Assembly: GCA_021371875.1 (NCBI GenBank)
Contig: JAJFVH010000120.1
Span: forward strand, 16,880 to 80,879
Length of the DNA: 64,000 nucleotides
Origin: Bacteroidales bacterium
Lineage (GTDB): Bacteria; Bacteroidota; Bacteroidia; Bacteroidales; Paludibacteraceae
Reading direction: 5' to 3'
Of the stretch, positions 1 to 64,000 are shown in pieces. The notes beneath the pieces were generated by a model that did no database searches, had not been told where the DNA came from, and was given only the letters and a program-made list of their open reading frames with translations. The first letter of the stretch is position 1; every line of letters begins with the position of its first letter. The position numbers and the translations under genes are program-made.

Positions 1-1287
1 ATAATCACTAAAGTGATTGTATCCGGTAACTATATCTGCAAATTTACCATTGCGATCCGGAGTCCAAAGCGCAACCACACGCCCCCCAAAATTGGTAATT
101 TGTGCCACCATCCCTGAATTATTCTTTAAAGTGTAAAGCAACACTTCTTTACCATCTTTTATGCCTTTGAAATCAGCGTTTTTTATCAACTTAATCCCTT
201 GATTTTTTCCATTGATATTCTTAATAATATTTATTTCGTTTTGATCAAATGGTGTATGATCCTGACGAAAAATATCATGAAACCACAGTTTAGGCTCCTT
301 TACATTTGGCATTGGTTCGTCCCAAGCAAAAATGGTATTCGTTTTTCCTGAAACAAAGCCCCAATTAATAGCTCCTACATGATTTCTTTTAAGCATTGGC
401 ATGATATTTTCGAACTTACTATCATGTTTTCGTGCCATATATTCAGTGCAAATCATTGGGCGATTAAACATTTTCAGATAATTGATTTCCGTCTGATGAT
501 CCTTTACTCCTGAATAATTATGATAGGTGATAATATCGGAATTTTCCACTTGGAAAACATTCAGCTCATTGCATCCAAAATACCAGATTCCTGACGAAAC
601 AGGTTGCGATGGGTTAACTTCACGAGCCCATTTGAAAACATTTTTGAGCAAGGATAAAGAGGAAACTCCGTGGTTGCCATTACCGGGCTCATTGTATAAA
701 TCCCAAAGCAAAATTCGTTTGTCATCTTTAAAAGTGGTGAGAATGTCTTTGACATATTTCTCCAATACTGGAAATAATTTTGTTGTATCTGCTCTCAAAG
801 AAACACTCGGATCTTGCACCCAACCTGAATTATGGATGCCCGGTTTTGAATCGGGTTGTTTTCCATATGAAGATTCGGGATTCCAACAATCATCAAAGAA
901 AACGAACATGGGTCGGATATTATGCTTAGAAGATATTTCCAAGAATTGGTTCATTCGTTTTTTGAATCCTTCTGCATCATTTTTCCAAACCACGCTGCTT
1001 AGAAAAACGCGCATGGTTGTAAAGCCTAATTCTTCAGCCCAACCTAATTCCTTATCAATAGTTGGTGCATCGAATGTTTCAGACTGCCACATTTCTATTT
1101 GGTTGATGGCCGAACTTGGCTGAAAATTGCAGCCACTGAACCAAGTTTGAGCTGAATACCAAGTGGTTGCTTTTTGTTTGGACCATGTTTCTCCCAACTT
1201 TGATAAATTCTTTTTACTGCTTGTTTGAGATAATCCAAGAGTCATTGTCATAAAAATGACGAAATAAAGACAAATTATTCTTTTCAT
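1..1287 (-). CDS. GH5-like glycoside hydrolase fused to aldose 1-epimerase (3' end outside window)
   Basis: I translated this frame from ATG at 1287 to the window edge without meeting a stop, so the gene is partial at its C-terminus. It opens with a signal peptide (MKRIICLYFVIFMTMTLG). A clan GH-A TIM barrel follows, with WDLYNEP, whose Glu is the expected acid/base, and ICTEYMAR, whose Glu is the expected nucleophile. After about residue 350 the sequence changes to an aldose 1-epimerase (mutarotase) start, with the motifs ITNFGGRVVALWTPDRNG and TGYNHFSDY. The product would be a secreted enzyme that cleaves a glycan and interconverts the anomers of the released sugar. It is the last visible gene of the minus-strand glycosidase run, 150 bp after the GH43 gene. 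The exact GH family is inferred from the two Glu motifs only; the fusion itself is read directly. Confidence 0.8.
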   Translation of the reverse strand, partial: MKRIICLYFVIFMTMTLGLSQTSSKKNLSKLGETWSKQKATTWYSAQTWFSGCNFQPSSAINQIEMWQSETFDAPTIDKELGWAEELGFTTMRVFLSSVVWKNDAEGFKKRMNQFLEISSKHNIRPMFVFFDDCWNPESSYGKQPDSKPGIHNSGWVQDPSVSLRADTTKLFPVLEKYVKDILTTFKDDKRILLWDLYNEPGNGNHGVSSLSLLKNVFKWAREVNPSQPVSSGIWYFGCNELNVFQVENSDIITYHNYSGVKDHQTEINYLKMFNRPMICTEYMARKHDSKFENIMPMLKRNHVGAINWGFVSGKTNTIFAWDEPMPNVKEPKLWFHDIFRQDHTPFDQNEINIIKNINGKNQGIKLIKNADFKGIKDGKEVLLYTLKNNSGMVAQITNFGGRVVALWTPDRNGKFADIVTGYNHFSDY

Positions 1288-1437
1288 GCTATGCTTTTTA
1301 TAATTTAATATACTATTAATCATACAGACTTCAATCTTTGCATTCTAATAAACAACATACCCATTAACTTTAGATAATTGATAAATTTTGTGGTAATAAA
1401 TATTTGATTGATAGAATTATATATAAATCAATCCATA

Positions 1438-2493
1438 CTACCTTACATATGGAACAACTGTTTTAAAGTGACTTGGGGTCATTTTCTTAGGCCAACCATT
1501 TGACTCCCATATTAATTTATCAATTAAAAGTTCTCTTGCAGTATATTTGTCTTCTCCAATAGGTGCTTTTTTAGACCGGTTAATCGCATGATATAATATC
1601 CAGTAATCATTGTTATCATCCTGAATAATAGAATTATGCCCTGGAGCTAACCAATAATCATTTTCAACTAATATACTATTATCAGCACAACCGGTATCTT
1701 CTGAAATAGTAACGAATGGACCTGTAGGGGACTTAGAACGAGCAATTAATACGGCATAATGAGCCTTATCACCACAACAATTATCGCCGGAATAAAACAT
1801 ATAATAGTAATTATTTTTATGAATAATCCATGGACCTTCAACCAAAATTTCATAATTTTTTGAAGATGTGAAAATTATATCCTGTGGTTTGCTTCCTTCT
1901 TTTAAAGTTAATAAATTTCCATCCATTTCCTGAACTTTAATAGGTTTAAATCCAGAACCCCAATATAAATAAACTTTATTGGTTGTGGAATCAATATATA
2001 CAGTTGGATCAATATTTTCAAAACTTTTACCATAAACTATCGGTTTATCTTCGGGATTAAATGGTCCTAACGGATTATCTGATATTGCAACACCAATACC
2101 CATTCCCGACTTATCGTTTTGTTCTGCTGAAAAGTATAAATAATATTTTCTATTTGCATAAATAACAAATGGAGCCCAATAAGAATCTGTTTTATTTGCC
2201 CATTTAGCTTTTACAGGTAATGCATCCGGACATTCAATCCAATTGATTAAATCTTTGGATTTTAAGATTCGAATATTTCCATACTCTCCATTTAGATATT
2301 TCCCATTAGTGGCATAAGCATAGAAAGTATTATCTGAAGTGCGAATAATAGCGGGATCTGGGAAATCATTATTATAAACAGGATTTTTGAACTCTGTAAT
2401 TTTAACCTCATTTATTGATTTTTGAGCTAAACATGAATAATCAAAAAGGACAAAAAGGAGAATTGAAATTCGAACAGAAATATATTTACTCAT
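1438..2493 (-). CDS. GH43 family glycoside hydrolase (arabinofuranosidase/xylosidase type)
   Basis: A 351-residue protein with an N-terminal hydrophobic signal segment ending near residue 23 (SCLAQ), so it is probably exported to the periplasm. The five-blade propeller signature of GH43 is present. Asp46 lies in FPDPAI (general base), Asp162 in ENIDPTVYID (pKa modulator) and Glu219 in LVEGPW (general acid). The length fits a single-domain GH43 without an accessory module. Family members remove arabinose or xylose from arabinoxylan, arabinan or their oligosaccharides; the bond cut here is not decided by the sequence. It lies 55 bp after the UroD-thioredoxin gene on the same strand, so it closes the methyl-transfer block on its downstream side. 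Confidence 0.88.
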   Translation of the reverse strand: MSKYISVRISILLFVLFDYSCLAQKSINEVKITEFKNPVYNNDFPDPAIIRTSDNTFYAYATNGKYLNGEYGNIRILKSKDLINWIECPDALPVKAKWANKTDSYWAPFVIYANRKYYLYFSAEQNDKSGMGIGVAISDNPLGPFNPEDKPIVYGKSFENIDPTVYIDSTTNKVYLYWGSGFKPIKVQEMDGNLLTLKEGSKPQDIIFTSSKNYEILVEGPWIIHKNNYYYMFYSGDNCCGDKAHYAVLIARSKSPTGPFVTISEDTGCADNSILVENDYWLAPGHNSIIQDDNNDYWILYHAINRSKKAPIGEDKYTARELLIDKLIWESNGWPKKMTPSHFKTVVPYVR

Positions 2494-2548
2494 AATGGTT
2501 TATTAATTAATTTATCAAACATAGAAATATTGATATTTGACTCATGAT

Positions 2549-3904
2549 TTATTTTTTTTTAATTATATTCTCAATAGCCATTTTTAACTCATTTATTGGA
2601 GGTATATTTGATACAAATGCAATCGCACCATCAATACAAAGTGTTGGAATGTTTTTAGCTCCGATAGCCGATAAAAACTCAAGACCTTCGGGTGTTTTGA
2701 TTGAACGTTCAATACAAATAACTTTATCTCCAAATTCTTCACAAGCACGTTTGGCTGCTTCGAGCATATATTGACAAGGAGCACAACTCGACGAATCAAG
2801 CGTAATGACATCTATAATCACTCTGCTAGTTGAACCATAAGCAGTTTTATCAATCGGCTTAACTTCAACATATTTTGCTTCCATAGCCCGTATCACATCA
2901 CGGCGATATTCATCGTTGATTAAATTAGTAACTGCCACCAAATTTTCCCTCGGGGTAGCATAAGCTAAATCGCAACCCGGGGACATTATGTAACCTTTAT
3001 TACCACCAATATCCATACAGTCAACCGCATTACGTTCACAATCTTCGGGTGTCCCTAATAGAAGTGCCGAGGTAAGCAATAAGTTACCGCCGAAGCTAAT
3101 ACCGCTTTTCAGGCAGATTTTCTTTACATATTCCAACGGGATATTCTCGTCAATAGAAATATTATCAGGTTTGCAGGCGCACATCACTTCGATATTGTGT
3201 TGAGCATGTCCGCAAACAAAAAACGATGAACTCATACCCTGTACTTTGATATGGTCGAACACCTGTGTGCAATATTTAGTGACAAATTGTTCAAACTGGT
3301 CAGCGCCAATCTGCGAAGTCATGGGGTCGACAACTGCAATCACATCACAACCGGCTTCCTTGTAATAATTAGTCATAGCAATACAAACTCCTGTACAGAA
3401 TTCCATTAGTTTGTGCACATATTGTTCGTCCATAAACATTTTCAGAAAAATATCGGTACCCAGTAAGTGTAATCCCAACGTGAAAGGGCCTGTAATTAAA
3501 CCATAAAGTGCCAGGTCAGGGTTATTAGCCCTCAGTTGACGGGTAGCTTCCATCACAACAGCAATACGTCCTTCGGTAGTTGCAGGGATTTTCAGATCTT
3601 CCAGCAATACACTTTCCATCAATGGATGAGTATGTACTGCCGGGGGATTTTCATTTGCCCATACTAATCCGCAACCCAGGCATTCGGCTTCCAGTTGCAG
3701 GTCGAACACAATGGGAATTCCATCGGGATTGTATAATTCTATTGCTTTTGTTACTCCTTTAACGATTAACTCTGTTGATTTGAGGTATTCTTCAGCTGTT
3801 ATTCCCAAAAGTGAAGCAGCATGAACACCAACAAAGGGCACCCAGGGCACCCTAATAGTTTCCTTTAATGCAAAAGCTTGTTTTAATAATTGTTTCCCGC
3901 GCAT
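2549..3904 (-). CDS. UroD/MtaA-family corrinoid methyltransferase with C-terminal thioredoxin-like domain
   Basis: A 451-residue protein without a signal peptide. Residues 1 to about 345 match the uroporphyrinogen-decarboxylase-like fold of MtaA/CmuA methyltransferases, which take a methyl group from a corrinoid protein to a thiol or pterin acceptor. The C-terminal 90 residues are a separate thioredoxin/glutaredoxin-like domain with a Cys374-Ala-Pro-Cys377 motif and a following NIPTLCIDG strand. The usual zinc motif His-x-Cys reads Phe229-Val-Cys231 here, with His233 two residues later; the later Cys311 in SPGCD is kept. The gene is the last of the methyl-transfer block, 110 bp after a CobW gene. 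It most likely passes the methyl group from the corrinoid protein at 8129-8803 to tetrahydrofolate, because Bacteroidota are not known to use coenzyme M. That acceptor is inference. Confidence 0.82.
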   Translation of the reverse strand: MRGKQLLKQAFALKETIRVPWVPFVGVHAASLLGITAEEYLKSTELIVKGVTKAIELYNPDGIPIVFDLQLEAECLGCGLVWANENPPAVHTHPLMESVLLEDLKIPATTEGRIAVVMEATRQLRANNPDLALYGLITGPFTLGLHLLGTDIFLKMFMDEQYVHKLMEFCTGVCIAMTNYYKEAGCDVIAVVDPMTSQIGADQFEQFVTKYCTQVFDHIKVQGMSSSFFVCGHAQHNIEVMCACKPDNISIDENIPLEYVKKICLKSGISFGGNLLLTSALLLGTPEDCERNAVDCMDIGGNKGYIMSPGCDLAYATPRENLVAVTNLINDEYRRDVIRAMEAKYVEVKPIDKTAYGSTSRVIIDVITLDSSSCAPCQYMLEAAKRACEEFGDKVICIERSIKTPEGLEFLSAIGAKNIPTLCIDGAIAFVSNIPPINELKMAIENIIKKK

Positions 3905-4014
3905 AATTAGTTTAATAAGTTGTATAGATTGATGTCATGAATTAGTTATCTTATTGTTGCATTCATAGGTGTCTGATTTGTTTAATATTGATCGGAATAA
4001 AATCTGGTTAAATA

Positions 4015-4914
4015 TTATTTTAAAATTACCAGTTTCCTCAAAAGGAATTCAAAGTCTATATTTATTTTACCAATGCTTATAATTTCAGTAGTAAGCATGG
4101 TTTTGTCTACCGGTGTAAGAGTCGTCTGACCAAAAACCGATTGAATCATGACAGCTTCATTGTTGTCAAGTATGAAATACCCTTTTAGCCTGTAAACCTC
4201 TTCATTCAGGGAGCTTACCAAATAATCCAGGTTCTTGCGTTTAATAGCGTATGGTGTCCTGTAAACCTGTGTCCTGATTCCTTTTATCGGACCGACGGGT
4301 TGTCCATTAATGACAAGTGATTTTTCAGAAAGTAAATCATCCATCTTCAACCGACAATAGGTCGTAAAAACGAAATTGGCTAATGGATTAGTATTTTTCA
4401 ATTCGTCTTCCAATATAGCTTTCTTTTCGTCAGATATCAAATCTATTTTATTCACGATAATATTTTCGGCAATAACCATTTGATTTTTCACTGCCGGCAG
4501 CATCTTTACTTTATCGTAATGTTGGGCATCTATTACTGTCCATATTTTAGAAAGATAAAGTAATTGTTGTAAAGCCTCTTCCATAAGCAATTCTCCAATG
4601 GCAATGGGATCAGCAAGTCCTGTTGCTTCGAGTAAAACAATATCGGGTTTATATGCCTCAACAAATATTTTCAGTTGTCCGCGGAAATCAGAAAACATAC
4701 ATACACAAAAAACCGAACCTTTGTTTACTTCCATTAAATCAAAACGCCAGCCGCCAGCTTGCAATTCTTTTCCATCGATACCTGTTTCAGCAAATTCGTT
4801 TTGTATAACGGCAATGCGTTTTTTGTCGGCAAATTGTTCGAGGACAGTCTTCAAAAAAGTTGTCTTGCCACTTCCCAAAAAGCCAGTGATAAGATGAAAA
4901 GGGATTTTCGACAT
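4015..4914 (-). CDS. CobW/G3E-family GTPase (COG0523) with variant metal motif
   Basis: A 299-residue cytoplasmic G3E GTPase. The Walker A loop GFLGSGKTT is at residues 11-19, and a VNKIDL guanine-specificity motif is in the middle. The family metal motif, usually CxCC, reads Cys70-Val-Cys72-Met73, so the last Cys is a Met. Family members hydrolyse GTP to place Zn, Ni or Co, or to support cobalamin-dependent enzymes. The position between a zinc-dependent MtaB homologue and a UroD-like methyltransferase suggests loading metal into one of these or helping the corrinoid protein; this is inference. It lies 92 bp downstream of a second, more canonical CobW gene with which it shares only the general fold. 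Its G+C content is visibly higher than that of its neighbour. Confidence 0.85.
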   Translation of the reverse strand: MSKIPFHLITGFLGSGKTTFLKTVLEQFADKKRIAVIQNEFAETGIDGKELQAGGWRFDLMEVNKGSVFCVCMFSDFRGQLKIFVEAYKPDIVLLEATGLADPIAIGELLMEEALQQLLYLSKIWTVIDAQHYDKVKMLPAVKNQMVIAENIIVNKIDLISDEKKAILEDELKNTNPLANFVFTTYCRLKMDDLLSEKSLVINGQPVGPIKGIRTQVYRTPYAIKRKNLDYLVSSLNEEVYRLKGYFILDNNEAVMIQSVFGQTTLTPVDKTMLTTEIISIGKINIDFEFLLRKLVILK

Positions 4915-5006
4915 AAAATATTATTGTTTTGAATATTTATGAATAGCACTGATATTAAAGTTCTTTTTAATAACATACTTAATGAAACATCACTTTGATT
5001 ATAAGT

Positions 5007-5927
5007 TTAATATTGACAAACAATCGTTTTTTCAATTTCAATTTTTATCTTCTCGGCATTTGTATTATCACCTTTCATATAAATTACAATAAGAATATTT
5101 GATTCTTTATTTGAACATAATTCAGTTTGAAACCCAGTGAGTGTATAGTTGCAAAGGTTCCAATTTGTTTTTGTTCTTAGATATCCTTTTGCTCTAACAA
5201 TTTCCGATTGACAGTTAAAAAAATTTGACAGTTTTTTCATGTCAAATACAATATTTGCATTTATATTGAAATGAGTTATTCGATAATTTTCGTCTAGTTT
5301 TTCAATTTTATCCAAATTTGATGAACTTATTTTTTGTTCTAAAAATTCATCCATTCCTAAGTCATTTTCGGAGATGAATTTTTGATATTTTTTATTTGGA
5401 AATTTTTTTTTGAACAATTCAATCAGCCTGTTTTCTTCAGCTTTATCTGTTTGCAAATCGCATTTTGAGAGAACAATTTTATCTGAATTTTTTATTTGTA
5501 ATTGATAAATTGGATTTATCTGCAATTTATTATTTTCAAGGCCAGTAATGTCTACCATACAAATGGTATTGACTAAATAAAGTTGAAGATTCATTTTTAC
5601 TATCTTCGAAACCATATCAATACCCCCTAAACCGCTCGGTTCAATAATAATTCGATCAAAGTCTAGAGTGTTAACAATTTGATTTAAACTTTCAGTGAAA
5701 TATTCCTTTGAAGAACAGCAAATACAACCTCCCGAAATATTAAAAATTGAATCAAATGTAGGTAAGGAGTTACAGATTATTAAACTATCAATTGAAATCT
5801 TTCCAAATTCATTGATAATAACCGCCCACTTTTCATTGCTAATTTGTTCGTGCAACAGTTGAACTATGGCAGTTGTTTTACCTGAACCTAAAAAACCGGA
5901 AATGATATTTACTGGAATTTTTTTCAT
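5007..5927 (-). CDS. CobW/G3E-family GTPase (COG0523), canonical CxCC
   Basis: A 306-residue cytoplasmic GTPase. Walker A is GFLGSGKTT at residues 11-19. The canonical metal-binding motif is Cys68-Ile-Cys70-Cys71 (GGCICC), and the base-specificity motif LSKCD follows. The C-terminal domain is the usual short CobW C domain. It sits 69 bp after mtaB and 92 bp before the other CobW gene, so the two are probably co-transcribed with the methyltransferases. As a metallochaperone of the G3E group it could deliver zinc to MtaB or act on the corrinoid cofactor. The sequence is very AT-rich compared with the second CobW gene, which argues against a recent tandem duplication. Confidence 0.87.
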   Translation of the reverse strand: MKKIPVNIISGFLGSGKTTAIVQLLHEQISNEKWAVIINEFGKISIDSLIICNSLPTFDSIFNISGGCICCSSKEYFTESLNQIVNTLDFDRIIIEPSGLGGIDMVSKIVKMNLQLYLVNTICMVDITGLENNKLQINPIYQLQIKNSDKIVLSKCDLQTDKAEENRLIELFKKKFPNKKYQKFISENDLGMDEFLEQKISSSNLDKIEKLDENYRITHFNINANIVFDMKKLSNFFNCQSEIVRAKGYLRTKTNWNLCNYTLTGFQTELCSNKESNILIVIYMKGDNTNAEKIKIEIEKTIVCQY

Positions 5928-5996
5928 CGAAAAGAATTAATAAATCAAGATAAATCAATCTGAGATATAATTAAAAATCTCCAAATTATTAATTCT

Positions 5997-7373
5997 CTAT
6001 AATCCATACTCTGACAAAATAAATTTACTCGAATCGAGAACCGGCAACATCATCTCAATAAATTCACTTTCATTGTCTGGAATAGAATTCAGTTCTTCTC
6101 TAAAAATAGGTAAATAATTAGTTTCCAATTCTGAAAGTTGCATTCTTTTGGAATTAAGAGCTTCTTCAATAATATTGAGGGCACACAATGCTCCGTTGCG
6201 AGCATTAGAAATATACGAATCGCCTTTTATCAGTTCTTTGGAAATACGAATGACGTTTTCGGGTGCCAAAATCAACGCCTGTGGATCAGTATAAATGTCA
6301 GATGACACAAGTAGTTGTTGTAAAACAGAACGGTGTAATTTCCCTTCGCGCAGTGCCTCGTTCATTAATCTCACATCATATTCCAGCTGTTCCATATATG
6401 CTGTTGGAGCCATCCCAGATAGAAGTTTTATATTTTGAACTGATTCATTACTCCATAAATCTGTACAAGCAGAAGCAATGTTTCCAATGGGACTCAAGTG
6501 GGCACAAGCTGCCGTTTTTCCTTCCATGGAAATAGGAATACCAGTAATAGCTTTAATGAATGGTCCCTCGTATCCACAATCTTTATCCGGTCCAACTGCC
6601 CCTTGTTCTATAGCAACGATAGAACGAACAACCGAAATAACGCGCACCAAAGAAGCAAATATTTTGGGAATATATTTTTTCTCAGCTAAAACCATTGCAG
6701 TATTAGCAAATCCACAAGCTGAATCGCCTGCAGCAATTTTACCTTGCGACTTAGCTAAAGAAACTATTTTTCCCCAGAGAAATTGCATATCCCGAACTCC
6801 TAATACAGTTAATGCAAACATGATTCCTTTTATGTCGCACATCATCAATGCTTCGTCGGAAACTTCTTTGCCTCCGGTACTTTCAATTGATAATAAGTCG
6901 GCACCTGCACGCATTCCTTCTTCAAAGAGTTCCATCATCGGGTCCAAATATTTAGAAGTTCGTTGCAATGCAGGTCGTTCAAATTCACGTAAATCGTTTG
7001 GTGTAAGTCGTATTTCGGACTTTAAGCCGTATTTTAGATAATAATTTTCACAAATTTCATTCATTATTTTTACAATTTCCACGCCAATAGTTGGTGTTTT
7101 CGTCATTTCTAATAATGTTTCGAATTCTAGAACAACACCTTTAGAATTGAGATGTAAAGCTCGTTCCAAAGCACCTTCAGCAATTTCACGATAATTTGTA
7201 TAAACTTGATTAAGTGAACTATTGTTGATAGTCATTATTGGTAAAGTAAAATTTAGCTCGGCATAAACTTGCCCGCCGCCAATTTCAAGTCCACGGCGAG
7301 TAATTACAGGTTTTGGTGCTATACCAAACATCAAATCTTCAGGATTATTTATTGTTAATTTGTTGTATTTCAT
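5997..7373 (-). CDS. mtaB: MtaB-like methanol:corrinoid methyltransferase
   Basis: A 458-residue protein with end-to-end similarity to methanol:5-hydroxybenzimidazolylcobamide methyltransferase, which splits the C-O bond of methanol and methylates the corrinoid protein MtaC. The zinc ligands known from Methanosarcina barkeri MtaB (Glu164, Cys220, Cys269, from memory) are present as Glu164 in LSIESTGG, Cys220 in GDSAC and Cys266 in VGPDKDCGYEG. The diagnostic stretch MEGKTAACAHLSPIGN is also there. No signal peptide, so cytoplasmic. The gene lies 13 bp after the activation-domain gene and 69 bp before a CobW gene. The substrate could be methanol or a related primary methoxy compound; retention of all zinc ligands points to an active C-O cleaving enzyme. 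The family assignment is firm, the substrate is inference. Confidence 0.92.
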   Translation of the reverse strand: MKYNKLTINNPEDLMFGIAPKPVITRRGLEIGGGQVYAELNFTLPIMTINNSSLNQVYTNYREIAEGALERALHLNSKGVVLEFETLLEMTKTPTIGVEIVKIMNEICENYYLKYGLKSEIRLTPNDLREFERPALQRTSKYLDPMMELFEEGMRAGADLLSIESTGGKEVSDEALMMCDIKGIMFALTVLGVRDMQFLWGKIVSLAKSQGKIAAGDSACGFANTAMVLAEKKYIPKIFASLVRVISVVRSIVAIEQGAVGPDKDCGYEGPFIKAITGIPISMEGKTAACAHLSPIGNIASACTDLWSNESVQNIKLLSGMAPTAYMEQLEYDVRLMNEALREGKLHRSVLQQLLVSSDIYTDPQALILAPENVIRISKELIKGDSYISNARNGALCALNIIEEALNSKRMQLSELETNYLPIFREELNSIPDNESEFIEMMLPVLDSSKFILSEYGL

Positions 7374-7386
7374 TTGATTTTAGCTT

Positions 7387-8091
7387 TTAAATTAATTTTA
7401 CATTTTTGTGCGAATATATGCAGTTTTTCATGAAGCAAATTTCACAAGTATAAGCATTGAATTTTACGTTTTTACCTATGCCGATAATACCACTTACACT
7501 CTTTATTGGATTCATAAGACATGTGTCAGACAAAACAATAGAGTTAAAATCTGCAGGTAAGAGTTTGAATAAATGCTTTTGTTCAGCAACATTCCAGCCA
7601 CAATAGCCTGGACTGTATCGATTAGTAATTTTCAATTCGTATTGTTTAAATTCATTTAGAAGTATGTCTTGAATTTTATCCATTGCAGCTTCAACAATTA
7701 CTGAGCCTGCAATATCAGCAAAATATGCTTTAATTATATCTCCCTTTTTAGTCATTTCTTTGGCATAACTTTCAAGTCCATTTCCAATTGTACATGCAAA
7801 AATGGCAATATTCTCAGATTTTCTTAATTGCATTGTTACTATTCGCTCGGTTTGTAGCACAGTTGATTTTATCAGTGTTTGATAATTCAACTCGTCGAAA
7901 GATACAGCATTATAAATAGTACAAACTCCATCAATTTTACATAATTTGGATGCTTGAACTAATACTTCTGATATATAATCAGAAAAAATTGGAGGACAAA
8001 ACTCTTTTTCATAGCCAGCTATAACCTCAATATTAGAAACTGAAACATCTAAATCAGAGTAATTAAAATTAAATCGTTTAATTTCCATCAA
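7387..8091 (-). CDS. Stand-alone methionine-synthase (MetH) activation-domain-like protein
   Basis: A 234-residue protein resembling the C-terminal reactivation domain of cobalamin-dependent methionine synthase, here without the catalytic or B12 domains. The S-adenosylmethionine-binding signature of that domain (Arg-x-x-x-Gly-Tyr) appears as Arg158-Tyr-Ser-Pro-Gly162-Tyr163. A cysteine cluster (Cys216, Cys219, Cys224) lies near the C-terminus. In MetH the domain reductively methylates oxidised cob(II)alamin using SAM and flavodoxin. Located 37 bp after mtaC and 13 bp before mtaB, it most likely reactivates the corrinoid of MtaC. That would replace the iron-sulfur RamA/RACE ATPase used by many methyltransferase systems; none is seen in this window. 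Confidence 0.8.
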   Translation of the reverse strand: MMEIKRFNFNYSDLDVSVSNIEVIAGYEKEFCPPIFSDYISEVLVQASKLCKIDGVCTIYNAVSFDELNYQTLIKSTVLQTERIVTMQLRKSENIAIFACTIGNGLESYAKEMTKKGDIIKAYFADIAGSVIVEAAMDKIQDILLNEFKQYELKITNRYSPGYCGWNVAEQKHLFKLLPADFNSIVLSDTCLMNPIKSVSGIIGIGKNVKFNAYTCEICFMKNCIYSHKNVKLI

Positions 8092-8128
8092 AATTTAATT
8101 TTTATAATAAACAAAATTTATTATCAGT

Positions 8129-8803
8129 CTAATTTTTCTCAACTATTTTATTTAAATATTCAATCACTCCTTGAGGATTCGAAGAATAATGATTTGCCCC
8201 AATTTGTATACAGAAATCTTGATTAAGTGGCGCTCCACCCACCAAAATTTGTTTTGAAGGATACTTTTTTCTTATTTCCTTTACAATTGATTCCATATTC
8301 ATCATTGTGGTGGTTAATAAAGCAGAAAGAGCAACAACACAATCTTTATGTTGATCGATTGCATCGATAAATTTTTGAGGTTTTACATCTACTCCTAAAT
8401 CAATCACTTTCCAACCTGCACCTTCCACCATCATTGCAACAAGATTTTTTCCAATATCGTGTAAGTCACCAAAAACGGTACCAATTATAAATACACCTTT
8501 GAGTTCAATTTCTCCAGAACTAAAAAACGGTTTCAAATGAACCATTGCAGCGGCCATAGCTTTAGCTGCCATTAGCATTTCTGGAACATAGGCTTTACCT
8601 TCACTAAATTTTTGACCAACACGTGACATTGCAGGAATTAATGCAACATTTAAAATTTCCTGAGGACTTAAACCGGCTTCAAGCGCTTCTTTACAAATTT
8701 CATCAGCACCAGGTAATCCTTTTAATTTTGGAGGATATGACGATGCAAAATTTATTTTACCAAATTCAATTGATTCAGCTAAATTTTCGATTAGATTGTT
8801 CAT
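8129..8803 (-). CDS. mtaC: MtaC-like corrinoid (B12-binding) protein
   Basis: A 224-residue protein when started at the ATG at 8803 (MNNLIENLAESI). This fits the family better than the upstream ATG at 8872, which would add 23 residues of poor match. The N-terminal four-helix cap domain includes the family motif GEGKAYVPEML-like at residues 68-77. A Rossmann B12-binding domain follows, with Asp113-Leu-His115-Asp-Ile-Gly118 (DxHxxG), whose His coordinates cobalt from below. SALLTTTM and GGAP also match. The protein carries the methyl group between MtaB (5997-7373) and a UroD/MtaA-like enzyme (2549-3904 or 17718-19034). It is the first gene of the methyl block, about 80 bp after the GH39-like gene on the same strand. 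Confidence 0.9.
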   Translation of the reverse strand: MNNLIENLAESIEFGKINFASSYPPKLKGLPGADEICKEALEAGLSPQEILNVALIPAMSRVGQKFSEGKAYVPEMLMAAKAMAAAMVHLKPFFSSGEIELKGVFIIGTVFGDLHDIGKNLVAMMVEGAGWKVIDLGVDVKPQKFIDAIDQHKDCVVALSALLTTTMMNMESIVKEIRKKYPSKQILVGGAPLNQDFCIQIGANHYSSNPQGVIEYLNKIVEKN

Positions 8804-8882
8804 AATAAATTTATTTAATTGTTTTATTTTAAGATATTTGGCGTTTAATATAGTGATAATTGACTCATGCACTATAAATTAT

Positions 8883-11297
8883 TTAATGGTTTAATATTAT
8901 TTTTTTGATTTGTTTCTCATTTTCATTTTGTGTAACCAACAAATAGATACCATTTGGCAAATTATTCATACCAGCCCATTTAATATCACTATCTTTTGAT
9001 ATTGTCTCCTTACGGTATATTTTTCCATCGATTGATATTAAACTGACATTTGTTAATGAATTAATGCCTGATAAATGAATAATTAGTTCGTCATTAAGAA
9101 TGGGATTAGAATAAATTATTTTTAATACAGGTTTTGATAAATCTACCAAACCAGAGATTATACTAAATGAAAAGTAATCCATAAATACTACATCTCCTAC
9201 GAAATCAATTTCAATAACTTGTTTCCCTTGATTCAGAAAAATCGGTGTTGATATTTCGTTAAATTTAGCCCAACTATTTGTTGAAGGTAAAAGCAAGTCT
9301 TTATAGAGTCCATTTTTAAAGTTTATTTTAATTTTGGAGTTTGTATTTTTTGTAGCATAGTCCACTGTTAAATTATATGTTCCTGTATTTGGAACATTAA
9401 TTGTATATTTTAGCCATTCCCCAGAATAAGTTGATGTCAAAAAAGTATTGCTTGATGATTGGCTAATATCAACACCTTCATTTAAACGATAAGCCCCTCC
9501 TGTATTTTGATTGTCAGTGTCATGATAAGCTATACCTTCTCCGCCTAAATCAAAATCTTCAAACTCAATTTTGCATGGAATAGTAAAGACCTTATATGGA
9601 GTTTCAACAGGCAATACGTTAAATGACGTTGTAACAGAAGATGGAGAATAAAAATCATTTCCACTTTGATATGCCTTGACAGTAACCTTCCCTGCAATTT
9701 TCTGCAACGTAATTACATTTCCATTAATTGTTGCCGGACCTGATTCAATTGAGTATGTTATTGGGAACAAATCGGCATCAGAATTGGCTTTAATTTCAAA
9801 AGGCATATCTGCTATATTTTTAGTGGAAATCGTATCAAAAGTAAGACGTTGTAACTTCCTAGCATCTTTCCATACTTTCAAAAAGACAAATCCTTCAACC
9901 GAAAAATTTAATCTTCCCAAATCGGTTAATTTAAAAACGGTTGATGCCGTTGGAAATTGATCATTCTCTGAAAAGGATTTTTTGTCAATATCATATTTTA
10001 TTACGTTATAATTATCTAAACTCCCTGTTAATTCTTTGAATTGAATAGATAAGGTGGTGTCTTTTGAACTTCTGTTCCAAATTGCCAAATAAGTAGTATC
10101 GTTTTCAGTAGATGCTAAGCCCTGAAAATTATCTGTAGAAAAAGTCATAGGTATTCTTTTACCTTTCATTTGCCCATAAAACCAAAAAGCGTAATATGCA
10201 GCATTATAAGTATAAAAGGTTTGACCACTTTTAAGGAAATGCCAATTTACAAAAGGGAAAAAAGTCCAATAATCATAAGTTTCACCCCATCCTTCAATAT
10301 ATTGTCCAACACTTTGAGCCCAAAATATTTTGTCTACTCCTTTTAATGAATCTAAGCCCATTTGGAACAAAGTTTCAAAAGTTCGGGCGCAGTTTCGATA
10401 GCTTATAAATGATTTAGATTTTGAAAATGCAGTATTCCAGTCACCATAAGCCCAACTGAATTCGGATATTATAAATTCAGTTTTCTTATTAATTGCCTCC
10501 CTTGTTAAAGCATACTTATCGAAAACGTTTTTAGCTTTATCAAATCTATCAATTGCACCTGCATGATCAGATTGTGATAGAGAAAGTGTTTCATCCCATT
10601 CGTAATAATGATGATATGAAATAAAATCGAGACTAAGATTATCCTGAATTATTTTATCAATAAATTGCTTATACCAAATATCATTAGGAGTTCCTGCCCA
10701 GGCAAATCCACAACCTCCTAATTTTAAATTTGGATGTGCTTGACAAATAGGGGTAATACAATCTACAGCAAATTTAAATTCTGAATAAAAATCGTTAAAC
10801 GTCGTGTAGCCAGTATACCAATTCCAAGCAGACAAATCAGGTTCTCCAAAAAGTTCCAGATAAATATCTTTTCCATTCGATGCATTCACCAAAGCATTTG
10901 CTATACTTGTAAAGAAGTTATACATCTTTGTTGAGTCTCCCTTGACATTAGGGTGCGTGTTTATTGTAATAAAATTGGTACAACCATTATTCTGAGTTCT
11001 TTTAATTATCCAAACTTGAGAATTGCCATCGTCAATCCATGTCCCGTCAGCAGTTTGCTTATTTACATCCAACTGAAAACGATTGAACTTTAGATTTAAT
11101 GGACCAAGAGTTTTTACTGAGTCATAAATTTGATCCATCCATAAAACTTTCTCAGGGGAATAACCTCCAAATTTTTTGTCAAGTAACTCTGTATTTGAAT
11201 TATCATTAATGAATACAGTTGTTATTGACTGAGCTTTAATACCTAGTATTAAAATAAATAAGCAACCTATAATAAATTTAACTTTGTATTTGTACAT
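8883..11297 (-). CDS. Secreted GH39-like (clan GH-A) glycosidase with CBM6 and type IX sorting domain
   Basis: An 804-residue protein with a signal peptide (residues 1-22). A TIM-barrel catalytic part has Glu152 in LFGEPD (acid/base) and Glu279 in FIISEFSW (nucleophile), the arrangement of GH39 and related clan A families. An Ig-like linker spans roughly 470-570. A CBM6-type module at about 575-715 starts IEFEDFDLGGEGIAYHD. A C-terminal sorting domain of about 75 residues ends in LPNGIYLLVTQNENEKQ. The last domain directs type IX secretion to the cell surface. GH39 enzymes are mostly beta-xylosidases; the precise specificity is not visible. It follows the GH2-like gene by 44 bp and precedes mtaC by 79 bp, so it forms the border between glycan enzymes and the methyl-transfer genes. 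Confidence 0.8.
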   Translation of the reverse strand: MYKYKVKFIIGCLFILILGIKAQSITTVFINDNSNTELLDKKFGGYSPEKVLWMDQIYDSVKTLGPLNLKFNRFQLDVNKQTADGTWIDDGNSQVWIIKRTQNNGCTNFITINTHPNVKGDSTKMYNFFTSIANALVNASNGKDIYLELFGEPDLSAWNWYTGYTTFNDFYSEFKFAVDCITPICQAHPNLKLGGCGFAWAGTPNDIWYKQFIDKIIQDNLSLDFISYHHYYEWDETLSLSQSDHAGAIDRFDKAKNVFDKYALTREAINKKTEFIISEFSWAYGDWNTAFSKSKSFISYRNCARTFETLFQMGLDSLKGVDKIFWAQSVGQYIEGWGETYDYWTFFPFVNWHFLKSGQTFYTYNAAYYAFWFYGQMKGKRIPMTFSTDNFQGLASTENDTTYLAIWNRSSKDTTLSIQFKELTGSLDNYNVIKYDIDKKSFSENDQFPTASTVFKLTDLGRLNFSVEGFVFLKVWKDARKLQRLTFDTISTKNIADMPFEIKANSDADLFPITYSIESGPATINGNVITLQKIAGKVTVKAYQSGNDFYSPSSVTTSFNVLPVETPYKVFTIPCKIEFEDFDLGGEGIAYHDTDNQNTGGAYRLNEGVDISQSSSNTFLTSTYSGEWLKYTINVPNTGTYNLTVDYATKNTNSKIKINFKNGLYKDLLLPSTNSWAKFNEISTPIFLNQGKQVIEIDFVGDVVFMDYFSFSIISGLVDLSKPVLKIIYSNPILNDELIIHLSGINSLTNVSLISIDGKIYRKETISKDSDIKWAGMNNLPNGIYLLVTQNENEKQIKKIILNH

Positions 11298-11341
11298 CTT
11301 CTATTAAATTAGGTATTAGTTTTTTATATTAAAAATTAAAT

Positions 11342-14300
11342 CTATTCTTTGTATTCAAATTTTATTCTGCTTATGTTGCTGCCTCCTCCTTTAAAAAACA
11401 CTCTAAGGGTTTGTTTTCCTGATTCTAATTTCAATAAAACACGATATTCACGAAAAGCAAACCAATCACCGGTAGATGGAAGTTTTATTTCTCCTCCTTT
11501 ATTTATACCATCAAACATCAAAAGCAAAGAACTGCTGTTTCCCAGAGTGGCATATTCGAATGCAACACTGAAAGTTCCAGACTTTTTAACGTCAATGTTA
11601 TACTCCATCCATTCACCAGAGTTAATCCAACCTACAAAAAGATTCCCGTTTTGAGAACTTATGTCCACTCCATCTGCTCGATATTCTTTCCCTTGATTGA
11701 TTTCATCATCATCGTGATAAGCAATACCTTCCCCACCCAAATTGTAATCAACCATTTGTAATATTCCAGGTAGCGCCACAGGTTCTCCTTTGAACGGTAA
11801 TTCCAGAGAGTTTCCTTTGACTCTTAATTGATTGTCCATAGTAAGCATGTTGAAAAATATCATATCACACAGCGGATGTTTCTGGTCAATTTGATACGAA
11901 CTGTTTAACAATATTCTGCCTTTTCCATAATCTATTTCACCTAATAAAATTAAAAGTTTGTCAGGCCTTGCAAAATAAGCGCCATAAGCTCTTGTTTTAC
12001 AATCAGGATTTGTTGTTATCAATGGATAAAACCCTATTTGTTCTTGATTTAGACTTTGTATTCCTAACTCCCAACTATTTGTTCCAATTGTACTTTTACT
12101 TGGTATTGCCTGATTACCAATAAAATAATCCAAGTATCCCCATCCGTTTCCCATCCATGAACCTTCAATTTTAGCAGAACCAAATTTAGGAATTTCGGCA
12201 ATTATTTTCTTAGAATAAAGCAGACTAGCCCATTCTTCGTTAAAGTTAAGTAATAAAATTGTACCATCTTCTTTTACACGTTTTAATAAATTGTCAATTA
12301 TTTCAACAGAAGGTAATTGGAGTCCGGCACATATAAAACTTTGTATACCAATCCTTTTATCAAAATTAGAAATTTGCACTTTAGCCTCCTTAAGTGCTAT
12401 AGATGCTTCCGGCCAATTGATAACGGAACCTGTATAATCAACAAATTGGTTATTAAATGAAGATCTGTTATTTAATAGTATTTGTTCATTTCCCGAAGCA
12501 ACTTCTTTATTTTTGTTTTCATAAAGTTTTGCCTCTAATGTGATGTATCCACCTTTCCAATTACGGAGTTTAACAGGTAAATTACAAATATGTTGAGCGA
12601 AAACATCTCCTCCTCTAACTGATATAACCTGTTCTGAATCATATGGGACATATTCACCTTCACCGTCTTTTATTTTTAATTTTAGCAGGTAATTGCCAGA
12701 TGCTAGTTTATTTTGATTTACTAACGTTATTTCAAAAATAGCAATATCAGAAGGGTTAAAAATAGCTCCGTTTATTCGTTTGATACATATTTGTAATGGT
12801 TTTGTCCAATAGGCATAATCTGATGCTACACCTTTTATATTTCGACTTGCATCAAGAATTGATGACGACCAATATCCTCCCTCTCCTGGAACAACTTCAG
12901 TCGTTCCACTCCAACCATTAATACCAAAACCATCAACATTATTCCGAGATATTAAGTTTTGAACTGCTCGACCATTAATGTACATTAGTCCTCTACCTGC
13001 TTGAACAGATACATCTTCCGGTGATATGATAACTCTACTTCCGGTTGTACTTAAATTACATTCTTTAAAAAATGAGAAGATTTTATCATGAAGTGGTCGA
13101 TAATAATTTGCTCCCCATTTTGCTTTTTGATCCAAATCCTCTGCTGACTTATACCAATTATCAGGGCCTCCATAGCAATGAACTTCTCCCCAATATTGCA
13201 AATTCTTAGTTTCATAGGTATGTGAAAATAGAAATGGTTCATAAAATACTCCCTTATACTCTTCTACTGTATGATTGTCTTCATATTTATCAGTTATTCG
13301 GTTTTCGTAAGGCCTAATATGATTAATATAATTACTTGGTGACATTTGAAAAATATCGAAAATATATCCCCCAGATGAATTTGAAACCATGACAGTTGGA
13401 TTAAGTTTATGAATAAGTTTCATACATTTTTCCCTTAAAGGAGTCCAATAATTATCTTCATTACATAAGTTATGGATTATTAAGCAAGGACTATTCCGAT
13501 CTCTAATCGCCATACGACGGCATTTTTCAATCATATATTTACCTGCAAAAGTACTATCAGTTACATTATAGCCTTGTTGTCCTGCGTGAAATCCGCCTGG
13601 TTCTTCATAAATATATAAACCTTTCTCATTAGCTTGTTTTAATAATTCAACATCTCCGATATTTCGATGGCAGTTTATACCATTATGGCCAATACTTTTG
13701 GCAGCTAACACCGATTTTTCAGCCATTAATGGTGACGAATAAAGCCCTGTTCCAGTGTAATAACCCCAATCAATAGAAGAAATATTAACTATTCGTTCTC
13801 CGTTAAAGTAAAAGTTGTTATCATTGTTAATTTCTTTAACTTCGAAAGTACGAAAACCAAATAAAACGTTATAGTTATCATTTATCTTATTTCCTTTAAG
13901 ATTAATTTTACACTCATAAAGTGATGGATTATCTATATTCCACAATTCAGCTTCCGGTACTGTTAATTCAATTTTTAATGAATCGTCTTGACAAGATTTT
14001 AAAAAATAGTCATTAGAAAAAATTATTTTCCCAGTTGAATGTGAAACAATTCCTATATTCAAAGAGAATGGCAAAGTATCTTGATTTTCTTTATTGAGAA
14101 TTATATTGACTTTAATTTTCTTTGATCCAGCTGGTAACAAATTTTCAACAAAAACATCTTCAATATATTTTTGATTAGTCGATGTCAACATAATATTTCC
14201 TCCTATACCTCCAAAATCGTGACTTGCCGGGAATTCATAACTTCCCCATTTAAATCCTGGAAAATCTTCCCAACCTCTAAAACCGCCAGGATTTGTTATC

Positions 14301-14809
14301 CGCAATGCAATTTTGTTTTTTTCCCCTGTTTTTAAATTTTTACTTATGTCAACTTGCCATGGAGTTTCTGCAACAATATCATAACCGGAAAGTTTGTTGT
14401 TAACATAAAGTTCACAACGTAAACGAGTAGAAGTAAAATGAATATTAATCGTTTTTCCTTTCCAATTTTTGGGAATATCTACAGTTGTCCAAAACCAAGC
14501 GACACCATGATAAGTGTAAAGAGGATCCCCTTTTGAAAAGTACTCTTCTACAGTTGCAGGGATGTTACAACCTATTCCTTTATCTGCATATAAAGTTTTC
14601 CACCCACAAGTAGGACTATTTTCCGGAAGAGTTTCAATGTTTACTTCTTCAGGTAAATATAGTCTATCATTTTGCCATAATGCAGATGTATCCAACCAAA
14701 CTTTCCAGGATAAGTTCTTTAAAGAAATTTCCTCTCGTTGACCTTTCACCTGGAAGCCCAAGAAAATTGTGAAAATTAGACAAATAATTAATGATTTGAG
14801 AGTATTCAT
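11342..14809 (-). CDS. GH2-like glycoside hydrolase with C-terminal CBM6
   Basis: A 1155-residue exported protein (signal peptide 1-23). The N-terminal half has the GH2 order: sugar-binding jelly roll (FTSTRLRCELYVNNKLSGYD), Ig-like domain, then a TIM barrel with NGINCHRNIGDVELL and the acid/base pair Asn450-Glu451 in HNLCNED. A long beta-rich middle part follows. The last 130 residues form a CBM6 domain (NLGGEGIAYHDDDE) closely similar in its first strand to the CBM6 of the neighbouring gene at 8883. No type IX sorting domain is visible, so it is probably periplasmic. GH2 covers beta-galactosidases, beta-mannosidases, beta-glucuronidases and arabinosidases; the sequence does not choose among them for me. 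Only 4 bp separate it from the GH3 gene upstream. Confidence 0.8.
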   Translation of the reverse strand: MNTLKSLIICLIFTIFLGFQVKGQREEISLKNLSWKVWLDTSALWQNDRLYLPEEVNIETLPENSPTCGWKTLYADKGIGCNIPATVEEYFSKGDPLYTYHGVAWFWTTVDIPKNWKGKTINIHFTSTRLRCELYVNNKLSGYDIVAETPWQVDISKNLKTGEKNKIALRITNPGGFRGWEDFPGFKWGSYEFPASHDFGGIGGNIMLTSTNQKYIEDVFVENLLPAGSKKIKVNIILNKENQDTLPFSLNIGIVSHSTGKIIFSNDYFLKSCQDDSLKIELTVPEAELWNIDNPSLYECKINLKGNKINDNYNVLFGFRTFEVKEINNDNNFYFNGERIVNISSIDWGYYTGTGLYSSPLMAEKSVLAAKSIGHNGINCHRNIGDVELLKQANEKGLYIYEEPGGFHAGQQGYNVTDSTFAGKYMIEKCRRMAIRDRNSPCLIIHNLCNEDNYWTPLREKCMKLIHKLNPTVMVSNSSGGYIFDIFQMSPSNYINHIRPYENRITDKYEDNHTVEEYKGVFYEPFLFSHTYETKNLQYWGEVHCYGGPDNWYKSAEDLDQKAKWGANYYRPLHDKIFSFFKECNLSTTGSRVIISPEDVSVQAGRGLMYINGRAVQNLISRNNVDGFGINGWSGTTEVVPGEGGYWSSSILDASRNIKGVASDYAYWTKPLQICIKRINGAIFNPSDIAIFEITLVNQNKLASGNYLLKLKIKDGEGEYVPYDSEQVISVRGGDVFAQHICNLPVKLRNWKGGYITLEAKLYENKNKEVASGNEQILLNNRSSFNNQFVDYTGSVINWPEASIALKEAKVQISNFDKRIGIQSFICAGLQLPSVEIIDNLLKRVKEDGTILLLNFNEEWASLLYSKKIIAEIPKFGSAKIEGSWMGNGWGYLDYFIGNQAIPSKSTIGTNSWELGIQSLNQEQIGFYPLITTNPDCKTRAYGAYFARPDKLLILLGEIDYGKGRILLNSSYQIDQKHPLCDMIFFNMLTMDNQLRVKGNSLELPFKGEPVALPGILQMVDYNLGGEGIAYHDDDEINQGKEYRADGVDISSQNGNLFVGWINSGEWMEYNIDVKKSGTFSVAFEYATLGNSSSLLLMFDGINKGGEIKLPSTGDWFAFREYRVLLKLESGKQTLRVFFKGGGSNISRIKFEYKE

Positions 14810-14813
14810 ATAA

Positions 14814-17666
14814 TTAGTTCGAGGTTAAGAGAATATTTTTTGATAATTTAATATTTGATGAGGAGCTCCCAATTTGAAACAGGTAAGTACCTGATGAAAA
14901 ATCTGTTGTTTGTAAAAGTGGAATATATTGTATTAAATCTTTTCTGTGTACAGAAATATTGACTTTACAACTTTGATTTTTTTTGATAAAAACCTTATTG
15001 AAACCTTTGAGAGATTTTATAATACCTTTGCTTTGACCAATACTGTCATTTACATAGAGTTGTACAACTTCACTCCCGTCATAATTTCCAATATTTTTAA
15101 TCTCACAAGAAACAGTTATACTATCACAATCACTTTTGAACTTGTAATTATTGGGTAAAATTAAATTTTTGTATTCAAATTTTGTGTATGACAGCCCAAA
15201 ACCAAATGAATAAAGAGGTTTTTTAGTCATGTAACGATATGTTCTCTCCTTCATTGAGTAGTCAGTAAATGTAGATAGATCGTTCATTTCATTGTAAAAG
15301 GTTATGGGAAGACGGCCCGATGGATTATAACAACCAGAGACAATATCTGCAATTGCATTTCCCCCTTCTTCACCTGGATACCAAGCGGTGAGGATCGCAT
15401 TTAAATTTTGTTGTTGCTTGTCAAGAGCGATACAACTTCCATTCATTAACACTAAAATAATAGGTTTTCCAGTTTCTTTAAGCTTTTTCAAAAGATAAGT
15501 TTGCACATGTGGTAAGTTAATATTCATCCTATCTCCATCTATAAAACCATCGGTCTGAGTTGTTTGTCCTTCTTCACTTTCCAACAATGGGGAGATACCA
15601 CCTGCAAAAAAAATAACATCACTTTTAGCAGCTTGATTTGCTATTTTATTTAAAGTTAAAGTATCCATATTGATTTGTCCGAATTCTAAAGTTAAACTAT
15701 CCGACTCATGTTTTAAAAAAATCGGGTACTTTTTCCCCTTCTCAAGCCATTGTGAAGCGGTCTTTCTTGTATAACGATCTGTTAGTAATTCTGACAAAAC
15801 TTCATTTTCTCCAATACGAAACGAATACTTTCCCTTTCCTGTTACTTTGAAATTATACAATCCAGATTCTTCAGGCGAAAAATTAGAATCAAAGGAATAT
15901 TTTCCTTCATTATCATTTGTACAAACCATTTTAGGAATAGTTTTAAATTCGTTTGTGTGGATGAATTGTTTTCCCCACTTAAAACTGATTGCACCTCTAT
16001 ATTTCCAATCGTAATATTCAATTTTAATTGGGTATGGTTTTCCTTTCTCTAAATAATATTCAAAATTCTTAGGTGATTCACCTCCAATTCTCCAATTATT
16101 AATAGCCAATTTATTGTTAATCCAAAATCTAACACCATCATCAGCTGACAATTCAAATACATACCATCCAGAGCTTTCAGGCGTAATATAGCCGCTCCAA
16201 CGAATAGAGAAATTATCATAAGGCAATCCTTTTAATGGTTCTGCTTCAAAGATATAATTAATTTTTGGATCAATCTTTACAACTTTAGGTAAACCGCCCA
16301 AGGAATCATTGTCAAAATACTCACCTGTTAAACCTCCATTTTCGTGATTCTTACCAGTTAGATATTTTGTTGAGACTGTTTCAAATAAACTTTCTACTAA
16401 AGGGACACCTGCTATGTAATTAATTTTTTTTGTCCCGAATTTGTTTTGCATTCCTTCTAAAAAAGTAGTTGATTTAGACGGGAAACCATTGTAATTACCA
16501 TACAAAACTCGTTCAGCATCGGCATTAGGTCCAAGTACTGCAATTGATTTATATCTTTTGGATAAAGGGAGTATTCCATTGTTCTTCAGTAAAACAATTC
16601 CTTCTAATGCGGTTTGCTTTGCTAAAATTCTATGGTTTTTACAATCTAATAATTTGGGATTTAAATGAGTATAAGGGTTCTTTGAGGGATCTTTTTCAAA
16701 TTCGCCTAAAAGTACACGGGCTTTTAAAACACGAAAAACAGTTGAATCTAATTGATCCTCTGTTAGTAACCCATCTCTCATTGCATCGGCAAGCGAATAA
16801 TATTGATTGCCACACTCCAAGTCGCATCCTACTTTTACTGCAAAGGCCGAAGCACTTTCAGCATCTTGCTTATATTTATGATGTTGCCAAATATCCGTGA
16901 TTGCTTCACAATCAGATACAATATAGCCATTGAATCCCCATTGTTTACGTAATATATCATCTAATAATAATTTACTTCCACAAGCGGGAACACCAAATAC
17001 ACTGTTATAAGCGCCCATTATGGAGTAGGCTTTTGCATCTACAATTGCAGTTCTAAAAGCAGGTAAATATGTATCCCAAAGATCTGACATTGATGGATTA
17101 ACATTAAAATGATGCCGTATATATTCAGGACCACTATGTACTGCAAAATGTTTGGGAGTTGCAATTAATTTGAAGTACCTGTTGTTATTCCCTTGAAGTC
17201 CTGTTATGAACTGCAGAGCAAAACTAGATGTCAAAAAAGGATCTTCTCCATAAGTTTCTTGTCCTCGACCCCAACGAGGATCTCTAAATATATTAATATT
17301 AGGTGACCAAAAGGATAACCCACCAATTTTATTTTCGTGATATAAAATTCTTGCTTCTGTTGAAATGGCATCTGCAACTTGATGTATTAATATTGGATTC
17401 CAGGTAGCAGCCATTCCAATAGCTTGAGGAAAGACGGTAACTTTTTGGATATTAGCAACACCATGCAATCCTTCATTCCACCAATTAAATGCTTTGATTT
17501 TAGTGGAATCAATTGCAGGCGAATTATTCATTAGCAATGATATTTTTTGTTTTACTGATAATTGTTTTAATAATTGTTTTACTGTTTGATCTGCCCAATT
17601 ATCGTTTGCAAAAACAGAAATATCGAAAATAAATAATATGACTAAAAATATATGTGATTTTTTCAT
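14814..17666 (-). CDS. GH3 beta-glycosidase with PA14 insertion
   Basis: A 950-residue exported protein (signal peptide 1-20). The N-terminal barrel has the GH3 substrate-binding pair Lys172-His173 (ATPKHFAVH) and the nucleophile Asp252 in YIVSDCEAITD. A PA14 domain interrupts the second domain (begins ENGGLTGEYFDNDSLGG, about residues 445-600), with a second related beta segment after it. The alpha/beta sandwich with GGISPLLESEEGQ holds the likely acid/base Glu, and a fibronectin-type domain closes the protein. The SDC motif with this layout is common in beta-xylosidase and beta-glucosidase branches of GH3. Its stop is 4 bp from the next start, which indicates tight co-transcription with the GH2-like gene. 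Confidence 0.88.
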   Translation of the reverse strand: MKKSHIFLVILFIFDISVFANDNWADQTVKQLLKQLSVKQKISLLMNNSPAIDSTKIKAFNWWNEGLHGVANIQKVTVFPQAIGMAATWNPILIHQVADAISTEARILYHENKIGGLSFWSPNINIFRDPRWGRGQETYGEDPFLTSSFALQFITGLQGNNNRYFKLIATPKHFAVHSGPEYIRHHFNVNPSMSDLWDTYLPAFRTAIVDAKAYSIMGAYNSVFGVPACGSKLLLDDILRKQWGFNGYIVSDCEAITDIWQHHKYKQDAESASAFAVKVGCDLECGNQYYSLADAMRDGLLTEDQLDSTVFRVLKARVLLGEFEKDPSKNPYTHLNPKLLDCKNHRILAKQTALEGIVLLKNNGILPLSKRYKSIAVLGPNADAERVLYGNYNGFPSKSTTFLEGMQNKFGTKKINYIAGVPLVESLFETVSTKYLTGKNHENGGLTGEYFDNDSLGGLPKVVKIDPKINYIFEAEPLKGLPYDNFSIRWSGYITPESSGWYVFELSADDGVRFWINNKLAINNWRIGGESPKNFEYYLEKGKPYPIKIEYYDWKYRGAISFKWGKQFIHTNEFKTIPKMVCTNDNEGKYSFDSNFSPEESGLYNFKVTGKGKYSFRIGENEVLSELLTDRYTRKTASQWLEKGKKYPIFLKHESDSLTLEFGQINMDTLTLNKIANQAAKSDVIFFAGGISPLLESEEGQTTQTDGFIDGDRMNINLPHVQTYLLKKLKETGKPIILVLMNGSCIALDKQQQNLNAILTAWYPGEEGGNAIADIVSGCYNPSGRLPITFYNEMNDLSTFTDYSMKERTYRYMTKKPLYSFGFGLSYTKFEYKNLILPNNYKFKSDCDSITVSCEIKNIGNYDGSEVVQLYVNDSIGQSKGIIKSLKGFNKVFIKKNQSCKVNISVHRKDLIQYIPLLQTTDFSSGTYLFQIGSSSSNIKLSKNILLTSN

Positions 17667-17717
17667 TATTTAAAAATAAATATAACTAATTGTATGGGAA
17701 TTATGATAATATAAAAG

Positions 17718-19034
17718 CTACAAGTTTCGTACAAGTTCTTGCGCAATTGCACACCATCTGGTAGCATTTAATGGATTATTCCCAAGAGTATGATTATCTT
17801 TCATAATTAGTTCCACTCGACAATTTTTTGTTACTTTTAATTTTTTCTCTAAATCCATACGAATCTCATTTTCATTTATATAATTATTAGCCAATGGAGT
17901 TGGACTAGGTTTTAAAGACATCACAAAATTATTTTCCAAGTACTCGGCCATTAAAGGAACATTTGCCCAGGGGGAAACGGAAACTCGTCTAAGATTAGGT
18001 ATTTGTTTTATATAATCCCAACGTGGGTCAAGCGGTTCACAGCAACCATAACAATTTAGACCGAAACGTTCTAATATTGTCTTTTGATACGGAAAAATAA
18101 ATTCACCAAACATCTCAGGAGATACTCCAACAGTTTCCTGACTTTCACAAAAACCCCACATATCGGAAACTTTAACCTTTTGAGTTGAAGATATTTCTTT
18201 GGGTAATTGATTTGTCCAACCAAATCCCCCAGAACCAACATAAGTGCCACCAGTATTTAATGATAATAGACTATTATTTTCTAAAAAGTCTAACTTTTTA
18301 TGAACTGATTCTGTCAAAAAATTCATCATTTTATGAACCCAATCAGGATAAACTATTAGATCCATCATAAAGTTTTCTAATCCCCGTAGTTTTATAAAAT
18401 CCCAAGTCATCCCTAATGTCCACCACCAAATTCCGCGTAATTTAACCTCTAAAATTTCATCAAAAATTTCATGAGCGAGTTCAATAATTTTTGTTGTCTT
18501 CACATAATCAACTGTAATTTCCGGATTGGTTATTTTTTGAAAATCAGTTTCATAATTCACTATTGGAGATAAATAGTGGAATGACCCACCTTCACATGTT
18601 TGTTCTTTGATTTCTTTTAGTCCATACTCAGAATCATTATAATAGTAAGGAACATAAAATATAGGTTCAATTACTTTATCATCTTTCATTTCTTTCCCCC
18701 AAAAGATTTCTTTACGTAATGACATTTCCCAAACACGTAAAAGTGGATCGTTACATTTTATTTGGTCTTGTGTAATAATTTCATTCCAACCATTTTCCGG
18801 GTCACAAAATACCAACGGTCTAACAGATTGAAGATCATTATGTGCTGTCCATAACTTTTTCTTTTCCTCCTCAATTGGGCGATTAGCTAATTCTTTTATT
18901 TGGTAAGCAAGTTCTTGTAATATTTCTATTTCTTTTTTAGTGACCTTAAATGATGATGGAATTCCATGCGTATTGCTTAACCCTGCTGCAGTTTGTTCCA
19001 TTGAAAAGTCTCTGTCTCTTGAGGTAAATGACAT
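17718..19034 (-). CDS. UroD-like (corrinoid/cobalamin-independent methyltransferase fold) family protein
   Basis: A 438-residue cytoplasmic protein of the uroporphyrinogen-decarboxylase-like superfamily, but clearly not HemE, from which it differs in length and motifs. Recognisable family stretches are NTGGTYVGSGGFGW, VSDMWGFCESQETVGVSP and the Cys-rich YGCCEPLDPRWDYIKQIP, where a zinc-type Cys ligand would be expected. Such proteins often accompany corrinoid methyltransferase sets, yet no reaction has been settled for this branch that I can recall. It is the first gene of the 19-kb minus-strand run and lies 51 bp upstream of the GH3 gene. A second methyl acceptor or donor branch of the pathway is therefore likely. 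It is only distantly related to the UroD-thioredoxin protein at 2549-3904. Confidence 0.75.
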   Translation of the reverse strand: MSFTSRDRDFSMEQTAAGLSNTHGIPSSFKVTKKEIEILQELAYQIKELANRPIEEEKKKLWTAHNDLQSVRPLVFCDPENGWNEIITQDQIKCNDPLLRVWEMSLRKEIFWGKEMKDDKVIEPIFYVPYYYNDSEYGLKEIKEQTCEGGSFHYLSPIVNYETDFQKITNPEITVDYVKTTKIIELAHEIFDEILEVKLRGIWWWTLGMTWDFIKLRGLENFMMDLIVYPDWVHKMMNFLTESVHKKLDFLENNSLLSLNTGGTYVGSGGFGWTNQLPKEISSTQKVKVSDMWGFCESQETVGVSPEMFGEFIFPYQKTILERFGLNCYGCCEPLDPRWDYIKQIPNLRRVSVSPWANVPLMAEYLENNFVMSLKPSPTPLANNYINENEIRMDLEKKLKVTKNCRVELIMKDNHTLGNNPLNATRWCAIAQELVRNL

Positions 19035-19685
19035 GATTATAATATTTTATAGAATTTTTGTAATTAATTGAGTTTAATTATACACGATAGCATACGTATA
19101 ATTATTCGACAAAATTAAAACATTCTTTACTCAATGACTTTATAAATATTACTTTGAAATATAATAGAATTCTAACTTAACTTCATGTCCAGGTTTCGAG
19201 GAGTTTCATATTAAACTTGAAACTCATTAAAATAGAATCAACTTGATAAACAAAAATTTGAACCTGAATTCAGAAAACATAGAAAACTTATTTAAACTTT
19301 ATTCTCTCAACTAGGCGATCAATTCTTTTGGAAAGAAATTACGCAAAAACAGTTACAGGAATTTCAAGCCGAATAATTTCTAAAATTTCTGCTGTTACAG
19401 CTTTACGATATTTCAATTTTTAAAATAATAAACAAATCAACAACCTCAAGTAGGCATTAGATTGTTAATCGAACAAAAAGTTAAATAAAAATTTAATTTT
19501 TAAGGTGAGAAAATATAAGCTCGATAAACAGTATTTTTGCGAAAAACTGTCAAAGAATAGAAAGTCAAATAAAAAAACATTTTCATTTTTTTTCAACGTT
19601 TTTTTATAGAACAGTCAGAATAAATTATATTGCAACTTTGCATCATATTAAATCTAATATTTAGAAACAATTAAATTTAAATTTT
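19035..19685. other. 650-bp divergent intergenic region between the methyl/glycosidase run and the malectin gene
   Basis: This AT-rich stretch separates divergent genes and should hold both promoters. On the minus strand a TAATTTTG box (19110-19117) fits the Bacteroidota -7 consensus TAnnTTTG and could drive the 19-kb run; I see no good -33 partner. I looked for a cobalamin riboswitch (B12 box, CCxGCCACTG-like core) because of the corrinoid genes and did not find one. No open frame of interest is visible. Confidence 0.4.
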
Positions 19686-21068
19686 ATGAAAAAACTTACA
19701 TTCTTTTTAATGAGTATCATTTTTTGTAGCATGATTTATGCAGCTAATTATGATTATCCTGTATGGAAAATTAATTGTGGCTTTCGTGGTGCTAATGCTC
19801 AAGACCCAGATCAAACAAATGGAGCTATTCAAGGATTTGTACCTGACACTTTTGCTGTGAAAGGAGATGCGTTATGGTATTGGGGTCTTTCAGACAATAC
19901 AATGTCAACTGCCGGAGTTACAAATGCGGCTCCTTCTCGAGTTTATCAATATTGTCGTTTTGCATGGTCTGGTGATACTGAGTATCAAATTACAGGATTA
20001 GTGCCTGGCCAAAATTATCGTGTACGATTACATTGGGCTGAAGAGCATGCTCAAAATGCAGAAGGGAAACGATTGATGGATATTAAAATACAAAATCAAT
20101 ATCAGGATGTTGATTTTGATATTTTTAAAGAAGCCGGCGATTTAACAAATAAAGCTGTAGTAAGAGATTATGATGATATTGCTGCTGATGCAAATGGCAA
20201 AATTGATATATTATTTGTTCAAAAAACACAACTTGCAGTAATATATGCAATTGAAATTTATTCTGCAGTACCACCAGTTGTTCCAACTAGTTATAAATAT
20301 CCTGTTTGGAAAATAAACTGTGGCTTCAGAGGTGCCAATGCTCAAGATCCAGATCAAACAAATGGAGCCATTCAAGGGTTTGTTCCAGATACTTTTGCTA
20401 TAAAAGGAGATGCACTTTGGTATTGGGGAGTAAGTGATAATCAGATGTCAACTAATGGAGTTACAAATGCTGCCCCATCTAGAGTTTATCAATACTGTCG
20501 TTTTGCATGGTCTGGTGATACCGAGTATAAAATTACAGGATTAGTATCAGGGAGAAACTATATGGTAAGGCTCCATTGGGCTGAGGCTGTAGGCACATTA
20601 TTGGGACAGCGTTTAATGGATGTTAAAATGCAGGGGCAATATCAAGATGTTGATTTTGATATTTACAAAGAAGCAGGCAATCATGATAATTTAGCGGTGG
20701 TGAGAGATTACCCAGACATTGCCGCCGATGCTAATGGAAATATTGATATAACATTTGTCCCTAAAGTCAATTTAGCTACAATTTATGCTATTGAAATTTA
20801 TTCAGATGTGGCGACTAATGTATCACCCATTACAATAAATAATAGAGTTAAAGTTATTAAAATGCAGAACAATCAAATCAAAATAGAATCTTTTAATGGT
20901 AAAATTGCAGATGTTGATATTTTTAATATTAATGGTCAAACAGTGTATTCAAAATCTGGAATAAACAATAATCAGATGAATATAGATGTTAATAAATTCT
21001 TAAAAGGAGTTTATGTAGTAAAAGTTAATGTCAAAGGAGAGACTATCTCACAGAAAATAATTCTTTGA
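19686..21068 (+). CDS. Secreted protein with two tandem malectin-like domains and type IX sorting domain
   Basis: A 460-residue protein with a signal peptide (1-19). Two malectin-like carbohydrate-binding domains of about 176 residues follow, at roughly 22-196 and 204-378. Both begin YPVWKINCGFRGANAQDPDQ and contain FAWSGDTEY and HWAE motifs, with a repeat period of 182 codons (546 bp). They are so alike that a recent internal duplication is evident. The C-terminal 75 residues form a type IX secretion sorting domain ending VYVVKVNVKGETISQKIIL. No catalytic residues are visible, so a surface glycan-binding role is likely. It is transcribed away from the glycosidase run and ends at a strong terminator. 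Confidence 0.8.
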   Translation: MKKLTFFLMSIIFCSMIYAANYDYPVWKINCGFRGANAQDPDQTNGAIQGFVPDTFAVKGDALWYWGLSDNTMSTAGVTNAAPSRVYQYCRFAWSGDTEYQITGLVPGQNYRVRLHWAEEHAQNAEGKRLMDIKIQNQYQDVDFDIFKEAGDLTNKAVVRDYDDIAADANGKIDILFVQKTQLAVIYAIEIYSAVPPVVPTSYKYPVWKINCGFRGANAQDPDQTNGAIQGFVPDTFAIKGDALWYWGVSDNQMSTNGVTNAAPSRVYQYCRFAWSGDTEYKITGLVSGRNYMVRLHWAEAVGTLLGQRLMDVKMQGQYQDVDFDIYKEAGNHDNLAVVRDYPDIAADANGNIDITFVPKVNLATIYAIEIYSDVATNVSPITINNRVKVIKMQNNQIKIESFNGKIADVDIFNINGQTVYSKSGINNNQMNIDVNKFLKGVYVVKVNVKGETISQKIIL

Positions 21069-21085
21069 AATAATTTATAAAATTA

Positions 21086-21127
21086 AAAGGCAAAGTCGGT
21101 TTTTATAATAGACTTTGCCTTTTTTAT
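21086..21127 (+). terminator. Rho-independent terminator after the malectin gene
   Basis: A perfect 12-bp inverted repeat, AAAGGCAAAGTC at 21086-21097 and GACTTTGCCTTT at 21111-21122, with a 13-nt loop, followed by a T run to about 21125. It lies 18 bp after the stop codon. The rest of the 316-bp gap before the transporter has a TACCTTTG box at 21239-21246 that may be a -7 element, and nothing else I can name. Confidence 0.85.
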
Positions 21128-21384
21128 ATTATCTTTTTTTCAAAATGAACTAACTTTGTATTATAATATAAATATAAAAGCCCCATCTAATAAAAATTTA
21201 AAATTCTTCAGATCACTAAATAGCTATAATTAAATCAATACCTTTGTTTAATAAATTATGATAATCGAAGAATTTAATTTTCATGGAGCCTAAATAATAT
21301 CTCAATATAATTTTTTATATATCTTGATAAAATGTTAGTAAAATTATCAGAATGCCTTAAAAACTTCTTAAAATCAACAAATAT

Positions 21385-22749
21385 ATGGACACTGAAAAAA
21401 AGAATATTTATTTTGTTTACATAATCTGTTTTATCGTTTCTTTGGGTGGTTTGATGTTTGGATTCGATCTTGGAATAATAACTGGAATAATTCCTTATAT
21501 CGAAAAGCAATTTTCTCTTTCAGGTTTTAATCTAGGATGGGTTGTTGCTGTTTTTGAATTAGGTGCAATGGTTGGCGCATTTACCATCATTAAACTTGCT
21601 GATTTAGTTGGTAGAAAAAAGACTATGCTTTTTTGTTCTTTTTTTCTAATTGTTACTGCCTTTGGAGTTGCTTTTGCTTCAACAGCAATATATTTAAGCA
21701 TTTTTCGCTTTATACAAGGATATTTTGTGGGAGCTGTATCAATACTTTCCCCTATGTATATAGCTGAAATTGCTCCAAAAAACATGCGTGGGAGGTTAGT
21801 TTCAATCAATCAATTAACTATTATTATGGGGATATTTTTTGCTAGTTGTAGCAATTATTACCTAGGGGTTAATAATTTGGATAGCAATTGTTGGAGATAT
21901 ATGTTTCTATCTGCGGCTATTCCTGCTCTTATATTTTTTCTTTTATTATTCATTATTCCAGAAAGTCCACGTTGGTTAATCATTTTTGGAAAAGATATAA
22001 GTCGTGCAAAGTTAGTTCTACAAAGAACACAACCTATTAAAACAAAAATTGAGGATGAGATGAAAGAAATTGAAAAATCTGTTCAAGAAAAAACTTCTTT
22101 TAATCTGTCCTATAAAAAGATTTTAAGTAAAACATATTTACCAATTCTTTTAGTAGGTATTTGTATTGCTTTTTTGCAACAACTTTGCGGGATTAATAAT
22201 GTCACTCCCTATATGCAAAAAATATTCTTAATGGCAGGTATAAAATTAGAGGATGGTCTATTTAATGCGATTTTTGTACAACTGGTATTCTTCCTGTCAA
22301 CTATAATTGCGATTTTATTAATTGACCGAATGGGTAGAAGATTATTAATGCTTATGGGTACGGCGTTGATGGCAGTATCACTGCTTATATTATCGATTGT
22401 TTTCAATAATCCACAGAGTGGTATTTTCATCTTTATTATAATTATGATTTATATTGGATCTTTCGGGTTTACTTTGGGTCCTGTTGTTTGGGTATTAATT
22501 TCAGAAATGTTTCCACCAGAAATTAGAGGAAAAGCTATGGGTATATCTTCCGCTTCACTTTGGTTGGCAACTTTTTTTGTTGTTCTAATATCACCAAGTT
22601 TGCTGAAAATTGGAGCAAGTTTCAACTTTATTATATTTAGTATACTGAATGTATTTGGGTTTTTGTTCTGCTTGAAGTTTTTGCCAGAAACAAAAGGGAA
22701 AACACTAGAGGAGATGGATGAGGTGTGGAGAAAAAAGCCACAAAAATGA
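21385..22749 (+). CDS. MFS sugar porter (XylE/AraE-like proton symporter)
   Basis: A 454-residue inner-membrane protein with twelve hydrophobic segments. Sugar-porter signatures are present: GGLMFGFDLGIITG in helix 1, LVGRKKTM after helix 2, PESPRWLI before the central loop, a QQLCGINNV motif in helix 7, and PETKGKTLEEMDEVW at the C-terminus. It should import a monosaccharide released by the surrounding glycosidases; the closest described relatives by motif are D-xylose, arabinose and glucose symporters, and the choice cannot be made here. It is transcribed convergently with the AraC gene, 47 bp apart. Confidence 0.88.
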   Translation: MDTEKKNIYFVYIICFIVSLGGLMFGFDLGIITGIIPYIEKQFSLSGFNLGWVVAVFELGAMVGAFTIIKLADLVGRKKTMLFCSFFLIVTAFGVAFASTAIYLSIFRFIQGYFVGAVSILSPMYIAEIAPKNMRGRLVSINQLTIIMGIFFASCSNYYLGVNNLDSNCWRYMFLSAAIPALIFFLLLFIIPESPRWLIIFGKDISRAKLVLQRTQPIKTKIEDEMKEIEKSVQEKTSFNLSYKKILSKTYLPILLVGICIAFLQQLCGINNVTPYMQKIFLMAGIKLEDGLFNAIFVQLVFFLSTIIAILLIDRMGRRLLMLMGTALMAVSLLILSIVFNNPQSGIFIFIIIMIYIGSFGFTLGPVVWVLISEMFPPEIRGKAMGISSASLWLATFFVVLISPSLLKIGASFNFIIFSILNVFGFLFCLKFLPETKGKTLEEMDEVWRKKPQK

Positions 22750-22796
22750 GTTCTTATATAAAAAGGTAATGACGCCAAAAATGGTTGGTTTTTTTA

Positions 22797-23765
22797 TTAT
22801 TCGATCGTCATTTGTAAGTCTTTCACTTGAATTTGAAATAGTTGTTTATATTGACTCGGCGAAAAACCCGTATGTTTTTTGAAAGTATCGGAAAAATGTT
22901 GAATTGATGAGAATCCACAATCATATGAAATGTTAGTAAGGGATACATTAGATGATTTTATCATCTCAATTGATTTGAGAATTCTCATTTCAATCAGAAA
23001 ATTAATTGGAGTAAGACCGGTATTATTCTTACAGTGTTCTATAAAGCTTGTAATACCATAATTCATATGTTCAGCCATTTCTTCAATTGTCCAAGCGCGA
23101 CTAATATCTTGTAATACAAAGTCTTTTAACTTTTCAATTGAAAATTCTCTCTCACATTTTTTTTCAATAATAGAATTAGTAAAACCTCTTACCGAATGAA
23201 TAAAGAGTTCTTCTATGCAATTACCAACCCTTGTTGAGCTTCCAATAGTTGGTTTAATTAATTCAGTGAAAAGTTCTGAAAACAAATCTGATAATTTTGA
23301 TTCCCTAAACACGTGACAAGATTTATGTTTAAGAATATTACCAATATCACGTTGTTCATTTAAAGGTATTTTTGACCAATATCCAAGGTCCAAATCCTCA
23401 TTATTGCTAAAGATATTTGGTTTAATAATTATCCAAGAAAGAATACCTAAATCTAAAAAACCCGATTTACTTCCATGATTTTCCCATGGACAAGTAATAA
23501 AAGCATCACCCGGGAAAAGAACATAAGTTTTATCCTCTACCACCCATTCATATTTCCCTTTATGAACATAACAAAACTCAATACCCTTATTTATATGTAA
23601 GTCAAGGGAGCCTCTCTTGATTTTTGAAAATTTCTGTTTAGCAAATTCAAGTATATAAGGATATGGTGACAAGTAGTTTTTGTCTAAAACATGTTTCCTA
23701 ACTTCAGGTAAAGCATCAAATATCTTTGCATCATTGTTAACGATTATAAAATAATCTTGCGGCAT
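22797..23765 (-). CDS. AraC-family transcriptional regulator
   Basis: A 322-residue regulator. The N-terminal half is a cupin-like sensor (KGKYEWVVEDKTYVLFPGDAFITCPWENHG). The C-terminal hundred residues hold two helix-turn-helix units with the AraC signature SYDCGFSSIQHFSDTFKKHTGFSPSQY-like (residues about 280-310). It probably senses a sugar and controls the neighbouring SusCD and transporter genes. It is not a hybrid two-component system, which is the more usual regulator for hemicellulose loci in this phylum. A bidirectional-looking hairpin separates it from susD. Confidence 0.88.
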   Translation of the reverse strand: MPQDYFIIVNNDAKIFDALPEVRKHVLDKNYLSPYPYILEFAKQKFSKIKRGSLDLHINKGIEFCYVHKGKYEWVVEDKTYVLFPGDAFITCPWENHGSKSGFLDLGILSWIIIKPNIFSNNEDLDLGYWSKIPLNEQRDIGNILKHKSCHVFRESKLSDLFSELFTELIKPTIGSSTRVGNCIEELFIHSVRGFTNSIIEKKCEREFSIEKLKDFVLQDISRAWTIEEMAEHMNYGITSFIEHCKNNTGLTPINFLIEMRILKSIEMIKSSNVSLTNISYDCGFSSIQHFSDTFKKHTGFSPSQYKQLFQIQVKDLQMTIE

Positions 23766-23986
23766 GATTTTTTATTTTGAATAGAAATTATAAACTGTTA
23801 CAAATAAAGAAATAAAACTTGACAAAATAAAGTCAATTGAGATTTTGAAGATGCGAATTATATATTATTATGTTTTAGAAAAAAAATGATTAGGATTTGA
23901 TTTTAAGGTGTAAGAAAATAAAATCCATAAGTGAATTTTTTCTTTCTTTATTTTATAATTAATTTCAATCAACTTGATAAATTTAT

Positions 23987-24021
23987 AAAAAATCCCGGCA
24001 AAAAAATTACCGGGATTTTTT
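23987..24021 (-). terminator. Terminator of the susC-susD operon
   Basis: A perfect 12-bp inverted repeat, AAAAAATCCCGG (23987-23998) and CCGGGATTTTTT (24010-24021), sits 28 bp beyond the susD stop. On the minus strand the stem ends in a T run, and on the plus strand it also ends in T residues, so it could work in both directions. Confidence 0.85.
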
Positions 24022-24048
24022 ATAAATTATATTGTCAATTAAATCTAC

Positions 24049-25605
24049 TTACCACCCTGGATTTTGAGTGAGATTCGGATCTAAATCAATTTCTGTCTGA
24101 ATAATAGGTTTATATTTATCTAACGATGGTCTAAATGGTTTTTTATTAAATTCATAGTCTCTTTTTCTCAAAATATCAACCTTGTTTGGATCATCTAAGT
24201 ACCCCCAACGTAATAAATCAAACCAACGCTGACCTTCTCCACCTAATTCCACTATACGTTCATGTTCAATTTGTAAACGCATCTGATCTTGAGTTAAGCT
24301 TGGTTTTGCAATTGTCAATGGAACAACATTAACACTATGCCGTGCTCTTACCATATCAATATATTTGTATGCTTCTTGGGTTTGCCCTAGTTCATTTAAA
24401 CATTCAGCATACATTAGCAACACATCTGCATAGCGGATGATTCGACGATTAATAGGCGAATTTTCATCTTCTTTAGTTTGGTGATAGCCATTAGTGTACT
24501 TTTTGTACCATATCTCAGGAATTTTTCCACCAATTGTATCGGTGCTTCCTCCTAAAATTTTAAAAGACTTACCATACCATACTTGAGAAGTATCGCATAA
24601 GAGCGTCATTAATTTCCTGGGATCATGTTTCCCATCAACCGTAAGATCAGTAAATTCATTCATAAAAAATGCTGAAGGTCTTACATCGGAATTCCCACCA
24701 ACTGTTAAGGGAGCAAAATCCTCTGCAGATCTTTCTCCAGTCGCTTGAGTTGAGGTATATCTTGCCGCAAAAGAAGTATTATTCTGATTTGAGAATGTTA
24801 TTTCAAAGATTGATTCTTTATTATATTCATTTTTGTCAGTAAAATTATCAGTAAAATCATCAACTAGGCCATATTTTTTTGAATCTATAATAGCAAAAAA
24901 TGCATCCTTCGCTTTTAAATAATCATGCTTTAGGAGGTACATTTTCCCCAGTTGAGCATATGCTGCTGCTTTTCTGACACGACCAGTTTCATTTGTTGAA
25001 ACATCCCATGGCAAATTTGGTATGGCAGAATTTAGATCGGAAATACATTGATCATAAATTTCATCTGGTGTCGCATTAGTTGGTTTTTCTTGACCATCGA
25101 TAGATGGAATCAACATCAAAGGAGGACGACCATAAATTATCACAATATTATAGTAAAATAATGCTCGAAAAAAATAGGCTTCAGATATATATCGATTTTT
25201 GATATCATTATCCATATTAATATCTGGAACATATTTTAAAACTTTATTTGCTTTTTGGATTCCTTTGAAGTTATCGCCCCAAGTTTCATAACACCAACCA
25301 TAATTTGATATAATAAATTGACAATATTGTTCCCAATCTGGCCACCAATTTAAGGTCATAATACCTAAATCTGACCTTGTTTCGTTTTCAATAATAAACC
25401 ACTCTCTATAAGTTCCCTCAAGAAGTAAAGTGTTATAAATTGCGACAACTCCTGACCATGCGTCAGCTGGAGATTTATAAAAATCTTCTGATGTCAATTT
25501 ATTAGGATTTGGGACATCTAAGAAATTATTACCAAAGAAATTTGCATCACTACAACTAAACATCAAAAAAGTGATAAAAATTGATAAAAATATAGACTTT
25601 TTCAT
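24049..25605 (-). CDS. susD-like: RagB/SusD family surface glycan-binding lipoprotein
   Basis: A 518-residue lipoprotein when started at ATG 25605 (MKKSIFLSIFITFLMFSC), which gives a proper lipobox ending in Cys18. The upstream ATG at 25632 adds nine residues before the signal and overlaps the susC stop region. SusD features include LDVPNPNKLTSEDFYKSP near the N-terminus, tetratricopeptide-like helices and a C-terminal RIIRYADVLLMYAECLNELG stretch (split here as RIIRYADVLLMYAE). It sits on the SusC barrel as a lid and captures oligosaccharides. It directly follows susC with about 26 bp between the genes. Confidence 0.93.
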   Translation of the reverse strand: MKKSIFLSIFITFLMFSCSDANFFGNNFLDVPNPNKLTSEDFYKSPADAWSGVVAIYNTLLLEGTYREWFIIENETRSDLGIMTLNWWPDWEQYCQFIISNYGWCYETWGDNFKGIQKANKVLKYVPDINMDNDIKNRYISEAYFFRALFYYNIVIIYGRPPLMLIPSIDGQEKPTNATPDEIYDQCISDLNSAIPNLPWDVSTNETGRVRKAAAYAQLGKMYLLKHDYLKAKDAFFAIIDSKKYGLVDDFTDNFTDKNEYNKESIFEITFSNQNNTSFAARYTSTQATGERSAEDFAPLTVGGNSDVRPSAFFMNEFTDLTVDGKHDPRKLMTLLCDTSQVWYGKSFKILGGSTDTIGGKIPEIWYKKYTNGYHQTKEDENSPINRRIIRYADVLLMYAECLNELGQTQEAYKYIDMVRARHSVNVVPLTIAKPSLTQDQMRLQIEHERIVELGGEGQRWFDLLRWGYLDDPNKVDILRKRDYEFNKKPFRPSLDKYKPIIQTEIDLDPNLTQNPGW

Positions 25606-25631
25606 TGTATTGTTAAATATTTGTTTGTACA

Positions 25632-28600
25632 TTAAAAAGAAAATTGAAAACCGCCTTGAATATTTAAAGGAACCGGGTATGTATTTCCATCATAACCATA
25701 AAGAAATGGTAAAGAACCTTTGAAATCTACATTCCAACCAGTATAATTGGTGATTGTAAATATATTCTCAGCTGAAACATATATTCTAAACTTATTAATA
25801 TTAAGTTTCTTTATTATATTTATTGAATTTAGATCATACCCCAATTGGATATTACCAAATCGAAGAAAAGATCCGTCTTGTAAATATCTGTCAGTATAAC
25901 TTATTATCGAACTTCCTGCCCTTGGTAATGAATATTTATTATTCGGATTTTCAGGTGACCAAGAAACATTAAATAACCCTCTTTTGAAATTTCCATCCAC
26001 AGAAGATGTATTTGTAAGGCTATATTCTAATGAATTATAAACCTTTCTTCCTATATTTCCATATAAAAACATTGATAAATCAAAAGCTTTATATCCCAAA
26101 TTCCATTGTAAACTATATTCCATTGTAGGCCATGGACTTCCGCAGAAGACTCTATCTTGATCATTTATATCTCCATCACCATTCATATCAATATATTTGT
26201 AATCCCCAGGTATGGCTTTTTTACCCAAGACAGTTATCTTATTTAAATCAGGGTCATTCACTTGATATATTCCATTTGATTTCAATAAATACCATTCTCC
26301 AATGGATCGTCCAACTTCTGTATGAGTCAATACATTAAAAGCAACATCAGCTGGGATATAAGTATTAGTACCTCCCAATGCAAGAACTTTATTATTTACT
26401 GTTGATAAATTTAGCGTTATATCAGAATAAAAGTCTTTTGAAAACTTTTCTTTGTAATTGATGGACAATTCAAATCCACTATTAGCTACAGATCCTGCAT
26501 TTGTCATTATTTTTGAATATGGATCCAAATTGGCGGGTGTATTACCCGTATAATATGGTATAGAAACGTAAGCTAATAAGTCAACATTTTTATTATAGTA
26601 ATAATCGAAGGTAATCCCCAATTTATTGTTAAACAAGTAAGTGTCAAAACCGATATTTGATGATATTTTTTGTTCCCATTTTATATTTTGATCAACAATT
26701 GTTTGGTCCGATTTTCCACTATAATCTATTTTCTCATTATTCCCAAACATATATATCAAATTAGACTGAAGATAAGGTGAATATAACCAATTCCCAATTT
26801 CTTGATTTCCCAATTCCCCATAACTTCCCCTTATTTTGAAATCATCAATAAATGGGATATTGAAAAATTTCTCTTTACTGGTTCTCCAAGCCAAAGAGAC
26901 TGAAGGGAAATAGCCATATCTGTTAGCTATACTAAAACGACTTGAACCATCAGTTCTTAAACTTCCTGTAAAATAGTAACGTTGATCATAATTATAAGTG
27001 ATACGACCTAAATAAGATCGTAATGTGTTAATCTCAATATCCTGAGATGTATTATTCACCGAAGTTGCATTACTTAATGTAAAATAATACTTTCCATTTT
27101 GGTCAACTAAAACATCATTCATAACAATGTTGGTTGTATTATAACTAAAATATTGTTCTGTATAACCGACCAATGCATTTATTGAATTATTATTAATAGT
27201 TTTATTAAACTCTAAGAGGTGTTCCATTAAATAGTTTTCATTAATTCCTCTTAAATCTGAAATTGAAGAACGGTCATAATCTCGTAAATTAGTTTTTAAA
27301 ACTTTGGATTGAGTATTATTAATATTAAAATTCAAATCTGTTCCTAAATTTAAACGATATTTTAACCAACTTGTAAATGGAACTTCAACTGATACTGATG
27401 CCATTACATGATAATTTTTATTCATATTAAATGTTTTATCTCTTTGAGCTACCAAATTTGAATTTCCAGTCATTTCTTTAATAGAATTTGCATCACCCAA
27501 TGCATAATTACCATTTACATCATAAACCGGCAATGTAGGAGGTAAACCAGCTGCTTGTGCCCAAGCTCCGCCGCCTCCGGCAGTACCAGCCTGAGAATTC
27601 GAGAACAACAAATTCTCGCTCAATTTGAACCATTTACTATCCCATGTAGTATTTATTCGTGCGTTAAAACGACTATAATCTGTACCAATTACAATTCCAT
27701 TTTGTTTTAAATAATTTGTTGATGCACGATACGAAAATCCTTGATCTTTTGAAGAACCACTAATTGCAAAATCATATTCATTCTGTGTCCCAATTTGAAG
27801 TGCTTGTTTGTACCAATCTGTGTTGACAGTACTATCTTTGACTATTGGCATTTTTTTTAAATAAATAGCACCATAAGCATTCTTATATTGGGCCTCGTGC
27901 ATTTTCAACCATTCTTCGGTTTCCATAACTTCGAATGGACGTTGAACAATTTGATTGTTTGTTCGATATGTAAAATCAATTTTCTTTTCCCCTTTCTTCC
28001 CCTGTTTTGTCGTCACTATAATAACTCCATTAAATGCTCTAGAACCATAAATTGCAGCAGCCGATGCATCTTTTAAAACTTGAATACTTTCAATATCATT
28101 TGGATTAAAACTGTTTGAATCGTCGGTAGGGATTCCATCAATTACGAATAATGGGTTAGATGAAGTATAAAAGCTTCCTACACCACGCATAAAAATTTGT
28201 CCTTTATCGCCAGGTGCTGCGGATGTCTTAACAGAAACTCCTGCAATTCTACCTTGTAGAACATCAGTAATACTATTTTTGCTCCCATTTATTGCATCTT
28301 TCATGTTTACAACACTTACTGCTCCAGTCAAATCTTTTTTCTTAACTGTTGAATAACCGATTGCAACAACCTCATCAAGAAGCTTTGAGGAAGGGTCTAA
28401 TTCAACTTTAATATAATCTCGTTTGCCTATAAGTATTTTTTGCATACTATAACCAATATATGTAAAAATAAGAGTACTATTATCTTGTACATCTAATTCG
28501 AAATTTCCATCAATATCACTAATTGTACCTCCAGCATTATTTTCAATTTTGATACTAACCCCAGGTAAAGGTATATTTCCCTTTTCAACCACCTTTCCAT

Positions 28601-28670
28601 TTATCTTCCTCGGGAAAGCAGTCATAGATAACATGATAAAACTGAGTAAAAATAAAATTTGTTTATTCAT
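25632..28670 (-). CDS. susC-like: SusC/RagA family TonB-dependent outer-membrane transporter
   Basis: A 1012-residue outer-membrane protein. It has a signal peptide, then a carboxypeptidase-like regulatory domain (GKVVEKGNIPLPGVSIKIE, about residues 23-110). A plug domain follows, with the RagA motif GVGSFYTSSNPLFVIDGIP and SIQVLKDASAAAIYGSRAFN. The rest is a 22-strand barrel ending in aromatic Phe (GGFQFSF). It imports oligosaccharides across the outer membrane using TonB energy and forms a pair with the SusD protein. It lies 132 bp downstream of the second GH43 gene on the same strand. Confidence 0.95.
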   Translation of the reverse strand: MNKQILFLLSFIMLSMTAFPRKINGKVVEKGNIPLPGVSIKIENNAGGTISDIDGNFELDVQDNSTLIFTYIGYSMQKILIGKRDYIKVELDPSSKLLDEVVAIGYSTVKKKDLTGAVSVVNMKDAINGSKNSITDVLQGRIAGVSVKTSAAPGDKGQIFMRGVGSFYTSSNPLFVIDGIPTDDSNSFNPNDIESIQVLKDASAAAIYGSRAFNGVIIVTTKQGKKGEKKIDFTYRTNNQIVQRPFEVMETEEWLKMHEAQYKNAYGAIYLKKMPIVKDSTVNTDWYKQALQIGTQNEYDFAISGSSKDQGFSYRASTNYLKQNGIVIGTDYSRFNARINTTWDSKWFKLSENLLFSNSQAGTAGGGGAWAQAAGLPPTLPVYDVNGNYALGDANSIKEMTGNSNLVAQRDKTFNMNKNYHVMASVSVEVPFTSWLKYRLNLGTDLNFNINNTQSKVLKTNLRDYDRSSISDLRGINENYLMEHLLEFNKTINNNSINALVGYTEQYFSYNTTNIVMNDVLVDQNGKYYFTLSNATSVNNTSQDIEINTLRSYLGRITYNYDQRYYFTGSLRTDGSSRFSIANRYGYFPSVSLAWRTSKEKFFNIPFIDDFKIRGSYGELGNQEIGNWLYSPYLQSNLIYMFGNNEKIDYSGKSDQTIVDQNIKWEQKISSNIGFDTYLFNNKLGITFDYYYNKNVDLLAYVSIPYYTGNTPANLDPYSKIMTNAGSVANSGFELSINYKEKFSKDFYSDITLNLSTVNNKVLALGGTNTYIPADVAFNVLTHTEVGRSIGEWYLLKSNGIYQVNDPDLNKITVLGKKAIPGDYKYIDMNGDGDINDQDRVFCGSPWPTMEYSLQWNLGYKAFDLSMFLYGNIGRKVYNSLEYSLTNTSSVDGNFKRGLFNVSWSPENPNNKYSLPRAGSSIISYTDRYLQDGSFLRFGNIQLGYDLNSINIIKKLNINKFRIYVSAENIFTITNYTGWNVDFKGSLPFLYGYDGNTYPVPLNIQGGFQFSF

Positions 28671-28802
28671 TGCGTGATAAATTTAAGATTAATTTATTTT
28701 GTGATTCCTGAACTATAATTTTAATTATAAACGATGAATATAAAAAAAACGTCCCAATGTAATTGACTTATATTTAAATATATTATCAATCTGAAAGGTA
28801 TC

Positions 28803-30761
28803 TTATTTAACAATTAATTTTTGATAATAATCTTTACCATTATCAATCAACTGAATTATATAAATACCTGTGGGTAGATTAGGATTTATAACACTATTCG
28901 CTTTATTTAATTTTATGTTATAAACTTCTTGACCAAGTTGGTTGAATATGTTAATTCTATCACCTATATTTAAAGAATTAATTTCTATTTTTAAATTTTC
29001 ACCTTTTGATAGCGGGTTAGGGAATATAGAAAGTGGGGATTCATAAACTGACTCAATTTTTGATGTGAAATTTCCATTTTCAATGATTTCAATTCCTGAA
29101 ATTATTGCATTTTTGTTTGCTGTAGTAAAATCAATTTTAATTTCACCTTGGTTCGTGCTTTTTACTATAAATTCTTTAATAATAGCTTTATTTGGACCAA
29201 CAGTTTCAAGTATTTTATAATTAGATAATATGGTTTGTTGATTTACAATTATATTATCACTGCATCCTTCTACCGCAAAAAGTTCATCTTGAAAATGAAA
29301 TCTAACCAGATAATTTTTATTTGCTTTTAATCTGTCAAAAAAATAAGAAAAAGAATTTCCATATCGTATAGTTTTATATACTTCAACGTCTGCAGGAAAT
29401 ATAACTCCAGTTGTATCCGGAGCTTTTTTTAGTGTCCAACAATTTCCTCCAGTATAATATAAATCGGGACTGAAAAATCTATACCCTTGAGTAGTGTTAC
29501 CCGAATTAACAGCATACTTAATAATTCCACCTTGAGCAAAATTAGTTGTTATAAATAGATTCCTTGAGACTTCACTTTCTGTAACTGTTGTATCTCCAAT
29601 TTGATACGCGATTATAGCTATTTTTCCAACCTGGCCAACACTAAATAATGTATCATTTTTTATTATCGCAGGGCCTTTTTCAATTCGAAAATTTACTTTA
29701 TTACCAGAAGAAGATTTTGCAGAAAGTTTCCAACTCAAAGAATCTTTTAGATTTAAATCTGGTATTGAATCAAAAGAAACAGTTTGCGTTATTCTATTAT
29801 TCGAAGAGGGATAAGGATTTGCTGAGTTTGATGGTCCAGCAGGGATGCTCCAAACTCCATTTTTAAAGTTTAAAGAGTCAATACACATGTCTCTAGCTCC
29901 ACAAGGAATATTGGGGGTTACATCTCTATGATAAATTAAATATAATTGAGTAGCATCAGGTGAAAATATTATAGATGCCCCTCCAACATTTGTTTGTCCA
30001 TTCTTTTCTTTTATTATAGGATTTGCATTATATTTTACCCATGGACCCTTAGGACTATGAGCCGTAGCATAACCTACTGAATAATGATCACACCACCCAT
30101 TACCTGAATAAAATAAAAAATATGTTCCATTTTTTTTTATTAAAAAAGGAGCTTCATTCGTAAGTTCTTTATCATCAAAAACCCAATCTTCTCTTTGACT
30201 TATTTCACTAAAACAAAAAGTATCATTTGAAATATTTGTAAAGTCATCACTAAGTTCAGCAACCCAAATACCATATCCTCCTACTCGAGCATAATAAAGA
30301 TATTCTTTCCCATCGTTATCTTTGAAATAGTGTGGATCTATAGCCCATTGTCCTTGATTTTCAGCATTAGTACGAAGAGATCCTTTATTTGAACCCCAAG
30401 CATAAAAAGGACCTTCGGGAGAACTACTTCTTGAAACGCAAAGTCCATAATCGGCAGCATAAAACATATAATAATAATCACCTTTTTTTATTACTTCAGG
30501 TGCCCAAAAATTATCAGTACCAAAATTGCCTTTACTTTTATTCAAGCACTCGTGGCCACTGTCCCAGTTGACTAAATCAGTTGACTTATAAACCCAAAAA
30601 CCAGCCCATGAATAATCAGTGCCATAGGCATAATACTGTCCATTTTCATAATAAATATATGGATCGGCCAAATTTTTCTTTACAGGATTAACATAGATTT
30701 GAGCTATTAAAAGGCAATAACTTGAAAAATTAAAAATAAAAAATAAAGAAAATCGTTTCAT
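28803..30761 (-). CDS. Secreted GH43 glycosidase with malectin-like domain and type IX sorting domain
   Basis: A 652-residue protein with a signal peptide (1-20). The GH43 propeller has catalytic Asp33 (NLADPYIYYENGQYYAYGT, general base), Asp142 (WAIDPHYFKD) and Glu203 (ELTNEAPFLI, general acid). An Ig-like strand region comes next. A malectin-like carbohydrate-binding domain spans about 405-565 and includes GYRFFSPDLYYTGGNCW. The C-terminal sorting domain includes SIFPNPLSKGENLKIEI and LPTGIYIIQLIDNGKDYYQK. It should act on the cell surface on arabinoxylan-type chains before import through the SusCD pair. It differs from the first GH43 gene in both length and domain content, so the two are not recent duplicates. 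Confidence 0.88.
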   Translation of the reverse strand: MKRFSLFFIFNFSSYCLLIAQIYVNPVKKNLADPYIYYENGQYYAYGTDYSWAGFWVYKSTDLVNWDSGHECLNKSKGNFGTDNFWAPEVIKKGDYYYMFYAADYGLCVSRSSSPEGPFYAWGSNKGSLRTNAENQGQWAIDPHYFKDNDGKEYLYYARVGGYGIWVAELSDDFTNISNDTFCFSEISQREDWVFDDKELTNEAPFLIKKNGTYFLFYSGNGWCDHYSVGYATAHSPKGPWVKYNANPIIKEKNGQTNVGGASIIFSPDATQLYLIYHRDVTPNIPCGARDMCIDSLNFKNGVWSIPAGPSNSANPYPSSNNRITQTVSFDSIPDLNLKDSLSWKLSAKSSSGNKVNFRIEKGPAIIKNDTLFSVGQVGKIAIIAYQIGDTTVTESEVSRNLFITTNFAQGGIIKYAVNSGNTTQGYRFFSPDLYYTGGNCWTLKKAPDTTGVIFPADVEVYKTIRYGNSFSYFFDRLKANKNYLVRFHFQDELFAVEGCSDNIIVNQQTILSNYKILETVGPNKAIIKEFIVKSTNQGEIKIDFTTANKNAIISGIEIIENGNFTSKIESVYESPLSIFPNPLSKGENLKIEINSLNIGDRINIFNQLGQEVYNIKLNKANSVINPNLPTGIYIIQLIDNGKDYYQKLIVK

Positions 30762-30778
30762 AAAAAAATTATTTTACA

Positions 30779-30786
30779 CAAAGATA
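30779..30786 (-). promoter_or_regulatory. Putative -7 promoter box of the GH43-susC-susD unit
   Basis: On the minus strand this is TATCTTTG, a full match to the Bacteroidota -7 consensus TAnnTTTG, about 18 bp upstream of the GH43 start codon. I see only a weak -33 partner (an ATTGG near 30811), so the call is tentative. Confidence 0.4.
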
Positions 30787-30965
30787 TATATTTGATTGAA
30801 TATACACCTTCCAATAAATTAGTTTGAAAAAAAATAGAACCAAATCAGATTTATGAGGTTTAGCTTTCAAATTTCTCAATAAAAATATAATATTTAGATT
30901 TGATATGGAACAAATATATGTATTCATGTAATATTTATGAGATTGTTGCTTGATTTATCAGCCAT

Positions 30966-31153
30966 TTACTCACCGCCTCCAAACTTTACTTTAAGAGCCT
31001 TAATTTCATCACTAACTTTTCAATCAAGAATCTTTGTGTAATGCTGTGTAGTATGCAGATTTTTATGTCTGAGCATTTTAGATACACTTTCAATAGGAAC
31101 GCCATTGGTGAGCGTAACTGTTGTGGCAAAAATATGCCTAGCAATGTGAAAAC
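30966..31153 (-). pseudogene. Remnant of a tyrosine recombinase (C-terminal catalytic end)
   Basis: The minus strand reads FHIARHIFATTVTLTNGVPI, then SVSKMLRHKNLHTTQHYTKI, the hallmark end of a Bacteroidota tyrosine integrase. The HxxRH box and the catalytic Tyr in QHYTK are present. An in-frame TGA follows ILD, after which the frame continues KVSDEIKALKVKFGGGE to a stop at 30966. No start codon and no N-terminal or core domain exist upstream, so only the last sixty or so codons survive. It marks the left side of the accessory island. Confidence 0.8.
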
Positions 31154-31196
31154 TTTATGAGTTTTTAATTGTTTTTTTTCTCAAAATTTAGTGCAG

Positions 31197-31230
31197 GGTG
31201 CAAGCGTTTCTATATATAGAAACTTGCACC
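31197..31230. repeat. 34-bp near-perfect palindrome
   Basis: GGTGCAAG at 31197-31204 and CTTGCACC at 31223-31230 enclose GTTTCTATATATAGAAA, itself nearly self-complementary; one extra C breaks the symmetry. It lies just upstream of the insertion sequence and 44 bp from the integrase remnant. It could be a recombination site, an operator or a terminator; no T run follows. Confidence 0.5.
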
Positions 31231-31361
31231 TTGAACAATGTATAAATATTTCAAAATATGGTACTTGTATATTTCAAATTATTTATGTATATTTAAACCT
31301 GAAAGTTTAGCAGACAAGTGTAAGTCATTGACAGACAAAAAGCGTTCTTTTTATTATATTT

Positions 31362-32342
31362 ACCCGTAGTGCATTTATAAAAAAGCAATAAAAAAAGTTG
31401 TTCATTTCGGAAAAAATCCGTATATTTGTTTGACTACCAATCAATTAAATATAATGAACAACTTTAATACAAAGTACGAGAAAATTCTCGATATATTAAA
31501 ACAATTTGAGACAAAAAGTAACTTTCTGAATCAAATTCGTCGTCCACGTTTGAGCGATATTGAACTAATTGCTGTTGATTTGACAGCAGAGTCTTTAAGT
31601 ATAGATTCTGAATATCAATTATTTAGAGTTTTGCCAAGCTCACTAAGTTCACGCATTGAACGAAGTGTATATAATCGTCGGAGACGAAAATTATTTTTTA
31701 TTAAAGAGCGAATCCGCAAAGCGATGTCGGATAAACTGACCGGAACTGAAAATTATTTTATAGTTGACAGTATGCCATTGGAAATATGTAAGTTATCTCG
31801 ATCTTCCAGAACAACAATCTGTAAAGAAGATTACTTAACCAGCCCGTCCAAAGGATATTGTGCCAGTCAGAAATTGCATTTTTATGGCTACAAATTACAT
31901 GCTGTATGTAGCGCTAGTGGCGTTTTCTCAAACTTTGAGCTGACCCAAGCTGCTGTACATGACATACATTATTTGAAAAACATAAAAACCAATCTTTCTT
32001 CTTGTGTTTTAATAGGAGACAAAGGCTACTTAAGTGCTGATTATCAATTAGATTTATTCACCTCTAATAATATAAAATTGGAAGTGCCAATGCGCGTTAA
32101 TCAACACGATTATGAAAAACAACCTTATCTGTTTAGAAAAACAAGAAAACGTATTGAAACGCTCTTTTCTCAACTTTGTGACCAGTTCTTGATTCGTCGA
32201 AACTACGCTAAGTCTTTTGACGGATACAAAAACAGAATTTTATCTAAAATCACTGCTTTGACAGTTATTCAAATGATAAACAAACTTTTAAATAGAAATA
32301 TAAACAACATTAAATCTCTTGTAGTCTAAATGCACTACGGGT
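31362..32342 (+). mobile_element. IS982-family insertion sequence, complete, with inverted repeats and target duplication
   Basis: The ends are perfect 16-bp inverted repeats, ACCCGTAGTGCATTTA at 31362-31377 and its reverse complement at 32327-32342. Directly outside both ends is the same 7-bp sequence TATATTT (31355-31361 and 32343-32349), a target-site duplication. The 981-bp element carries one transposase gene and its right inverted repeat overlaps the transposase stop. Intact ends and target duplication point to a fairly recent insertion. Confidence 0.93.
31454..32329 (+). CDS. IS982-family transposase
   Basis: A 291-residue DDE transposase when started at ATG 31454. An in-frame TTG at 31430 would add eight residues but is a poorer choice. 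The N-terminal part includes RPRLSDIELIAVDLTAESL. The catalytic core has Asp in FIVDSMPLEICK, Asp in LIGDKGYLSADYQ and the final Glu in RIETLFSQLCDQFL. The length and motif order are normal for the family, so the protein should be active. It cuts and moves the element whose inverted repeats flank it. Confidence 0.9.
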   Translation: MNNFNTKYEKILDILKQFETKSNFLNQIRRPRLSDIELIAVDLTAESLSIDSEYQLFRVLPSSLSSRIERSVYNRRRRKLFFIKERIRKAMSDKLTGTENYFIVDSMPLEICKLSRSSRTTICKEDYLTSPSKGYCASQKLHFYGYKLHAVCSASGVFSNFELTQAAVHDIHYLKNIKTNLSSCVLIGDKGYLSADYQLDLFTSNNIKLEVPMRVNQHDYEKQPYLFRKTRKRIETLFSQLCDQFLIRRNYAKSFDGYKNRILSKITALTVIQMINKLLNRNINNIKSLVV

Positions 32343-32803
32343 TATATTTCCTAATTCGTACCCAAATTAATGGCAGTAAATCTAAATTATTGCCAATTTA
32401 TAGAGTTTGATAGATCAAAAAAATATCACATTCAAAATTATCACAATAAGGAAAGTTGATAAAATAAAAGTTTACCTGATACTATCTATAAAATTAGAAA
32501 ATTCGCTATTTTAAATAAAAAAAATAGATAGATTATTTGCGATGAGTACCGTCAATCGGTATTTATTGCAAGAAATTACTTCTATCAAATGAAAAATTAA
32601 ACAAACAAGTATTAGAGCTGCAATAATAACCTGAAATTAACAAAGTGCAATTTGTCCTCCATGTCCCCATTGTCTACTTCAAAATAAAACAATCTTTTAA
32701 TATATTTTGACTGCTATAATATCCGAAAACCGGTAATTATCGCAGCCATTATAATAATTCGTTTTAAAGGAATTGACATGTTTTGTCCGATATTTTGCTC
32801 CAT
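32343..32803. other. 460-bp intergenic stretch without a recognisable gene
   Basis: AT-rich DNA between the insertion sequence and the stop of the Fic gene. A segment at about 32651-32690 (CCTCCATGTCCCCATTGTC) resembles one at about 34788-34840 on the other side of the Fic gene. Otherwise I see no open frame, RNA or clear terminator. Confidence 0.4.
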
Positions 32804-34345
32804 TTACTTAATATTTCCTTTTTCCAATGCTGTAGGAATCAAAGATGCTATAAACAACGTAAAATCCTTTATATCTCCATGCACACTTGCTTTTTCAAGA
32901 GAAGCCATATATTCAGCCCTTCTCTCAACCGGTACAATTGTCCAGTCATAACCACCCGATATAAGTTGCGTATTCATTAAAAAGCGGGCAATACGTCCGT
33001 TACCGTCCATATATGGATGGATATACACAAAAAAGAAATGTCCCAACACCGCACGAACACTTGCTTCCGGTTCATTCTTTAATAGGTCAAACAAAACAGG
33101 CATGGCATCCCTTAAAGCTTCTGTATTCAAAGGTGTGTGCAAGGATCCGCGGATATATACCTGCTGAGTCCGGTAACCTGCTAAATCTGTCGCTTTTAGG
33201 ATTCTAGCCACAACACTTGGAGCAAACAATTCCCGGTACCAAGCTCTATGGTCATTATCTACCACTTCACCCGCTGTTTCACCGTTCATAATTTTCACGA
33301 TACTTTCTTTTACAGCTTGGAATGCCTGCCAATATCCTCGGGCGGCCATTGCATTTTTTTGCTCCATATCAGTTGCTACGCTTTCAGGTTCCCAATTGCC
33401 GCTCCTTACTTTCTCTATTAAATCGTTGGTCACTTGATAACCCTCTATTGATAACGAGTTGTAAGCATCCAGTTTATATTGCTCGTCTATTTGCTTCATA
33501 CAAGCGTCAATATCAGTATTAACGTTGATAGATTGTGGAAAATTGGCTATCACCACCTCACGCATAGCACTCCACATAAGCTTCAACCTCACAACATAAG
33601 GAGATGCAGCACGTGTAAAAGCAATGTTGGTTTCATCTGTAAAAGGATCTTCTTCCCGGATATCATACCCTAAACTTTTCATCGTATTTATAATCTCATC
33701 AGCAAAGGCTGTGTTTCCGATATTGCGAAACGCACCGGCAAGTCTTCCTGCCTTTGTCGTCTGCCCTTTGTCAATTAGATTGCGTAAAATATCTGAAACA
33801 TCCGGCACCAACGACAAACAGGTTCGGGCCGTTATACTATCAAGCCGGAAAGAATCAGGACTACTCTCAATCAATGCATCGGCCAAACTATATAAATTCA
33901 ACCCGAATTGTGCTTCTTTATAAACCGGATTGGCAATACTGGTTTTAATATCCAGTAAAGAAGTATTATGCAACAATCGAATGATATTGTTTGAACCTTT
34001 CGGAGAACGAATAATAGTCTGTGCCGGCACAGTTCTGTTACCGCTGTACAACGACAATGATTGATCTGGGCTTAAGCACCAATCATCATTAAATCTTGCT
34101 TTGGAATATTCAGCAATAAATTGCCAATAAGAAGTATACCAACTTGTACTATCTCCGGGTGTACTATCAGGGCGCGAAGAAATATACCAGCCTTTCATCA
34201 CTTCCTGAAGAAATCCATTTTCAACCAGTCGAACGATATGAATCCTCGATAAATCCGATGAGCGAATAATAGTATGACTATTCCCTTGCTGAAGTTTCTG
34301 CAATTCCTGCAGTGAATCCGCTAATTTTTCTTGTACTGTTGCCAT
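32804..34345 (-). CDS. Fic-domain protein with N-terminal AbiEi-like wing-helix region
   Basis: A 513-residue cytoplasmic protein. The N-terminal sixty residues (SSDLSRIHIVRLVENGFLQE and GWYI) look like the winged-helix start of AbiEi-type regulators. A helical middle part follows, then the Fic core with His443-Pro-Tyr-Met-Asp-Gly-Asn449-Gly-Arg451. An inhibitory-helix motif (S/T)xxxE(G/N) is seen at Ser297-Leu-Ser-Ile-Glu301-Gly302, which would place it in class II with the inhibitory helix ahead of the Fic core. Fic enzymes transfer AMP or other nucleotides onto Ser, Thr or Tyr of target proteins. With mobile and defence genes around it, a role in toxicity or phage response is possible but unproven. 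Confidence 0.88.
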   Translation of the reverse strand: MATVQEKLADSLQELQKLQQGNSHTIIRSSDLSRIHIVRLVENGFLQEVMKGWYISSRPDSTPGDSTSWYTSYWQFIAEYSKARFNDDWCLSPDQSLSLYSGNRTVPAQTIIRSPKGSNNIIRLLHNTSLLDIKTSIANPVYKEAQFGLNLYSLADALIESSPDSFRLDSITARTCLSLVPDVSDILRNLIDKGQTTKAGRLAGAFRNIGNTAFADEIINTMKSLGYDIREEDPFTDETNIAFTRAASPYVVRLKLMWSAMREVVIANFPQSINVNTDIDACMKQIDEQYKLDAYNSLSIEGYQVTNDLIEKVRSGNWEPESVATDMEQKNAMAARGYWQAFQAVKESIVKIMNGETAGEVVDNDHRAWYRELFAPSVVARILKATDLAGYRTQQVYIRGSLHTPLNTEALRDAMPVLFDLLKNEPEASVRAVLGHFFFVYIHPYMDGNGRIARFLMNTQLISGGYDWTIVPVERRAEYMASLEKASVHGDIKDFTLFIASLIPTALEKGNIK

Positions 34346-34417
34346 AATAATTTCTATTTTAAACTACTCCTATAATCCCTGCTTCAAACATGTTTACTTA
34401 TCAGTTTAAAGCTTTGA

Positions 34418-34487
34418 GCACTTGTTAGTATTTCATGTCGTGCACCTGTTAGTTTCTCAAACCGTGCACTTATTAGTATTTCATGCA
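34418..34487. repeat. Three imperfect 24-bp tandem repeats
   Basis: Units begin at 34418, 34442 and 34466 with a GCAC(T/C)TGTTAGT-like core (GCACTTATTAGT in the third) and an A/T-rich tail. They lie in the leader of the Fic gene, about 75 bp upstream of its start codon. The number and similarity are too low for a CRISPR array; operators for a repressor are possible. Confidence 0.5.
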
Positions 34488-34939
34488 AAAATAATACATT
34501 TAATTCAATTGTACAACTACTTGCAGAAATACAAATTACAATATAATCTGTTTTACAAATGAATAATTAGCTATTTACTGAGTATATATAATAGATTACT
34601 ATTAGTTTCTTATAAGTAAAAACGATTGATAAACTATCAATAGTCTTGAATTTAATTTGAAAAAAGGACGGAATAATTACCTCGACGTAAAAGAACGTAC
34701 CGCCAAAAAGGATTATTGTGTGATCGGGCATGCGTAAAATCTATTTGTAAACCTCGACGAATTCTGTCAAGGTTTGCAAATACAAATTAACCTCCTCACT
34801 TTGTCCCCATGTCTCAATTGTCGCCTCCAAAAAAAAAATAAAAATACATTATGAAATTTTACAAACAAGAAACATTTAATAAAATCATAGAAATGTGAAA
34901 AGGATTTTGTAGTTTTGTATGTTTAAATTTATTAACTAT
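34488..34939. other. Non-coding stretch between the Fic leader and the methylase remnant
   Basis: AT-rich DNA with one short imperfect inverted repeat, TTTGTAAACCT and AGGTTTGCAAA, around 34744-34780. A 26-codon open stretch near 34650-34735 reads LKKGRNNYLDVKERTAKKDY and may be a gene fossil, but I cannot assign it. Nothing else is visible. Confidence 0.35.
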
Positions 34940-35196
34940 AAATCAATTAGAAGAGCTAATAGACAAACTTAAAAACTGGTTAATGCGAACCTATCAAAAG
35001 TTTATAGCAGAACTTGGCAAGAAAAAAGTAAAACTCACCCTCGCTCAAAGCCGAATGGGAAGAGTTCTTTTCAACGGAAAAAGCAAAAGCCCTATAAATT
35101 AAAAAGTAAATAGACGATACCGACAAGGAAATTGAGAGAATAGTGTATGCCCTCTATGACTTGACGGAAGAAGAAGTGAAGATTGTGGAGGGGTGA
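34940..35196 (+). pseudogene. Remnant of a restriction-modification DNA methylase (C-terminal end)
   Basis: The sequence NQLEELIDKLKNWL, then FIAELGKKKVKLTLAQ, then (after a frameshift near 35050) AEWEEFFSTEKAKAL and TDKEIERIVYALYDLTEEEV with a final KIVEG is the typical tail of type IIG/Eco57I-like methylase-specificity proteins. One frameshift and two in-frame stops (near 35095 and 35107) disable it. No catalytic methylase motifs remain upstream. It sits only 40 bp ahead of the Qat operon, so one defence gene seems to have been replaced by another. Confidence 0.7.
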
Positions 35197-35236
35197 GTGA
35201 AACTTGGTTGATAAATGAATTCAAATATAAATATAT

Positions 35237-37057
35237 ATGTGGAAAGACAGTGAAACTAATATCGATTTATTGGATTTTGATTATTTAATTGATGTAGCTA
35301 AAAATATAATTTTAGATGAAAGTTTAACACCATCGTCTATTGGAATTTATGGAGATTGGGGTAGTGGGAAATCATCTTTAATGGATTTGCTACAATCTGA
35401 ATTGTCAAAAGATAGTGACGTTTTATGTGTTAAGTTTAACGGTTGGCTATTTGAAGGATATGAAGATGCAAAAATTGCATTAGTTGGAACAATCTTAGAT
35501 GAAATAAGCAATAGAAAAAGGTTGACTCAGAAAGCAAAAGATTCTCTAAAAGCACTGTATGATAATACTGATTTTATAAAACTCACAAGTAAGATTGCAA
35601 AATATGGAATTGATTTTCTTCTAACTGGGGGTGCATTAACCTTAACCGATATTGCTATAGGAACTGTAAAAAATAATCTGGTTTCAAAAGCTAAAGACGC
35701 GAAAGAATCAGAAATAGAGGATGTTCTTAAAGCATTTAAAAGTAAAGAAGTAAGAAAAAATGTGAAGTCATTTCATACAGATTTTGCAAAGCTTCTAGAA
35801 CAAACTAAAATTAAAAGGCTTGTTGTATTTATTGACGAATTAGATCGCTGTAAACATGAAACTATATTAGAAACACTAGAAGCTATTCGTTTATTCCTTT
35901 TTGCAAAAGGTACATCTTTTGTGATTGGGGCAGATGAACGTCAGATAAGATATGCAGTACAAATGAAATATCCAGAAGTTGAAGGAAATCAAATGGATAT
36001 TGGAAAAGAATATCTTGAAAAATTGATTCAATATCCAATTCGTATACCACAACTAGGACAAAAGGAAGTACAATTTTATATAATGTGTTTATTATTTGAG
36101 AATGACCTAGGTAAAGATATTAGTCCAATAATGGATATTATTTACAAAGGGAAACAAGAAAATTATCTAGAATTTGAACTAACATATGAATTAATAAAAG
36201 AAAAATCTCCTGAGTTAGCAGATAAATTGAAAGATACAATTTCATTATCAAAACAAATATCTTCTGTATTAGCTATAGGTTTGAATGGTAATCCAAGGCA
36301 TTGTAAAAGATTTCTAAATGCTTTAGAATTGAGAACCCAAATGGCTGAATTTAGAACAATTAAATTAGACAGAAAAGTTTTAGCTAAAATTATGCTCGTT
36401 GAGTATTTTAAAGATGCTTTCTACAAAAGACTTGCAGAACTACAAGCAAATGAGAATGGAAAACCAAAGGAGATAATTAGTATTGAGAATGGAGAGTGGG
36501 ATGAAGCAGATGTATTGAAATTATGGAAAGATGACAAGTGGATTGTCAACTGGCTAAATATTGAACCAAAACTTTCTAACGAAGATTTAAAACCATATTT
36601 TTATTTCTCAAGAGAGAGCTTAAAAAATACCGCATTTATAAAACAACAGAATCTAAGTAAAGAGGCTGAAAAAGTTTTGGAAGATTTACTTAGTCAAGGA
36701 GATACTTCAAGAAAAGAAGCAATAAAGCATGCGGCTAATATATCAGATTTTGAGTCTTCAATTATACATAAATCTTTAGCAACAAAAATTGAGACAGCTT
36801 CTGTTATTGAAAAAGGGATATTCCAGTCATTTATTGAATGGAGCATTTCAAGAAAGGAACTTAATATTGATACGATTGCTAGCTTAGACCACATACCAGC
36901 AAGTCGAATTAAAAGTTCATTTATTCCACTTGTATCATCTTTTGCAAAAACATTAAATGATAAAGTGAAAATTGTTGAAATTGTGACTAAATGGAAAGAA
37001 GAAAACACTAAATTAAAGAGTGCTATTGAGGGTGAAATTGATAACATAAAATTCTAA
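35237..37057 (+). CDS. qatA: QatA: KAP-family P-loop NTPase of the Qat anti-phage system
   Basis: A 606-residue ATPase. Walker A is GDWGSGKSS at residues 39-47 and Walker B is RLVVFIDELDRC with Asp200-Glu201, the arrangement of KAP NTPases. A hydrophobic stretch at about 123-144 interrupts the P-loop domain, as often seen in KAP proteins. The C-terminal half is helical with no named domain. It is the first gene of a four-gene operon (KAP ATPase, small unknown protein, QueC-like, TatD-like) that matches QatABCD, an experimentally described phage-defence system. Only 5 bp separate it from qatB. Confidence 0.92.
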   Translation: MWKDSETNIDLLDFDYLIDVAKNIILDESLTPSSIGIYGDWGSGKSSLMDLLQSELSKDSDVLCVKFNGWLFEGYEDAKIALVGTILDEISNRKRLTQKAKDSLKALYDNTDFIKLTSKIAKYGIDFLLTGGALTLTDIAIGTVKNNLVSKAKDAKESEIEDVLKAFKSKEVRKNVKSFHTDFAKLLEQTKIKRLVVFIDELDRCKHETILETLEAIRLFLFAKGTSFVIGADERQIRYAVQMKYPEVEGNQMDIGKEYLEKLIQYPIRIPQLGQKEVQFYIMCLLFENDLGKDISPIMDIIYKGKQENYLEFELTYELIKEKSPELADKLKDTISLSKQISSVLAIGLNGNPRHCKRFLNALELRTQMAEFRTIKLDRKVLAKIMLVEYFKDAFYKRLAELQANENGKPKEIISIENGEWDEADVLKLWKDDKWIVNWLNIEPKLSNEDLKPYFYFSRESLKNTAFIKQQNLSKEAEKVLEDLLSQGDTSRKEAIKHAANISDFESSIIHKSLATKIETASVIEKGIFQSFIEWSISRKELNIDTIASLDHIPASRIKSSFIPLVSSFAKTLNDKVKIVEIVTKWKEENTKLKSAIEGEIDNIKF

Positions 37058-37061
37058 TAAT

Positions 37062-37931
37062 ATGGGAACATCAAGTATGTATTTAGGTCCTAACAGATCA
37101 CCTTTGTTACCACCAGATTTTGATAATGGAGATAATCCGGATAAGAAACCGGATAATAATCCAGATGAGAAATCTCCAGATGAACAAAAAAAACCTATAC
37201 CAGAGCCACAACAAACAAATTCTCTTAACGAAGTATCTAACGAACCTCAAAATTCAAAATGGACACAAGCAAAAAAATCAATGTCCCATTATGCATCAGG
37301 TAATGCTGGTAACAATGGAAGAAAAGTTGCTGTAAGAGATTATGTAAAAGGTCATGGAGGTTCAAGTAATGCCGCAAGAAGTGCAAAGTCAGGTATTAGA
37401 ACTACAATAAATATTGGAGATTTCTTCAATAATGTTTCCAGTAAAGGTATAAATCAAGTTTTAAATGATTATCAAATACCTTTTGAAGGCAGAAAACCTA
37501 AAGAGATATTAAACGATATTGTTAATGCAATTGCTCCAATTCCAAACACCAATGAAGATGCAGTAGCTAGAAAAGCATTAATTGATACGATGTCAATCAT
37601 ATATGAAAAGTTTGATGATGAGAATAAAGATATTTCATTATTGGACTCAAAAGATACTAATATAGCAGATATACTTATTACTAAATATATCGAAACATAT
37701 ATCTATGAAAGACTATTAAATGAACTTGGCAGTAGAATTGAAGTAAATTCAGAAAACTCTTTAGCAGCTGCAAAAATTGAAAAAGAACTAAAGGAGTATA
37801 TTGAAGTTAAAGTTACAACAATATTAAAAGACAAACCATTGACTTTGATAAATTCGCAGACAAATAATGTAAACGTTTTAGTAGAAGGGTTATATCAACT
37901 ATGTTATAAAGTTTTGGAGGATCAATTATGA
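37062..37931 (+). CDS. qatB: QatB of the Qat anti-phage system
   Basis: A 289-residue protein without an enzyme signature. Residues 1-70 are polar and Pro/Asn/Asp-rich (NGDNPDKKPDNNPDEKSPDE) and probably unstructured. A Gly/Ser-rich stretch (VKGHGGSSNAARSAKSG) precedes a helical C-terminal part with NINQ-type loops. The identification rests on position between qatA and qatC and on the general QatB layout. Its stop overlaps the qatC start by 4 bp (ATGA), so the two are translationally coupled. Confidence 0.82.
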   Translation: MGTSSMYLGPNRSPLLPPDFDNGDNPDKKPDNNPDEKSPDEQKKPIPEPQQTNSLNEVSNEPQNSKWTQAKKSMSHYASGNAGNNGRKVAVRDYVKGHGGSSNAARSAKSGIRTTINIGDFFNNVSSKGINQVLNDYQIPFEGRKPKEILNDIVNAIAPIPNTNEDAVARKALIDTMSIIYEKFDDENKDISLLDSKDTNIADILITKYIETYIYERLLNELGSRIEVNSENSLAAAKIEKELKEYIEVKVTTILKDKPLTLINSQTNNVNVLVEGLYQLCYKVLEDQL

Positions 37932-39238
37932 AAGAAATTGTGTGTAAACTTGAAAAGGAAGATCAATTCTCTATACAAAATGCAGAATTTGTTGTCGATT
38001 TGACTACAAAGAATCAATATCATTATAATTTTTGGGATAAAGAAAAAAGGAAACTGTATCAAAGCAATCCATTTTCTAATTCAGCATTAGATTTGTTTAA
38101 TATTTCATTGATGGTATATTATGCAGATAGAAGAATAATTCGCAAAGTTGAAGACGATGCTTGGGCTCGAAAAATAAAACTGTATATACCAGTTATAGAG
38201 TTAGAAAAATGGAATGAAAATAAATCCATTCTAGAAAAAATGCTTACTTTTTTAAGTGGTGACATTTGGGTATTTGAATTTAGAAAGAGAGAACACAATA
38301 CAAAAGAGGAAAAAGCAAACAAGGGAATGCAACGTCAAAAGAAAAAACATCAGCCTAAGGCAATTTGTATGCTTTCTGGAGGTCTAGATTCTTTTATTGG
38401 CGCTATTAACCTCCTTAACGAAGAAAAAGATGTTTGGTTTGTAGGTCATTATGGAGGAGGAAAAGGCGTTATAAAATATCAAAATAATATAATTCAAAAA
38501 CTTATTTCTCAATATGAGTTGTCCCCCGATCAGTTCTTTAACTTTTATGCTTCTCCTGTCAAACCAAATAAGAAAGATATAATGGAAGATACAACAAGAA
38601 CTCGTTCTTTTATGTTTTTTGCACACGCAATAATTTTAGGTTCAGCTATAAATAGTGATATTACCCTTTATATTCCAGAAAACGGATTAATTTCGTTAAA
38701 TATCCCCCTTACTAATACTCGATTAGGAAGTAGTAGTACAAGAACAACACACCCGTATTATATGGGATTGTTTCAACAATTACTTAATAGCATTGGAATT
38801 AAGGTAAAATTATATAATCCATACCAATTTAAAACAAAGGGACAAATGATTGTGGAATGTAAAGATGCTGACTTTATTAGGCTGAATGTTTCTGAAACAA
38901 TGTCATGCTCTCATCCTGATTTAGGTAGATATTCTGGAGATGCAGAGCCTTCACATTGTGGTAATTGTTTGCCATGTCTTATTCGAAGAGCTTCTATTGA
39001 ACATGCATATGGTGTTGATAAATCATTTTATAGAGATAAAGATTTTATTGATGAGTCTGCTTCAGAAAACTTAAGGTCCTTTAAACTCGGCATAAATGAT
39101 TATATAAATAGGAAAATTGATAGCAAATTAAAGATACAGATATCAGGTCCCTTAACAGACAATCTCGATTCTTATTGTGATGTTTATGAAAGGGGAATTA
39201 ACGAGTTGAAAACTTTATTAGATAGATACAATGCTTAA
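37928..39238 (+). CDS. qatC: QatC: QueC-like 7-cyano-7-deazaguanine synthase homologue of the Qat system
   Basis: A 436-residue protein. The first 140 residues have no QueC counterpart. The PP-loop ATP site Ser150-Gly-Gly-Leu-Asp-Ser155 (CMLSGGLDS) opens the QueC-like domain. A Cys cluster in SCSHPDLGRYSGD and SHCGNCLPCLIRRASIEHAYG corresponds to the QueC zinc site. QueC turns carboxy-deazaguanine into preQ0; in Qat the related enzyme is needed for defence, and its modification target was not clear to me. It overlaps qatB by 4 bp and qatD by 8 bp. Confidence 0.92.
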   Translation: MKEIVCKLEKEDQFSIQNAEFVVDLTTKNQYHYNFWDKEKRKLYQSNPFSNSALDLFNISLMVYYADRRIIRKVEDDAWARKIKLYIPVIELEKWNENKSILEKMLTFLSGDIWVFEFRKREHNTKEEKANKGMQRQKKKHQPKAICMLSGGLDSFIGAINLLNEEKDVWFVGHYGGGKGVIKYQNNIIQKLISQYELSPDQFFNFYASPVKPNKKDIMEDTTRTRSFMFFAHAIILGSAINSDITLYIPENGLISLNIPLTNTRLGSSSTRTTHPYYMGLFQQLLNSIGIKVKLYNPYQFKTKGQMIVECKDADFIRLNVSETMSCSHPDLGRYSGDAEPSHCGNCLPCLIRRASIEHAYGVDKSFYRDKDFIDESASENLRSFKLGINDYINRKIDSKLKIQISGPLTDNLDSYCDVYERGINELKTLLDRYNA

Positions 39239-39962
39239 TATTTATGACACGCATTTTCATTTAGATCTTCAAAAATCGAGAGCTGAAGTTCTAACCGAGA
39301 TTGAACTAAATAAGATATATACAATAGCAGTTACAAATTTACCACCTCTGTATGAGAAACTAAAAAATGAAATTGATAATAAATATGTTAGAGTTGCGCT
39401 AGGCTTTCACCCAGAATTATTAAATCAATATCAAAAATATATCCCCCAGATGTGGAGTCTATTGCCTGATGTAAAATATATAGGTGAAGTTGGAATTGAT
39501 TTGAAAACAAGCAAAGATTCAAAAAACCTTCAAATTTCTTTTTTTGAGGAATTGATTACACGTTGCAATGATGATGGAAATAAGGTATTGACAATTCATT
39601 CAAGAATGGCAGCTGCTGAAGTAGTTTCAATAATTGGGGATAGATTTAATGGGAAAATAATACTTCATTGGTATTCTGGTTCAAAACAAGTTCTACAGAA
39701 TGCAATTAATAATGGATATTATTTTTCGGTTAATCATGCAATGCTGAATTCAGAATCAGGAATAAGAATTGTGGCGAATATTCCTAATGATAAATTGCTT
39801 ATTGAAACAGATAGCCCTTTTGTTAATATTGATAGTTCTAATTACAGTCAATTATTTCAAATAAAAAAAACAATTGAAAACCTAGCTCTATTTAAGAGTA
39901 TTAACGTTGATGAATTAAAGATCCTTTTATGGAATAATTTTATAAATATAATAACAGTTTAA
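39231..39962 (+). CDS. qatD: QatD: TatD-like metal-dependent nuclease of the Qat system
   Basis: A 243-residue TIM-barrel hydrolase. TatD metal ligands are visible: the HxH pair in DTHFHLDL, Glu in YIGEVGIDL, His in LTIHSRM, His in ILHWYSG and Asp in LIETDSPFV. TatD proteins are 3'-5' nucleases acting on DNA or RNA. It is the last gene of the operon. The DNA beyond its stop switches abruptly to a higher-G+C non-coding region, which marks the end of the Qat cassette. Confidence 0.92.
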   Translation: MLNIYDTHFHLDLQKSRAEVLTEIELNKIYTIAVTNLPPLYEKLKNEIDNKYVRVALGFHPELLNQYQKYIPQMWSLLPDVKYIGEVGIDLKTSKDSKNLQISFFEELITRCNDDGNKVLTIHSRMAAAEVVSIIGDRFNGKIILHWYSGSKQVLQNAINNGYYFSVNHAMLNSESGIRIVANIPNDKLLIETDSPFVNIDSSNYSQLFQIKKTIENLALFKSINVDELKILLWNNFINIITV

Positions 39963-40340
39963 ATTTAAAAATATAATTTTATAAGTTCCACCTGCTGGCG
40001 GTCTTTTGTAAAGTGAGCCATTACAAAGTTATCAGAACAAAGGTCAGGCTTTGCCTGAAAGTTCATTACGGGCAGCTCCGCAGGGCAAAATCCCCAGCCG
40101 CCAAAAATCCCCGCCCCTCGTTCCTCTGGGCTTGCACGGTCTTTTTGTCTGCTTCCGCACAATCAACCCGCTGTTGTTTTTTTCTGTCACACTTTTTGCA
40201 ATCAACCCACAGTTGGCACATTGCTTTTTCTCGTTCCTCAAAAAAAGCAATAAGCCAATCCACCCACAAGGCAAAAAAGACGTTTGCACTCCAACCGCCA
40301 CCACCGTGCTGTACTTGCGCCAGAAAAAAAACAACTCAAA

Positions 40341-40428
40341 GCTATTATACATAACATGTAGTTATATTCGAGCCCTTGCCTGACGGCAAATCAATAGGGT
40401 TAAATATAACCTAATTATGTATAATAGC
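40341..40428. repeat. 88-nt imperfect nested palindrome, attC-like fold
   Basis: Arms GCTATTATACATAA (40341-40354) and TTATGTATAATAGC (40415-40428) are exact complements. Inner arms GTTATATTCGAGCCC and GGGTTAAATATAAC pair imperfectly. The core TTGCCTGACGGCAA (40376-40389) is a perfect hairpin. Length, imperfect arms and an ACATAAC-like box near the end recall integron attC sites, but no integron integrase is in the window. Confidence 0.6.
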
Positions 40429-40484
40429 CGCACAATATCAACGCTTTAGCCCCGCTACGCTGCCCGAAAACCTCAAGAGTTCCC

Positions 40485-41230
40485 CACCACCCATTAGTTG
40501 TTGCAGTATCAAAAAATAGGTCGAGTTTTATTTCCATGTGCTTGCGGTAGGTTCATTCTCTTCTCTCATTACGTTTCGGGGGACAGCGTTCGTTCCTCAC
40601 TGCCGTCCACCCTTCACTACATTGCGTTCAGTTCATTTCACCCACCTCAGCACCCCACAGCATAGGTGGTTTAGTCGCTCCATTCCACAATCCACGCAGT
40701 CATTCCATTTCGCTTTTCGGCTGTAATCCTCGTACAAATCAATCCACGCACAAACTGCCAGTAAAGCTCCATTTCATTCCCCAACGCCTGTTCCATTACA
40801 CGCCTAATCCACCCATGCCCTTTTTCAACGCAATTCCAACGGTCTATTTTTCATACTGCGGCGAGTCCACCCCAAAGAAACTAAGCGCCTTTCAGGCTGA
40901 GCGGTAAGTTTATTACACCTAAACGGTGAGTTGTTTAGGCGTACCGCCAATATAAGAAAGCCACAATAAGACCCCACCACCCATAAGTTGAGCAGAAAAT
41001 AAATATATTTCGAGTTGATTATCCATGTGCTTGCGGTATATGCATTCCATTTCAGCTCCATTTCGTTCTGGGCTTCTTGTTCGTTCCTCACCGCGAAACC
41101 CGACACTTCATTTTGCCTACATTACAAGCATACACCTCAGCACCGCACGGCTTCGGGAAATACTCATTTCCATTTCACAAGTTCCATTCATTCCGTTTTC
41201 CCCAAGCCCTCTTCCAACGCTAACCCAATG
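40485..41230. repeat. Degenerate direct repeat of non-coding block, period 489 bp
   Basis: CCATGTGCTTGCGGTA occurs exactly at 40534-40549 and 41023-41038. Around it both copies share CCCCACCACCCAT upstream. Downstream they share CGTTCCTCA, CCTCAGCACC and CCATTCCA-type words in the same order. The second copy ends with a CCAACGCTAACCCAATGG segment matching CAATTCCAACGG in the first. The blocks are diverged, so the duplication is old. Confidence 0.6.
40901..40947. repeat. 47-nt palindrome between the duplicated blocks
   Basis: Outer arms GCGGTA (40901-40906) and TACCGC (40942-40947), inner arms CCTAAAC (40918-40924) and GTTTAGG (40933-40939), with an 8-nt loop. Its position between two copies of a repeated block is what would be expected for a recombination site in a cassette-like array, but this is inference. 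Confidence 0.5.
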
Positions 41231-41578
41231 GTATATATTTATTTCTGCGAAGAGTTAGCCCCGAATAATATGTTGAAAGTTTGGAATAATAGGATAAGAA
41301 GCTAAATACTATTTCTCCAGAAAAAAAATGAATATGCAAAGATAGCCGTTTCGCTTACCGGCAGTAAAGGTCAAGCCCTTCGGGTTTTCGCCAAAATCTC
41401 CACACCTCGCTACGCTTCGTGTAGTATTTTGCCGAAAAACCTTGACAGCCGCCGCTCTCCTGGCTGTTGGGAAAGGCATATCTTTTTTTTCTTCTTTTTT
41501 TCTTTTTTCTCTTTTCTGGGGGGAAAAATTATTTGCAGGGGCAGCAGCTCATGTATTAACCCTCTAATCATTTGGCTT

Positions 41579-41995
41579 ATGTGTACCTTTATTTTGAAGT
41601 CTTACAACCAGAAAGAAAAAATCCGAAATCCTCATTTCTTTATCCTAAACAAAGGAAATAATAGTGGTAAACCGCTTTCTGATCCGTGTCCAAATTGCTT
41701 TATTATTCAGTTTCAATGCGAAAAAGAAAAAGAAAAAATCTACTGGCTATTATATAGCTTGTGGCAGTCAAAAGCTTTTTATCCGTTTTTGAGGGGTTCA
41801 GTCATTCCGTTTGTAGTTCTCCGGGATGTAAAGTCATGCCTTTCGGATGGATTAAAAAAGGTAGATGAAAATCCGGCTCAGTTCGATAAAGCAGTGGCAA
41901 CTCTCCGCAGTCTGGAAGCCATGGAAAAGCAATACAAACAAAATCTTCTTTTAATATCAAATGCAAAACGAATGCTATTTTACAAGTATTTATAA
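41579..41995 (+). CDS. DUF6943-like protein of Bacteroidota mobile elements
   Basis: A 138-residue cytoplasmic protein when started at ATG 41579. The frame stays open upstream, but the extra residues are Phe/Ser-rich and come from a T-tract, so the internal Met is preferred. The motif PHFFILNKGNNSGKPLSDPC plus PNCF, then SKAFYPFLRGSVIPF, is one I associate with a family of unknown function found on Bacteroidota conjugative and mobile DNA. The Cys-x-x-Cys pair in PCPNC could bind metal. It converges on the three-gene minus-strand cluster that follows, with a terminator between them. Function unknown. Confidence 0.65.
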   Translation: MCTFILKSYNQKEKIRNPHFFILNKGNNSGKPLSDPCPNCFIIQFQCEKEKEKIYWLLYSLWQSKAFYPFLRGSVIPFVVLRDVKSCLSDGLKKVDENPAQFDKAVATLRSLEAMEKQYKQNLLLISNAKRMLFYKYL

Positions 41996-42008
41996 CGTCT
42001 ATATGCAT

Positions 42009-42034
42009 AAAAAAAGCCTCCCTTTTTGAGGGAG
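42009..42034 (-). terminator. Rho-independent terminator of the minus-strand small-protein cluster
   Basis: On the minus strand, CTCCCT (complement of 42029-42034) and AGGGAG (complement of 42018-42023) form a stem with a 5-nt loop, followed by GGC and a run of seven T residues (42009-42015). It lies 45 bp beyond the stop of the last gene in that cluster. Confidence 0.8.
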
Positions 42035-42078
42035 ACCATACTACTACAAAAGGTTACCACGCCGGAAAGTAGTAGTTT

Positions 42079-42270
42079 TTAGCGATTTTTACGCCGGATA
42101 AAATTCTTCAAAACCAACGAAACAACAAAACTCACAACAGCGCCAACAACAGCAAGAATAACAGTTCTAACCAGGTCTTCAACAAATACATTGCTGAATA
42201 CTGATAATAGCATTCCGCCGAAAGTACCTGCATACACATTGCCGTTATTGCTAGTTTCAAGGAATTTCAT
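42079..42270 (-). CDS. Small membrane protein, holin-like in layout
   Basis: A 63-residue protein when started at ATG 42270 (MKFLETSNNGNVYAGTFGG). An ATG at 42300 would overlap the upstream gene by 44 bp and adds a polar stretch. One or two hydrophobic segments (LVRTVILAVVGAVVSFVVSL) are followed by a basic tail (KNFIRRKNR). I do not recognise the family. Size and layout would suit a phage holin or a small membrane anchor. The start overlaps the end of the previous gene by 14 bp, so the two are probably translated together. Confidence 0.6.
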   Translation of the reverse strand: MKFLETSNNGNVYAGTFGGMLLSVFSNVFVEDLVRTVILAVVGAVVSFVVSLVLKNFIRRKNR

Positions 42271-42535
42271 TTTCTGTTGTTTTTGAATCGGTTGTATCAA
42301 CTGCCGTTTGACTTACGGCTGAAACCACTCCACCTGCCAATACTATATATCCGGCTGCGGCTACCAGTCCGGCAGGAAGTGCAATCGGAGAAGCCAAAAT
42401 TGCTCCGCCAATGGCTGCCAATGTCAAACCAATGGTACGCAAGGTCCTGAAAAACTTTGGAGTTGGAGCTTTTACACGTTCAACAACACTCATGTTGTTG
42501 GGGTTAATCGTTGTTAGATTATTCTCTGTTGCCAT
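42257..42535 (-). CDS. Small hydrophobic membrane protein of unknown function
   Basis: A 92-residue protein. A polar N-terminus (ENNLTTINPNNMSVVERVKA) is followed by two hydrophobic, Ala/Gly-rich segments (IGLTLAAIGGAILASPIAL and VAAAGYIVLAGGVVSAVSQT) and a polar tail. I know this type only from Bacteroidota genomes as hypothetical proteins. It sits between a 249-residue protein and another small membrane protein on the same strand. The cluster could be a phage-derived module or a membrane-active system. Function is not assigned. Confidence 0.6.
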   Translation of the reverse strand: MATENNLTTINPNNMSVVERVKAPTPKFFRTLRTIGLTLAAIGGAILASPIALPAGLVAAAGYIVLAGGVVSAVSQTAVDTTDSKTTENEIP

Positions 42536-42573
42536 AAATCTCGAATTAAATTGTAATTTAGATTCTTCTTTTG

Positions 42574-42595
42574 AAGTCCCCCTTCAGGGGGACTT
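42574..42595 (-). terminator. Perfect hairpin between the 249-residue gene and the small membrane genes
   Basis: AAGTCCCCCT (42574-42583) and AGGGGGACTT (42586-42595) form a 10-bp stem with a 2-nt TC gap. T residues lie beyond it on both sides. It could weaken read-through so that the upstream gene is expressed more than the two membrane genes. Confidence 0.6.
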
Positions 42596-42606
42596 TAGGG
42601 GGTTTT

Positions 42607-43356
42607 TTAATCCACACTAACGATAGCCAACACGTTGTACGCATTGTTATTCAGAGAATAGTCGACATTGTTCACTTCCTGGATAAAGTCAATCGAAATC
42701 AGAATAAAGTGTGTGCCTTCTAATGCAGGAACAGTGGCTGGTTTTAAAGATACTGCCTGAGCTGCGGCATCAGTTGCAATACGCAATGGAGCAGAAACTG
42801 TCATTTCAGACTCACCGGTTACAAAGTTTACACTTGCAAAACCGCTTTTCAAAATGATATGAGATGCCCCGCTAGGCAAACTAATATCTTTTTGCGGGAT
42901 CAATGCTGCAATACTGATTTCACCGGTTGCAGTGTCCACTTCAATCGCTTTGTACAAAACGGTACCAAGAGCTGCATTTACATTGAAGTTAAACCCAATC
43001 AACAAAGCTTTAGCTTCATCTTTGGCCATCCCTTCGCCAACATGCCGTTCACCTCTGGCATTGGCTTCGTCCATGTTTTTGATTTGAGCCATGATTTGTG
43101 TAAGCCTTGAAGTTACACGTCCATCCGATGCATCCTTGCCTAATACCCGAACGGCATCACGCAACAGTTTACCAGCTGAAGCTGAATTACCAAACTCAGC
43201 ACCATTTTCACGGGTTCGAGCAAATCCCGGATCATTCGCAATTCGGGAAGCGTCCACACCACCTTTTTCACGGGCAAGATAACCATCTTTTGACTTATAG
43301 AATGAAATTCCACCGATGGTTCCCCGCAATTTTAGAATACTTTTTTGTTGTGCCAT
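42607..43356 (-). CDS. Bacteroidota-specific 249-residue protein (GTIGGISFYKSKDG family), unknown function
   Basis: A 249-residue protein without signal peptide or membrane segment. The N-terminus LKLRGTIGGISFYKSKDGYL, followed by DPGFARTRENGAEFG, recurs in conserved hypothetical proteins of Bacteroidota. The rest is predicted beta-rich with a LLRDAVRVLG helix and a central NFNVNAALGTVLY segment. Abundant small residues and repeat-like beta strands would suit a structural or secreted assembly protein. It is the first gene of a cluster with two small membrane proteins. No enzyme motif is visible, so I assign no function. Confidence 0.65.
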   Translation of the reverse strand: MAQQKSILKLRGTIGGISFYKSKDGYLAREKGGVDASRIANDPGFARTRENGAEFGNSASAGKLLRDAVRVLGKDASDGRVTSRLTQIMAQIKNMDEANARGERHVGEGMAKDEAKALLIGFNFNVNAALGTVLYKAIEVDTATGEISIAALIPQKDISLPSGASHIILKSGFASVNFVTGESEMTVSAPLRIATDAAAQAVSLKPATVPALEGTHFILISIDFIQEVNNVDYSLNNNAYNVLAIVSVD

Positions 43357-43463
43357 AATAATATGTTTTTAAAATTATATGGACAAAATTATATTCGAGA
43401 ACACTATTATGGTGCATAGGCACTTCCGGCAATGTCTATAAATGCCGTTTTTGCCTAAAAAGG

Positions 43464-43495
43464 TTTCATTATACACATAATTATTTGTAAATTTG
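43464..43495 (+). promoter_or_regulatory. Putative promoter of the 65-residue gene
   Basis: TTTC at 43464-43467 as a -33-like box, a 20-bp spacer, and TAAATTTG at 43488-43495 as a full -7 match. The start codon at 43515 is about 19 bp downstream, consistent with a short leader. Confidence 0.45.
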
Positions 43496-43514
43496 CATTG
43501 AAAACAATGACACT

Positions 43515-43712
43515 ATGGAAGTCAAACGTATTTGCATATACCCAAAGGATGTGCAACGCATTACCGGCAAAAGCGAACGTTACGGCAGATCTTTGCTTGC
43601 ACAGATAAAGAATCACTATCAAAAGCAGGAACACCAATTCGTCAGCATTGACGAATTTTGCCAATACACTGGACTAAAAGCCGAACAAGTACATCCCTTC
43701 ATTACAGGATAA
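43515..43712 (+). CDS. Small DNA-binding-like protein of Bacteroidota accessory DNA
   Basis: A 65-residue protein. CIYPKDVQRITGKSERYGRS, then LLAQIKNHY and FVSIDEFCQYTGLKAEQVHPF, gives two short helix pairs that look like helix-turn-helix or excisionase-type units. I know similar small proteins only as hypotheticals in Bacteroidota. It is divergent from the 249-residue gene, so it could be a regulator of the cluster. The call of DNA binding is inferred from the pattern, not from a confirmed domain. Confidence 0.55.
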   Translation: MEVKRICIYPKDVQRITGKSERYGRSLLAQIKNHYQKQEHQFVSIDEFCQYTGLKAEQVHPFITG

Positions 43713-43792
43713 CAGACAGCAAGAGCATACCAAAAGTTAGTTATCTTCCTATATTATTGCCCAATACCATACTAAAAAATAGACCCGTTCGC

Positions 43793-43823
43793 ATTGCAAT
43801 ACTAAATAAAATTCGTATCTTTG
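43793..43823 (+). promoter_or_regulatory. Putative promoter upstream of the tmRNA-like remnant
   Basis: ATTG (43793-43796) as a -33-like box, a 19-bp spacer and TATCTTTG (43816-43823), a full match to the -7 consensus. Transcription would start near 43830 and end at the terminator at 43972-44011, giving an RNA of about 180 nt. Confidence 0.45.
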
Positions 43824-43875
43824 ACACATAATATTCCCACATTTTTAGACCGTCTATTTTCTCGGTGGAGAACTC

Positions 43876-43955
43876 GGTGGACTTTCAGATTTGACAGGTA
43901 TAAAGTATTGACAATCATATTGGATTTGAAGGAGTACAACTCCCTCCAGCTCCAC
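43876..43955 (+). ncRNA. tmRNA-like remnant (ends only), possible attachment site or small RNA
   Basis: The 3' part CTCCCTCCAGCTCCAC (43940-43955) matches the T-arm and acceptor end of Bacteroidota tmRNA as I recall it. The 5' part GATTTGACAGG (43888-43898), preceded by GGTGGAC, resembles the conserved tmRNA start region GATTCGACAG. GTGGA and TCCAC can pair as an acceptor stem. The tag-coding and pseudoknot parts are missing: only 80 nt separate the ends, against about 350-400 nt normally, and the T-arm stem carries mismatches. It is therefore a shrunken copy, an integration footprint in ssrA, or a derived small RNA. Confidence 0.5.
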
Positions 43956-43971
43956 AAAAACCATCAGACTT

Positions 43972-44011
43972 TAAACGTTTAGCAATAAACCTGCTAAACG
44001 TTTATTTTTTT
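43972..44011 (+). terminator. Strong terminator after the tmRNA-like remnant
   Basis: A perfect 13-bp inverted repeat TAAACGTTTAGCA (43972-43984) and TGCTAAACGTTTA (43992-44004) with a 7-nt loop, followed directly by a T run. It lies 17 bp after the tmRNA-like 3' end, as for a genuine RNA gene. Confidence 0.88.
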
Positions 44012-44082
44012 GAAAAAATTTAACAGCTCGATGACCTTGAGTTAAAAACAAGTAATCTGTGGGTATACAACTGATTTTTTCA

Positions 44083-44112
44083 TTTGTAAATCAATTAAAA
44101 AATCTATCTTTG
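44083..44112 (+). promoter_or_regulatory. Promoter of the first outer-membrane barrel gene
   Basis: TTTG (44083-44086), an 18-bp spacer and TATCTTTG (44105-44112) match the Bacteroidota -33/-7 pattern. The expected start of transcription near 44119 makes the ATG at 44120 leaderless and supports the downstream ATG at 44150. Confidence 0.6.
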
Positions 44113-44149
44113 TAACGAAATGAACGAAATCAAATATACATCCTATAAA

Positions 44150-44800
44150 ATGAGAAATTTCAGAAAAATCTGCTTGCTTTTTGCTGTAATTTTCGCTGTA
44201 ACAATCGTACATGCTCAAACTTATCGGCTTGAAGCAGGTTTCGTCAGTCCCAAACAATATGGTGACGGATTCAGCACAACCTACTTCAACGGAATCCGCT
44301 TAGGCGCAACTGCCGAATTCAACCTGAAACACAACTTCAGTTTACTGACCGGAGCCTTGTATTCCGTGGTATATTCCAACAAAGTTCAAAATTATTCCGC
44401 ATCCGACTCGGTAATATACAAAACATTCGGACATTTCCTGGATGTACCTTTGCGATTGACTTACACCTTACCAATCGCTAAAAATCTGAAAGTTTTTGCC
44501 TTTGCCGGTCCTAATTTGAATATCGGATTAGCACAACCACAAAAGATTCAGGCTGATTTAAGTGATGCATGGAGCGCTTACACCGGTATTCAGTCGGTTA
44601 ATTACGGCGATAATGACTTATATAAAAACGCATTAATCAGTCGTATCAACTTCCAAATGGGAGTCGGTGGCGGTGTGCAGTGGAAAAACTATCAGTTAAA
44701 AGGCGGTTACGATTTCGGTATCAACAGTATTAATAAAATTGACACAAGTAAAATACTGCACCAAAGTGGTTGGTATGTATCATTAGTTTATCAATTTTAA
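44150..44800 (+). CDS. Outer-membrane beta-barrel protein (OmpA/OMP_b-brl type)
   Basis: A 216-residue protein started at ATG 44150 (MRNFRKICLLFAVIFAVTIV), which gives a good signal peptide ending HAQ. The in-frame ATG at 44120 would put ten polar residues ahead of it. Alternating strands such as LRLTYTLPIAKNLKVFAFAG and QLKGGYDFGINSI, and the final aromatic WYVSLVYQF, indicate an eight- to ten-strand barrel. The gene has its own promoter and a paralogue follows after 99 bp. The specific role is not visible. Confidence 0.78.
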   Translation: MRNFRKICLLFAVIFAVTIVHAQTYRLEAGFVSPKQYGDGFSTTYFNGIRLGATAEFNLKHNFSLLTGALYSVVYSNKVQNYSASDSVIYKTFGHFLDVPLRLTYTLPIAKNLKVFAFAGPNLNIGLAQPQKIQADLSDAWSAYTGIQSVNYGDNDLYKNALISRINFQMGVGGGVQWKNYQLKGGYDFGINSINKIDTSKILHQSGWYVSLVYQF

Positions 44801-44899
44801 TTTTTTTAATCCTCCCATTTCTACTCTTTCTTCAAGTACGGCAAAGTTTTTGTATAGAGTTATTCGATATACATAAAATCATTAACTACAAAAAACGTT

Positions 44900-45517
44900 A
44901 TGAAAAGAATTATGAGACACGGATTATTAATCGCACTGGCGATTTTTTCAGTAAATGCTGCTGCTCAATCGTTCGGCATTCAGGCCGGATATATAAATTC
45001 AAAAGAATCGGGCGCCAATGAAATAAGCGGGTTCCAGGTTGGTCCAGCCGCCGAATTGTCGTTAAGCAACAACTTGTTAGCATTACAATACGGAGTGTTA
45101 TACAACTATTTAACGAAGAAGGAACCAGGTGTTGTAGGCACGAACACCTATACAGGACATTTTGTCGACGTCCCTTTACGCTTGAAATTGGGTTTTCCCA
45201 TTGACGAGAACATACAACTCTTTGCTTTCGGCGGGCCGAATTTCAATATCGGCTTAGCTCAACAAACAAAAAATGTTTCAAATGTTCTTGGTTCTGAGGT
45301 TACTACTACAATCGATAGGTATGCAATAGATGCCGACGATGATGCTGTAAATGACATTTCACGTTTTGACCTTCAGTTGGGTATTGGCGGTGGCGTGCAA
45401 TATCAAAATATTCAATTAAAAGTGGGGTACGATTGGGGATTACTCGATTTAGATCATAGAACTGATTATTTACTGAAGCGGAATCAATTGACGGCATCAG
45501 TTCTTTGCCAGTTCTAA
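44900..45517 (+). CDS. Outer-membrane beta-barrel protein, paralogue of the preceding gene
   Basis: A 205-residue protein with signal peptide MKRIMRHGLLIALAIFSVNAAAQ-like (residues 1-22). It shares with its neighbour the stretches GHFVDVPLRLKLGFPI, FAFGGPNFNIGLAQ and QLGIGGGVQYQNIQLKVGYD, and ends in the terminal aromatic pattern VLCQF. Both appear to come from a local duplication followed by divergence of the loops. A terminator follows at 45539. The function is unknown beyond the outer-membrane location. Confidence 0.78.
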   Translation: MKRIMRHGLLIALAIFSVNAAAQSFGIQAGYINSKESGANEISGFQVGPAAELSLSNNLLALQYGVLYNYLTKKEPGVVGTNTYTGHFVDVPLRLKLGFPIDENIQLFAFGGPNFNIGLAQQTKNVSNVLGSEVTTTIDRYAIDADDDAVNDISRFDLQLGIGGGVQYQNIQLKVGYDWGLLDLDHRTDYLLKRNQLTASVLCQF

Positions 45518-45538
45518 AATAACTCCTTCTGGGATTAA

Positions 45539-45574
45539 AAAGCTATACACATTCCTTTGTGTTTAGCTTTTTTT
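45539..45574 (+). terminator. Terminator after the barrel paralogues
   Basis: AAAGCTATACAC (45539-45550) and GTGTTTAGCTTT (45559-45570) pair with one mismatch around an 8-nt loop, followed by T residues to 45574. Confidence 0.75.
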
Positions 45575-45748
45575 GTGAATATTATAAGTCATATATCTTT
45601 TCATCATATTATTATGCTTATTTTTGCAGGTAAAACAAATTGCGATTATAAAAATAATCCAAAAGTGCTTTAATTATTAATGCCGGTGCCGATAAATTAC
45701 AAGTTTTTGCAATCGGTATAATTTGCTTAAAATGTCGATTGTATAAAA

Positions 45749-47056
45749 ATGGAGCTTTATTCACTTTTTCAACAACATCCGGTTATCTGCACCGACAGCC
45801 GCAACTGCCCCGAAGGCTCCCTGTTTTTCGCGTTGAAAGGCGACAATTTCAATGCCAATGTTTTTGCAAAAACGGCATTGGAAAACGGTTGTGCCTATGC
45901 TGTGGTTGACGAGGCTGAATACGCTGTTGATGAAAGATATATACTTGTTGGGGATGTTTTGGCAACTTTGCAACAACTTGCCCGGCATCATCGCCGGCAA
46001 TTGGGCGCTAAAATTCTCGGAATTACAGGCACCAACGGGAAAACCACCACCAAAGAGTTGATTGCAACCGTTTTGAAAGAAAAATACAACGTGCTTTACA
46101 CACAGGGCAACCTGAACAATCATATCGGCGTTCCGCTCACTTTGTTGCAACTGAAGCCCTGGCATCAAATCGCGGTTATCGAAATGGGAGCGAACCACCC
46201 TGGCGAAATTAAAACTTTGGCTGAGATTGCTTGTCCCGATTACGGCATCATTACCAATGTGGGTAAAGCGCATCTCGAAGGTTTCGGGTCGTTCGAAGGC
46301 GTGAAACGCACCAAAGCTGAATTGTACGATTATATTTTTAAACATGGCAAAGCTATTTTCATTAATAAAGACAACGAACATTTGGTGAATATGGCGGCAA
46401 AAGCCGGTTTCGACGAGGTAAGCCGCATTCGTGAATATAGTCTCGACCCCGAAAATGATGTTTGTTACATATATGGCCGTGTAACTTCATGTTCACCGTT
46501 TCTGAATATGAAATGCACTATCGACTGCTTTAATGATTTCGATGTACGTACAAAACTGATTGGCGCTTATAATGCCGAGAATGTTTTGGCGGCTGTGGCC
46601 ATCGGTGAATTTTTCGGAGTGGATATAAAAAAAATAAAACAAGGACTCGAAAAATACGTTCCGCAAAACAACCGTTCGCAATTAACGGTAACCGCTAAAA
46701 ACAAGCTGGTGGTGGATGCTTATAACGCCAACCCGACAAGTATGAAAGCGGCTATCGCCAATTTCGGGCAGATGGATGTCGAACACAAAGTGTTGATTTT
46801 GGGCGACATGTTCGAGTTAGGCGAGCAAAGTGATTTAGAACATCAAACTGTGGTTGAACTTTTAAAACAATATGACTTCGAAAAAGTGATATTAGTGGGG
46901 CCACGATTCAAAAATACTGAAAATTCATTTTTATCCTACGACAATGCGGAATTGCTATTAACTGATTTAACAGGCAAAAATGAAATAAAAAATTGTTATG
47001 TCCTTATCAAAGGCTCGCGTGGCATAAAACTTGAAAAAGTTTTAGACGCATTATGA
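45749..47056 (+). CDS. murF: UDP-N-acetylmuramoyl-tripeptide--D-alanyl-D-alanine ligase
   Basis: A 435-residue cytoplasmic Mur ligase that adds D-Ala-D-Ala to the peptidoglycan precursor. The ATP loop GITGTNGKTTTKELI lies at about residue 91. Family motifs are EMGANHPGEI, NVGKAHLEGFGS, DAYNANPTSM and ILGDMFELG. The length fits MurF. Unusually it is not in the mra/dcw cell-wall cluster but next to a coiled-coil membrane protein, an arrangement often seen in Bacteroidota. From this gene on, base composition is clearly richer in G+C than the polysaccharide locus. Confidence 0.95.
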   Translation: MELYSLFQQHPVICTDSRNCPEGSLFFALKGDNFNANVFAKTALENGCAYAVVDEAEYAVDERYILVGDVLATLQQLARHHRRQLGAKILGITGTNGKTTTKELIATVLKEKYNVLYTQGNLNNHIGVPLTLLQLKPWHQIAVIEMGANHPGEIKTLAEIACPDYGIITNVGKAHLEGFGSFEGVKRTKAELYDYIFKHGKAIFINKDNEHLVNMAAKAGFDEVSRIREYSLDPENDVCYIYGRVTSCSPFLNMKCTIDCFNDFDVRTKLIGAYNAENVLAAVAIGEFFGVDIKKIKQGLEKYVPQNNRSQLTVTAKNKLVVDAYNANPTSMKAAIANFGQMDVEHKVLILGDMFELGEQSDLEHQTVVELLKQYDFEKVILVGPRFKNTENSFLSYDNAELLLTDLTGKNEIKNCYVLIKGSRGIKLEKVLDAL

Positions 47057-47104
47057 AAAATAAATTCTGACGACAATATTTTTTTGAAAAAATATCTCTT
47101 GGTT

Positions 47105-47995
47105 ATGAAAAAAAACAATGTAATTATTCTTTCTGTACTTTCTGCCATTATTATCGCGCTTATTGTAGCTGTTATTTATTTCATAAATAAAGCCAATGAA
47201 AAGGAAGCCGAGATTGCTGAAGTGGCCGAAATGATGAATTTTGAAAAAGAGCAGGTTGAACGTGAATTTCAGGATTTAACCACCGAGTTCGATGGCTATT
47301 CCGTAAATATAAAAAACGATTCTCTTTTCAAGTTACTCAACGATCAGAAAGTGAAGGTGCAACAACTATTGGAAGAACTTCGAATAACAAAAGCAACTAA
47401 TGCCCGCCGTATTGCTGAACTGAGAAAAGAACTGGCAACCGTTCGCAGCGTAATGATTCATTATGTAAATCAGATCGACTCGTTGAACGCCGAAAATAAG
47501 GTGTTGAAAACCGAAAACGTTGAAGTACGACGCAAATACAACGAAGCATCGCAAACCGTTGAGCAACTCTCGAAGGAAAAAGAAAATTTAAATGAAGTGG
47601 TAACGCGGGCTTCAAAACTCGACATTTCGAGTTTCAGTATGCAAACCCTGAATAGCCGCAACCGAAAAACAACCTGGTTTTCAAAAGTTGCCAATCTGCA
47701 ATTCAACTATACCATTTCGAAAAACATAACTGCACAGGCAGGGCAAAAAACCATTTATTTACGCATAACCCGTCCCGACGATGAGGTAATGACTAAAAGT
47801 GAAGCCAATGTTTTTCAATTTGAAGATAAACAGATCGCTTATTCTGCGAAAAAAGACTTTGAATACACCGGTGAGGCTATCACGGATGTACTTTACTGGA
47901 ATGTGGAGGAAATCCTGCAAAAAGGCACCTATCGTGCCGACTTTTTTGTGGACGGAAGCCGGATTGGCAGTTTTACTTTTGAAATTAAGAAATAA
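47105..47995 (+). CDS. Membrane-anchored coiled-coil protein of unknown function
   Basis: A 296-residue protein started at ATG 47105; an in-frame TTG at 47084 is unlikely. One transmembrane helix (VIILSVLSAIIIALIVAVIY) near the N-terminus is followed by a long coiled coil (about residues 35-180, rich in Glu, Lys and Leu heptads). A beta-rich C-terminal domain holds YLRITRPDDEVMT and GTYRADFFVDGSRIGSFTFE. Such proteins are widespread hypotheticals in Bacteroidota. Forty-eight bp separate it from murF, so co-expression is likely; a role in the cell envelope would fit but is not shown. Confidence 0.75.
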   Translation: MKKNNVIILSVLSAIIIALIVAVIYFINKANEKEAEIAEVAEMMNFEKEQVEREFQDLTTEFDGYSVNIKNDSLFKLLNDQKVKVQQLLEELRITKATNARRIAELRKELATVRSVMIHYVNQIDSLNAENKVLKTENVEVRRKYNEASQTVEQLSKEKENLNEVVTRASKLDISSFSMQTLNSRNRKTTWFSKVANLQFNYTISKNITAQAGQKTIYLRITRPDDEVMTKSEANVFQFEDKQIAYSAKKDFEYTGEAITDVLYWNVEEILQKGTYRADFFVDGSRIGSFTFEIKK

Positions 47996-48142
47996 CTCAC
48001 CCCTAAGCTCTCTCTTCATGGAGAGGGGGAACCAGGTTGGTTTTGTCTCTTATACTGATGGACATCCGATTATTTTGGATTTTAGATATAGTTAAAAACA
48101 CGAGTAATATTTCTTGTTCCCTCTTTAGGAGATGAAGTGTCA

Positions 48143-49519
48143 ATGTCAAACAGTCATAACTTTAAAATCGCTGCTGAAAAAATCGCTTCCGACGAACGTC
48201 ATCGGAAAACGATTCAGTTCAATATCTCGCGTTACGATGCGGCGGTGAGTAAAGGAATGGCGCGTTACAAAAATGTGGAACTTGCCAAGCAGGAGGCGGC
48301 AGCGATCAAACGTGATGTGTTGCAAAACTGGGACAGCTATCTGGTTGAATTCGAAGAAAAAATCTCATCCCGTGGCGTTGAAGTACTTTGGGCAAACGAT
48401 GCCGAAGAAGCCACAGCCTGTATAAAACGGATTTTGACCGAGAACGAAGCCCTGTTGTTGGTAAAAAGCAAATCGATGACCACCGAAGAAATTGAGCTGA
48501 ATCATACAGCCGAAAGTATCGGTTGCGAATCGGTGGAAACAGATTTGGGCGAATTTATTGTACAGGTGGCTGGTGAGCGACCTTACCATATTGTAACGCC
48601 GGCCATGCACAAATCCAAAGGCGACATTGCAAAGCTTTTCAACGAAAAGTTCAACACGCCTATCGGCAGCACCCCCGAAGAAATGACCGAATATGTACGT
48701 CAGAGGTTGCGGAAAAAATATACTTCGGCAGAGGTTGGAGTTACAGGTGCTAATTTTCTGATTGCCAACATAGGCGGCATTTCGGTGACCGAAAACGAAG
48801 GTAACGGCTTAATGACAACGGCTTTCCCGAAAGTGCATATTGTGTTGGCAGGTATTGAGAAAATTATTCCGGAAATGAATCAGCTGGGATTATTTTATCC
48901 CTTGCTTGCAGCGCACGGAACCGGCCAGCAAATAACGGCTTATAACACTATTTTTACAGGTCCGCGGAAAGACAATGAGGTGGATGGACCTGAAAAAATG
49001 ATAGTTATTTTACTCGATAACGGACGAACCAATGTGTACGCCGATGACGAAGCTTACGAATCGCTGGCGTGCATTCGTTGTGGAGCTTGCTTGAATGGAT
49101 GCCCTGTGTATAAAACCATTGGCGGATACACTTACGATACAACTTACAGTGGCCCGATAGGTTCGGTATTGACGCCTTACTTACGTGGATTCAAAGATTT
49201 TTCGCATTTGAGTTTTGCTTCAACACTTTGCGGAAAATGCGTGGAAGTTTGTCCGGTAAAAATACCGCTGACCGATATCCTGTTAGCAAACCGAAGGAAG
49301 GCGGTGGAACAAAATTTACGACCAAGAGCGGAAAAAATACTGATGCAGGGATTCAAACTAATGGGTTCGAAAAGATCGGGATTCGATTTCATTTCGGGTA
49401 AAATGAAAAACTTCGGAACAAAACCTCTTAATCATTCGGGTTGGGGACCGGAGCGTACAATGCCGGATTTTGCCAATAAATCATTTTCGCAACAATATAG
49501 AAACAAAAAATCAAAATAA
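48143..49519 (+). CDS. lutB: LutB-like lactate utilization iron-sulfur protein
   Basis: A 458-residue protein with an LUD domain in the N-terminal 300 residues and a ferredoxin-like part with two 4Fe-4S motifs: CIRCGACLNGCPVYKTIGG and CGKCVEVCPVKIPLTDILL. The ATG at 48143 is preferred over an in-frame GTG at 48137, with a TAGGAG sequence just upstream of both. LutB works with LutA and LutC to oxidise lactate through an electron carrier. Here neither partner is next to it: an FKBP gene follows and a coiled-coil protein precedes. Confidence 0.9.
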   Translation: MSNSHNFKIAAEKIASDERHRKTIQFNISRYDAAVSKGMARYKNVELAKQEAAAIKRDVLQNWDSYLVEFEEKISSRGVEVLWANDAEEATACIKRILTENEALLLVKSKSMTTEEIELNHTAESIGCESVETDLGEFIVQVAGERPYHIVTPAMHKSKGDIAKLFNEKFNTPIGSTPEEMTEYVRQRLRKKYTSAEVGVTGANFLIANIGGISVTENEGNGLMTTAFPKVHIVLAGIEKIIPEMNQLGLFYPLLAAHGTGQQITAYNTIFTGPRKDNEVDGPEKMIVILLDNGRTNVYADDEAYESLACIRCGACLNGCPVYKTIGGYTYDTTYSGPIGSVLTPYLRGFKDFSHLSFASTLCGKCVEVCPVKIPLTDILLANRRKAVEQNLRPRAEKILMQGFKLMGSKRSGFDFISGKMKNFGTKPLNHSGWGPERTMPDFANKSFSQQYRNKKSK

Positions 49520-49544
49520 AATACTTTCTCATAACATAAATAAA

Positions 49545-50006
49545 ATGAAACGAATAACTTTTTTACCTTTTCTTTTGTTATTAATCACACTGGCGCTTGG
49601 TTCGTGCGAAGAAGATAACTATGCCGACTGGAAAATTCTAAACGATGAATGGCTCGAAACGCATAAAACCGATCCCGGATTTGTTCAGACCGAGAGCGGC
49701 TTGTGCTACAAAGTAATTCATCAGGGGGAAATGGGCAAACCCAACTTACAGGATAGCTACATAACAGCCAACTACAAAGGGAAGTTAATCAATGGAACTA
49801 TTTTTGAAAGCGGACAATATGAATCCTATTTGTACAATGCAATTGCTGGTTGGCAGGAAGCCATTGTAAAAATGAATGTGGGTGGTAAATATGTATTATA
49901 CATACCTGCCACTTTGGGTTACGGCGAAGATGGTTCAGGGGATATACCACCTCATTCAACGCTGATTTTTGAAATTGAACTGCTGGATTCAAGAAATCAA
50001 CTCTAA
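49545..50006 (+). CDS. FKBP-type peptidyl-prolyl isomerase lipoprotein
   Basis: A 153-residue lipoprotein started at ATG 49545 (MKRITFLPFLLLLITLALGSC), with a lipobox Cys at residue 21; the frame upstream overlaps lutB and is not used. The FKBP fold is shown by YITANYKGKLINGTIFESG, GWQEAIVKMNVGGKYVLYIP and IPPHSTLIFEIELL. It should catalyse proline isomerisation in the periplasm, anchored to a membrane. It lies 25 bp after lutB and 19 bp before the TPM gene. Confidence 0.88.
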   Translation: MKRITFLPFLLLLITLALGSCEEDNYADWKILNDEWLETHKTDPGFVQTESGLCYKVIHQGEMGKPNLQDSYITANYKGKLINGTIFESGQYESYLYNAIAGWQEAIVKMNVGGKYVLYIPATLGYGEDGSGDIPPHSTLIFEIELLDSRNQL

Positions 50007-50025
50007 AAACACAACAATTAAAGAC

Positions 50026-51357
50026 ATGAAAAAATTGCTGTTTCTTCTTTTTATTTCGGTATCTTCTTTCCTTTACGGGGCAGAATATACAGTTGAAACC
50101 ATTCCCAATCCGAAGACACAGGATGTGAACGCTTATGTGAGCAATCCCGATGGTATTCTGAAACAGGAAACAGTTTCGCGCATAAACGTTTTGCTCGATT
50201 CGTTAGACGCGCAAAATGGTTCTGAAGTAGCAGTTGTAGCCGTCAACTCGATTGGTTACGAAGAAATTAAACCCTTTGCCACAGCGCTTTTTAAAACATG
50301 GGGCATTGGTAATTCACAAAATAACAATGGCTTGTTGGTGCTTTTTGTACTCGATCAACGAAAAGTGACTTTCGAAACCGGCTACGGGCTCGAAGGAGTT
50401 TTGCCCGATGCCATTTGTAAACGAATTCAAACGCAAACCATGATTCCCGAATTCAAAAACGGGAATTATGATGCAGGGATGATAGCGGGAGTGGAAAGAA
50501 TAGTGAGCACGGTAAAAAATGAACCTTTCGAAACAAAAGCAAAAGTTCCCATCGCATGGAACGAGATTTTACCTCTTGCGGCAGGGGTTTATTTGATCCT
50601 TATCATTCTTTCACTGGTTTGGGTGAGCAACATTGTTCGAAAAATCCGGAAAGATGCCAGGTTTCCCAATAATCTTGCCCGTTACAAAGCTATAAAAAGC
50701 GAAAAAACGGGAGCTGTTGTTCTGATTTCGGTATTGATTCCCGTCATAGCTTTTGTTGTCATTTTATTATTAAAATTATCGCTTTATTTATTGGTTCTGC
50801 TGGTGATAGTGCCTTTCACTACCATTCCTGCCAATATTTACGGGAAGATCATGATGCGAAAAATCCGCCGCGAACCGATCCAATGTAACGAATGTGATGG
50901 TAAAATGCACATATTAAGCGAGAAACAGGAGGACGCGCATCTCAAACTGGCTCAACAATTTGAAGAACAATTACATGCCATTGATTACGACGTGTTTGTT
51001 TGCGACAATTGCAAAAACGAAGCTATATTTACGCTCGATAAACCGAGTGCATACTCCGAATGCCCTAAATGCGGGACAAAAGCATTTATACTGAAAGATA
51101 AACGAACAGTTGTGGCGCCAACCTATATCAGCGCCGGAACCGAACGAACGACTTATCATTGCAAATTCTGCGGATACGAAGAACATCACAACGACAATAT
51201 CCCGAGACTTCAACGTAACAGCGGCGCATTTGTAGGCGGAGCTATTGCCGGAAGTATGTTCAGCGGACGAGGCGGATTTGGAGGCGGAGGCGGATTCAGC
51301 GGTGGAAGTTTTGGCGGAGGAATGTCAGGCGGTGGCGGTTCTACAAGCGGATGGTAA
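50026..51357 (+). CDS. TPM-domain (YgcG/TLP18.3) membrane protein
   Basis: A 443-residue protein started at ATG 50026 (MKKLLFLLFISVSSFLYG), giving a proper signal peptide; the frame is open further upstream but overlaps the FKBP gene. A TPM domain (YVSNPDGILKQETVSRINVL to FETGYGLEGVLPDAICKRIQ, here two separate motifs) faces the periplasm. A hydrophobic pair (about residues 185-270), then zinc-ribbon-like Cys pairs (CNECDGK, CDNCKN, CPKCGTK, CKFCGYEE), and a Gly/Ser-rich tail follow. It is next to LemA, the common TPM-LemA pair. Confidence 0.86.
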   Translation: MKKLLFLLFISVSSFLYGAEYTVETIPNPKTQDVNAYVSNPDGILKQETVSRINVLLDSLDAQNGSEVAVVAVNSIGYEEIKPFATALFKTWGIGNSQNNNGLLVLFVLDQRKVTFETGYGLEGVLPDAICKRIQTQTMIPEFKNGNYDAGMIAGVERIVSTVKNEPFETKAKVPIAWNEILPLAAGVYLILIILSLVWVSNIVRKIRKDARFPNNLARYKAIKSEKTGAVVLISVLIPVIAFVVILLLKLSLYLLVLLVIVPFTTIPANIYGKIMMRKIRREPIQCNECDGKMHILSEKQEDAHLKLAQQFEEQLHAIDYDVFVCDNCKNEAIFTLDKPSAYSECPKCGTKAFILKDKRTVVAPTYISAGTERTTYHCKFCGYEEHHNDNIPRLQRNSGAFVGGAIAGSMFSGRGGFGGGGGFSGGSFGGGMSGGGGSTSGW

Positions 51358-51425
51358 TTACATTTACCATTTTATCACTTACAATTTAAAACAAGATAAA
51401 TCAAACAATAAAAAACAAGACATTT

Positions 51426-52016
51426 ATGAAAAAAAATTCAATTGCTCTTCTTTCAATAGGAGCCATATTATTGATTGCAATTTTTTGGGGAATTTCAAAA
51501 TATAATGGTTTGGTAACTAAAGACGAAACTGTCAGCGGACAGTGGGCAAACGTTGAAAACCAATATCAGCGCCGCGCCGATTTAATCCCGAACTTGGTAG
51601 CAACTGTCAAAGGTTATGCTGCCCACGAAAGTGAAACGCTCGAAGGAGTTGTAGCCGCACGTGCCAAAGCTACTCAAATCACCGTTGATCCTGAAAACCT
51701 GACTCCCGAAAACCTTCAGAAATATCAGGCTGCTCAAGGCGAATTAAGCGCCGCATTGGGCAAACTGTTGATGATTACCGAAAACTATCCCGACCTGAAA
51801 GCCAATCAGAATTTTCTGGAACTTCAGGCTCAATTAGAAGGAACTGAAAACAGAATTTCGACCGAACGTGGCAGATTCAATGATTTGTCAAAGGAATTTA
51901 ATGCTGCCATCCGCAAATTCCCTACAAGCATCATTGCTTCAATCGGCGGTTTTGAGAAAAAAGCCTATTTCGAAGCGGAAGAAGGAAGCAAAGAAGCTCC
52001 TAAAGTACAATTTTAA
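51426..52016 (+). CDS. lemA: LemA family membrane protein
   Basis: A 196-residue protein with an N-terminal helix (LLSIGAILLIAIFWGISKYN). The family core is WANVENQYQRRADLIPNLVA, RFNDLSKEFNAAIRKFPTSI and ASIGGFEKKAYFEAEEG (separate motifs). Its role is not settled; LemA commonly pairs with TPM proteins as here, 68 bp downstream. Length is normal. Confidence 0.92.
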   Translation: MKKNSIALLSIGAILLIAIFWGISKYNGLVTKDETVSGQWANVENQYQRRADLIPNLVATVKGYAAHESETLEGVVAARAKATQITVDPENLTPENLQKYQAAQGELSAALGKLLMITENYPDLKANQNFLELQAQLEGTENRISTERGRFNDLSKEFNAAIRKFPTSIIASIGGFEKKAYFEAEEGSKEAPKVQF

Positions 52017-52091
52017 AAGAGTTTGAAAGTTTGATGTTTGAGAGTTAACCTTTCAAACATCAAACGACAAACTTTCAAATCTCAAAAAAAA

Positions 52092-53093
52092 ATGTCACAT
52101 TCAGAAAAATACACTCCTAATCCCGACCGGTACGTCCATCCGGTAGGTTATAATTTTTGCGGCAAAAGCGGCTTGCAACTTCCAAAATTGTCACTCGGTT
52201 TGTGGCACAATTTTGGCGATGTGGATGATGCCGACGAAGCAGTAAAAATGGTTCAATATGCTTTCGATAAAGGAATTACTCATTTCGATTTGGCCAACAA
52301 TTACGGAACTCCGTTCGGAAGCGCCGAAAAAAACTTCGGAAAAATGCTGAAAGATCATTTTTCATCTTATCGCGACGAAATGATTATCAGCACCAAAGCC
52401 GGCCATGACATGTGGCCGGGGCCTTATGGCGATGGAGGTTCACGCAAATATCTGATCGCGAGTCTCGAACAAAGCCTGAAGCGCATGAAACTCGATTATG
52501 TAGATATTTTTTATTCGCATCGTTACGACCCGAAGACACCCGTTGAGGAAACGATGGGAGCCTTATCAGATATGGTGAAACAGGGAAAAGCTTTGTACGT
52601 AGGCATTTCGAAATATCCCGAAGATAAAGCCCGCGAAGCATACCGTATTCTCCGCGAAAACGGCACTCCATGCCTGATCTATCAGGGACGATACAGCATT
52701 TTATCCCGTGAAATTGAGCAGGAAGTTCTTCCGTTAGCCGGCGAAAATGGAGTTGGATTTATCGGATTTTCTCCCCTGGCACAAGGTTTGCTAAGCGATA
52801 AATATTTGCATGGAATCCCTGAAAATTCAAGGGCAGCTCACAGTTACGGATTTTTGCAGAAAAGTCAGATTACGCCTGAGCTTGTCGAAAAAATAAGCCA
52901 GTTAAACGATATTGCCGCTCAACGAGGTCAGACCTTGGCTCAAATGGCGCTGGCATGGTGCTTCCATAAAGAACAGGTGAATTCGGTCATCATTGGAACC
53001 AGTTCGGTTAAGCAATTGCAGGACAATATTGATGCGCTGAAAAATCTGTATTTTACCGACGACGAATTATGGCGCATCGGTGAATTGGGCTAA
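52092..53093 (+). CDS. Aldo/keto reductase (L-glyceraldehyde-3-phosphate reductase type)
   Basis: A 333-residue cytoplasmic protein, started at ATG 52092. The barrel has the catalytic tetrad elements: Asp in HFDLANNYG, Tyr in that same NNYG segment, Lys in STKAGHD and His in YSHRYDP. SVIIGTSSVKQLQDNIDA matches the NADPH phosphate-binding end. The overall pattern (GDGGSRKYLIASLEQSLKRM) matches the YghZ/glyceraldehyde-3-phosphate reductase branch. Substrate is inferred from this similarity. The gene has no evident operon partner. Confidence 0.87.
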   Translation: MSHSEKYTPNPDRYVHPVGYNFCGKSGLQLPKLSLGLWHNFGDVDDADEAVKMVQYAFDKGITHFDLANNYGTPFGSAEKNFGKMLKDHFSSYRDEMIISTKAGHDMWPGPYGDGGSRKYLIASLEQSLKRMKLDYVDIFYSHRYDPKTPVEETMGALSDMVKQGKALYVGISKYPEDKAREAYRILRENGTPCLIYQGRYSILSREIEQEVLPLAGENGVGFIGFSPLAQGLLSDKYLHGIPENSRAAHSYGFLQKSQITPELVEKISQLNDIAAQRGQTLAQMALAWCFHKEQVNSVIIGTSSVKQLQDNIDALKNLYFTDDELWRIGELG

Positions 53094-53174
53094 GCTTTTC
53101 ATCGAAAAAAAACTTTATTTTCTGCTTTTCCAATCGTTGCTTACATTGGGAAGCGAAAAATTATTAAACAAACC

Positions 53175-53651
53175 ATGCTTTACCGTACCAAACTATTTGT
53201 CACGCTCTTAATGGCGGCTATATGGAGTGGATGCGACGATAATTATGTTTCGTCCATTCCCTCCTATCCCGTGAGTTTGCAACTTCATCTTACAAGCACC
53301 TATCCCACTTTCAAAAATTCGACCAATCAGTATTTGCTTTTTGAAAAAAGAGTAAACGAAACCGACCGGATAGGATACGGAGGCATCCTGGTTTGTACGG
53401 GTATCAGCCTCGATGACAGTGGAAACACCATTTATTATGCTTTCGATATGGCTTGTCCTTACGAAGCAAAAAAAGATGTCAAGGTTTATCCTGTAAAGGA
53501 CGACGGATTGGGTCAGGTGAAATGTGAAGAATGCGGTTCGGTTTATAATGTCGGTTATGGATTTGGTGATCCGGTTTCCGGTCCCGCAACCGAAATTCTG
53601 AAACAATACAAAACCTCTTTATCAGGAGATGTTTTGTACATTTACCGTTAA
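53175..53651 (+). CDS. Rieske-like lipoprotein with altered cluster ligands
   Basis: A 158-residue lipoprotein with a signal ending SGCDD. The second half has the shape of a Rieske iron-sulfur domain: a first loop ACPYE and a second loop CEECGSVYNVGYGFGDPVSG with GPATEILKQY. A genuine Rieske centre needs C-x-H and C-x-x-H; here they read Cys-Pro-Tyr and Cys-Glu-Glu-Cys. A normal 2Fe-2S Rieske cluster is therefore unlikely. It may bind zinc or a different cluster. It has no clear partner gene. Confidence 0.7.
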   Translation: MLYRTKLFVTLLMAAIWSGCDDNYVSSIPSYPVSLQLHLTSTYPTFKNSTNQYLLFEKRVNETDRIGYGGILVCTGISLDDSGNTIYYAFDMACPYEAKKDVKVYPVKDDGLGQVKCEECGSVYNVGYGFGDPVSGPATEILKQYKTSLSGDVLYIYR

Positions 53652-53659
53652 CTTCCGGC

Positions 53660-54757
53660 TTACTTCCAATGTGCTTTACCCCCAAATCCTGCCAAAGCTG
53701 TTATCACAATGTAAAACGGATAGAACAAAGACAGGATAAATGAATTTAAACTCAGATTCCGTAAGTTGAAAAAGAGTCGCACGCGTGAAAGGAAAAACAG
53801 GTCGGTTAGATATTTGACAATAAAAAGAATAATAAAAAGCACGGCAAATTTGCCGTTAAAAAACAGCAATATAAGCGAAACGATTTCCAACAACGAAATC
53901 GAAAAAACAGCACAGGCTGTTAGGATGATTTGCCAATCGGAGTAAGCCGTTGACTTAGAAACCCAACGTTTTCGCTGCCTGATAAATGATTTTATGGTTG
54001 GAGAAGCAGGTGTGGAAACAAATGCATTTGCCGATTTCAAAAACCGGATTGTCCCTTTTCTTTTCTTGATGGCAAGTAACAGGAATACATCATCTCCCGA
54101 AATTTCTTCCACATGTAAATCGGCTTGATTCTCAAGCCATGCTTTTTTTGTAAATGCCAGATTGGCACCATTGCATAGAATGGGCATGGCAGCTCCGGCG
54201 GCTCCGGCTCCCGAAGCTACAAGCGTGGCAAATTCCAAGGCCTGTAATTTAGAAAACAGGGTATCGCCGGTGGAAAATTTTACCGGACAAATAATTAAAT
54301 CGGAGGGAAATTTTTGTTGAAATTGCCATATCGTTTCAATCCAGGTCGGTTCGGGTCTGCAATCTGCATCGGTTGTAACAATTAATTCTCCTTTTGCAAT
54401 TCCGACGGCTTGTCTTATTGCTTGCTTTTTCCCATATCCTTCAGCATCAATAATAATCACATTCTGAAATTTCGATTGCTCCGAATCCATTATTGCTTTT
54501 GTTGCATCGGTCGAATGATCATTTACCAAGATTAGCTCAAAATTTTTGACTGATTGGTTTTGTAAAGCGTCAAGCAGCTTTTTTAAATCCGATTCTTCGT
54601 TGCGACAAGCTATCACAACCGATATTTTTTGCCCTGAAGTTTTGTGCTTTTCAACCGGAAAATAAGGTGTACGTAGCCAGCCTGTTATAAAAATGATAAC
54701 AAGCGCAACATATAAAAATAGTACTAATAATGAGGGAAATACGATGAATCCTGACAT
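53660..54757 (-). CDS. Family 2 glycosyltransferase, membrane-bound
   Basis: A 365-residue inner-membrane protein. One helix at the N-terminus, a GT-A domain with VVIACRNEE, LVNDHSTDATKA, TTDADCRPEPTWIETI and the GDDVFLL / RQRKRW motifs, then two or three C-terminal helices. It transfers a sugar from a nucleotide donor to a lipid or polysaccharide acceptor, which is not specified by sequence. Its start is only 2 bp from the stop of the barrel gene downstream on the same strand, so both may be one unit. Confidence 0.87.
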   Translation of the reverse strand: MSGFIVFPSLLVLFLYVALVIIFITGWLRTPYFPVEKHKTSGQKISVVIACRNEESDLKKLLDALQNQSVKNFELILVNDHSTDATKAIMDSEQSKFQNVIIIDAEGYGKKQAIRQAVGIAKGELIVTTDADCRPEPTWIETIWQFQQKFPSDLIICPVKFSTGDTLFSKLQALEFATLVASGAGAAGAAMPILCNGANLAFTKKAWLENQADLHVEEISGDDVFLLLAIKKRKGTIRFLKSANAFVSTPASPTIKSFIRQRKRWVSKSTAYSDWQIILTACAVFSISLLEIVSLILLFFNGKFAVLFIILFIVKYLTDLFFLSRVRLFFNLRNLSLNSFILSLFYPFYIVITALAGFGGKAHWK

Positions 54758-54759
54758 TG

Positions 54760-56052
54760 CTAAAACAAGTAATTCAAACCGATATAAAATCCGGAATTCC
54801 CATCCTGCTTATTCAATGCCGTCCCAAAATCAGTCGAAATCACAAAGTTTTCGTTCCACCCTATTTTGAGACCGGCACCTACGCCCGAGTGAAATTTACC
54901 TGGTTCATAATCATTCAATTTAAGCTCAGTCTTTTGAGCAGAGGTCAATGGCGCTAATCCTGCCCGGTTAGCTTCAATATCAATCGGTTTTAATATTATT
55001 CCAGAATCGAAGAAAATATTAGTTCCCAAATAAAAGTTTTGTTTCAACCATTCAAAACGCAGAAATTTATACCGGAATTCAAAATTTCCAAACCCGACAG
55101 CATCACCCACAACACGGTTCCGCAACACCCCGCGAATAGAATTTTTTCCGCCCATTCCCTGATTCGATGCAGCAGTCAGAAAACTGGTTATCAACAAAGG
55201 TTGTGCATAGAAAGGAACAAAACTATTTCCTACTGTAGTTTGATAATCAATACGGTAAGCCAACGACATATCTTTCGTCAAAGTAAAATACTGGCGATGA
55301 ATCAAGGCAAATTTTGTGTGGGGAAATTCATTTACAAAACCCGGAGCCGTTTGTATAACGGCTTCAGTCCAAACTCCTTTCATGGGGCAGGCCCGTTGAT
55401 CGCGCGTGTCATATTTCAGTCCTAATTTCAGATAGTTTATGCTACCGCCATCCGATTCGGCTGTGCTGATTAATCCGTATTTCATGTAACGCTGAAACAA
55501 GGTTCCACCCTGAACGGGATCAAGCTCCAGCTTATCAATATCCACCGTATCGATGGCAAAATTATAAAAAGTATAACCGGCGACCCAACCTAATTTCGAT
55601 TCACCAAAATTTCCCTGGAAATCAGCCTTTATACGAAACATATTGCGTTCGTTTTTATAAAAATGCCGTGTCGATGTACTCAAATCAACATCATATTGGC
55701 TCTGGTAACCGTTAAATCCGTAAAAGTCCATCATTTGATCGGTGAGGTAAGTAACATCAACAGTTGTCCGCACTTTCGGTATTAAACGTTCTGAATCGTA
55801 CATAAACCGGTTAATTCCGGTTCCTTTGGTGTAACGTGAATATTCGAGATACAAAGAGTGATCGTATTTCGGATAATGCGAACCATCGCCGTAATGATAC
55901 AGATTAACTAACGCACCGTATTGAAGTCCCAAATCCGAATCGTAGGAAACAGCAGGTAAAGCTCCGAAACCGAAGCCTTTCTTTACTTTTTGTTGCGAAT
56001 ATAATGCAACAACAAGAAATAACAGGCTGATTGTCAGTGTGTATTTTTTCAT
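54760..56052 (-). CDS. BamA/TamA-type outer-membrane beta-barrel protein (surface antigen D15)
   Basis: A 430-residue outer-membrane protein with a signal peptide (1-19). It lacks POTRA domains and consists of a 16-strand barrel with motifs GLQYGALVNLYHYGDGSHYP, the TRDQRACPMKGVW strand region and MGGKNSIRGVLRNRVVGD; it ends GFYIGLNYLF. Similar short members without POTRA are common in Bacteroidota and have been linked to outer-membrane assembly or transport, without a proven role. Terminated from Fur by a hairpin upstream. Confidence 0.82.
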   Translation of the reverse strand: MKKYTLTISLLFLVVALYSQQKVKKGFGFGALPAVSYDSDLGLQYGALVNLYHYGDGSHYPKYDHSLYLEYSRYTKGTGINRFMYDSERLIPKVRTTVDVTYLTDQMMDFYGFNGYQSQYDVDLSTSTRHFYKNERNMFRIKADFQGNFGESKLGWVAGYTFYNFAIDTVDIDKLELDPVQGGTLFQRYMKYGLISTAESDGGSINYLKLGLKYDTRDQRACPMKGVWTEAVIQTAPGFVNEFPHTKFALIHRQYFTLTKDMSLAYRIDYQTTVGNSFVPFYAQPLLITSFLTAASNQGMGGKNSIRGVLRNRVVGDAVGFGNFEFRYKFLRFEWLKQNFYLGTNIFFDSGIILKPIDIEANRAGLAPLTSAQKTELKLNDYEPGKFHSGVGAGLKIGWNENFVISTDFGTALNKQDGNSGFYIGLNYLF

Positions 56053-56111
56053 AAACAGGATGTTTTTATGTTAGCAATAACATTTAATATAAAATACTCG
56101 CTTCAAAGATA

Positions 56112-56140
56112 TAAAAAAAGCACACATAAAAATGTGTGCT
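56112..56140 (-). terminator. Terminator of the Fur-family gene
   Basis: AGCACACAT (56119-56127) and ATGTGTGCT (56132-56140), a perfect 9-bp stem with a 4-nt loop. On the minus strand it is followed by seven T residues (56112-56118). It lies about 20 bp beyond the stop codon. Confidence 0.85.
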
Positions 56141-56160
56141 CTGAATTTTGTTAGCCCCGA

Positions 56161-56577
56161 TTAGCTTCCTTTACAAGCGTTACATAAACCACTGTACGAA
56201 ATTTCAACCGAATTAATAGTGAAATCCGGGTGTTGAGGAATTTCAAATAATTCGGAGTTCAAATTAAAAATATCATGTACTTTTCCGCAGCTTTTGCATA
56301 TAAAGTGAGCGTGTGATGAAGTATCCACATCAAAACGTGCATTCTTCTCGTCGATAGCCAATGCCTGAACAGCTCCGCGTTCAATAAAAAGATTAAGCGT
56401 GTTGTAAACAGTGGTTTTTGATAAGGTCGGCATCGACGGGCTTAAAGCCGTGTAAATTTCGTCAATCGTCGGATGCGTTCTGTTTTTCATCAAATAGTCC
56501 ATCACGGCAGTGCGTTGTACGGAAGGTTTAATAGAGAACTGAAGAAGATAACGGTGTGTTTGTAATGCAGTATTCAT
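56161..56577 (-). CDS. Fur-family metal-responsive transcriptional regulator
   Basis: A 138-residue regulator. A winged helix (RTHPTIDEIYTALSPSMPTL then SKTTVYNTLNLF) is followed by a metal-sensing dimerisation domain with HAHFICKSCGKVHDIF and a second Cys pair in GLCNACKGS, the structural zinc site. It could be Fur, PerR or Zur; the C-terminal sequence does not separate these for me. The expected role is repression of metal or peroxide genes. It has its own terminator. Confidence 0.88.
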   Translation of the reverse strand: MNTALQTHRYLLQFSIKPSVQRTAVMDYLMKNRTHPTIDEIYTALSPSMPTLSKTTVYNTLNLFIERGAVQALAIDEKNARFDVDTSSHAHFICKSCGKVHDIFNLNSELFEIPQHPDFTINSVEISYSGLCNACKGS

Positions 56578-56752
56578 AAGTTTAATCTATTCCTGTTTTA
56601 TAATGAGTACAAAGATATGACAAACACATCAATTGTAAGGACAAATCTTTAGCAAAAAGGGGATTTTATATCTAAAAAACCAATAATTTAACCTTTTTTG
56701 ACTGTCACAATTGATATAACAATCGGTATGCAAAGGACAAAATCAAAAATAA

Positions 56753-56784
56753 ATAAGTCGCGACACTCAAATGGCGCGACTTAT
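56753..56784 (-). terminator. Terminator of mdh
   Basis: ATAAGTCGCG (56753-56762) and CGCGACTTAT (56775-56784), a perfect 10-bp stem with a 12-nt loop, about 30 bp beyond the mdh stop. The T tract on the minus strand is weak. Confidence 0.65.
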
Positions 56785-56815
56785 ATATTAAAAAGTATAA
56801 ACAAAAAAACGATGC

Positions 56816-57757
56816 TTATAACGCGTTGATTTCTTTGAGTACATTGTTAGTACCACGAACAGCAGCGGCACTTTTTTCGAAAAGTGCGATTTCTTCTGCA
56901 TTTAGTTTGTAATCCAGTACTTCTTCGAGACCGTTTTTGCCAATTACACATGGAACTCCAATACAGATGTCATTTTGACCGTATTCACCTTCCAGAGCCA
57001 CACAGCATGGAATCACTTTTTTCTGATTATGGACAATTGATTCCACCACATAAGCGGCAGCAGCTCCAGGGGCATACCAGGCTGAAGTGCCGAGCAGTCC
57101 TGTCAGGGTGGCTCCTCCTACCATAGTATCGGCCACTACTTTTTCAAGGGTTTCTTTATCAAGAAACTCCGATACCGGACGTCCTTTGTATGAAGCAAAA
57201 CGTGTCAGAGGAATCATGGTAGTATCCCCGTGACCACCAATTACCATTGCTTCGATTTCGTTGGGGTTAACATCGAGCGCTTTGCTCAGATAGCAGCGGA
57301 AACGAGCACTGTCAAGTGCTCCACCCATACCAATCACTTTATTTTTAGGAAGACCCGTAGCCTTCAGAGCAAGGTAGGTCATTGTATCCATCGGATTACT
57401 TACCACTACAATAATGGCTTCGGGTGAATATTTGAGAATGTTTTCGACCACACTTTTCACAATACCGGCATTTACTCCAATAAGTTCTTCTCGAGTCATA
57501 CCTGGTTTACGGGGAATTCCAGAAGTGATTACAACCACATCCGATCCTGATGTCTGGGCATAATCATTGGTACAACCTATGATTTTTGAATCGAACCCGA
57601 GCAAAGCTGCTGTCTGGAACATATCAAGAGCTTTACCTTCTGAAATACCTTCTTTCACATCGAGCATTACTACTTCGTCTGCTACTTCGTTGAATGCAAG
57701 AACATTTGCACATGTGGCACCTACATTTCCGGCACCAACTACCGTTACTTTTGACAT
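56816..57757 (-). CDS. mdh: Malate dehydrogenase
   Basis: A 313-residue cytoplasmic enzyme of the LDH/MDH type. The nucleotide-binding VTVVGAGNVGATCANVLAF is at the N-terminus. The loop GIPRKPGMTREELIGVNAGI and active-site motif MVIGGHGDTTMIPL (His) follow. It interconverts malate and oxaloacetate with NAD. Length is normal. It is transcribed divergently from the TlpA-like gene. Confidence 0.95.
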   Translation of the reverse strand: MSKVTVVGAGNVGATCANVLAFNEVADEVVMLDVKEGISEGKALDMFQTAALLGFDSKIIGCTNDYAQTSGSDVVVITSGIPRKPGMTREELIGVNAGIVKSVVENILKYSPEAIIVVVSNPMDTMTYLALKATGLPKNKVIGMGGALDSARFRCYLSKALDVNPNEIEAMVIGGHGDTTMIPLTRFASYKGRPVSEFLDKETLEKVVADTMVGGATLTGLLGTSAWYAPGAAAAYVVESIVHNQKKVIPCCVALEGEYGQNDICIGVPCVIGKNGLEEVLDYKLNAEEIALFEKSAAAVRGTNNVLKEINAL

Positions 57758-58197
57758 ATTAATTTTTTTATTTTAAGTTTTTCGTCTATCTCTATTTTTC
57801 AAGAACACAAAGGTAAGTATATTTACTCAATTAAAGAAATATTTCTTTAATATTTTAGGTTTTTAAAGATTTGTAGCTTTTGAAATATACGAGCCGTCCT
57901 TTCGCCATTAAAAACAAAGTGTATCCTCAAGTCTGTAAAAACACATACAAACTGAATATCAAGCAATTAAACCAAGATTACTGTTTCATTGACGGCTTAT
58001 ATAAACTTGACACAGAACCAAGCCGAATAATTTTGAAACGATGATTATTCCATACAAAATACCTCGCTGTATCAATTTTCGGTCAAATTATACAACCCCA
58101 AAAATGTCCCGAAAGTTTTCAGGGAAAATCAGTTTGGAAAAATCCCGAAATTGCTGTACATTTGCAAGCTACAACATAAAATTAACTCTTGCATCCC
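57758..58197. other. 440-bp divergent intergenic region with plus-strand promoter
   Basis: Most of it is AT-rich and featureless. TTTG at 58133-58136, a 20-bp spacer and TACATTTG at 58157-58164 form a good plus-strand promoter for the TlpA-like gene (start codon 58198). The mdh promoter on the other strand is not clear. Confidence 0.45.
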
Positions 58198-59337
58198 ATG
58201 AAGAAATATCTTATTATTGCAATTACTCTGGTTGGATTAATTGCCTGTAACTCGTCCGACAACTTTAAAATAAAAGGCAAAATACTTAACGCCAGTAAAG
58301 AAACCGTTTATCTTGAGCATATTGGACTATTAAAAACAACGACGCTGGATTCGGCAAAATTAAAGGAAAACGGGGAATTTAGGTTCAAAGCGCCCCGTCC
58401 TGAATATCCCGACTTTTATCGTTTACGGCTGGGAATGAAGACCATCGATTTTGCAATAGATTCCTGCGAGGAGGTTACCATCGAAGTTGATGCGAAAGTT
58501 TTTTCGACCGATTATAAACTCGAAGGATCACAAAACAGCAACGATATACAAACACTCCGTAAATCCGTTTCGAATATCCAACGAAAAGTAAATGCCTTAA
58601 CACCCGAAATGAACGCCACCGAACGGAACGCAAAAATCATCGAAATTGAAGCTGATATAGAAGCGCATAAAGAACTGGCACGTAAACTAATTTTACAAAA
58701 TCCACGTTCAACAACAGCTTATTTCGCTATATACCAAAAAATCAACAATGCCTATATTTTCTCGCCGTACATAAAAGCAGACAAACCTTTTTGCGCTGCC
58801 GTAGCAACTTCGTACAACACATTTATGCCCGAATACGACCGCAGCAAAAATTTGTACGGACTGGTTATGGACGCTATACGCACCGAACGGAAAGAAAGAG
58901 CCAATCAGGAATGGAAAGAAATTATCGACAATGCTTCGGCAGGATACATCGATATTGAGCTGCCCGACAAAAACGGACAAACACGCAAACTTTCCGAACT
59001 CGAAGGCAAAGTCATTCTGATAGATTTCTCGGCTTACGAAATGGAAAACAATGTTCAATATACCTTTGAATTACGTGAACTTTACAACAAATACCACAAT
59101 CGCGGTTTGGAAATTTATCAGGTTTCGCTTGACAGAAGCAAATTGCTCTGGCAAGAATCGACCGCCAATATTCCCTGGATTTGTGTAAGAGATGAAGAGG
59201 GCGCTAACACAAGATATGTTGCTTCGTACAATATTCAATCCATTCCCACGCTTTTCCTTATGAATAGAAAAGGAGTGATCACCGGCCGCGACATTGAGTT
59301 CAAATCGTTGGATGCAGAGATTGCAAAAAATCTGTAA
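58198..59337 (+). CDS. TlpA-like thioredoxin-fold lipoprotein without CxxC
   Basis: A 379-residue lipoprotein started at ATG 58198 (MKKYLIIAITLVGLIAC), with the lipobox Cys at residue 17. The N-terminal 200 residues look like a DUF4369-type domain (KIKGKILNASKETVYLEHIG). A C-terminal thioredoxin-like domain follows. Where TlpA proteins have FWASWCGPCR, this one reads DFSAYEMENNVQYTFELREL, so both catalytic Cys are missing. The IQSIPTLFLMNRKG cis-Pro loop remains. It cannot perform thiol-disulfide exchange and may bind a ligand or client protein instead. Confidence 0.82.
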   Translation: MKKYLIIAITLVGLIACNSSDNFKIKGKILNASKETVYLEHIGLLKTTTLDSAKLKENGEFRFKAPRPEYPDFYRLRLGMKTIDFAIDSCEEVTIEVDAKVFSTDYKLEGSQNSNDIQTLRKSVSNIQRKVNALTPEMNATERNAKIIEIEADIEAHKELARKLILQNPRSTTAYFAIYQKINNAYIFSPYIKADKPFCAAVATSYNTFMPEYDRSKNLYGLVMDAIRTERKERANQEWKEIIDNASAGYIDIELPDKNGQTRKLSELEGKVILIDFSAYEMENNVQYTFELRELYNKYHNRGLEIYQVSLDRSKLLWQESTANIPWICVRDEEGANTRYVASYNIQSIPTLFLMNRKGVITGRDIEFKSLDAEIAKNL

Positions 59338-59599
59338 AAAATCTTCTGGTCGTCTTTCACCCCTTTGCTGTATCTCGGACTTAAATAAAAAGCGAAAAGG
59401 GACGGAGAATTTACATTAAAAAGTTTTTAAATTTTATTTTAACAAATTATCGCCGACAGAATTGCAGGACTCTTTTCCGTTCTATTTTTTAGCTCATGCA
59501 GGGCTGATAATGACCCTACAATTAAACTTATCTGTCAAAAAAAAATTAAGTAATTCATCAAAAGAAGGTCAACTTTTACAGCTATTAAAAAAACTCCTG

Positions 59600-60541
59600 A
59601 TGCATCAATTCATCAAACAAACTGCACTCTCGGTCGGATTTGATGCTTGTGGCATAGCCAAAGCCACAGCGCTAACCGAAGATGCTGAATTTATGCAACA
59701 ATGGCTGCACGAAGGCAAACAGGGCGAAATGCATTATCTTGAACGCAATTTTGAGAAACGAACCGATCCACGCCTATTGGTTCAGGGCTGCAAGTCAGTA
59801 GTTGTTGTTTTGATGAATTATTTTCCTCAAAAAACACAACCGGAAACGGCTCCTAAAATTGCCCGCTACGCTTATTCTGAAATTGATTACCATACAGTCT
59901 TAAGAACCAAGCTGAAGAAACTCGAAGACATCATCATCGAAAAATCAGGTTCCGAAAGTGTAAATTCTTTGTATCAGCATTCATTCGTCGACTCAGCTCC
60001 TGTACTCGAACGGCGATGGGCTGAGCGAGCCGGACTCGGTTGGATTGGCAAACACACGCAGTTGATAACTCCCGGATGGGGTTCATATTGTTTTATCGGC
60101 ATACTTATGCTTAATTTTGAAACCGGATATGATGTTCCGGAGGCAAACCGCTGCGGTAGCTGTGCCCGTTGCATAGAGGCCTGCCCCACAAATGCATTAA
60201 ACGGAAAAAGTATCGATGCCCGGCGCTGCATTTCGTACCAAACCATTGAATTGAAAAAAACCGTCGAAATTGAGATTCAACCGCTCTTATCGGGTTGTGC
60301 TTTAGGTTGTGATATCTGTGCCGATGTTTGTCCATGGAATAAAAAATGGGCAAAACCACATATTCACTCGGAGCTTAAACCGGTTGAAGAAATTCTGAGT
60401 TGGGAACACCCCGATTGGCAACAACTCACTGCCGAAAAATTCAACACCACCTTTCGCAGTTCGGCAATTAAACGCGCCGGATTCGAGAAATTAAAAGAGA
60501 ATATAGCTTTTGTAACAAAAAACAAAGAGAAATATGATTAA
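59600..60541 (+). CDS. queG: Epoxyqueuosine reductase
   Basis: A 313-residue cytoplasmic protein started at ATG 59600 (MHQFIKQTALSVGFDACGIA); the frame extends upstream to 59462 but those residues match no family and include a hydrophobic segment. The catalytic domain has KSVVVVLMNYFPQ and SFVDSAPVLERRWAERAGLG. Two 4Fe-4S motifs follow: CGSCARCIEACPTNAL and CALGCDICADVCPWN. QueG reduces epoxyqueuosine to queuosine in tRNA using cobalamin, so this cell also needs B12 for another reason. It lies 79 bp before ispG. Confidence 0.95.
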   Translation: MHQFIKQTALSVGFDACGIAKATALTEDAEFMQQWLHEGKQGEMHYLERNFEKRTDPRLLVQGCKSVVVVLMNYFPQKTQPETAPKIARYAYSEIDYHTVLRTKLKKLEDIIIEKSGSESVNSLYQHSFVDSAPVLERRWAERAGLGWIGKHTQLITPGWGSYCFIGILMLNFETGYDVPEANRCGSCARCIEACPTNALNGKSIDARRCISYQTIELKKTVEIEIQPLLSGCALGCDICADVCPWNKKWAKPHIHSELKPVEEILSWEHPDWQQLTAEKFNTTFRSSAIKRAGFEKLKENIAFVTKNKEKYD

Positions 60542-60620
60542 CTTTTTTCGGATTTTGTTGTTTATTGTATGAAGTTCTATGCAAAACAACAATATCAAAC
60601 AATCGTAAATTGCAAATGAT

Positions 60621-62405
60621 ATGTGGAAAATAAATCTTTTTAAATACAGCCGCCGACCGACCGATGAAGTAAAAATAGGGGAAGTAAAACTTGGAGGCGC
60701 GTATCCGGTACGCGTTCAGTCGATGGCAAATACCGACACCAACGACATTGAAAATTCAGTGGCACAATGTATCCGGATTGTTGATGCCGGAGCTGATATT
60801 GTCCGGTTTACAACTCAAGGGATTCGCGAGGCAGAAAATGTGAAGTTAATCCACGATCTTATCCGTGAAAAAGGATATAACACTCCGCTTGTGGCCGACA
60901 TTCACTTCAATGCTAACGCAGCAGACGTGGCAGCACGCAATGTGGAAAAAGTGCGTATCAATCCGGGTAATTATGTAGGAAGCATTAAAATAGGCGATAA
61001 TTCGGACTATACCGATGAAGAATTTGCATTGGAATACGAAAAAATCCGCGCCCGTTTCATTCCGTTTCTGAATATCTGCAAAGAACACAAAACGGCTATC
61101 CGCATCGGCGTGAATCACGGTTCGTTGAGCGAACGCATGATGAACCGTTACGGCGACACTCCACGCGGTATGGTGGAATCGTGCATGGAGTTTTTGCACA
61201 TTTGCCGCGAGCAGGATTTCCGCGATGTGGTTATTTCGATGAAAACATCAAACACCGTGATGATGGTTCAAACTGTCCGTTTGTTGGTGGACGAAATGGA
61301 AAAAGCCGATTTGCATTATCCGCTGCATTTGGGAGTTACCGAAGCCGGCGATGGTGAAGATGGCCGTATAAAATCGGCAGTAGGGATCGGCGGGCTTTTA
61401 CTCGACGGTATTGGCGACACCATTCGCGTTTCGCTGAGCGAAGAGCCCGAAGCCGAGATTCCGGTAGCCCGTTTGTTGGTTTCATACATCTCCGGACAGA
61501 CAAATGCCCCGGCTATTCAGGCGGTGGAAAGCCATCTGTACTCACGTTACGAATATAACCGCCGGAAAACACATGCCGTAGGCAATATCGGCGGCGAAAA
61601 TGTTCCGGTGGTTTTCGCCCATAAAGATGGAGGATTTGCTACTATTCCCGATTATTTACTAACCGACAACCGGGTTTTAAGCACTAACGGCGAGACTTAC
61701 CCCGTTTTTGAAGCCGATTATATTCAAACACTTTTGTCGGACAATTCCGAAATTAAATTTCTGAAATTAAGCTACCCCGATTTAACTCCTGAATTATTAG
61801 GCGTGTTGACCGAAAGCACCGATATAGTAGTTTTACTCAGCACCAACCACCCGAACGGAGTAGGCGAACAACGCGCATTTTTCCACACTTTACTGAATGC
61901 CGGTTGCACTGTTCCGGTCGTTCTTTGCCGTGAATATGTGGAAAACGATTTGCAGTATTTACAAATAAAAGCAGCTACCGACTTGGGCGTGTTGTTAATT
62001 GATGGTTTTGGAGATGGAATTTTTCTCGAAAACCAGGGCGGAATTCCGGTAGAAGCAATATGCTCTGTCGCCTTCGGCATTTTACAAGCCACCCGGGTAC
62101 GCACTACCAAAACCGAATATGTTTCGTGCCCGAGTTGCGGACGCACCATGTTTAACCTGCAAACTGTCATTGCCCGTATCAAAGCCAGGACTTCACATCT
62201 GAAAGGATTGAAAATAGGCATCATGGGTTGTATTGTTAACGGTCCGGGCGAAATGGCCGATGCCGATTACGGTTATGTGGGCGCCGGACGCGGCAAAGTA
62301 AGTCTCTACAAAAAGAAAGAATGTGTGGAGCGGAATATTCCTGAAGACGATGCTGTGGATAAGTTGATTGAATTAATCACGGTAAACGGCGATTGGCACG
62401 AATAA
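60621..62405 (+). CDS. ispG: 4-hydroxy-3-methylbut-2-en-1-yl diphosphate synthase, long form
   Basis: A 594-residue enzyme of the non-mevalonate isoprenoid pathway. The N-terminal barrel has KIGEVKLGGAYPVRVQSMAN and VADIHFNANAA. A central insert of about 200 residues (starting SHLYSRYEYNRRKTHAVGNI) marks the long form typical of Bacteroidota and chloroplasts. The C-terminal iron-sulfur domain has YVSCPSCGRTMFNLQTV, then GCIVNGPGEMADADYGYVG. The 4Fe-4S cluster and Glu are as expected. It converts MEcPP to HMBPP. A terminator follows. Confidence 0.95.
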   Translation: MWKINLFKYSRRPTDEVKIGEVKLGGAYPVRVQSMANTDTNDIENSVAQCIRIVDAGADIVRFTTQGIREAENVKLIHDLIREKGYNTPLVADIHFNANAADVAARNVEKVRINPGNYVGSIKIGDNSDYTDEEFALEYEKIRARFIPFLNICKEHKTAIRIGVNHGSLSERMMNRYGDTPRGMVESCMEFLHICREQDFRDVVISMKTSNTVMMVQTVRLLVDEMEKADLHYPLHLGVTEAGDGEDGRIKSAVGIGGLLLDGIGDTIRVSLSEEPEAEIPVARLLVSYISGQTNAPAIQAVESHLYSRYEYNRRKTHAVGNIGGENVPVVFAHKDGGFATIPDYLLTDNRVLSTNGETYPVFEADYIQTLLSDNSEIKFLKLSYPDLTPELLGVLTESTDIVVLLSTNHPNGVGEQRAFFHTLLNAGCTVPVVLCREYVENDLQYLQIKAATDLGVLLIDGFGDGIFLENQGGIPVEAICSVAFGILQATRVRTTKTEYVSCPSCGRTMFNLQTVIARIKARTSHLKGLKIGIMGCIVNGPGEMADADYGYVGAGRGKVSLYKKKECVERNIPEDDAVDKLIELITVNGDWHE

Positions 62406-62457
62406 ACCTTCGTGCCAGAAACAGTATATTATATTATTCCTGTTACATTTATTAAAA

Positions 62458-62487
62458 AAACAGTTGCCGTAAATACGACAACTGTTT
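62458..62487 (+). terminator. Terminator after ispG
   Basis: AAACAGTTG (62458-62466) and CAACTGTTT (62479-62487), a perfect 9-bp stem with a 12-nt loop and T-rich flank on the plus strand. The 335-bp gap to the next gene also holds an 8-bp perfect hairpin GGTAGTAACGCCTTACTACC at 62528-62547. Confidence 0.75.
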
Positions 62488-62739
62488 ATATTTTGAGACA
62501 GATGGATACCCTCTATAAAACGCGAAAGGTAGTAACGCCTTACTACCAATCTTTGTTAACCTTAAATCTAATACTATGAAAAAATCACGATGCAAAGATA
62601 AAGCGTATTTTGTAAACGTGCAAGAGTTTTCGCAAATATTTATGCGATAAATCTGTTTTATAACATACTTTTAGATGAATCGGCATTTTTTGTAGTCTGT
62701 TTTAACACATATTTATGCTTTAGAACATGAAAAATGACA

Positions 62740-62952
62740 TTATTCTGTAATTTCTGTCACCTCATAACCGATCATGTCAACCGCTTTTTTGATGGTTTCA
62801 TCACTTACTTCTTTACTTAAAGCAAGTTTTGCCGAGTTAGTTTCCAAATCAACTTTGGCTTCCACGCCGTCAATGCTGTTTAATACCTTTTCAACGCGGG
62901 CCGAACAATGCCCACAGCTCATACCGGAAATTTTTAAAGTTTTGTTAGTCAT
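62740..62952 (-). CDS. Heavy-metal-associated domain protein (CopZ-like copper chaperone)
   Basis: A 70-residue cytoplasmic protein with one HMA domain. The metal site is Cys-Gly-His-Cys in GMSCGHCSARVEKVL. The rest fits the ferredoxin-like fold (IDGVEAKVDLETNSAKLALS). It lies 53 bp downstream of the copper ATPase gene on the same strand, so it should pass copper to or from that pump. Confidence 0.92.
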   Translation of the reverse strand: MTNKTLKISGMSCGHCSARVEKVLNSIDGVEAKVDLETNSAKLALSKEVSDETIKKAVDMIGYEVTEITE

Positions 62953-63005
62953 AATATTTTTTGTTTGAATGTTTTATATTTTGTATTCCACCTGCCCGAC
63001 GACAA

Positions 63006-64000
63006 TCAGGTTTCGGGTTTTATGTTAAATTTGGGTTTGAACCGTAGCAACCGCAAGGCATTCAGCACCACGGTAACAGAACTGAAACTCATGGCTGCCG
63101 CCGCAAACATGGGATTCAACTTCCAGCCCAAAATCACATAAAATACGCCTGCAGCCAACGGAATCCCGATCACGTTATAAAAAAACGCCCAAAACAGGTT
63201 CTGTTTGATATTGCGGATAACCGATTTACTCAATTGAAGCGTCGAAACCACATCCATCAAATCGTTGCGCATCAACACCACATCAGCCGACTCAATGGCA
63301 ATATCGGTTCCGGCTCCAATGGCAATTCCCAAATCGGCGCGTATCAAGGCGGGCGCATCATTTATACCGTCGCCAACCATTGCCACCACTTTTCCTTCGC
63401 TTTGCAAACGGCTTATTTCCTTTTCTTTATCTTGCGGCAACACTTCCGAAATTACAGTAGAAATACCGAGTAAACTTTGGATATATTGAGCTGTTTTGCG
63501 ATGATCGCCTGTGAGCATTACTACTTCCATGCCCATTTTCTGAAGTTCGGAAACAGCAACTTTACTGTTCGGTTTCAAAACATCAGCTACAGCAATCAAC
63601 CCGATAACCACTTTTTCTTTGGCTATAAATAAAGGCGTTTTCCCCTGTCCGGCCATTTGGTCAGACAAGGATAGAAAATCTTCGGATTGAATTGAGAATT
63701 CATTCATCAACTGGAGATTTCCGGCAAAATATTGCGCTTTTTCAATGCGGGCTTTGATGCCCCGTCCTGGAATTGTTTCAAAATCCGTTACGCTTTGAAA
63801 TGATACTTTTTGTTTTTCCGCTTCTGCCAAAACCGCTTCTGCCAAAGGATGTTCAGACACTTTCTCGAGAGAACAGGCAATTTGAAGCAATTCATTTTCG
63901 GTATAATTTCCCCCGGCAATAATATCTGTAACACGCGGTTTTCCTTCGGTAAGCGTTCCGGTTTTATCCAGCACCACTGTGTTTATCTTATGAGCCGTTT
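63006..64000 (-). CDS. Copper-type P1B ATPase, C-terminal part (5' end outside window)
   Basis: The frame is open to the window edge and lacks the N-terminus. From the edge: NTVVLDKTGTLTEGKP with the phosphorylated Asp, SEHPLAEAVLAEA with the HP motif, MLTGDHRKTAQ, then MVGDGINDAPALIRADLGIA, and two C-terminal helices with NPMFAAAAMSFSSVTVVLNA. These are the signatures of CopA/CopB-type exporters; the metal motif in helix 6 (CPx) lies outside the window, so copper is inferred from the NPxxAxxxMSxSSxxVVxNAxRL pattern of the last helices and the HMA partner. Confidence 0.92.
   Translation of the reverse strand, partial: TAHKINTVVLDKTGTLTEGKPRVTDIIAGGNYTENELLQIACSLEKVSEHPLAEAVLAEAEKQKVSFQSVTDFETIPGRGIKARIEKAQYFAGNLQLMNEFSIQSEDFLSLSDQMAGQGKTPLFIAKEKVVIGLIAVADVLKPNSKVAVSELQKMGMEVVMLTGDHRKTAQYIQSLLGISTVISEVLPQDKEKEISRLQSEGKVVAMVGDGINDAPALIRADLGIAIGAGTDIAIESADVVLMRNDLMDVVSTLQLSKSVIRNIKQNLFWAFFYNVIGIPLAAGVFYVILGWKLNPMFAAAAMSFSSVTVVLNALRLLRFKPKFNIKPET

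Follow-up and report, generated by a model that had tools for sequence, protein, structure and literature searches.

A run of 12 minus-strand genes in the stretch of Bacteroidales DNA analysed here (64,000 nucleotides, hereafter the window) interleaves a set of corrinoid-dependent methyl-transfer genes with glycosidase genes that directly flank it on both sides, and we propose, at a probability of roughly 0.4, that it is an operon for polysaccharide utilization equipped with its own module for handling methyl groups anaerobically. Many glycans of plants and algae are capped by O-methyl sugars, and the presence of methyl-transfer genes within a sugar operon suggests, from gene content, a possible oxygen-free handling of sugar methyl groups. 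No polysaccharide utilization locus of this type is described in the titles and abstract openings of the literature searched, as the original prediction had supposed, and the only sugar demethylase found there is the P450 monooxygenase of marine bacteria. An oxygen-free route beside glycosidases would account for the way anaerobic Bacteroidota finish O-methylated glycans, and would open to direct test the idea that methanogens draw methanol or methylated thiols from such a source.

Organization of the Operon and Its Glycosidases

The run begins with a gene absent from the original prediction, UroD2 (17718–19034), which encodes a distant UroD-superfamily protein, placed there by hhalign, with a YGCCEP motif. 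Three glycosidase genes follow, encoding a beta-xylosidase-like GH3 with a PA14 domain (14814–17666; Pfam GH3 N- and C-terminal domains and PA14), a GH2 with a C-terminal CBM6 (11342–14809; Pfam, with PDB matches to beta-galactosidase/glucuronidase-like GH2 plus CBM6), and a GH39-like protein with CBM6 and a T9SS sorting domain (8883–11297; Pfam GH39, CBM6, and Por_Secre_tail). The colinear methyl-transfer set comprises an MtaC-like corrinoid protein (8129–8872; Pfam B12-binding and B12-binding_2), a stand-alone activation protein of the methionine-synthase type (7387–8091; Met_synt_B12, PF02965, E 6.7e-10), MtaB of the methanol:corrinoid methyltransferase family (5997–7373), the two CobW GTPases CobWb (5007–5927; Pfam cobW, CICC metal motif) and CobWa (4015–4914; Pfam cobW and CobW_C, degenerate CVC motif), and a UroD-thioredoxin fusion, UroD-Trx (2549–3904; Pfam URO-D, E 1.1e-57). 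Beyond it lie a GH43 gene (1438–2493; Pfam, with PDB matches to xylanase/arabinanase-type GH43) and a gene for a TIM-barrel glycosidase fused to an aldose 1-epimerase (1–1323), which continues to contig position C15:15995, 885 bp beyond the window edge, where the run ends. Pfam and the gene calls thus bear out the six colinear methyl-transfer genes and the same-strand glycosidases on either side that had been predicted. The intergenic gaps range from 4 to 114 bp (114, 55, 110, 92, 69, 13, 37, 10, 44, 4, and 51 bp, in order of increasing coordinate), and the run would presumably be transcribed as a unit. Counts from a promoter and terminator scan were at the level of shuffled sequence (92 vs 98 and 8 vs 9.4 in shuffles) and so have no bearing on transcription, and no cobalamin riboswitch was matched by Rfam in window positions 1–34000 at E 0.5.

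The glycosidases may act on a pentose-rich substrate. The best PDB match of the GH3 protein is a xylan 1,4-beta-xylosidase (7vc6, E 4.6e-104). The GH39 assignment is marginal (28.7 bits against a Pfam cut-off of 26), and a PDB search with this protein gave a match confined to its CBM6 part. The terminal fusion, of 735 aa in full, had been called GH5-epimerase; the epimerase part stands, being 51–52% identical to the aldose epimerase of the Melioribacter locus L066 described below, though Aldose_epim is below cut-off in the part inside the window, while the barrel is assigned by Pfam to Glyco_hydro_2_C and not to GH5. Divergent to the run, on the plus strand, are genes for a malectin-type protein with two matched stretches and a T9SS tail (19686–21068; Pfam) and for an MFS sugar importer (21385–22749; Pfam Sugar_tr) that matches the D-xylose-proton symporter XylE (4gby, E 5.3e-71) and has relatives, 29–39% identical, in MtaB loci L049, L056, L068, and L087. 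A polysaccharide utilization locus proper, with a SusC/SusD pair, regulator, and glycosidase, sits on the minus strand in a run separate from the methyl genes; it consists of an AraC-family regulator with a cupin domain (22797–23765; Pfam), SusD plus SusC (24049–28670; Pfam SusD, TonB plug, and carboxypeptidase-regulatory-like domains), and a GH43 with malectin and a T9SS tail (28803–30761; Pfam). In the proposed pathway, secreted GH3, GH43, GH39-like, and GH2 enzymes would cleave a pentose-rich, partly O-methylated glycan, and the XylE-like carrier would bring the sugars in. A methyl ester or 4-O-methylglucuronate had been suggested as the methyl source; Pfam revealed no esterase or alpha-glucuronidase in the operon, so that neither source is established for the window, and there is no GH115 or GH67 match among the window ORFs scanned with Pfam, the genome's one GH115 match being on contig C196 and not C15.

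MtaB

The Pfam MtaB match (E 2.2e-163) spans positions 3–460 of the 460 residues, and the nearest structure is 2i2x_A (E 1.8e-90); against the NCBIfam equivalog the protein scores 430 bits and does not reach the cut-off of 720. Glu164, Cys220, and Cys269, which we take to be the zinc ligands of 2i2x in that numbering, are kept in all 84 aligned MtaB rows, 2i2x included, and at 93 positions 97% or more of the rows have the residue of 2i2x, from methanogen MtaB through sugar-linked MtaB. With methanol-type ligands throughout, the window MtaB is probably a methanol enzyme. A sugar-specific MtaB was considered and set aside, the ligands and their surroundings being unchanged and giving no sign of it. 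The same conservation bears on the idea that MtaB itself directly demethylates an O-methyl sugar with MtaC as acceptor, as does the lack of any mark of a larger pocket in the sequence comparison; loci such as L075, where no methyltransferase other than MtaB was recognised in a run that includes glycosidases, speak for that idea, which we nevertheless regard as unlikely.

A possible alternative is that a methanol-scavenging cassette was acquired horizontally into a polysaccharide locus, using ambient methanol (e.g., from pectin) and having only a promoter in common with the glycosidases. The invariant methanol-type zinc site is consistent with it, and so is the phylogeny; among the best 80 of 258 matches, the window MtaB clusters with, and is 81–84% identical to, the MtaB of 14 loci, 12 of which have RACo, and in 13 of which no glycosidase was recognised in the same run as MtaB (the exception, L027, has a GH29). 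Against it stand the interleaving of methyl genes with glycosidases, rather than a placement alongside them, the presence of UroD2 and UroD-Trx with RACo missing, and the sugar linkage of other MtaB clades.

Corrinoid Protein, Reactivation, and Metal Supply

The MtaC-like protein, which probably starts at the ATG at 8803 in agreement with the original prediction (the mechanical ORF begins at a GTG at 8872), carries the DxHxxG cobalt-ligand motif as DLHDIG at residue 136, and its nearest PDB entry is 1y80. It scores below the MtaC family model (109 bits against an NCBIfam cut-off of 420), and its best NCBIfam model, MtgC_2, gives 183 bits where the cut-off is 370. PF14574, which marks RACo and which to our knowledge Ram/RACE proteins always carry, has no match in the genome, and a search of the genome, which is 88% complete, turned up neither RACo nor MTHFR nor a stand-alone folate methyltransferase. 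The set had been taken for a complete methanol-type system; it departs from one in its carrier, in that neither RACo nor a stand-alone folate methyltransferase came up in that search, and in having UroD-Trx, with Phe for His, in the place of MtaA. MTHFR is present in 26 of 30 genomes of the genus, which contradicts its loss as a lineage trait and means that its absence here may reflect incompleteness.

Under the proposal of a methyl-handling module, a glycan-derived methyl group (from an O-methyl sugar, or from methanol freed from the glycan) would be routed in the cytoplasm via the MtaC corrinoid. MtaB would form the methanol end of the pathway, as its unchanged zinc site suggests, and a UroD protein the other. 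The activation-domain protein would reactivate Co(II) with SAM, mending the oxidised corrinoid in place of RACo, and the CobW proteins would supply zinc, with CobWb the presumed loader.

UroD-Family Proteins

UroD-Trx resembles MtaA (4ay7, E 7.9e-23), and in its zinc site the H-x-C ... C of MtaA is replaced by F-x-C ... C, a substitution shared by all four aligned proteins of its type (UroD-Trx and those of L065, L067, and L074) and distinct from the ligand set of UroD cluster 7. Its C-terminus is thioredoxin-like with a CAPC motif and matches the NCBIfam HUIPC Trx-like model at E 1e-7, below that model's cut-off. UroD-Trx probably delivers the methyl group to a thiol.

UroD2 has no Pfam or NCBIfam match. 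By hhalign it is related to two UroD groups with probabilities of 90% and 92% and to a tentative third with 84%, as against 2% for the UroD-Trx group. Homologues occur in 2 of 393 genomes of the order and 1 of 395 of the phylum, its own genome counted; both known copies have the YGCCEP motif, and the gene that comes after the other homologue resembles UroD cluster 7. UroD2 is a candidate for the sugar-facing enzyme. Its zinc-ligand positions could not be read from the alignment, and an AlphaFold model built on the two-row alignment was set aside (mean pLDDT 42.5).

A rather doubtful extension of the proposal is acceptor-free hydrolytic demethylation, in which a UroD O-demethylase would move the sugar methyl to MtaC and MtaB, running in reverse, would release it as methanol (R-OCH3 + H2O -> R-OH + CH3OH). 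If true, fermenters without methyl-folate metabolism could clear methyl-capped sugars freed by their own glycosidases, and this would account for MtaB beside non-thiol-type UroDs in sugar operons without a recognised acceptor gene (e.g., L049, L060, L076, and L083).

MtaB Loci in Other Genomes

The loci compared, 79 in number, were drawn from the best 80 of 258 MtaB matches; L099 was dropped because no MtaB ORF was recognised in it, and L006–L022 were excluded from run counts because their sequences are short and partly identical. Sugar labels were assigned by hand from Pfam and NCBIfam, with cluster membership used for unscanned homologues (e.g., ROK in L025 and L060; GFO/IDH in L034, L039, and L042), and the glycoside hydrolase count leaves out the 684-aa protein of GtaA type in L056. 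Within this set, glycoside hydrolase genes lie on the same strand and in the same run as MtaB in 9 of the 79 loci, and dedicated sugar genes do so in 18 of the 79 (24 when loci with GFO/IDH only are counted). L066, from Melioribacter, joins MtaB with UxuA, mannonate oxidoreductase, a GH115 alpha-glucuronidase, MtaC, a homocysteine methyltransferase (PF02574), an activation protein, and a UroD, and is plausibly a 4-O-methylglucuronate locus. GH115 was rejected as a general partner of MtaB, 1 of 28 GH115 genes (31 genomes) being near one. The run of L049, a Symbiothrix locus with a UroD of cluster 7, consists of a UroD, a GH127-like protein, a second UroD, an MFS carrier, MtaB, MtaC, an activation protein, and an MGH1-like glycoside hydrolase, with overlaps or gaps of at most 35 bp. 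The gene pairing behind the originally predicted coupling of glycan breakdown to methyl removal has analogues in other lineages.

Some counts weigh against the proposed operon and some for it. Glycosidase linkage recurs at scattered points of the MtaB tree (its 11 positive rows take 10 changes), and chance insertion would give the same minority pattern. Among ORFs of at least 250 aa, MtaB runs show no excess of homologues of the window glycosidases, SusC, and SusD (1 of 102 in-run vs 13 of 379 outside), and L050 pairs a similar operon with a GH28 polygalacturonase, both of which fit the scavenging cassette. In favour of the proposed operon, glycoside hydrolases make up at least 15 of the 97 run ORFs left unassigned, of which 57 were scanned, vs 0 of 10 random ORFs outside MtaB runs in a Pfam scan, a comparison biased by the run ORFs having been picked by eye and not randomly; the 10 outside ORFs include one aldose epimerase, one PNGase F-like protein, and one MFS carrier.

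Two further associations concern the make-up of the methyl-transfer set. Eight of the 10 loci with an activation protein and no RACo, the combination found in the window, are sugar-linked, vs 10 of 69 others (Fisher p 5.8e-5, among the best 80 of 258 matches), where both labels refer to the whole locus and contig ends truncate many of the loci; after correction for the tree, the association loses significance (median p 0.25). Sugar-linked loci mostly have UroD proteins that deviate from the thiol-type H-C-C site, with 8 of 12 runs having solely non-H-C-C UroDs being sugar-linked vs 1 of 9 H-C-C runs, and 6 of 10 vs 1 of 9 (p 0.057) once three tentative UroD-like proteins are removed.

Genomic Setting

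MtaB occurs in 1 of 120 genomes of the family, that of the window itself, and is absent from the six genus mates listed; the exact neighbourhood was present in none of the relatives examined, and analogous operons occur elsewhere. The region of the operon is low in G+C, with a step near window 39–40 kb and a gradual change on the left, and there is no tRNA at the island border in the window. Low G+C and the absence of MtaB from the genus mates listed fit a horizontally acquired scavenging cassette. The G+C step, in an assembly of 233 contigs, could also mark a chimera in which the low-G+C part of the contig came from another organism. This is highly improbable, given a listed contamination of 0.01, the gradual left-hand change, and a gene left of the low-G+C part (C15:5435–7057) that is found in 29 of 30 genus genomes, its own included, and is 97% identical in one; so widespread a gene shows the contig to be the host's on the left, the side for which relatives were compared.

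Relation to Known Methyl-Transfer Systems

The MtaABC systems of methanogens and acetogens share with the window the MtaB fold, the E/C/C zinc ligands, a DxHxxG corrinoid carrier, and a UroD protein in the place of MtaA. The window differs in a carrier below MtaC cut-offs, in the F-C-C site and thioredoxin domain of UroD-Trx, in a genome with no stand-alone folate methyltransferase found, and in its setting among glycosidases.

In type 1 mlp gene clusters, UroD-family methyltransferases likewise accompany a corrinoid protein and an activating protein without a folate methyltransferase, and a role in selenium or sulfur metabolism is proposed (PMC10418091). A glycan-independent methyl-sulfur or methyl-selenium metabolism of this kind is a very unlikely reading of the window; UroD-Trx does retain both thiol-site cysteines and a thioredoxin domain, but the parts of that article available define type 1 clusters by Mlp2 and Mlp3 with H-C-C sites, which are found there almost throughout, together with Ram/RACE, and mention MtaB for methanogens only (PMC10418091). 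The window, by comparison, has an F-C-C UroD-Trx in a genome with no PF14574, an MtaB, and glycosidase neighbours.

Porphyran loci of marine Flavobacteriia, as far as the available text of the source describes them, also place a demethylating enzyme amid glycoside hydrolases and sugar-binding and transport genes; there a P450 monooxygenase demethylates 6-O-methyl-D-galactose, yielding formaldehyde, whereas the corrinoid-dependent system of the window would operate without oxygen (PMC10033563). MtgBCDE of Ruegeria, according to the portion of its description consulted, joins a split methionine synthase to glycine betaine demethylation, so that, as proposed here, one corrinoid protein stands between a catabolic methyl donor and an acceptor; the donor there is glycine betaine, and MtaB is not mentioned in that portion (PMC12478193). 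A feature like that of MtgBCDE is seen in L066, where PF02574 and the activation protein adjoin MtaC.

Operon organization and likely target glycan

The corrinoid methyltransferase genes belong to a 12-gene run on the minus strand, extending from 19034 in the window down to position 15995 of contig JAJFVH010000120.1, 885 bases beyond the window, with intergenic gaps of 4 to 114 bp. In the sense of transcription it comprises UroD2 (a distant UroD-superfamily gene, 17718-19034), GH3, GH2, a GH39-like gene, MtaC (8129-8872), a stand-alone Met_synt_B12 domain protein (the activation protein, 7387-8091), MtaB (5997-7373), CobWb, CobWa, a UroD-thioredoxin fusion (UroD-Trx, 2549-3904), GH43 and a glycosidase-epimerase. 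All six methyl-system genes named in the original prediction are present, with UroD2 as an additional member. Genes for a malectin-type T9SS protein and for an MFS importer diverge from the run; the closest solved structure to the importer is a D-xylose-proton symporter. Beyond the importer come genes for an AraC regulator, SusD and SusC, and another GH43. Since the GH3 is closest to xylan 1,4-beta-xylosidase and the GH43 to xylanase/arabinanase-type enzymes, the target glycan is, by similarity, likely to be pentose-rich. The component families are known, and they are combined here in a new way. Among the titles and abstract openings listed for the literature surveyed, with few subscription papers, none describes corrinoid methyltransferases within a polysaccharide locus. 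Functionally, the closest counterpart in that literature is a P450 encoded in porphyran loci (PMC10033563).

Origin of the region

The assembly spans 2.97 Mb in 233 contigs, with a listed completeness of 88%. G+C content is 0.30-0.37 between approximately 14 and 56 kb of the contig, 0.36-0.42 to the left, where there is no sharp step, and 0.37-0.43 to the right. MtaB occurs in 17 of 393 genomes sampled from the order, 5 of 395 from the phylum and, within the family, only in this genome (1 of 120), and UroD2 homologues in 2/393 and 1/395 of the order and phylum samples, this genome counted in both. The most fitting reading of the region is an island gained by horizontal transfer. That the low-GC region is instead an assembly chimera is unlikely, in that the left side of the contig, the only side for which relatives were compared, is the host's, its flanking gene being found in 29 of 30 genus genomes (this one counted). 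A climb in G+C from about 0.30 to 0.40 at approximately 39000-40000 of the window probably marks where the island ends on the right, and a transposase and a Fic-domain protein (31430-34345) lie inside the low-GC part.

Active sites

The MtaB aligns with the M. barkeri-type MtaB 2i2x over almost its full length, and its three zinc ligands are conserved in all 84 aligned rows, 2i2x among them; MtaC has the cobalt-ligand motif. UroD proteins were read at three positions aligned to the zinc-binding residues of MtaA (4ay7). Cluster 5, frequently located between MtaC and MtaB in operons with the corrinoid reactivation protein RACo (PF14574), has H-C-C in 14 of 15 members, the sole exception being H-D-G in L066, a Melioribacter locus. 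Cluster 7 (n = 14) has H-C-H in 10, H-D-H in two, H-C-N in one and an unreadable third position in one. A tentative third group (L048, L053 and L087) has weak UroD likeness, no Pfam match in the two proteins scanned, and H-D in all three. In the relevant section of one study, S-methyltransferases are recognized by H-C-C, and O-methyltransferases by a carboxylate or non-coordinating residue in place of a Cys (PMC10418091); assigning cluster 7 to the O-type would extend this rule, as that section omits His-for-Cys. F-C-C was read in all four UroD-Trx proteins. UroD2 is unreadable at these positions, and a YGCCEP motif common to both its known copies falls near them in profile alignments. UroD-thioredoxin-like proteins about 56% identical adjoin or lie near MtaB in four Bacteroidota loci (L065, L067, L074 and L079), with F-C-C in the first three; the L065 MtaB run also holds a ROK kinase and a xylose-isomerase-like protein.

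MtaB loci in relatives

A single genome-contig scan yielded 258 relatives, of which the best 80 loci were kept and an MtaB ORF was recognized in 79; a run comprised neighbouring genes on the MtaB strand separated by gaps of under 250 bp. Fifty-seven of 97 unassigned run ORFs were scanned, the other 40 counting as misses unless named by cluster. Among these best loci, glycoside hydrolases or carbohydrate esterases occur in the MtaB run of 9/79: GH29 (L027), GH31 (L048), GH127-like and MGH1-like (L049), GH28 (L050), GH31, a GH141 domain and two rhamnosidase-type proteins (L053), GH127 and MGH1-like (L056), GH9 and CE15-like (L075), rhamnosidase-type (L076) and GH88 (L081). Adding sugar kinases, importers and catabolic enzymes brings the sugar-linked loci to 18/79, and GFO/IDH-only loci to 24/79. 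In the order sample, at least 3 of 17 MtaB runs hold such genes: that of this genome, that of G270 (a xylulokinase-like gene below cut-off; L059 is the same sequence) and that of G311 (an MGH1-like hydrolase, with weaker matches below cut-off). Left out of the count were G384, with a same-strand GH3 496 bp away, and G370, where about 500 bp separate a SusD-type gene from a fragment of MtaB.

Glycosidase linkage requires 10 changes on the MtaB tree for 11 positive rows, a pattern of recurrent recruitment or coincidental proximity rather than descent. Homologues of the window's GH, SusC and SusD genes are not enriched in MtaB runs (1 of 102 non-core in-run ORFs versus 13 of 379 outside), sugar-degrading genes thus being common in these genomes anyway. 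Conversely, at least 15 of 97 run ORFs, those scanned having been picked by eye, are glycoside hydrolases, versus none of 10 random ORFs outside runs, which gave one aldose epimerase, one PNGase F-like protein and one MFS protein. As the two controls point opposite ways, the functional case depends on individual loci rather than on any demonstrated excess. Glycan-linked methyl handling by the operon is a tentative reading, with a probability of about 0.40 (0.42 before the homologue control), given that excess over chance, MtaB direction, substrate and acceptor are unproven.

Two kinds of MtaB operon

Many RACo loci share the order MtaC, (H-C-C UroD), MtaB, CobW and RACo, preceded by a divergent AraC gene. 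Scored on the retrieved DNA of each locus, those with the activation protein and without RACo are sugar-linked in 8 of 10 cases, versus 10 of 69 for all others (p = 5.8e-5; 79 loci from the best 80 of 258); independent pairs in the MtaB tree run in the same direction and are not significant (median p = 0.25). Runs with solely non-H-C-C UroDs are sugar-linked in 8/12 cases versus 1/9 for solely H-C-C UroDs (p = 0.024), or 6/10 without the tentative third group (p = 0.057), kinship being ignored in both. The window operon is of the activation-only kind, yet its MtaB falls in the tree (97/84 support) among 14 rows, 12 of which have RACo; an activation-only kind of operon thus seems to have taken in a RACo-type MtaB.

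Fate of the methyl group

The pterin-binding proteins found in this genome (88% complete) are two, FolP-like and MetH-like as assigned by length and place; no third was found, nor RACo, nor MTHFR, which 26 of 30 genus genomes have. Although suggestive only, these absences make it unlikely that methyl groups support growth via methyl-folate, and they favour a thiol (via UroD-Trx) or methanol as the methyl exit. Thiols trap methyl groups during cobalamin demethylation (PMC10946705). A second corrinoid cluster of host-like GC, on contig C135 of the same genome (L104, 2836-7745), encodes a 7TM-HD receptor, an MtaC-like protein, a UroD (H-C-C) and an activation-type protein.

Telling loci

The most telling locus is L066, in which one strand carries D-mannonate oxidoreductase and mannonate dehydratase UxuA (both above NCBIfam cut-offs) with MtaB, and the opposite strand GH115 alpha-glucuronidase, MtaC, homocysteine S-methyltransferase, the activation protein, the H-D-G UroD, an esterase and GH9, followed at some distance by an SSF transporter and an aldose epimerase. 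Since GH115 enzymes liberate (4-O-methyl)glucuronate from xylan, and UxuA and the oxidoreductase act in glucuronate breakdown, L066 can be read as a locus for 4-O-methylglucuronate catabolism in which homocysteine is one of the methyl acceptors. The case stands alone, GH115 lying near MtaB for 1 of 28 GH115 genes in the 31 genomes searched. The closest analogue of the window arrangement among the best 80 of 258 loci is L049, from Candidatus Symbiothrix dinenymphae, where UroD, GH127-like, UroD, MFS, MtaB, MtaC, activation protein and GH genes follow in succession with overlaps or gaps of at most 35 bp.

The L066 homocysteine S-methyltransferase (PF02574, 17340-18934) has same-cluster relatives in L081 (12113-12997), L048 (18845-19723) and L119 (2101-2988), each locus also holding MtaB and MtaC, and it adjoins the activation protein in L066, L081 and L119. 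Such an arrangement resembles a split methionine synthase that would receive its methyl groups from MtaB or UroD in place of methyl-folate. Iron alcohol dehydrogenase, PdxA-like and threonate-kinase-like genes, of four-carbon sugar-acid breakdown, lie a short way ahead of MtaB in two genomes, at 5521-8915 of L048 and, judged by likeness only, at 5822-9311 of L053.
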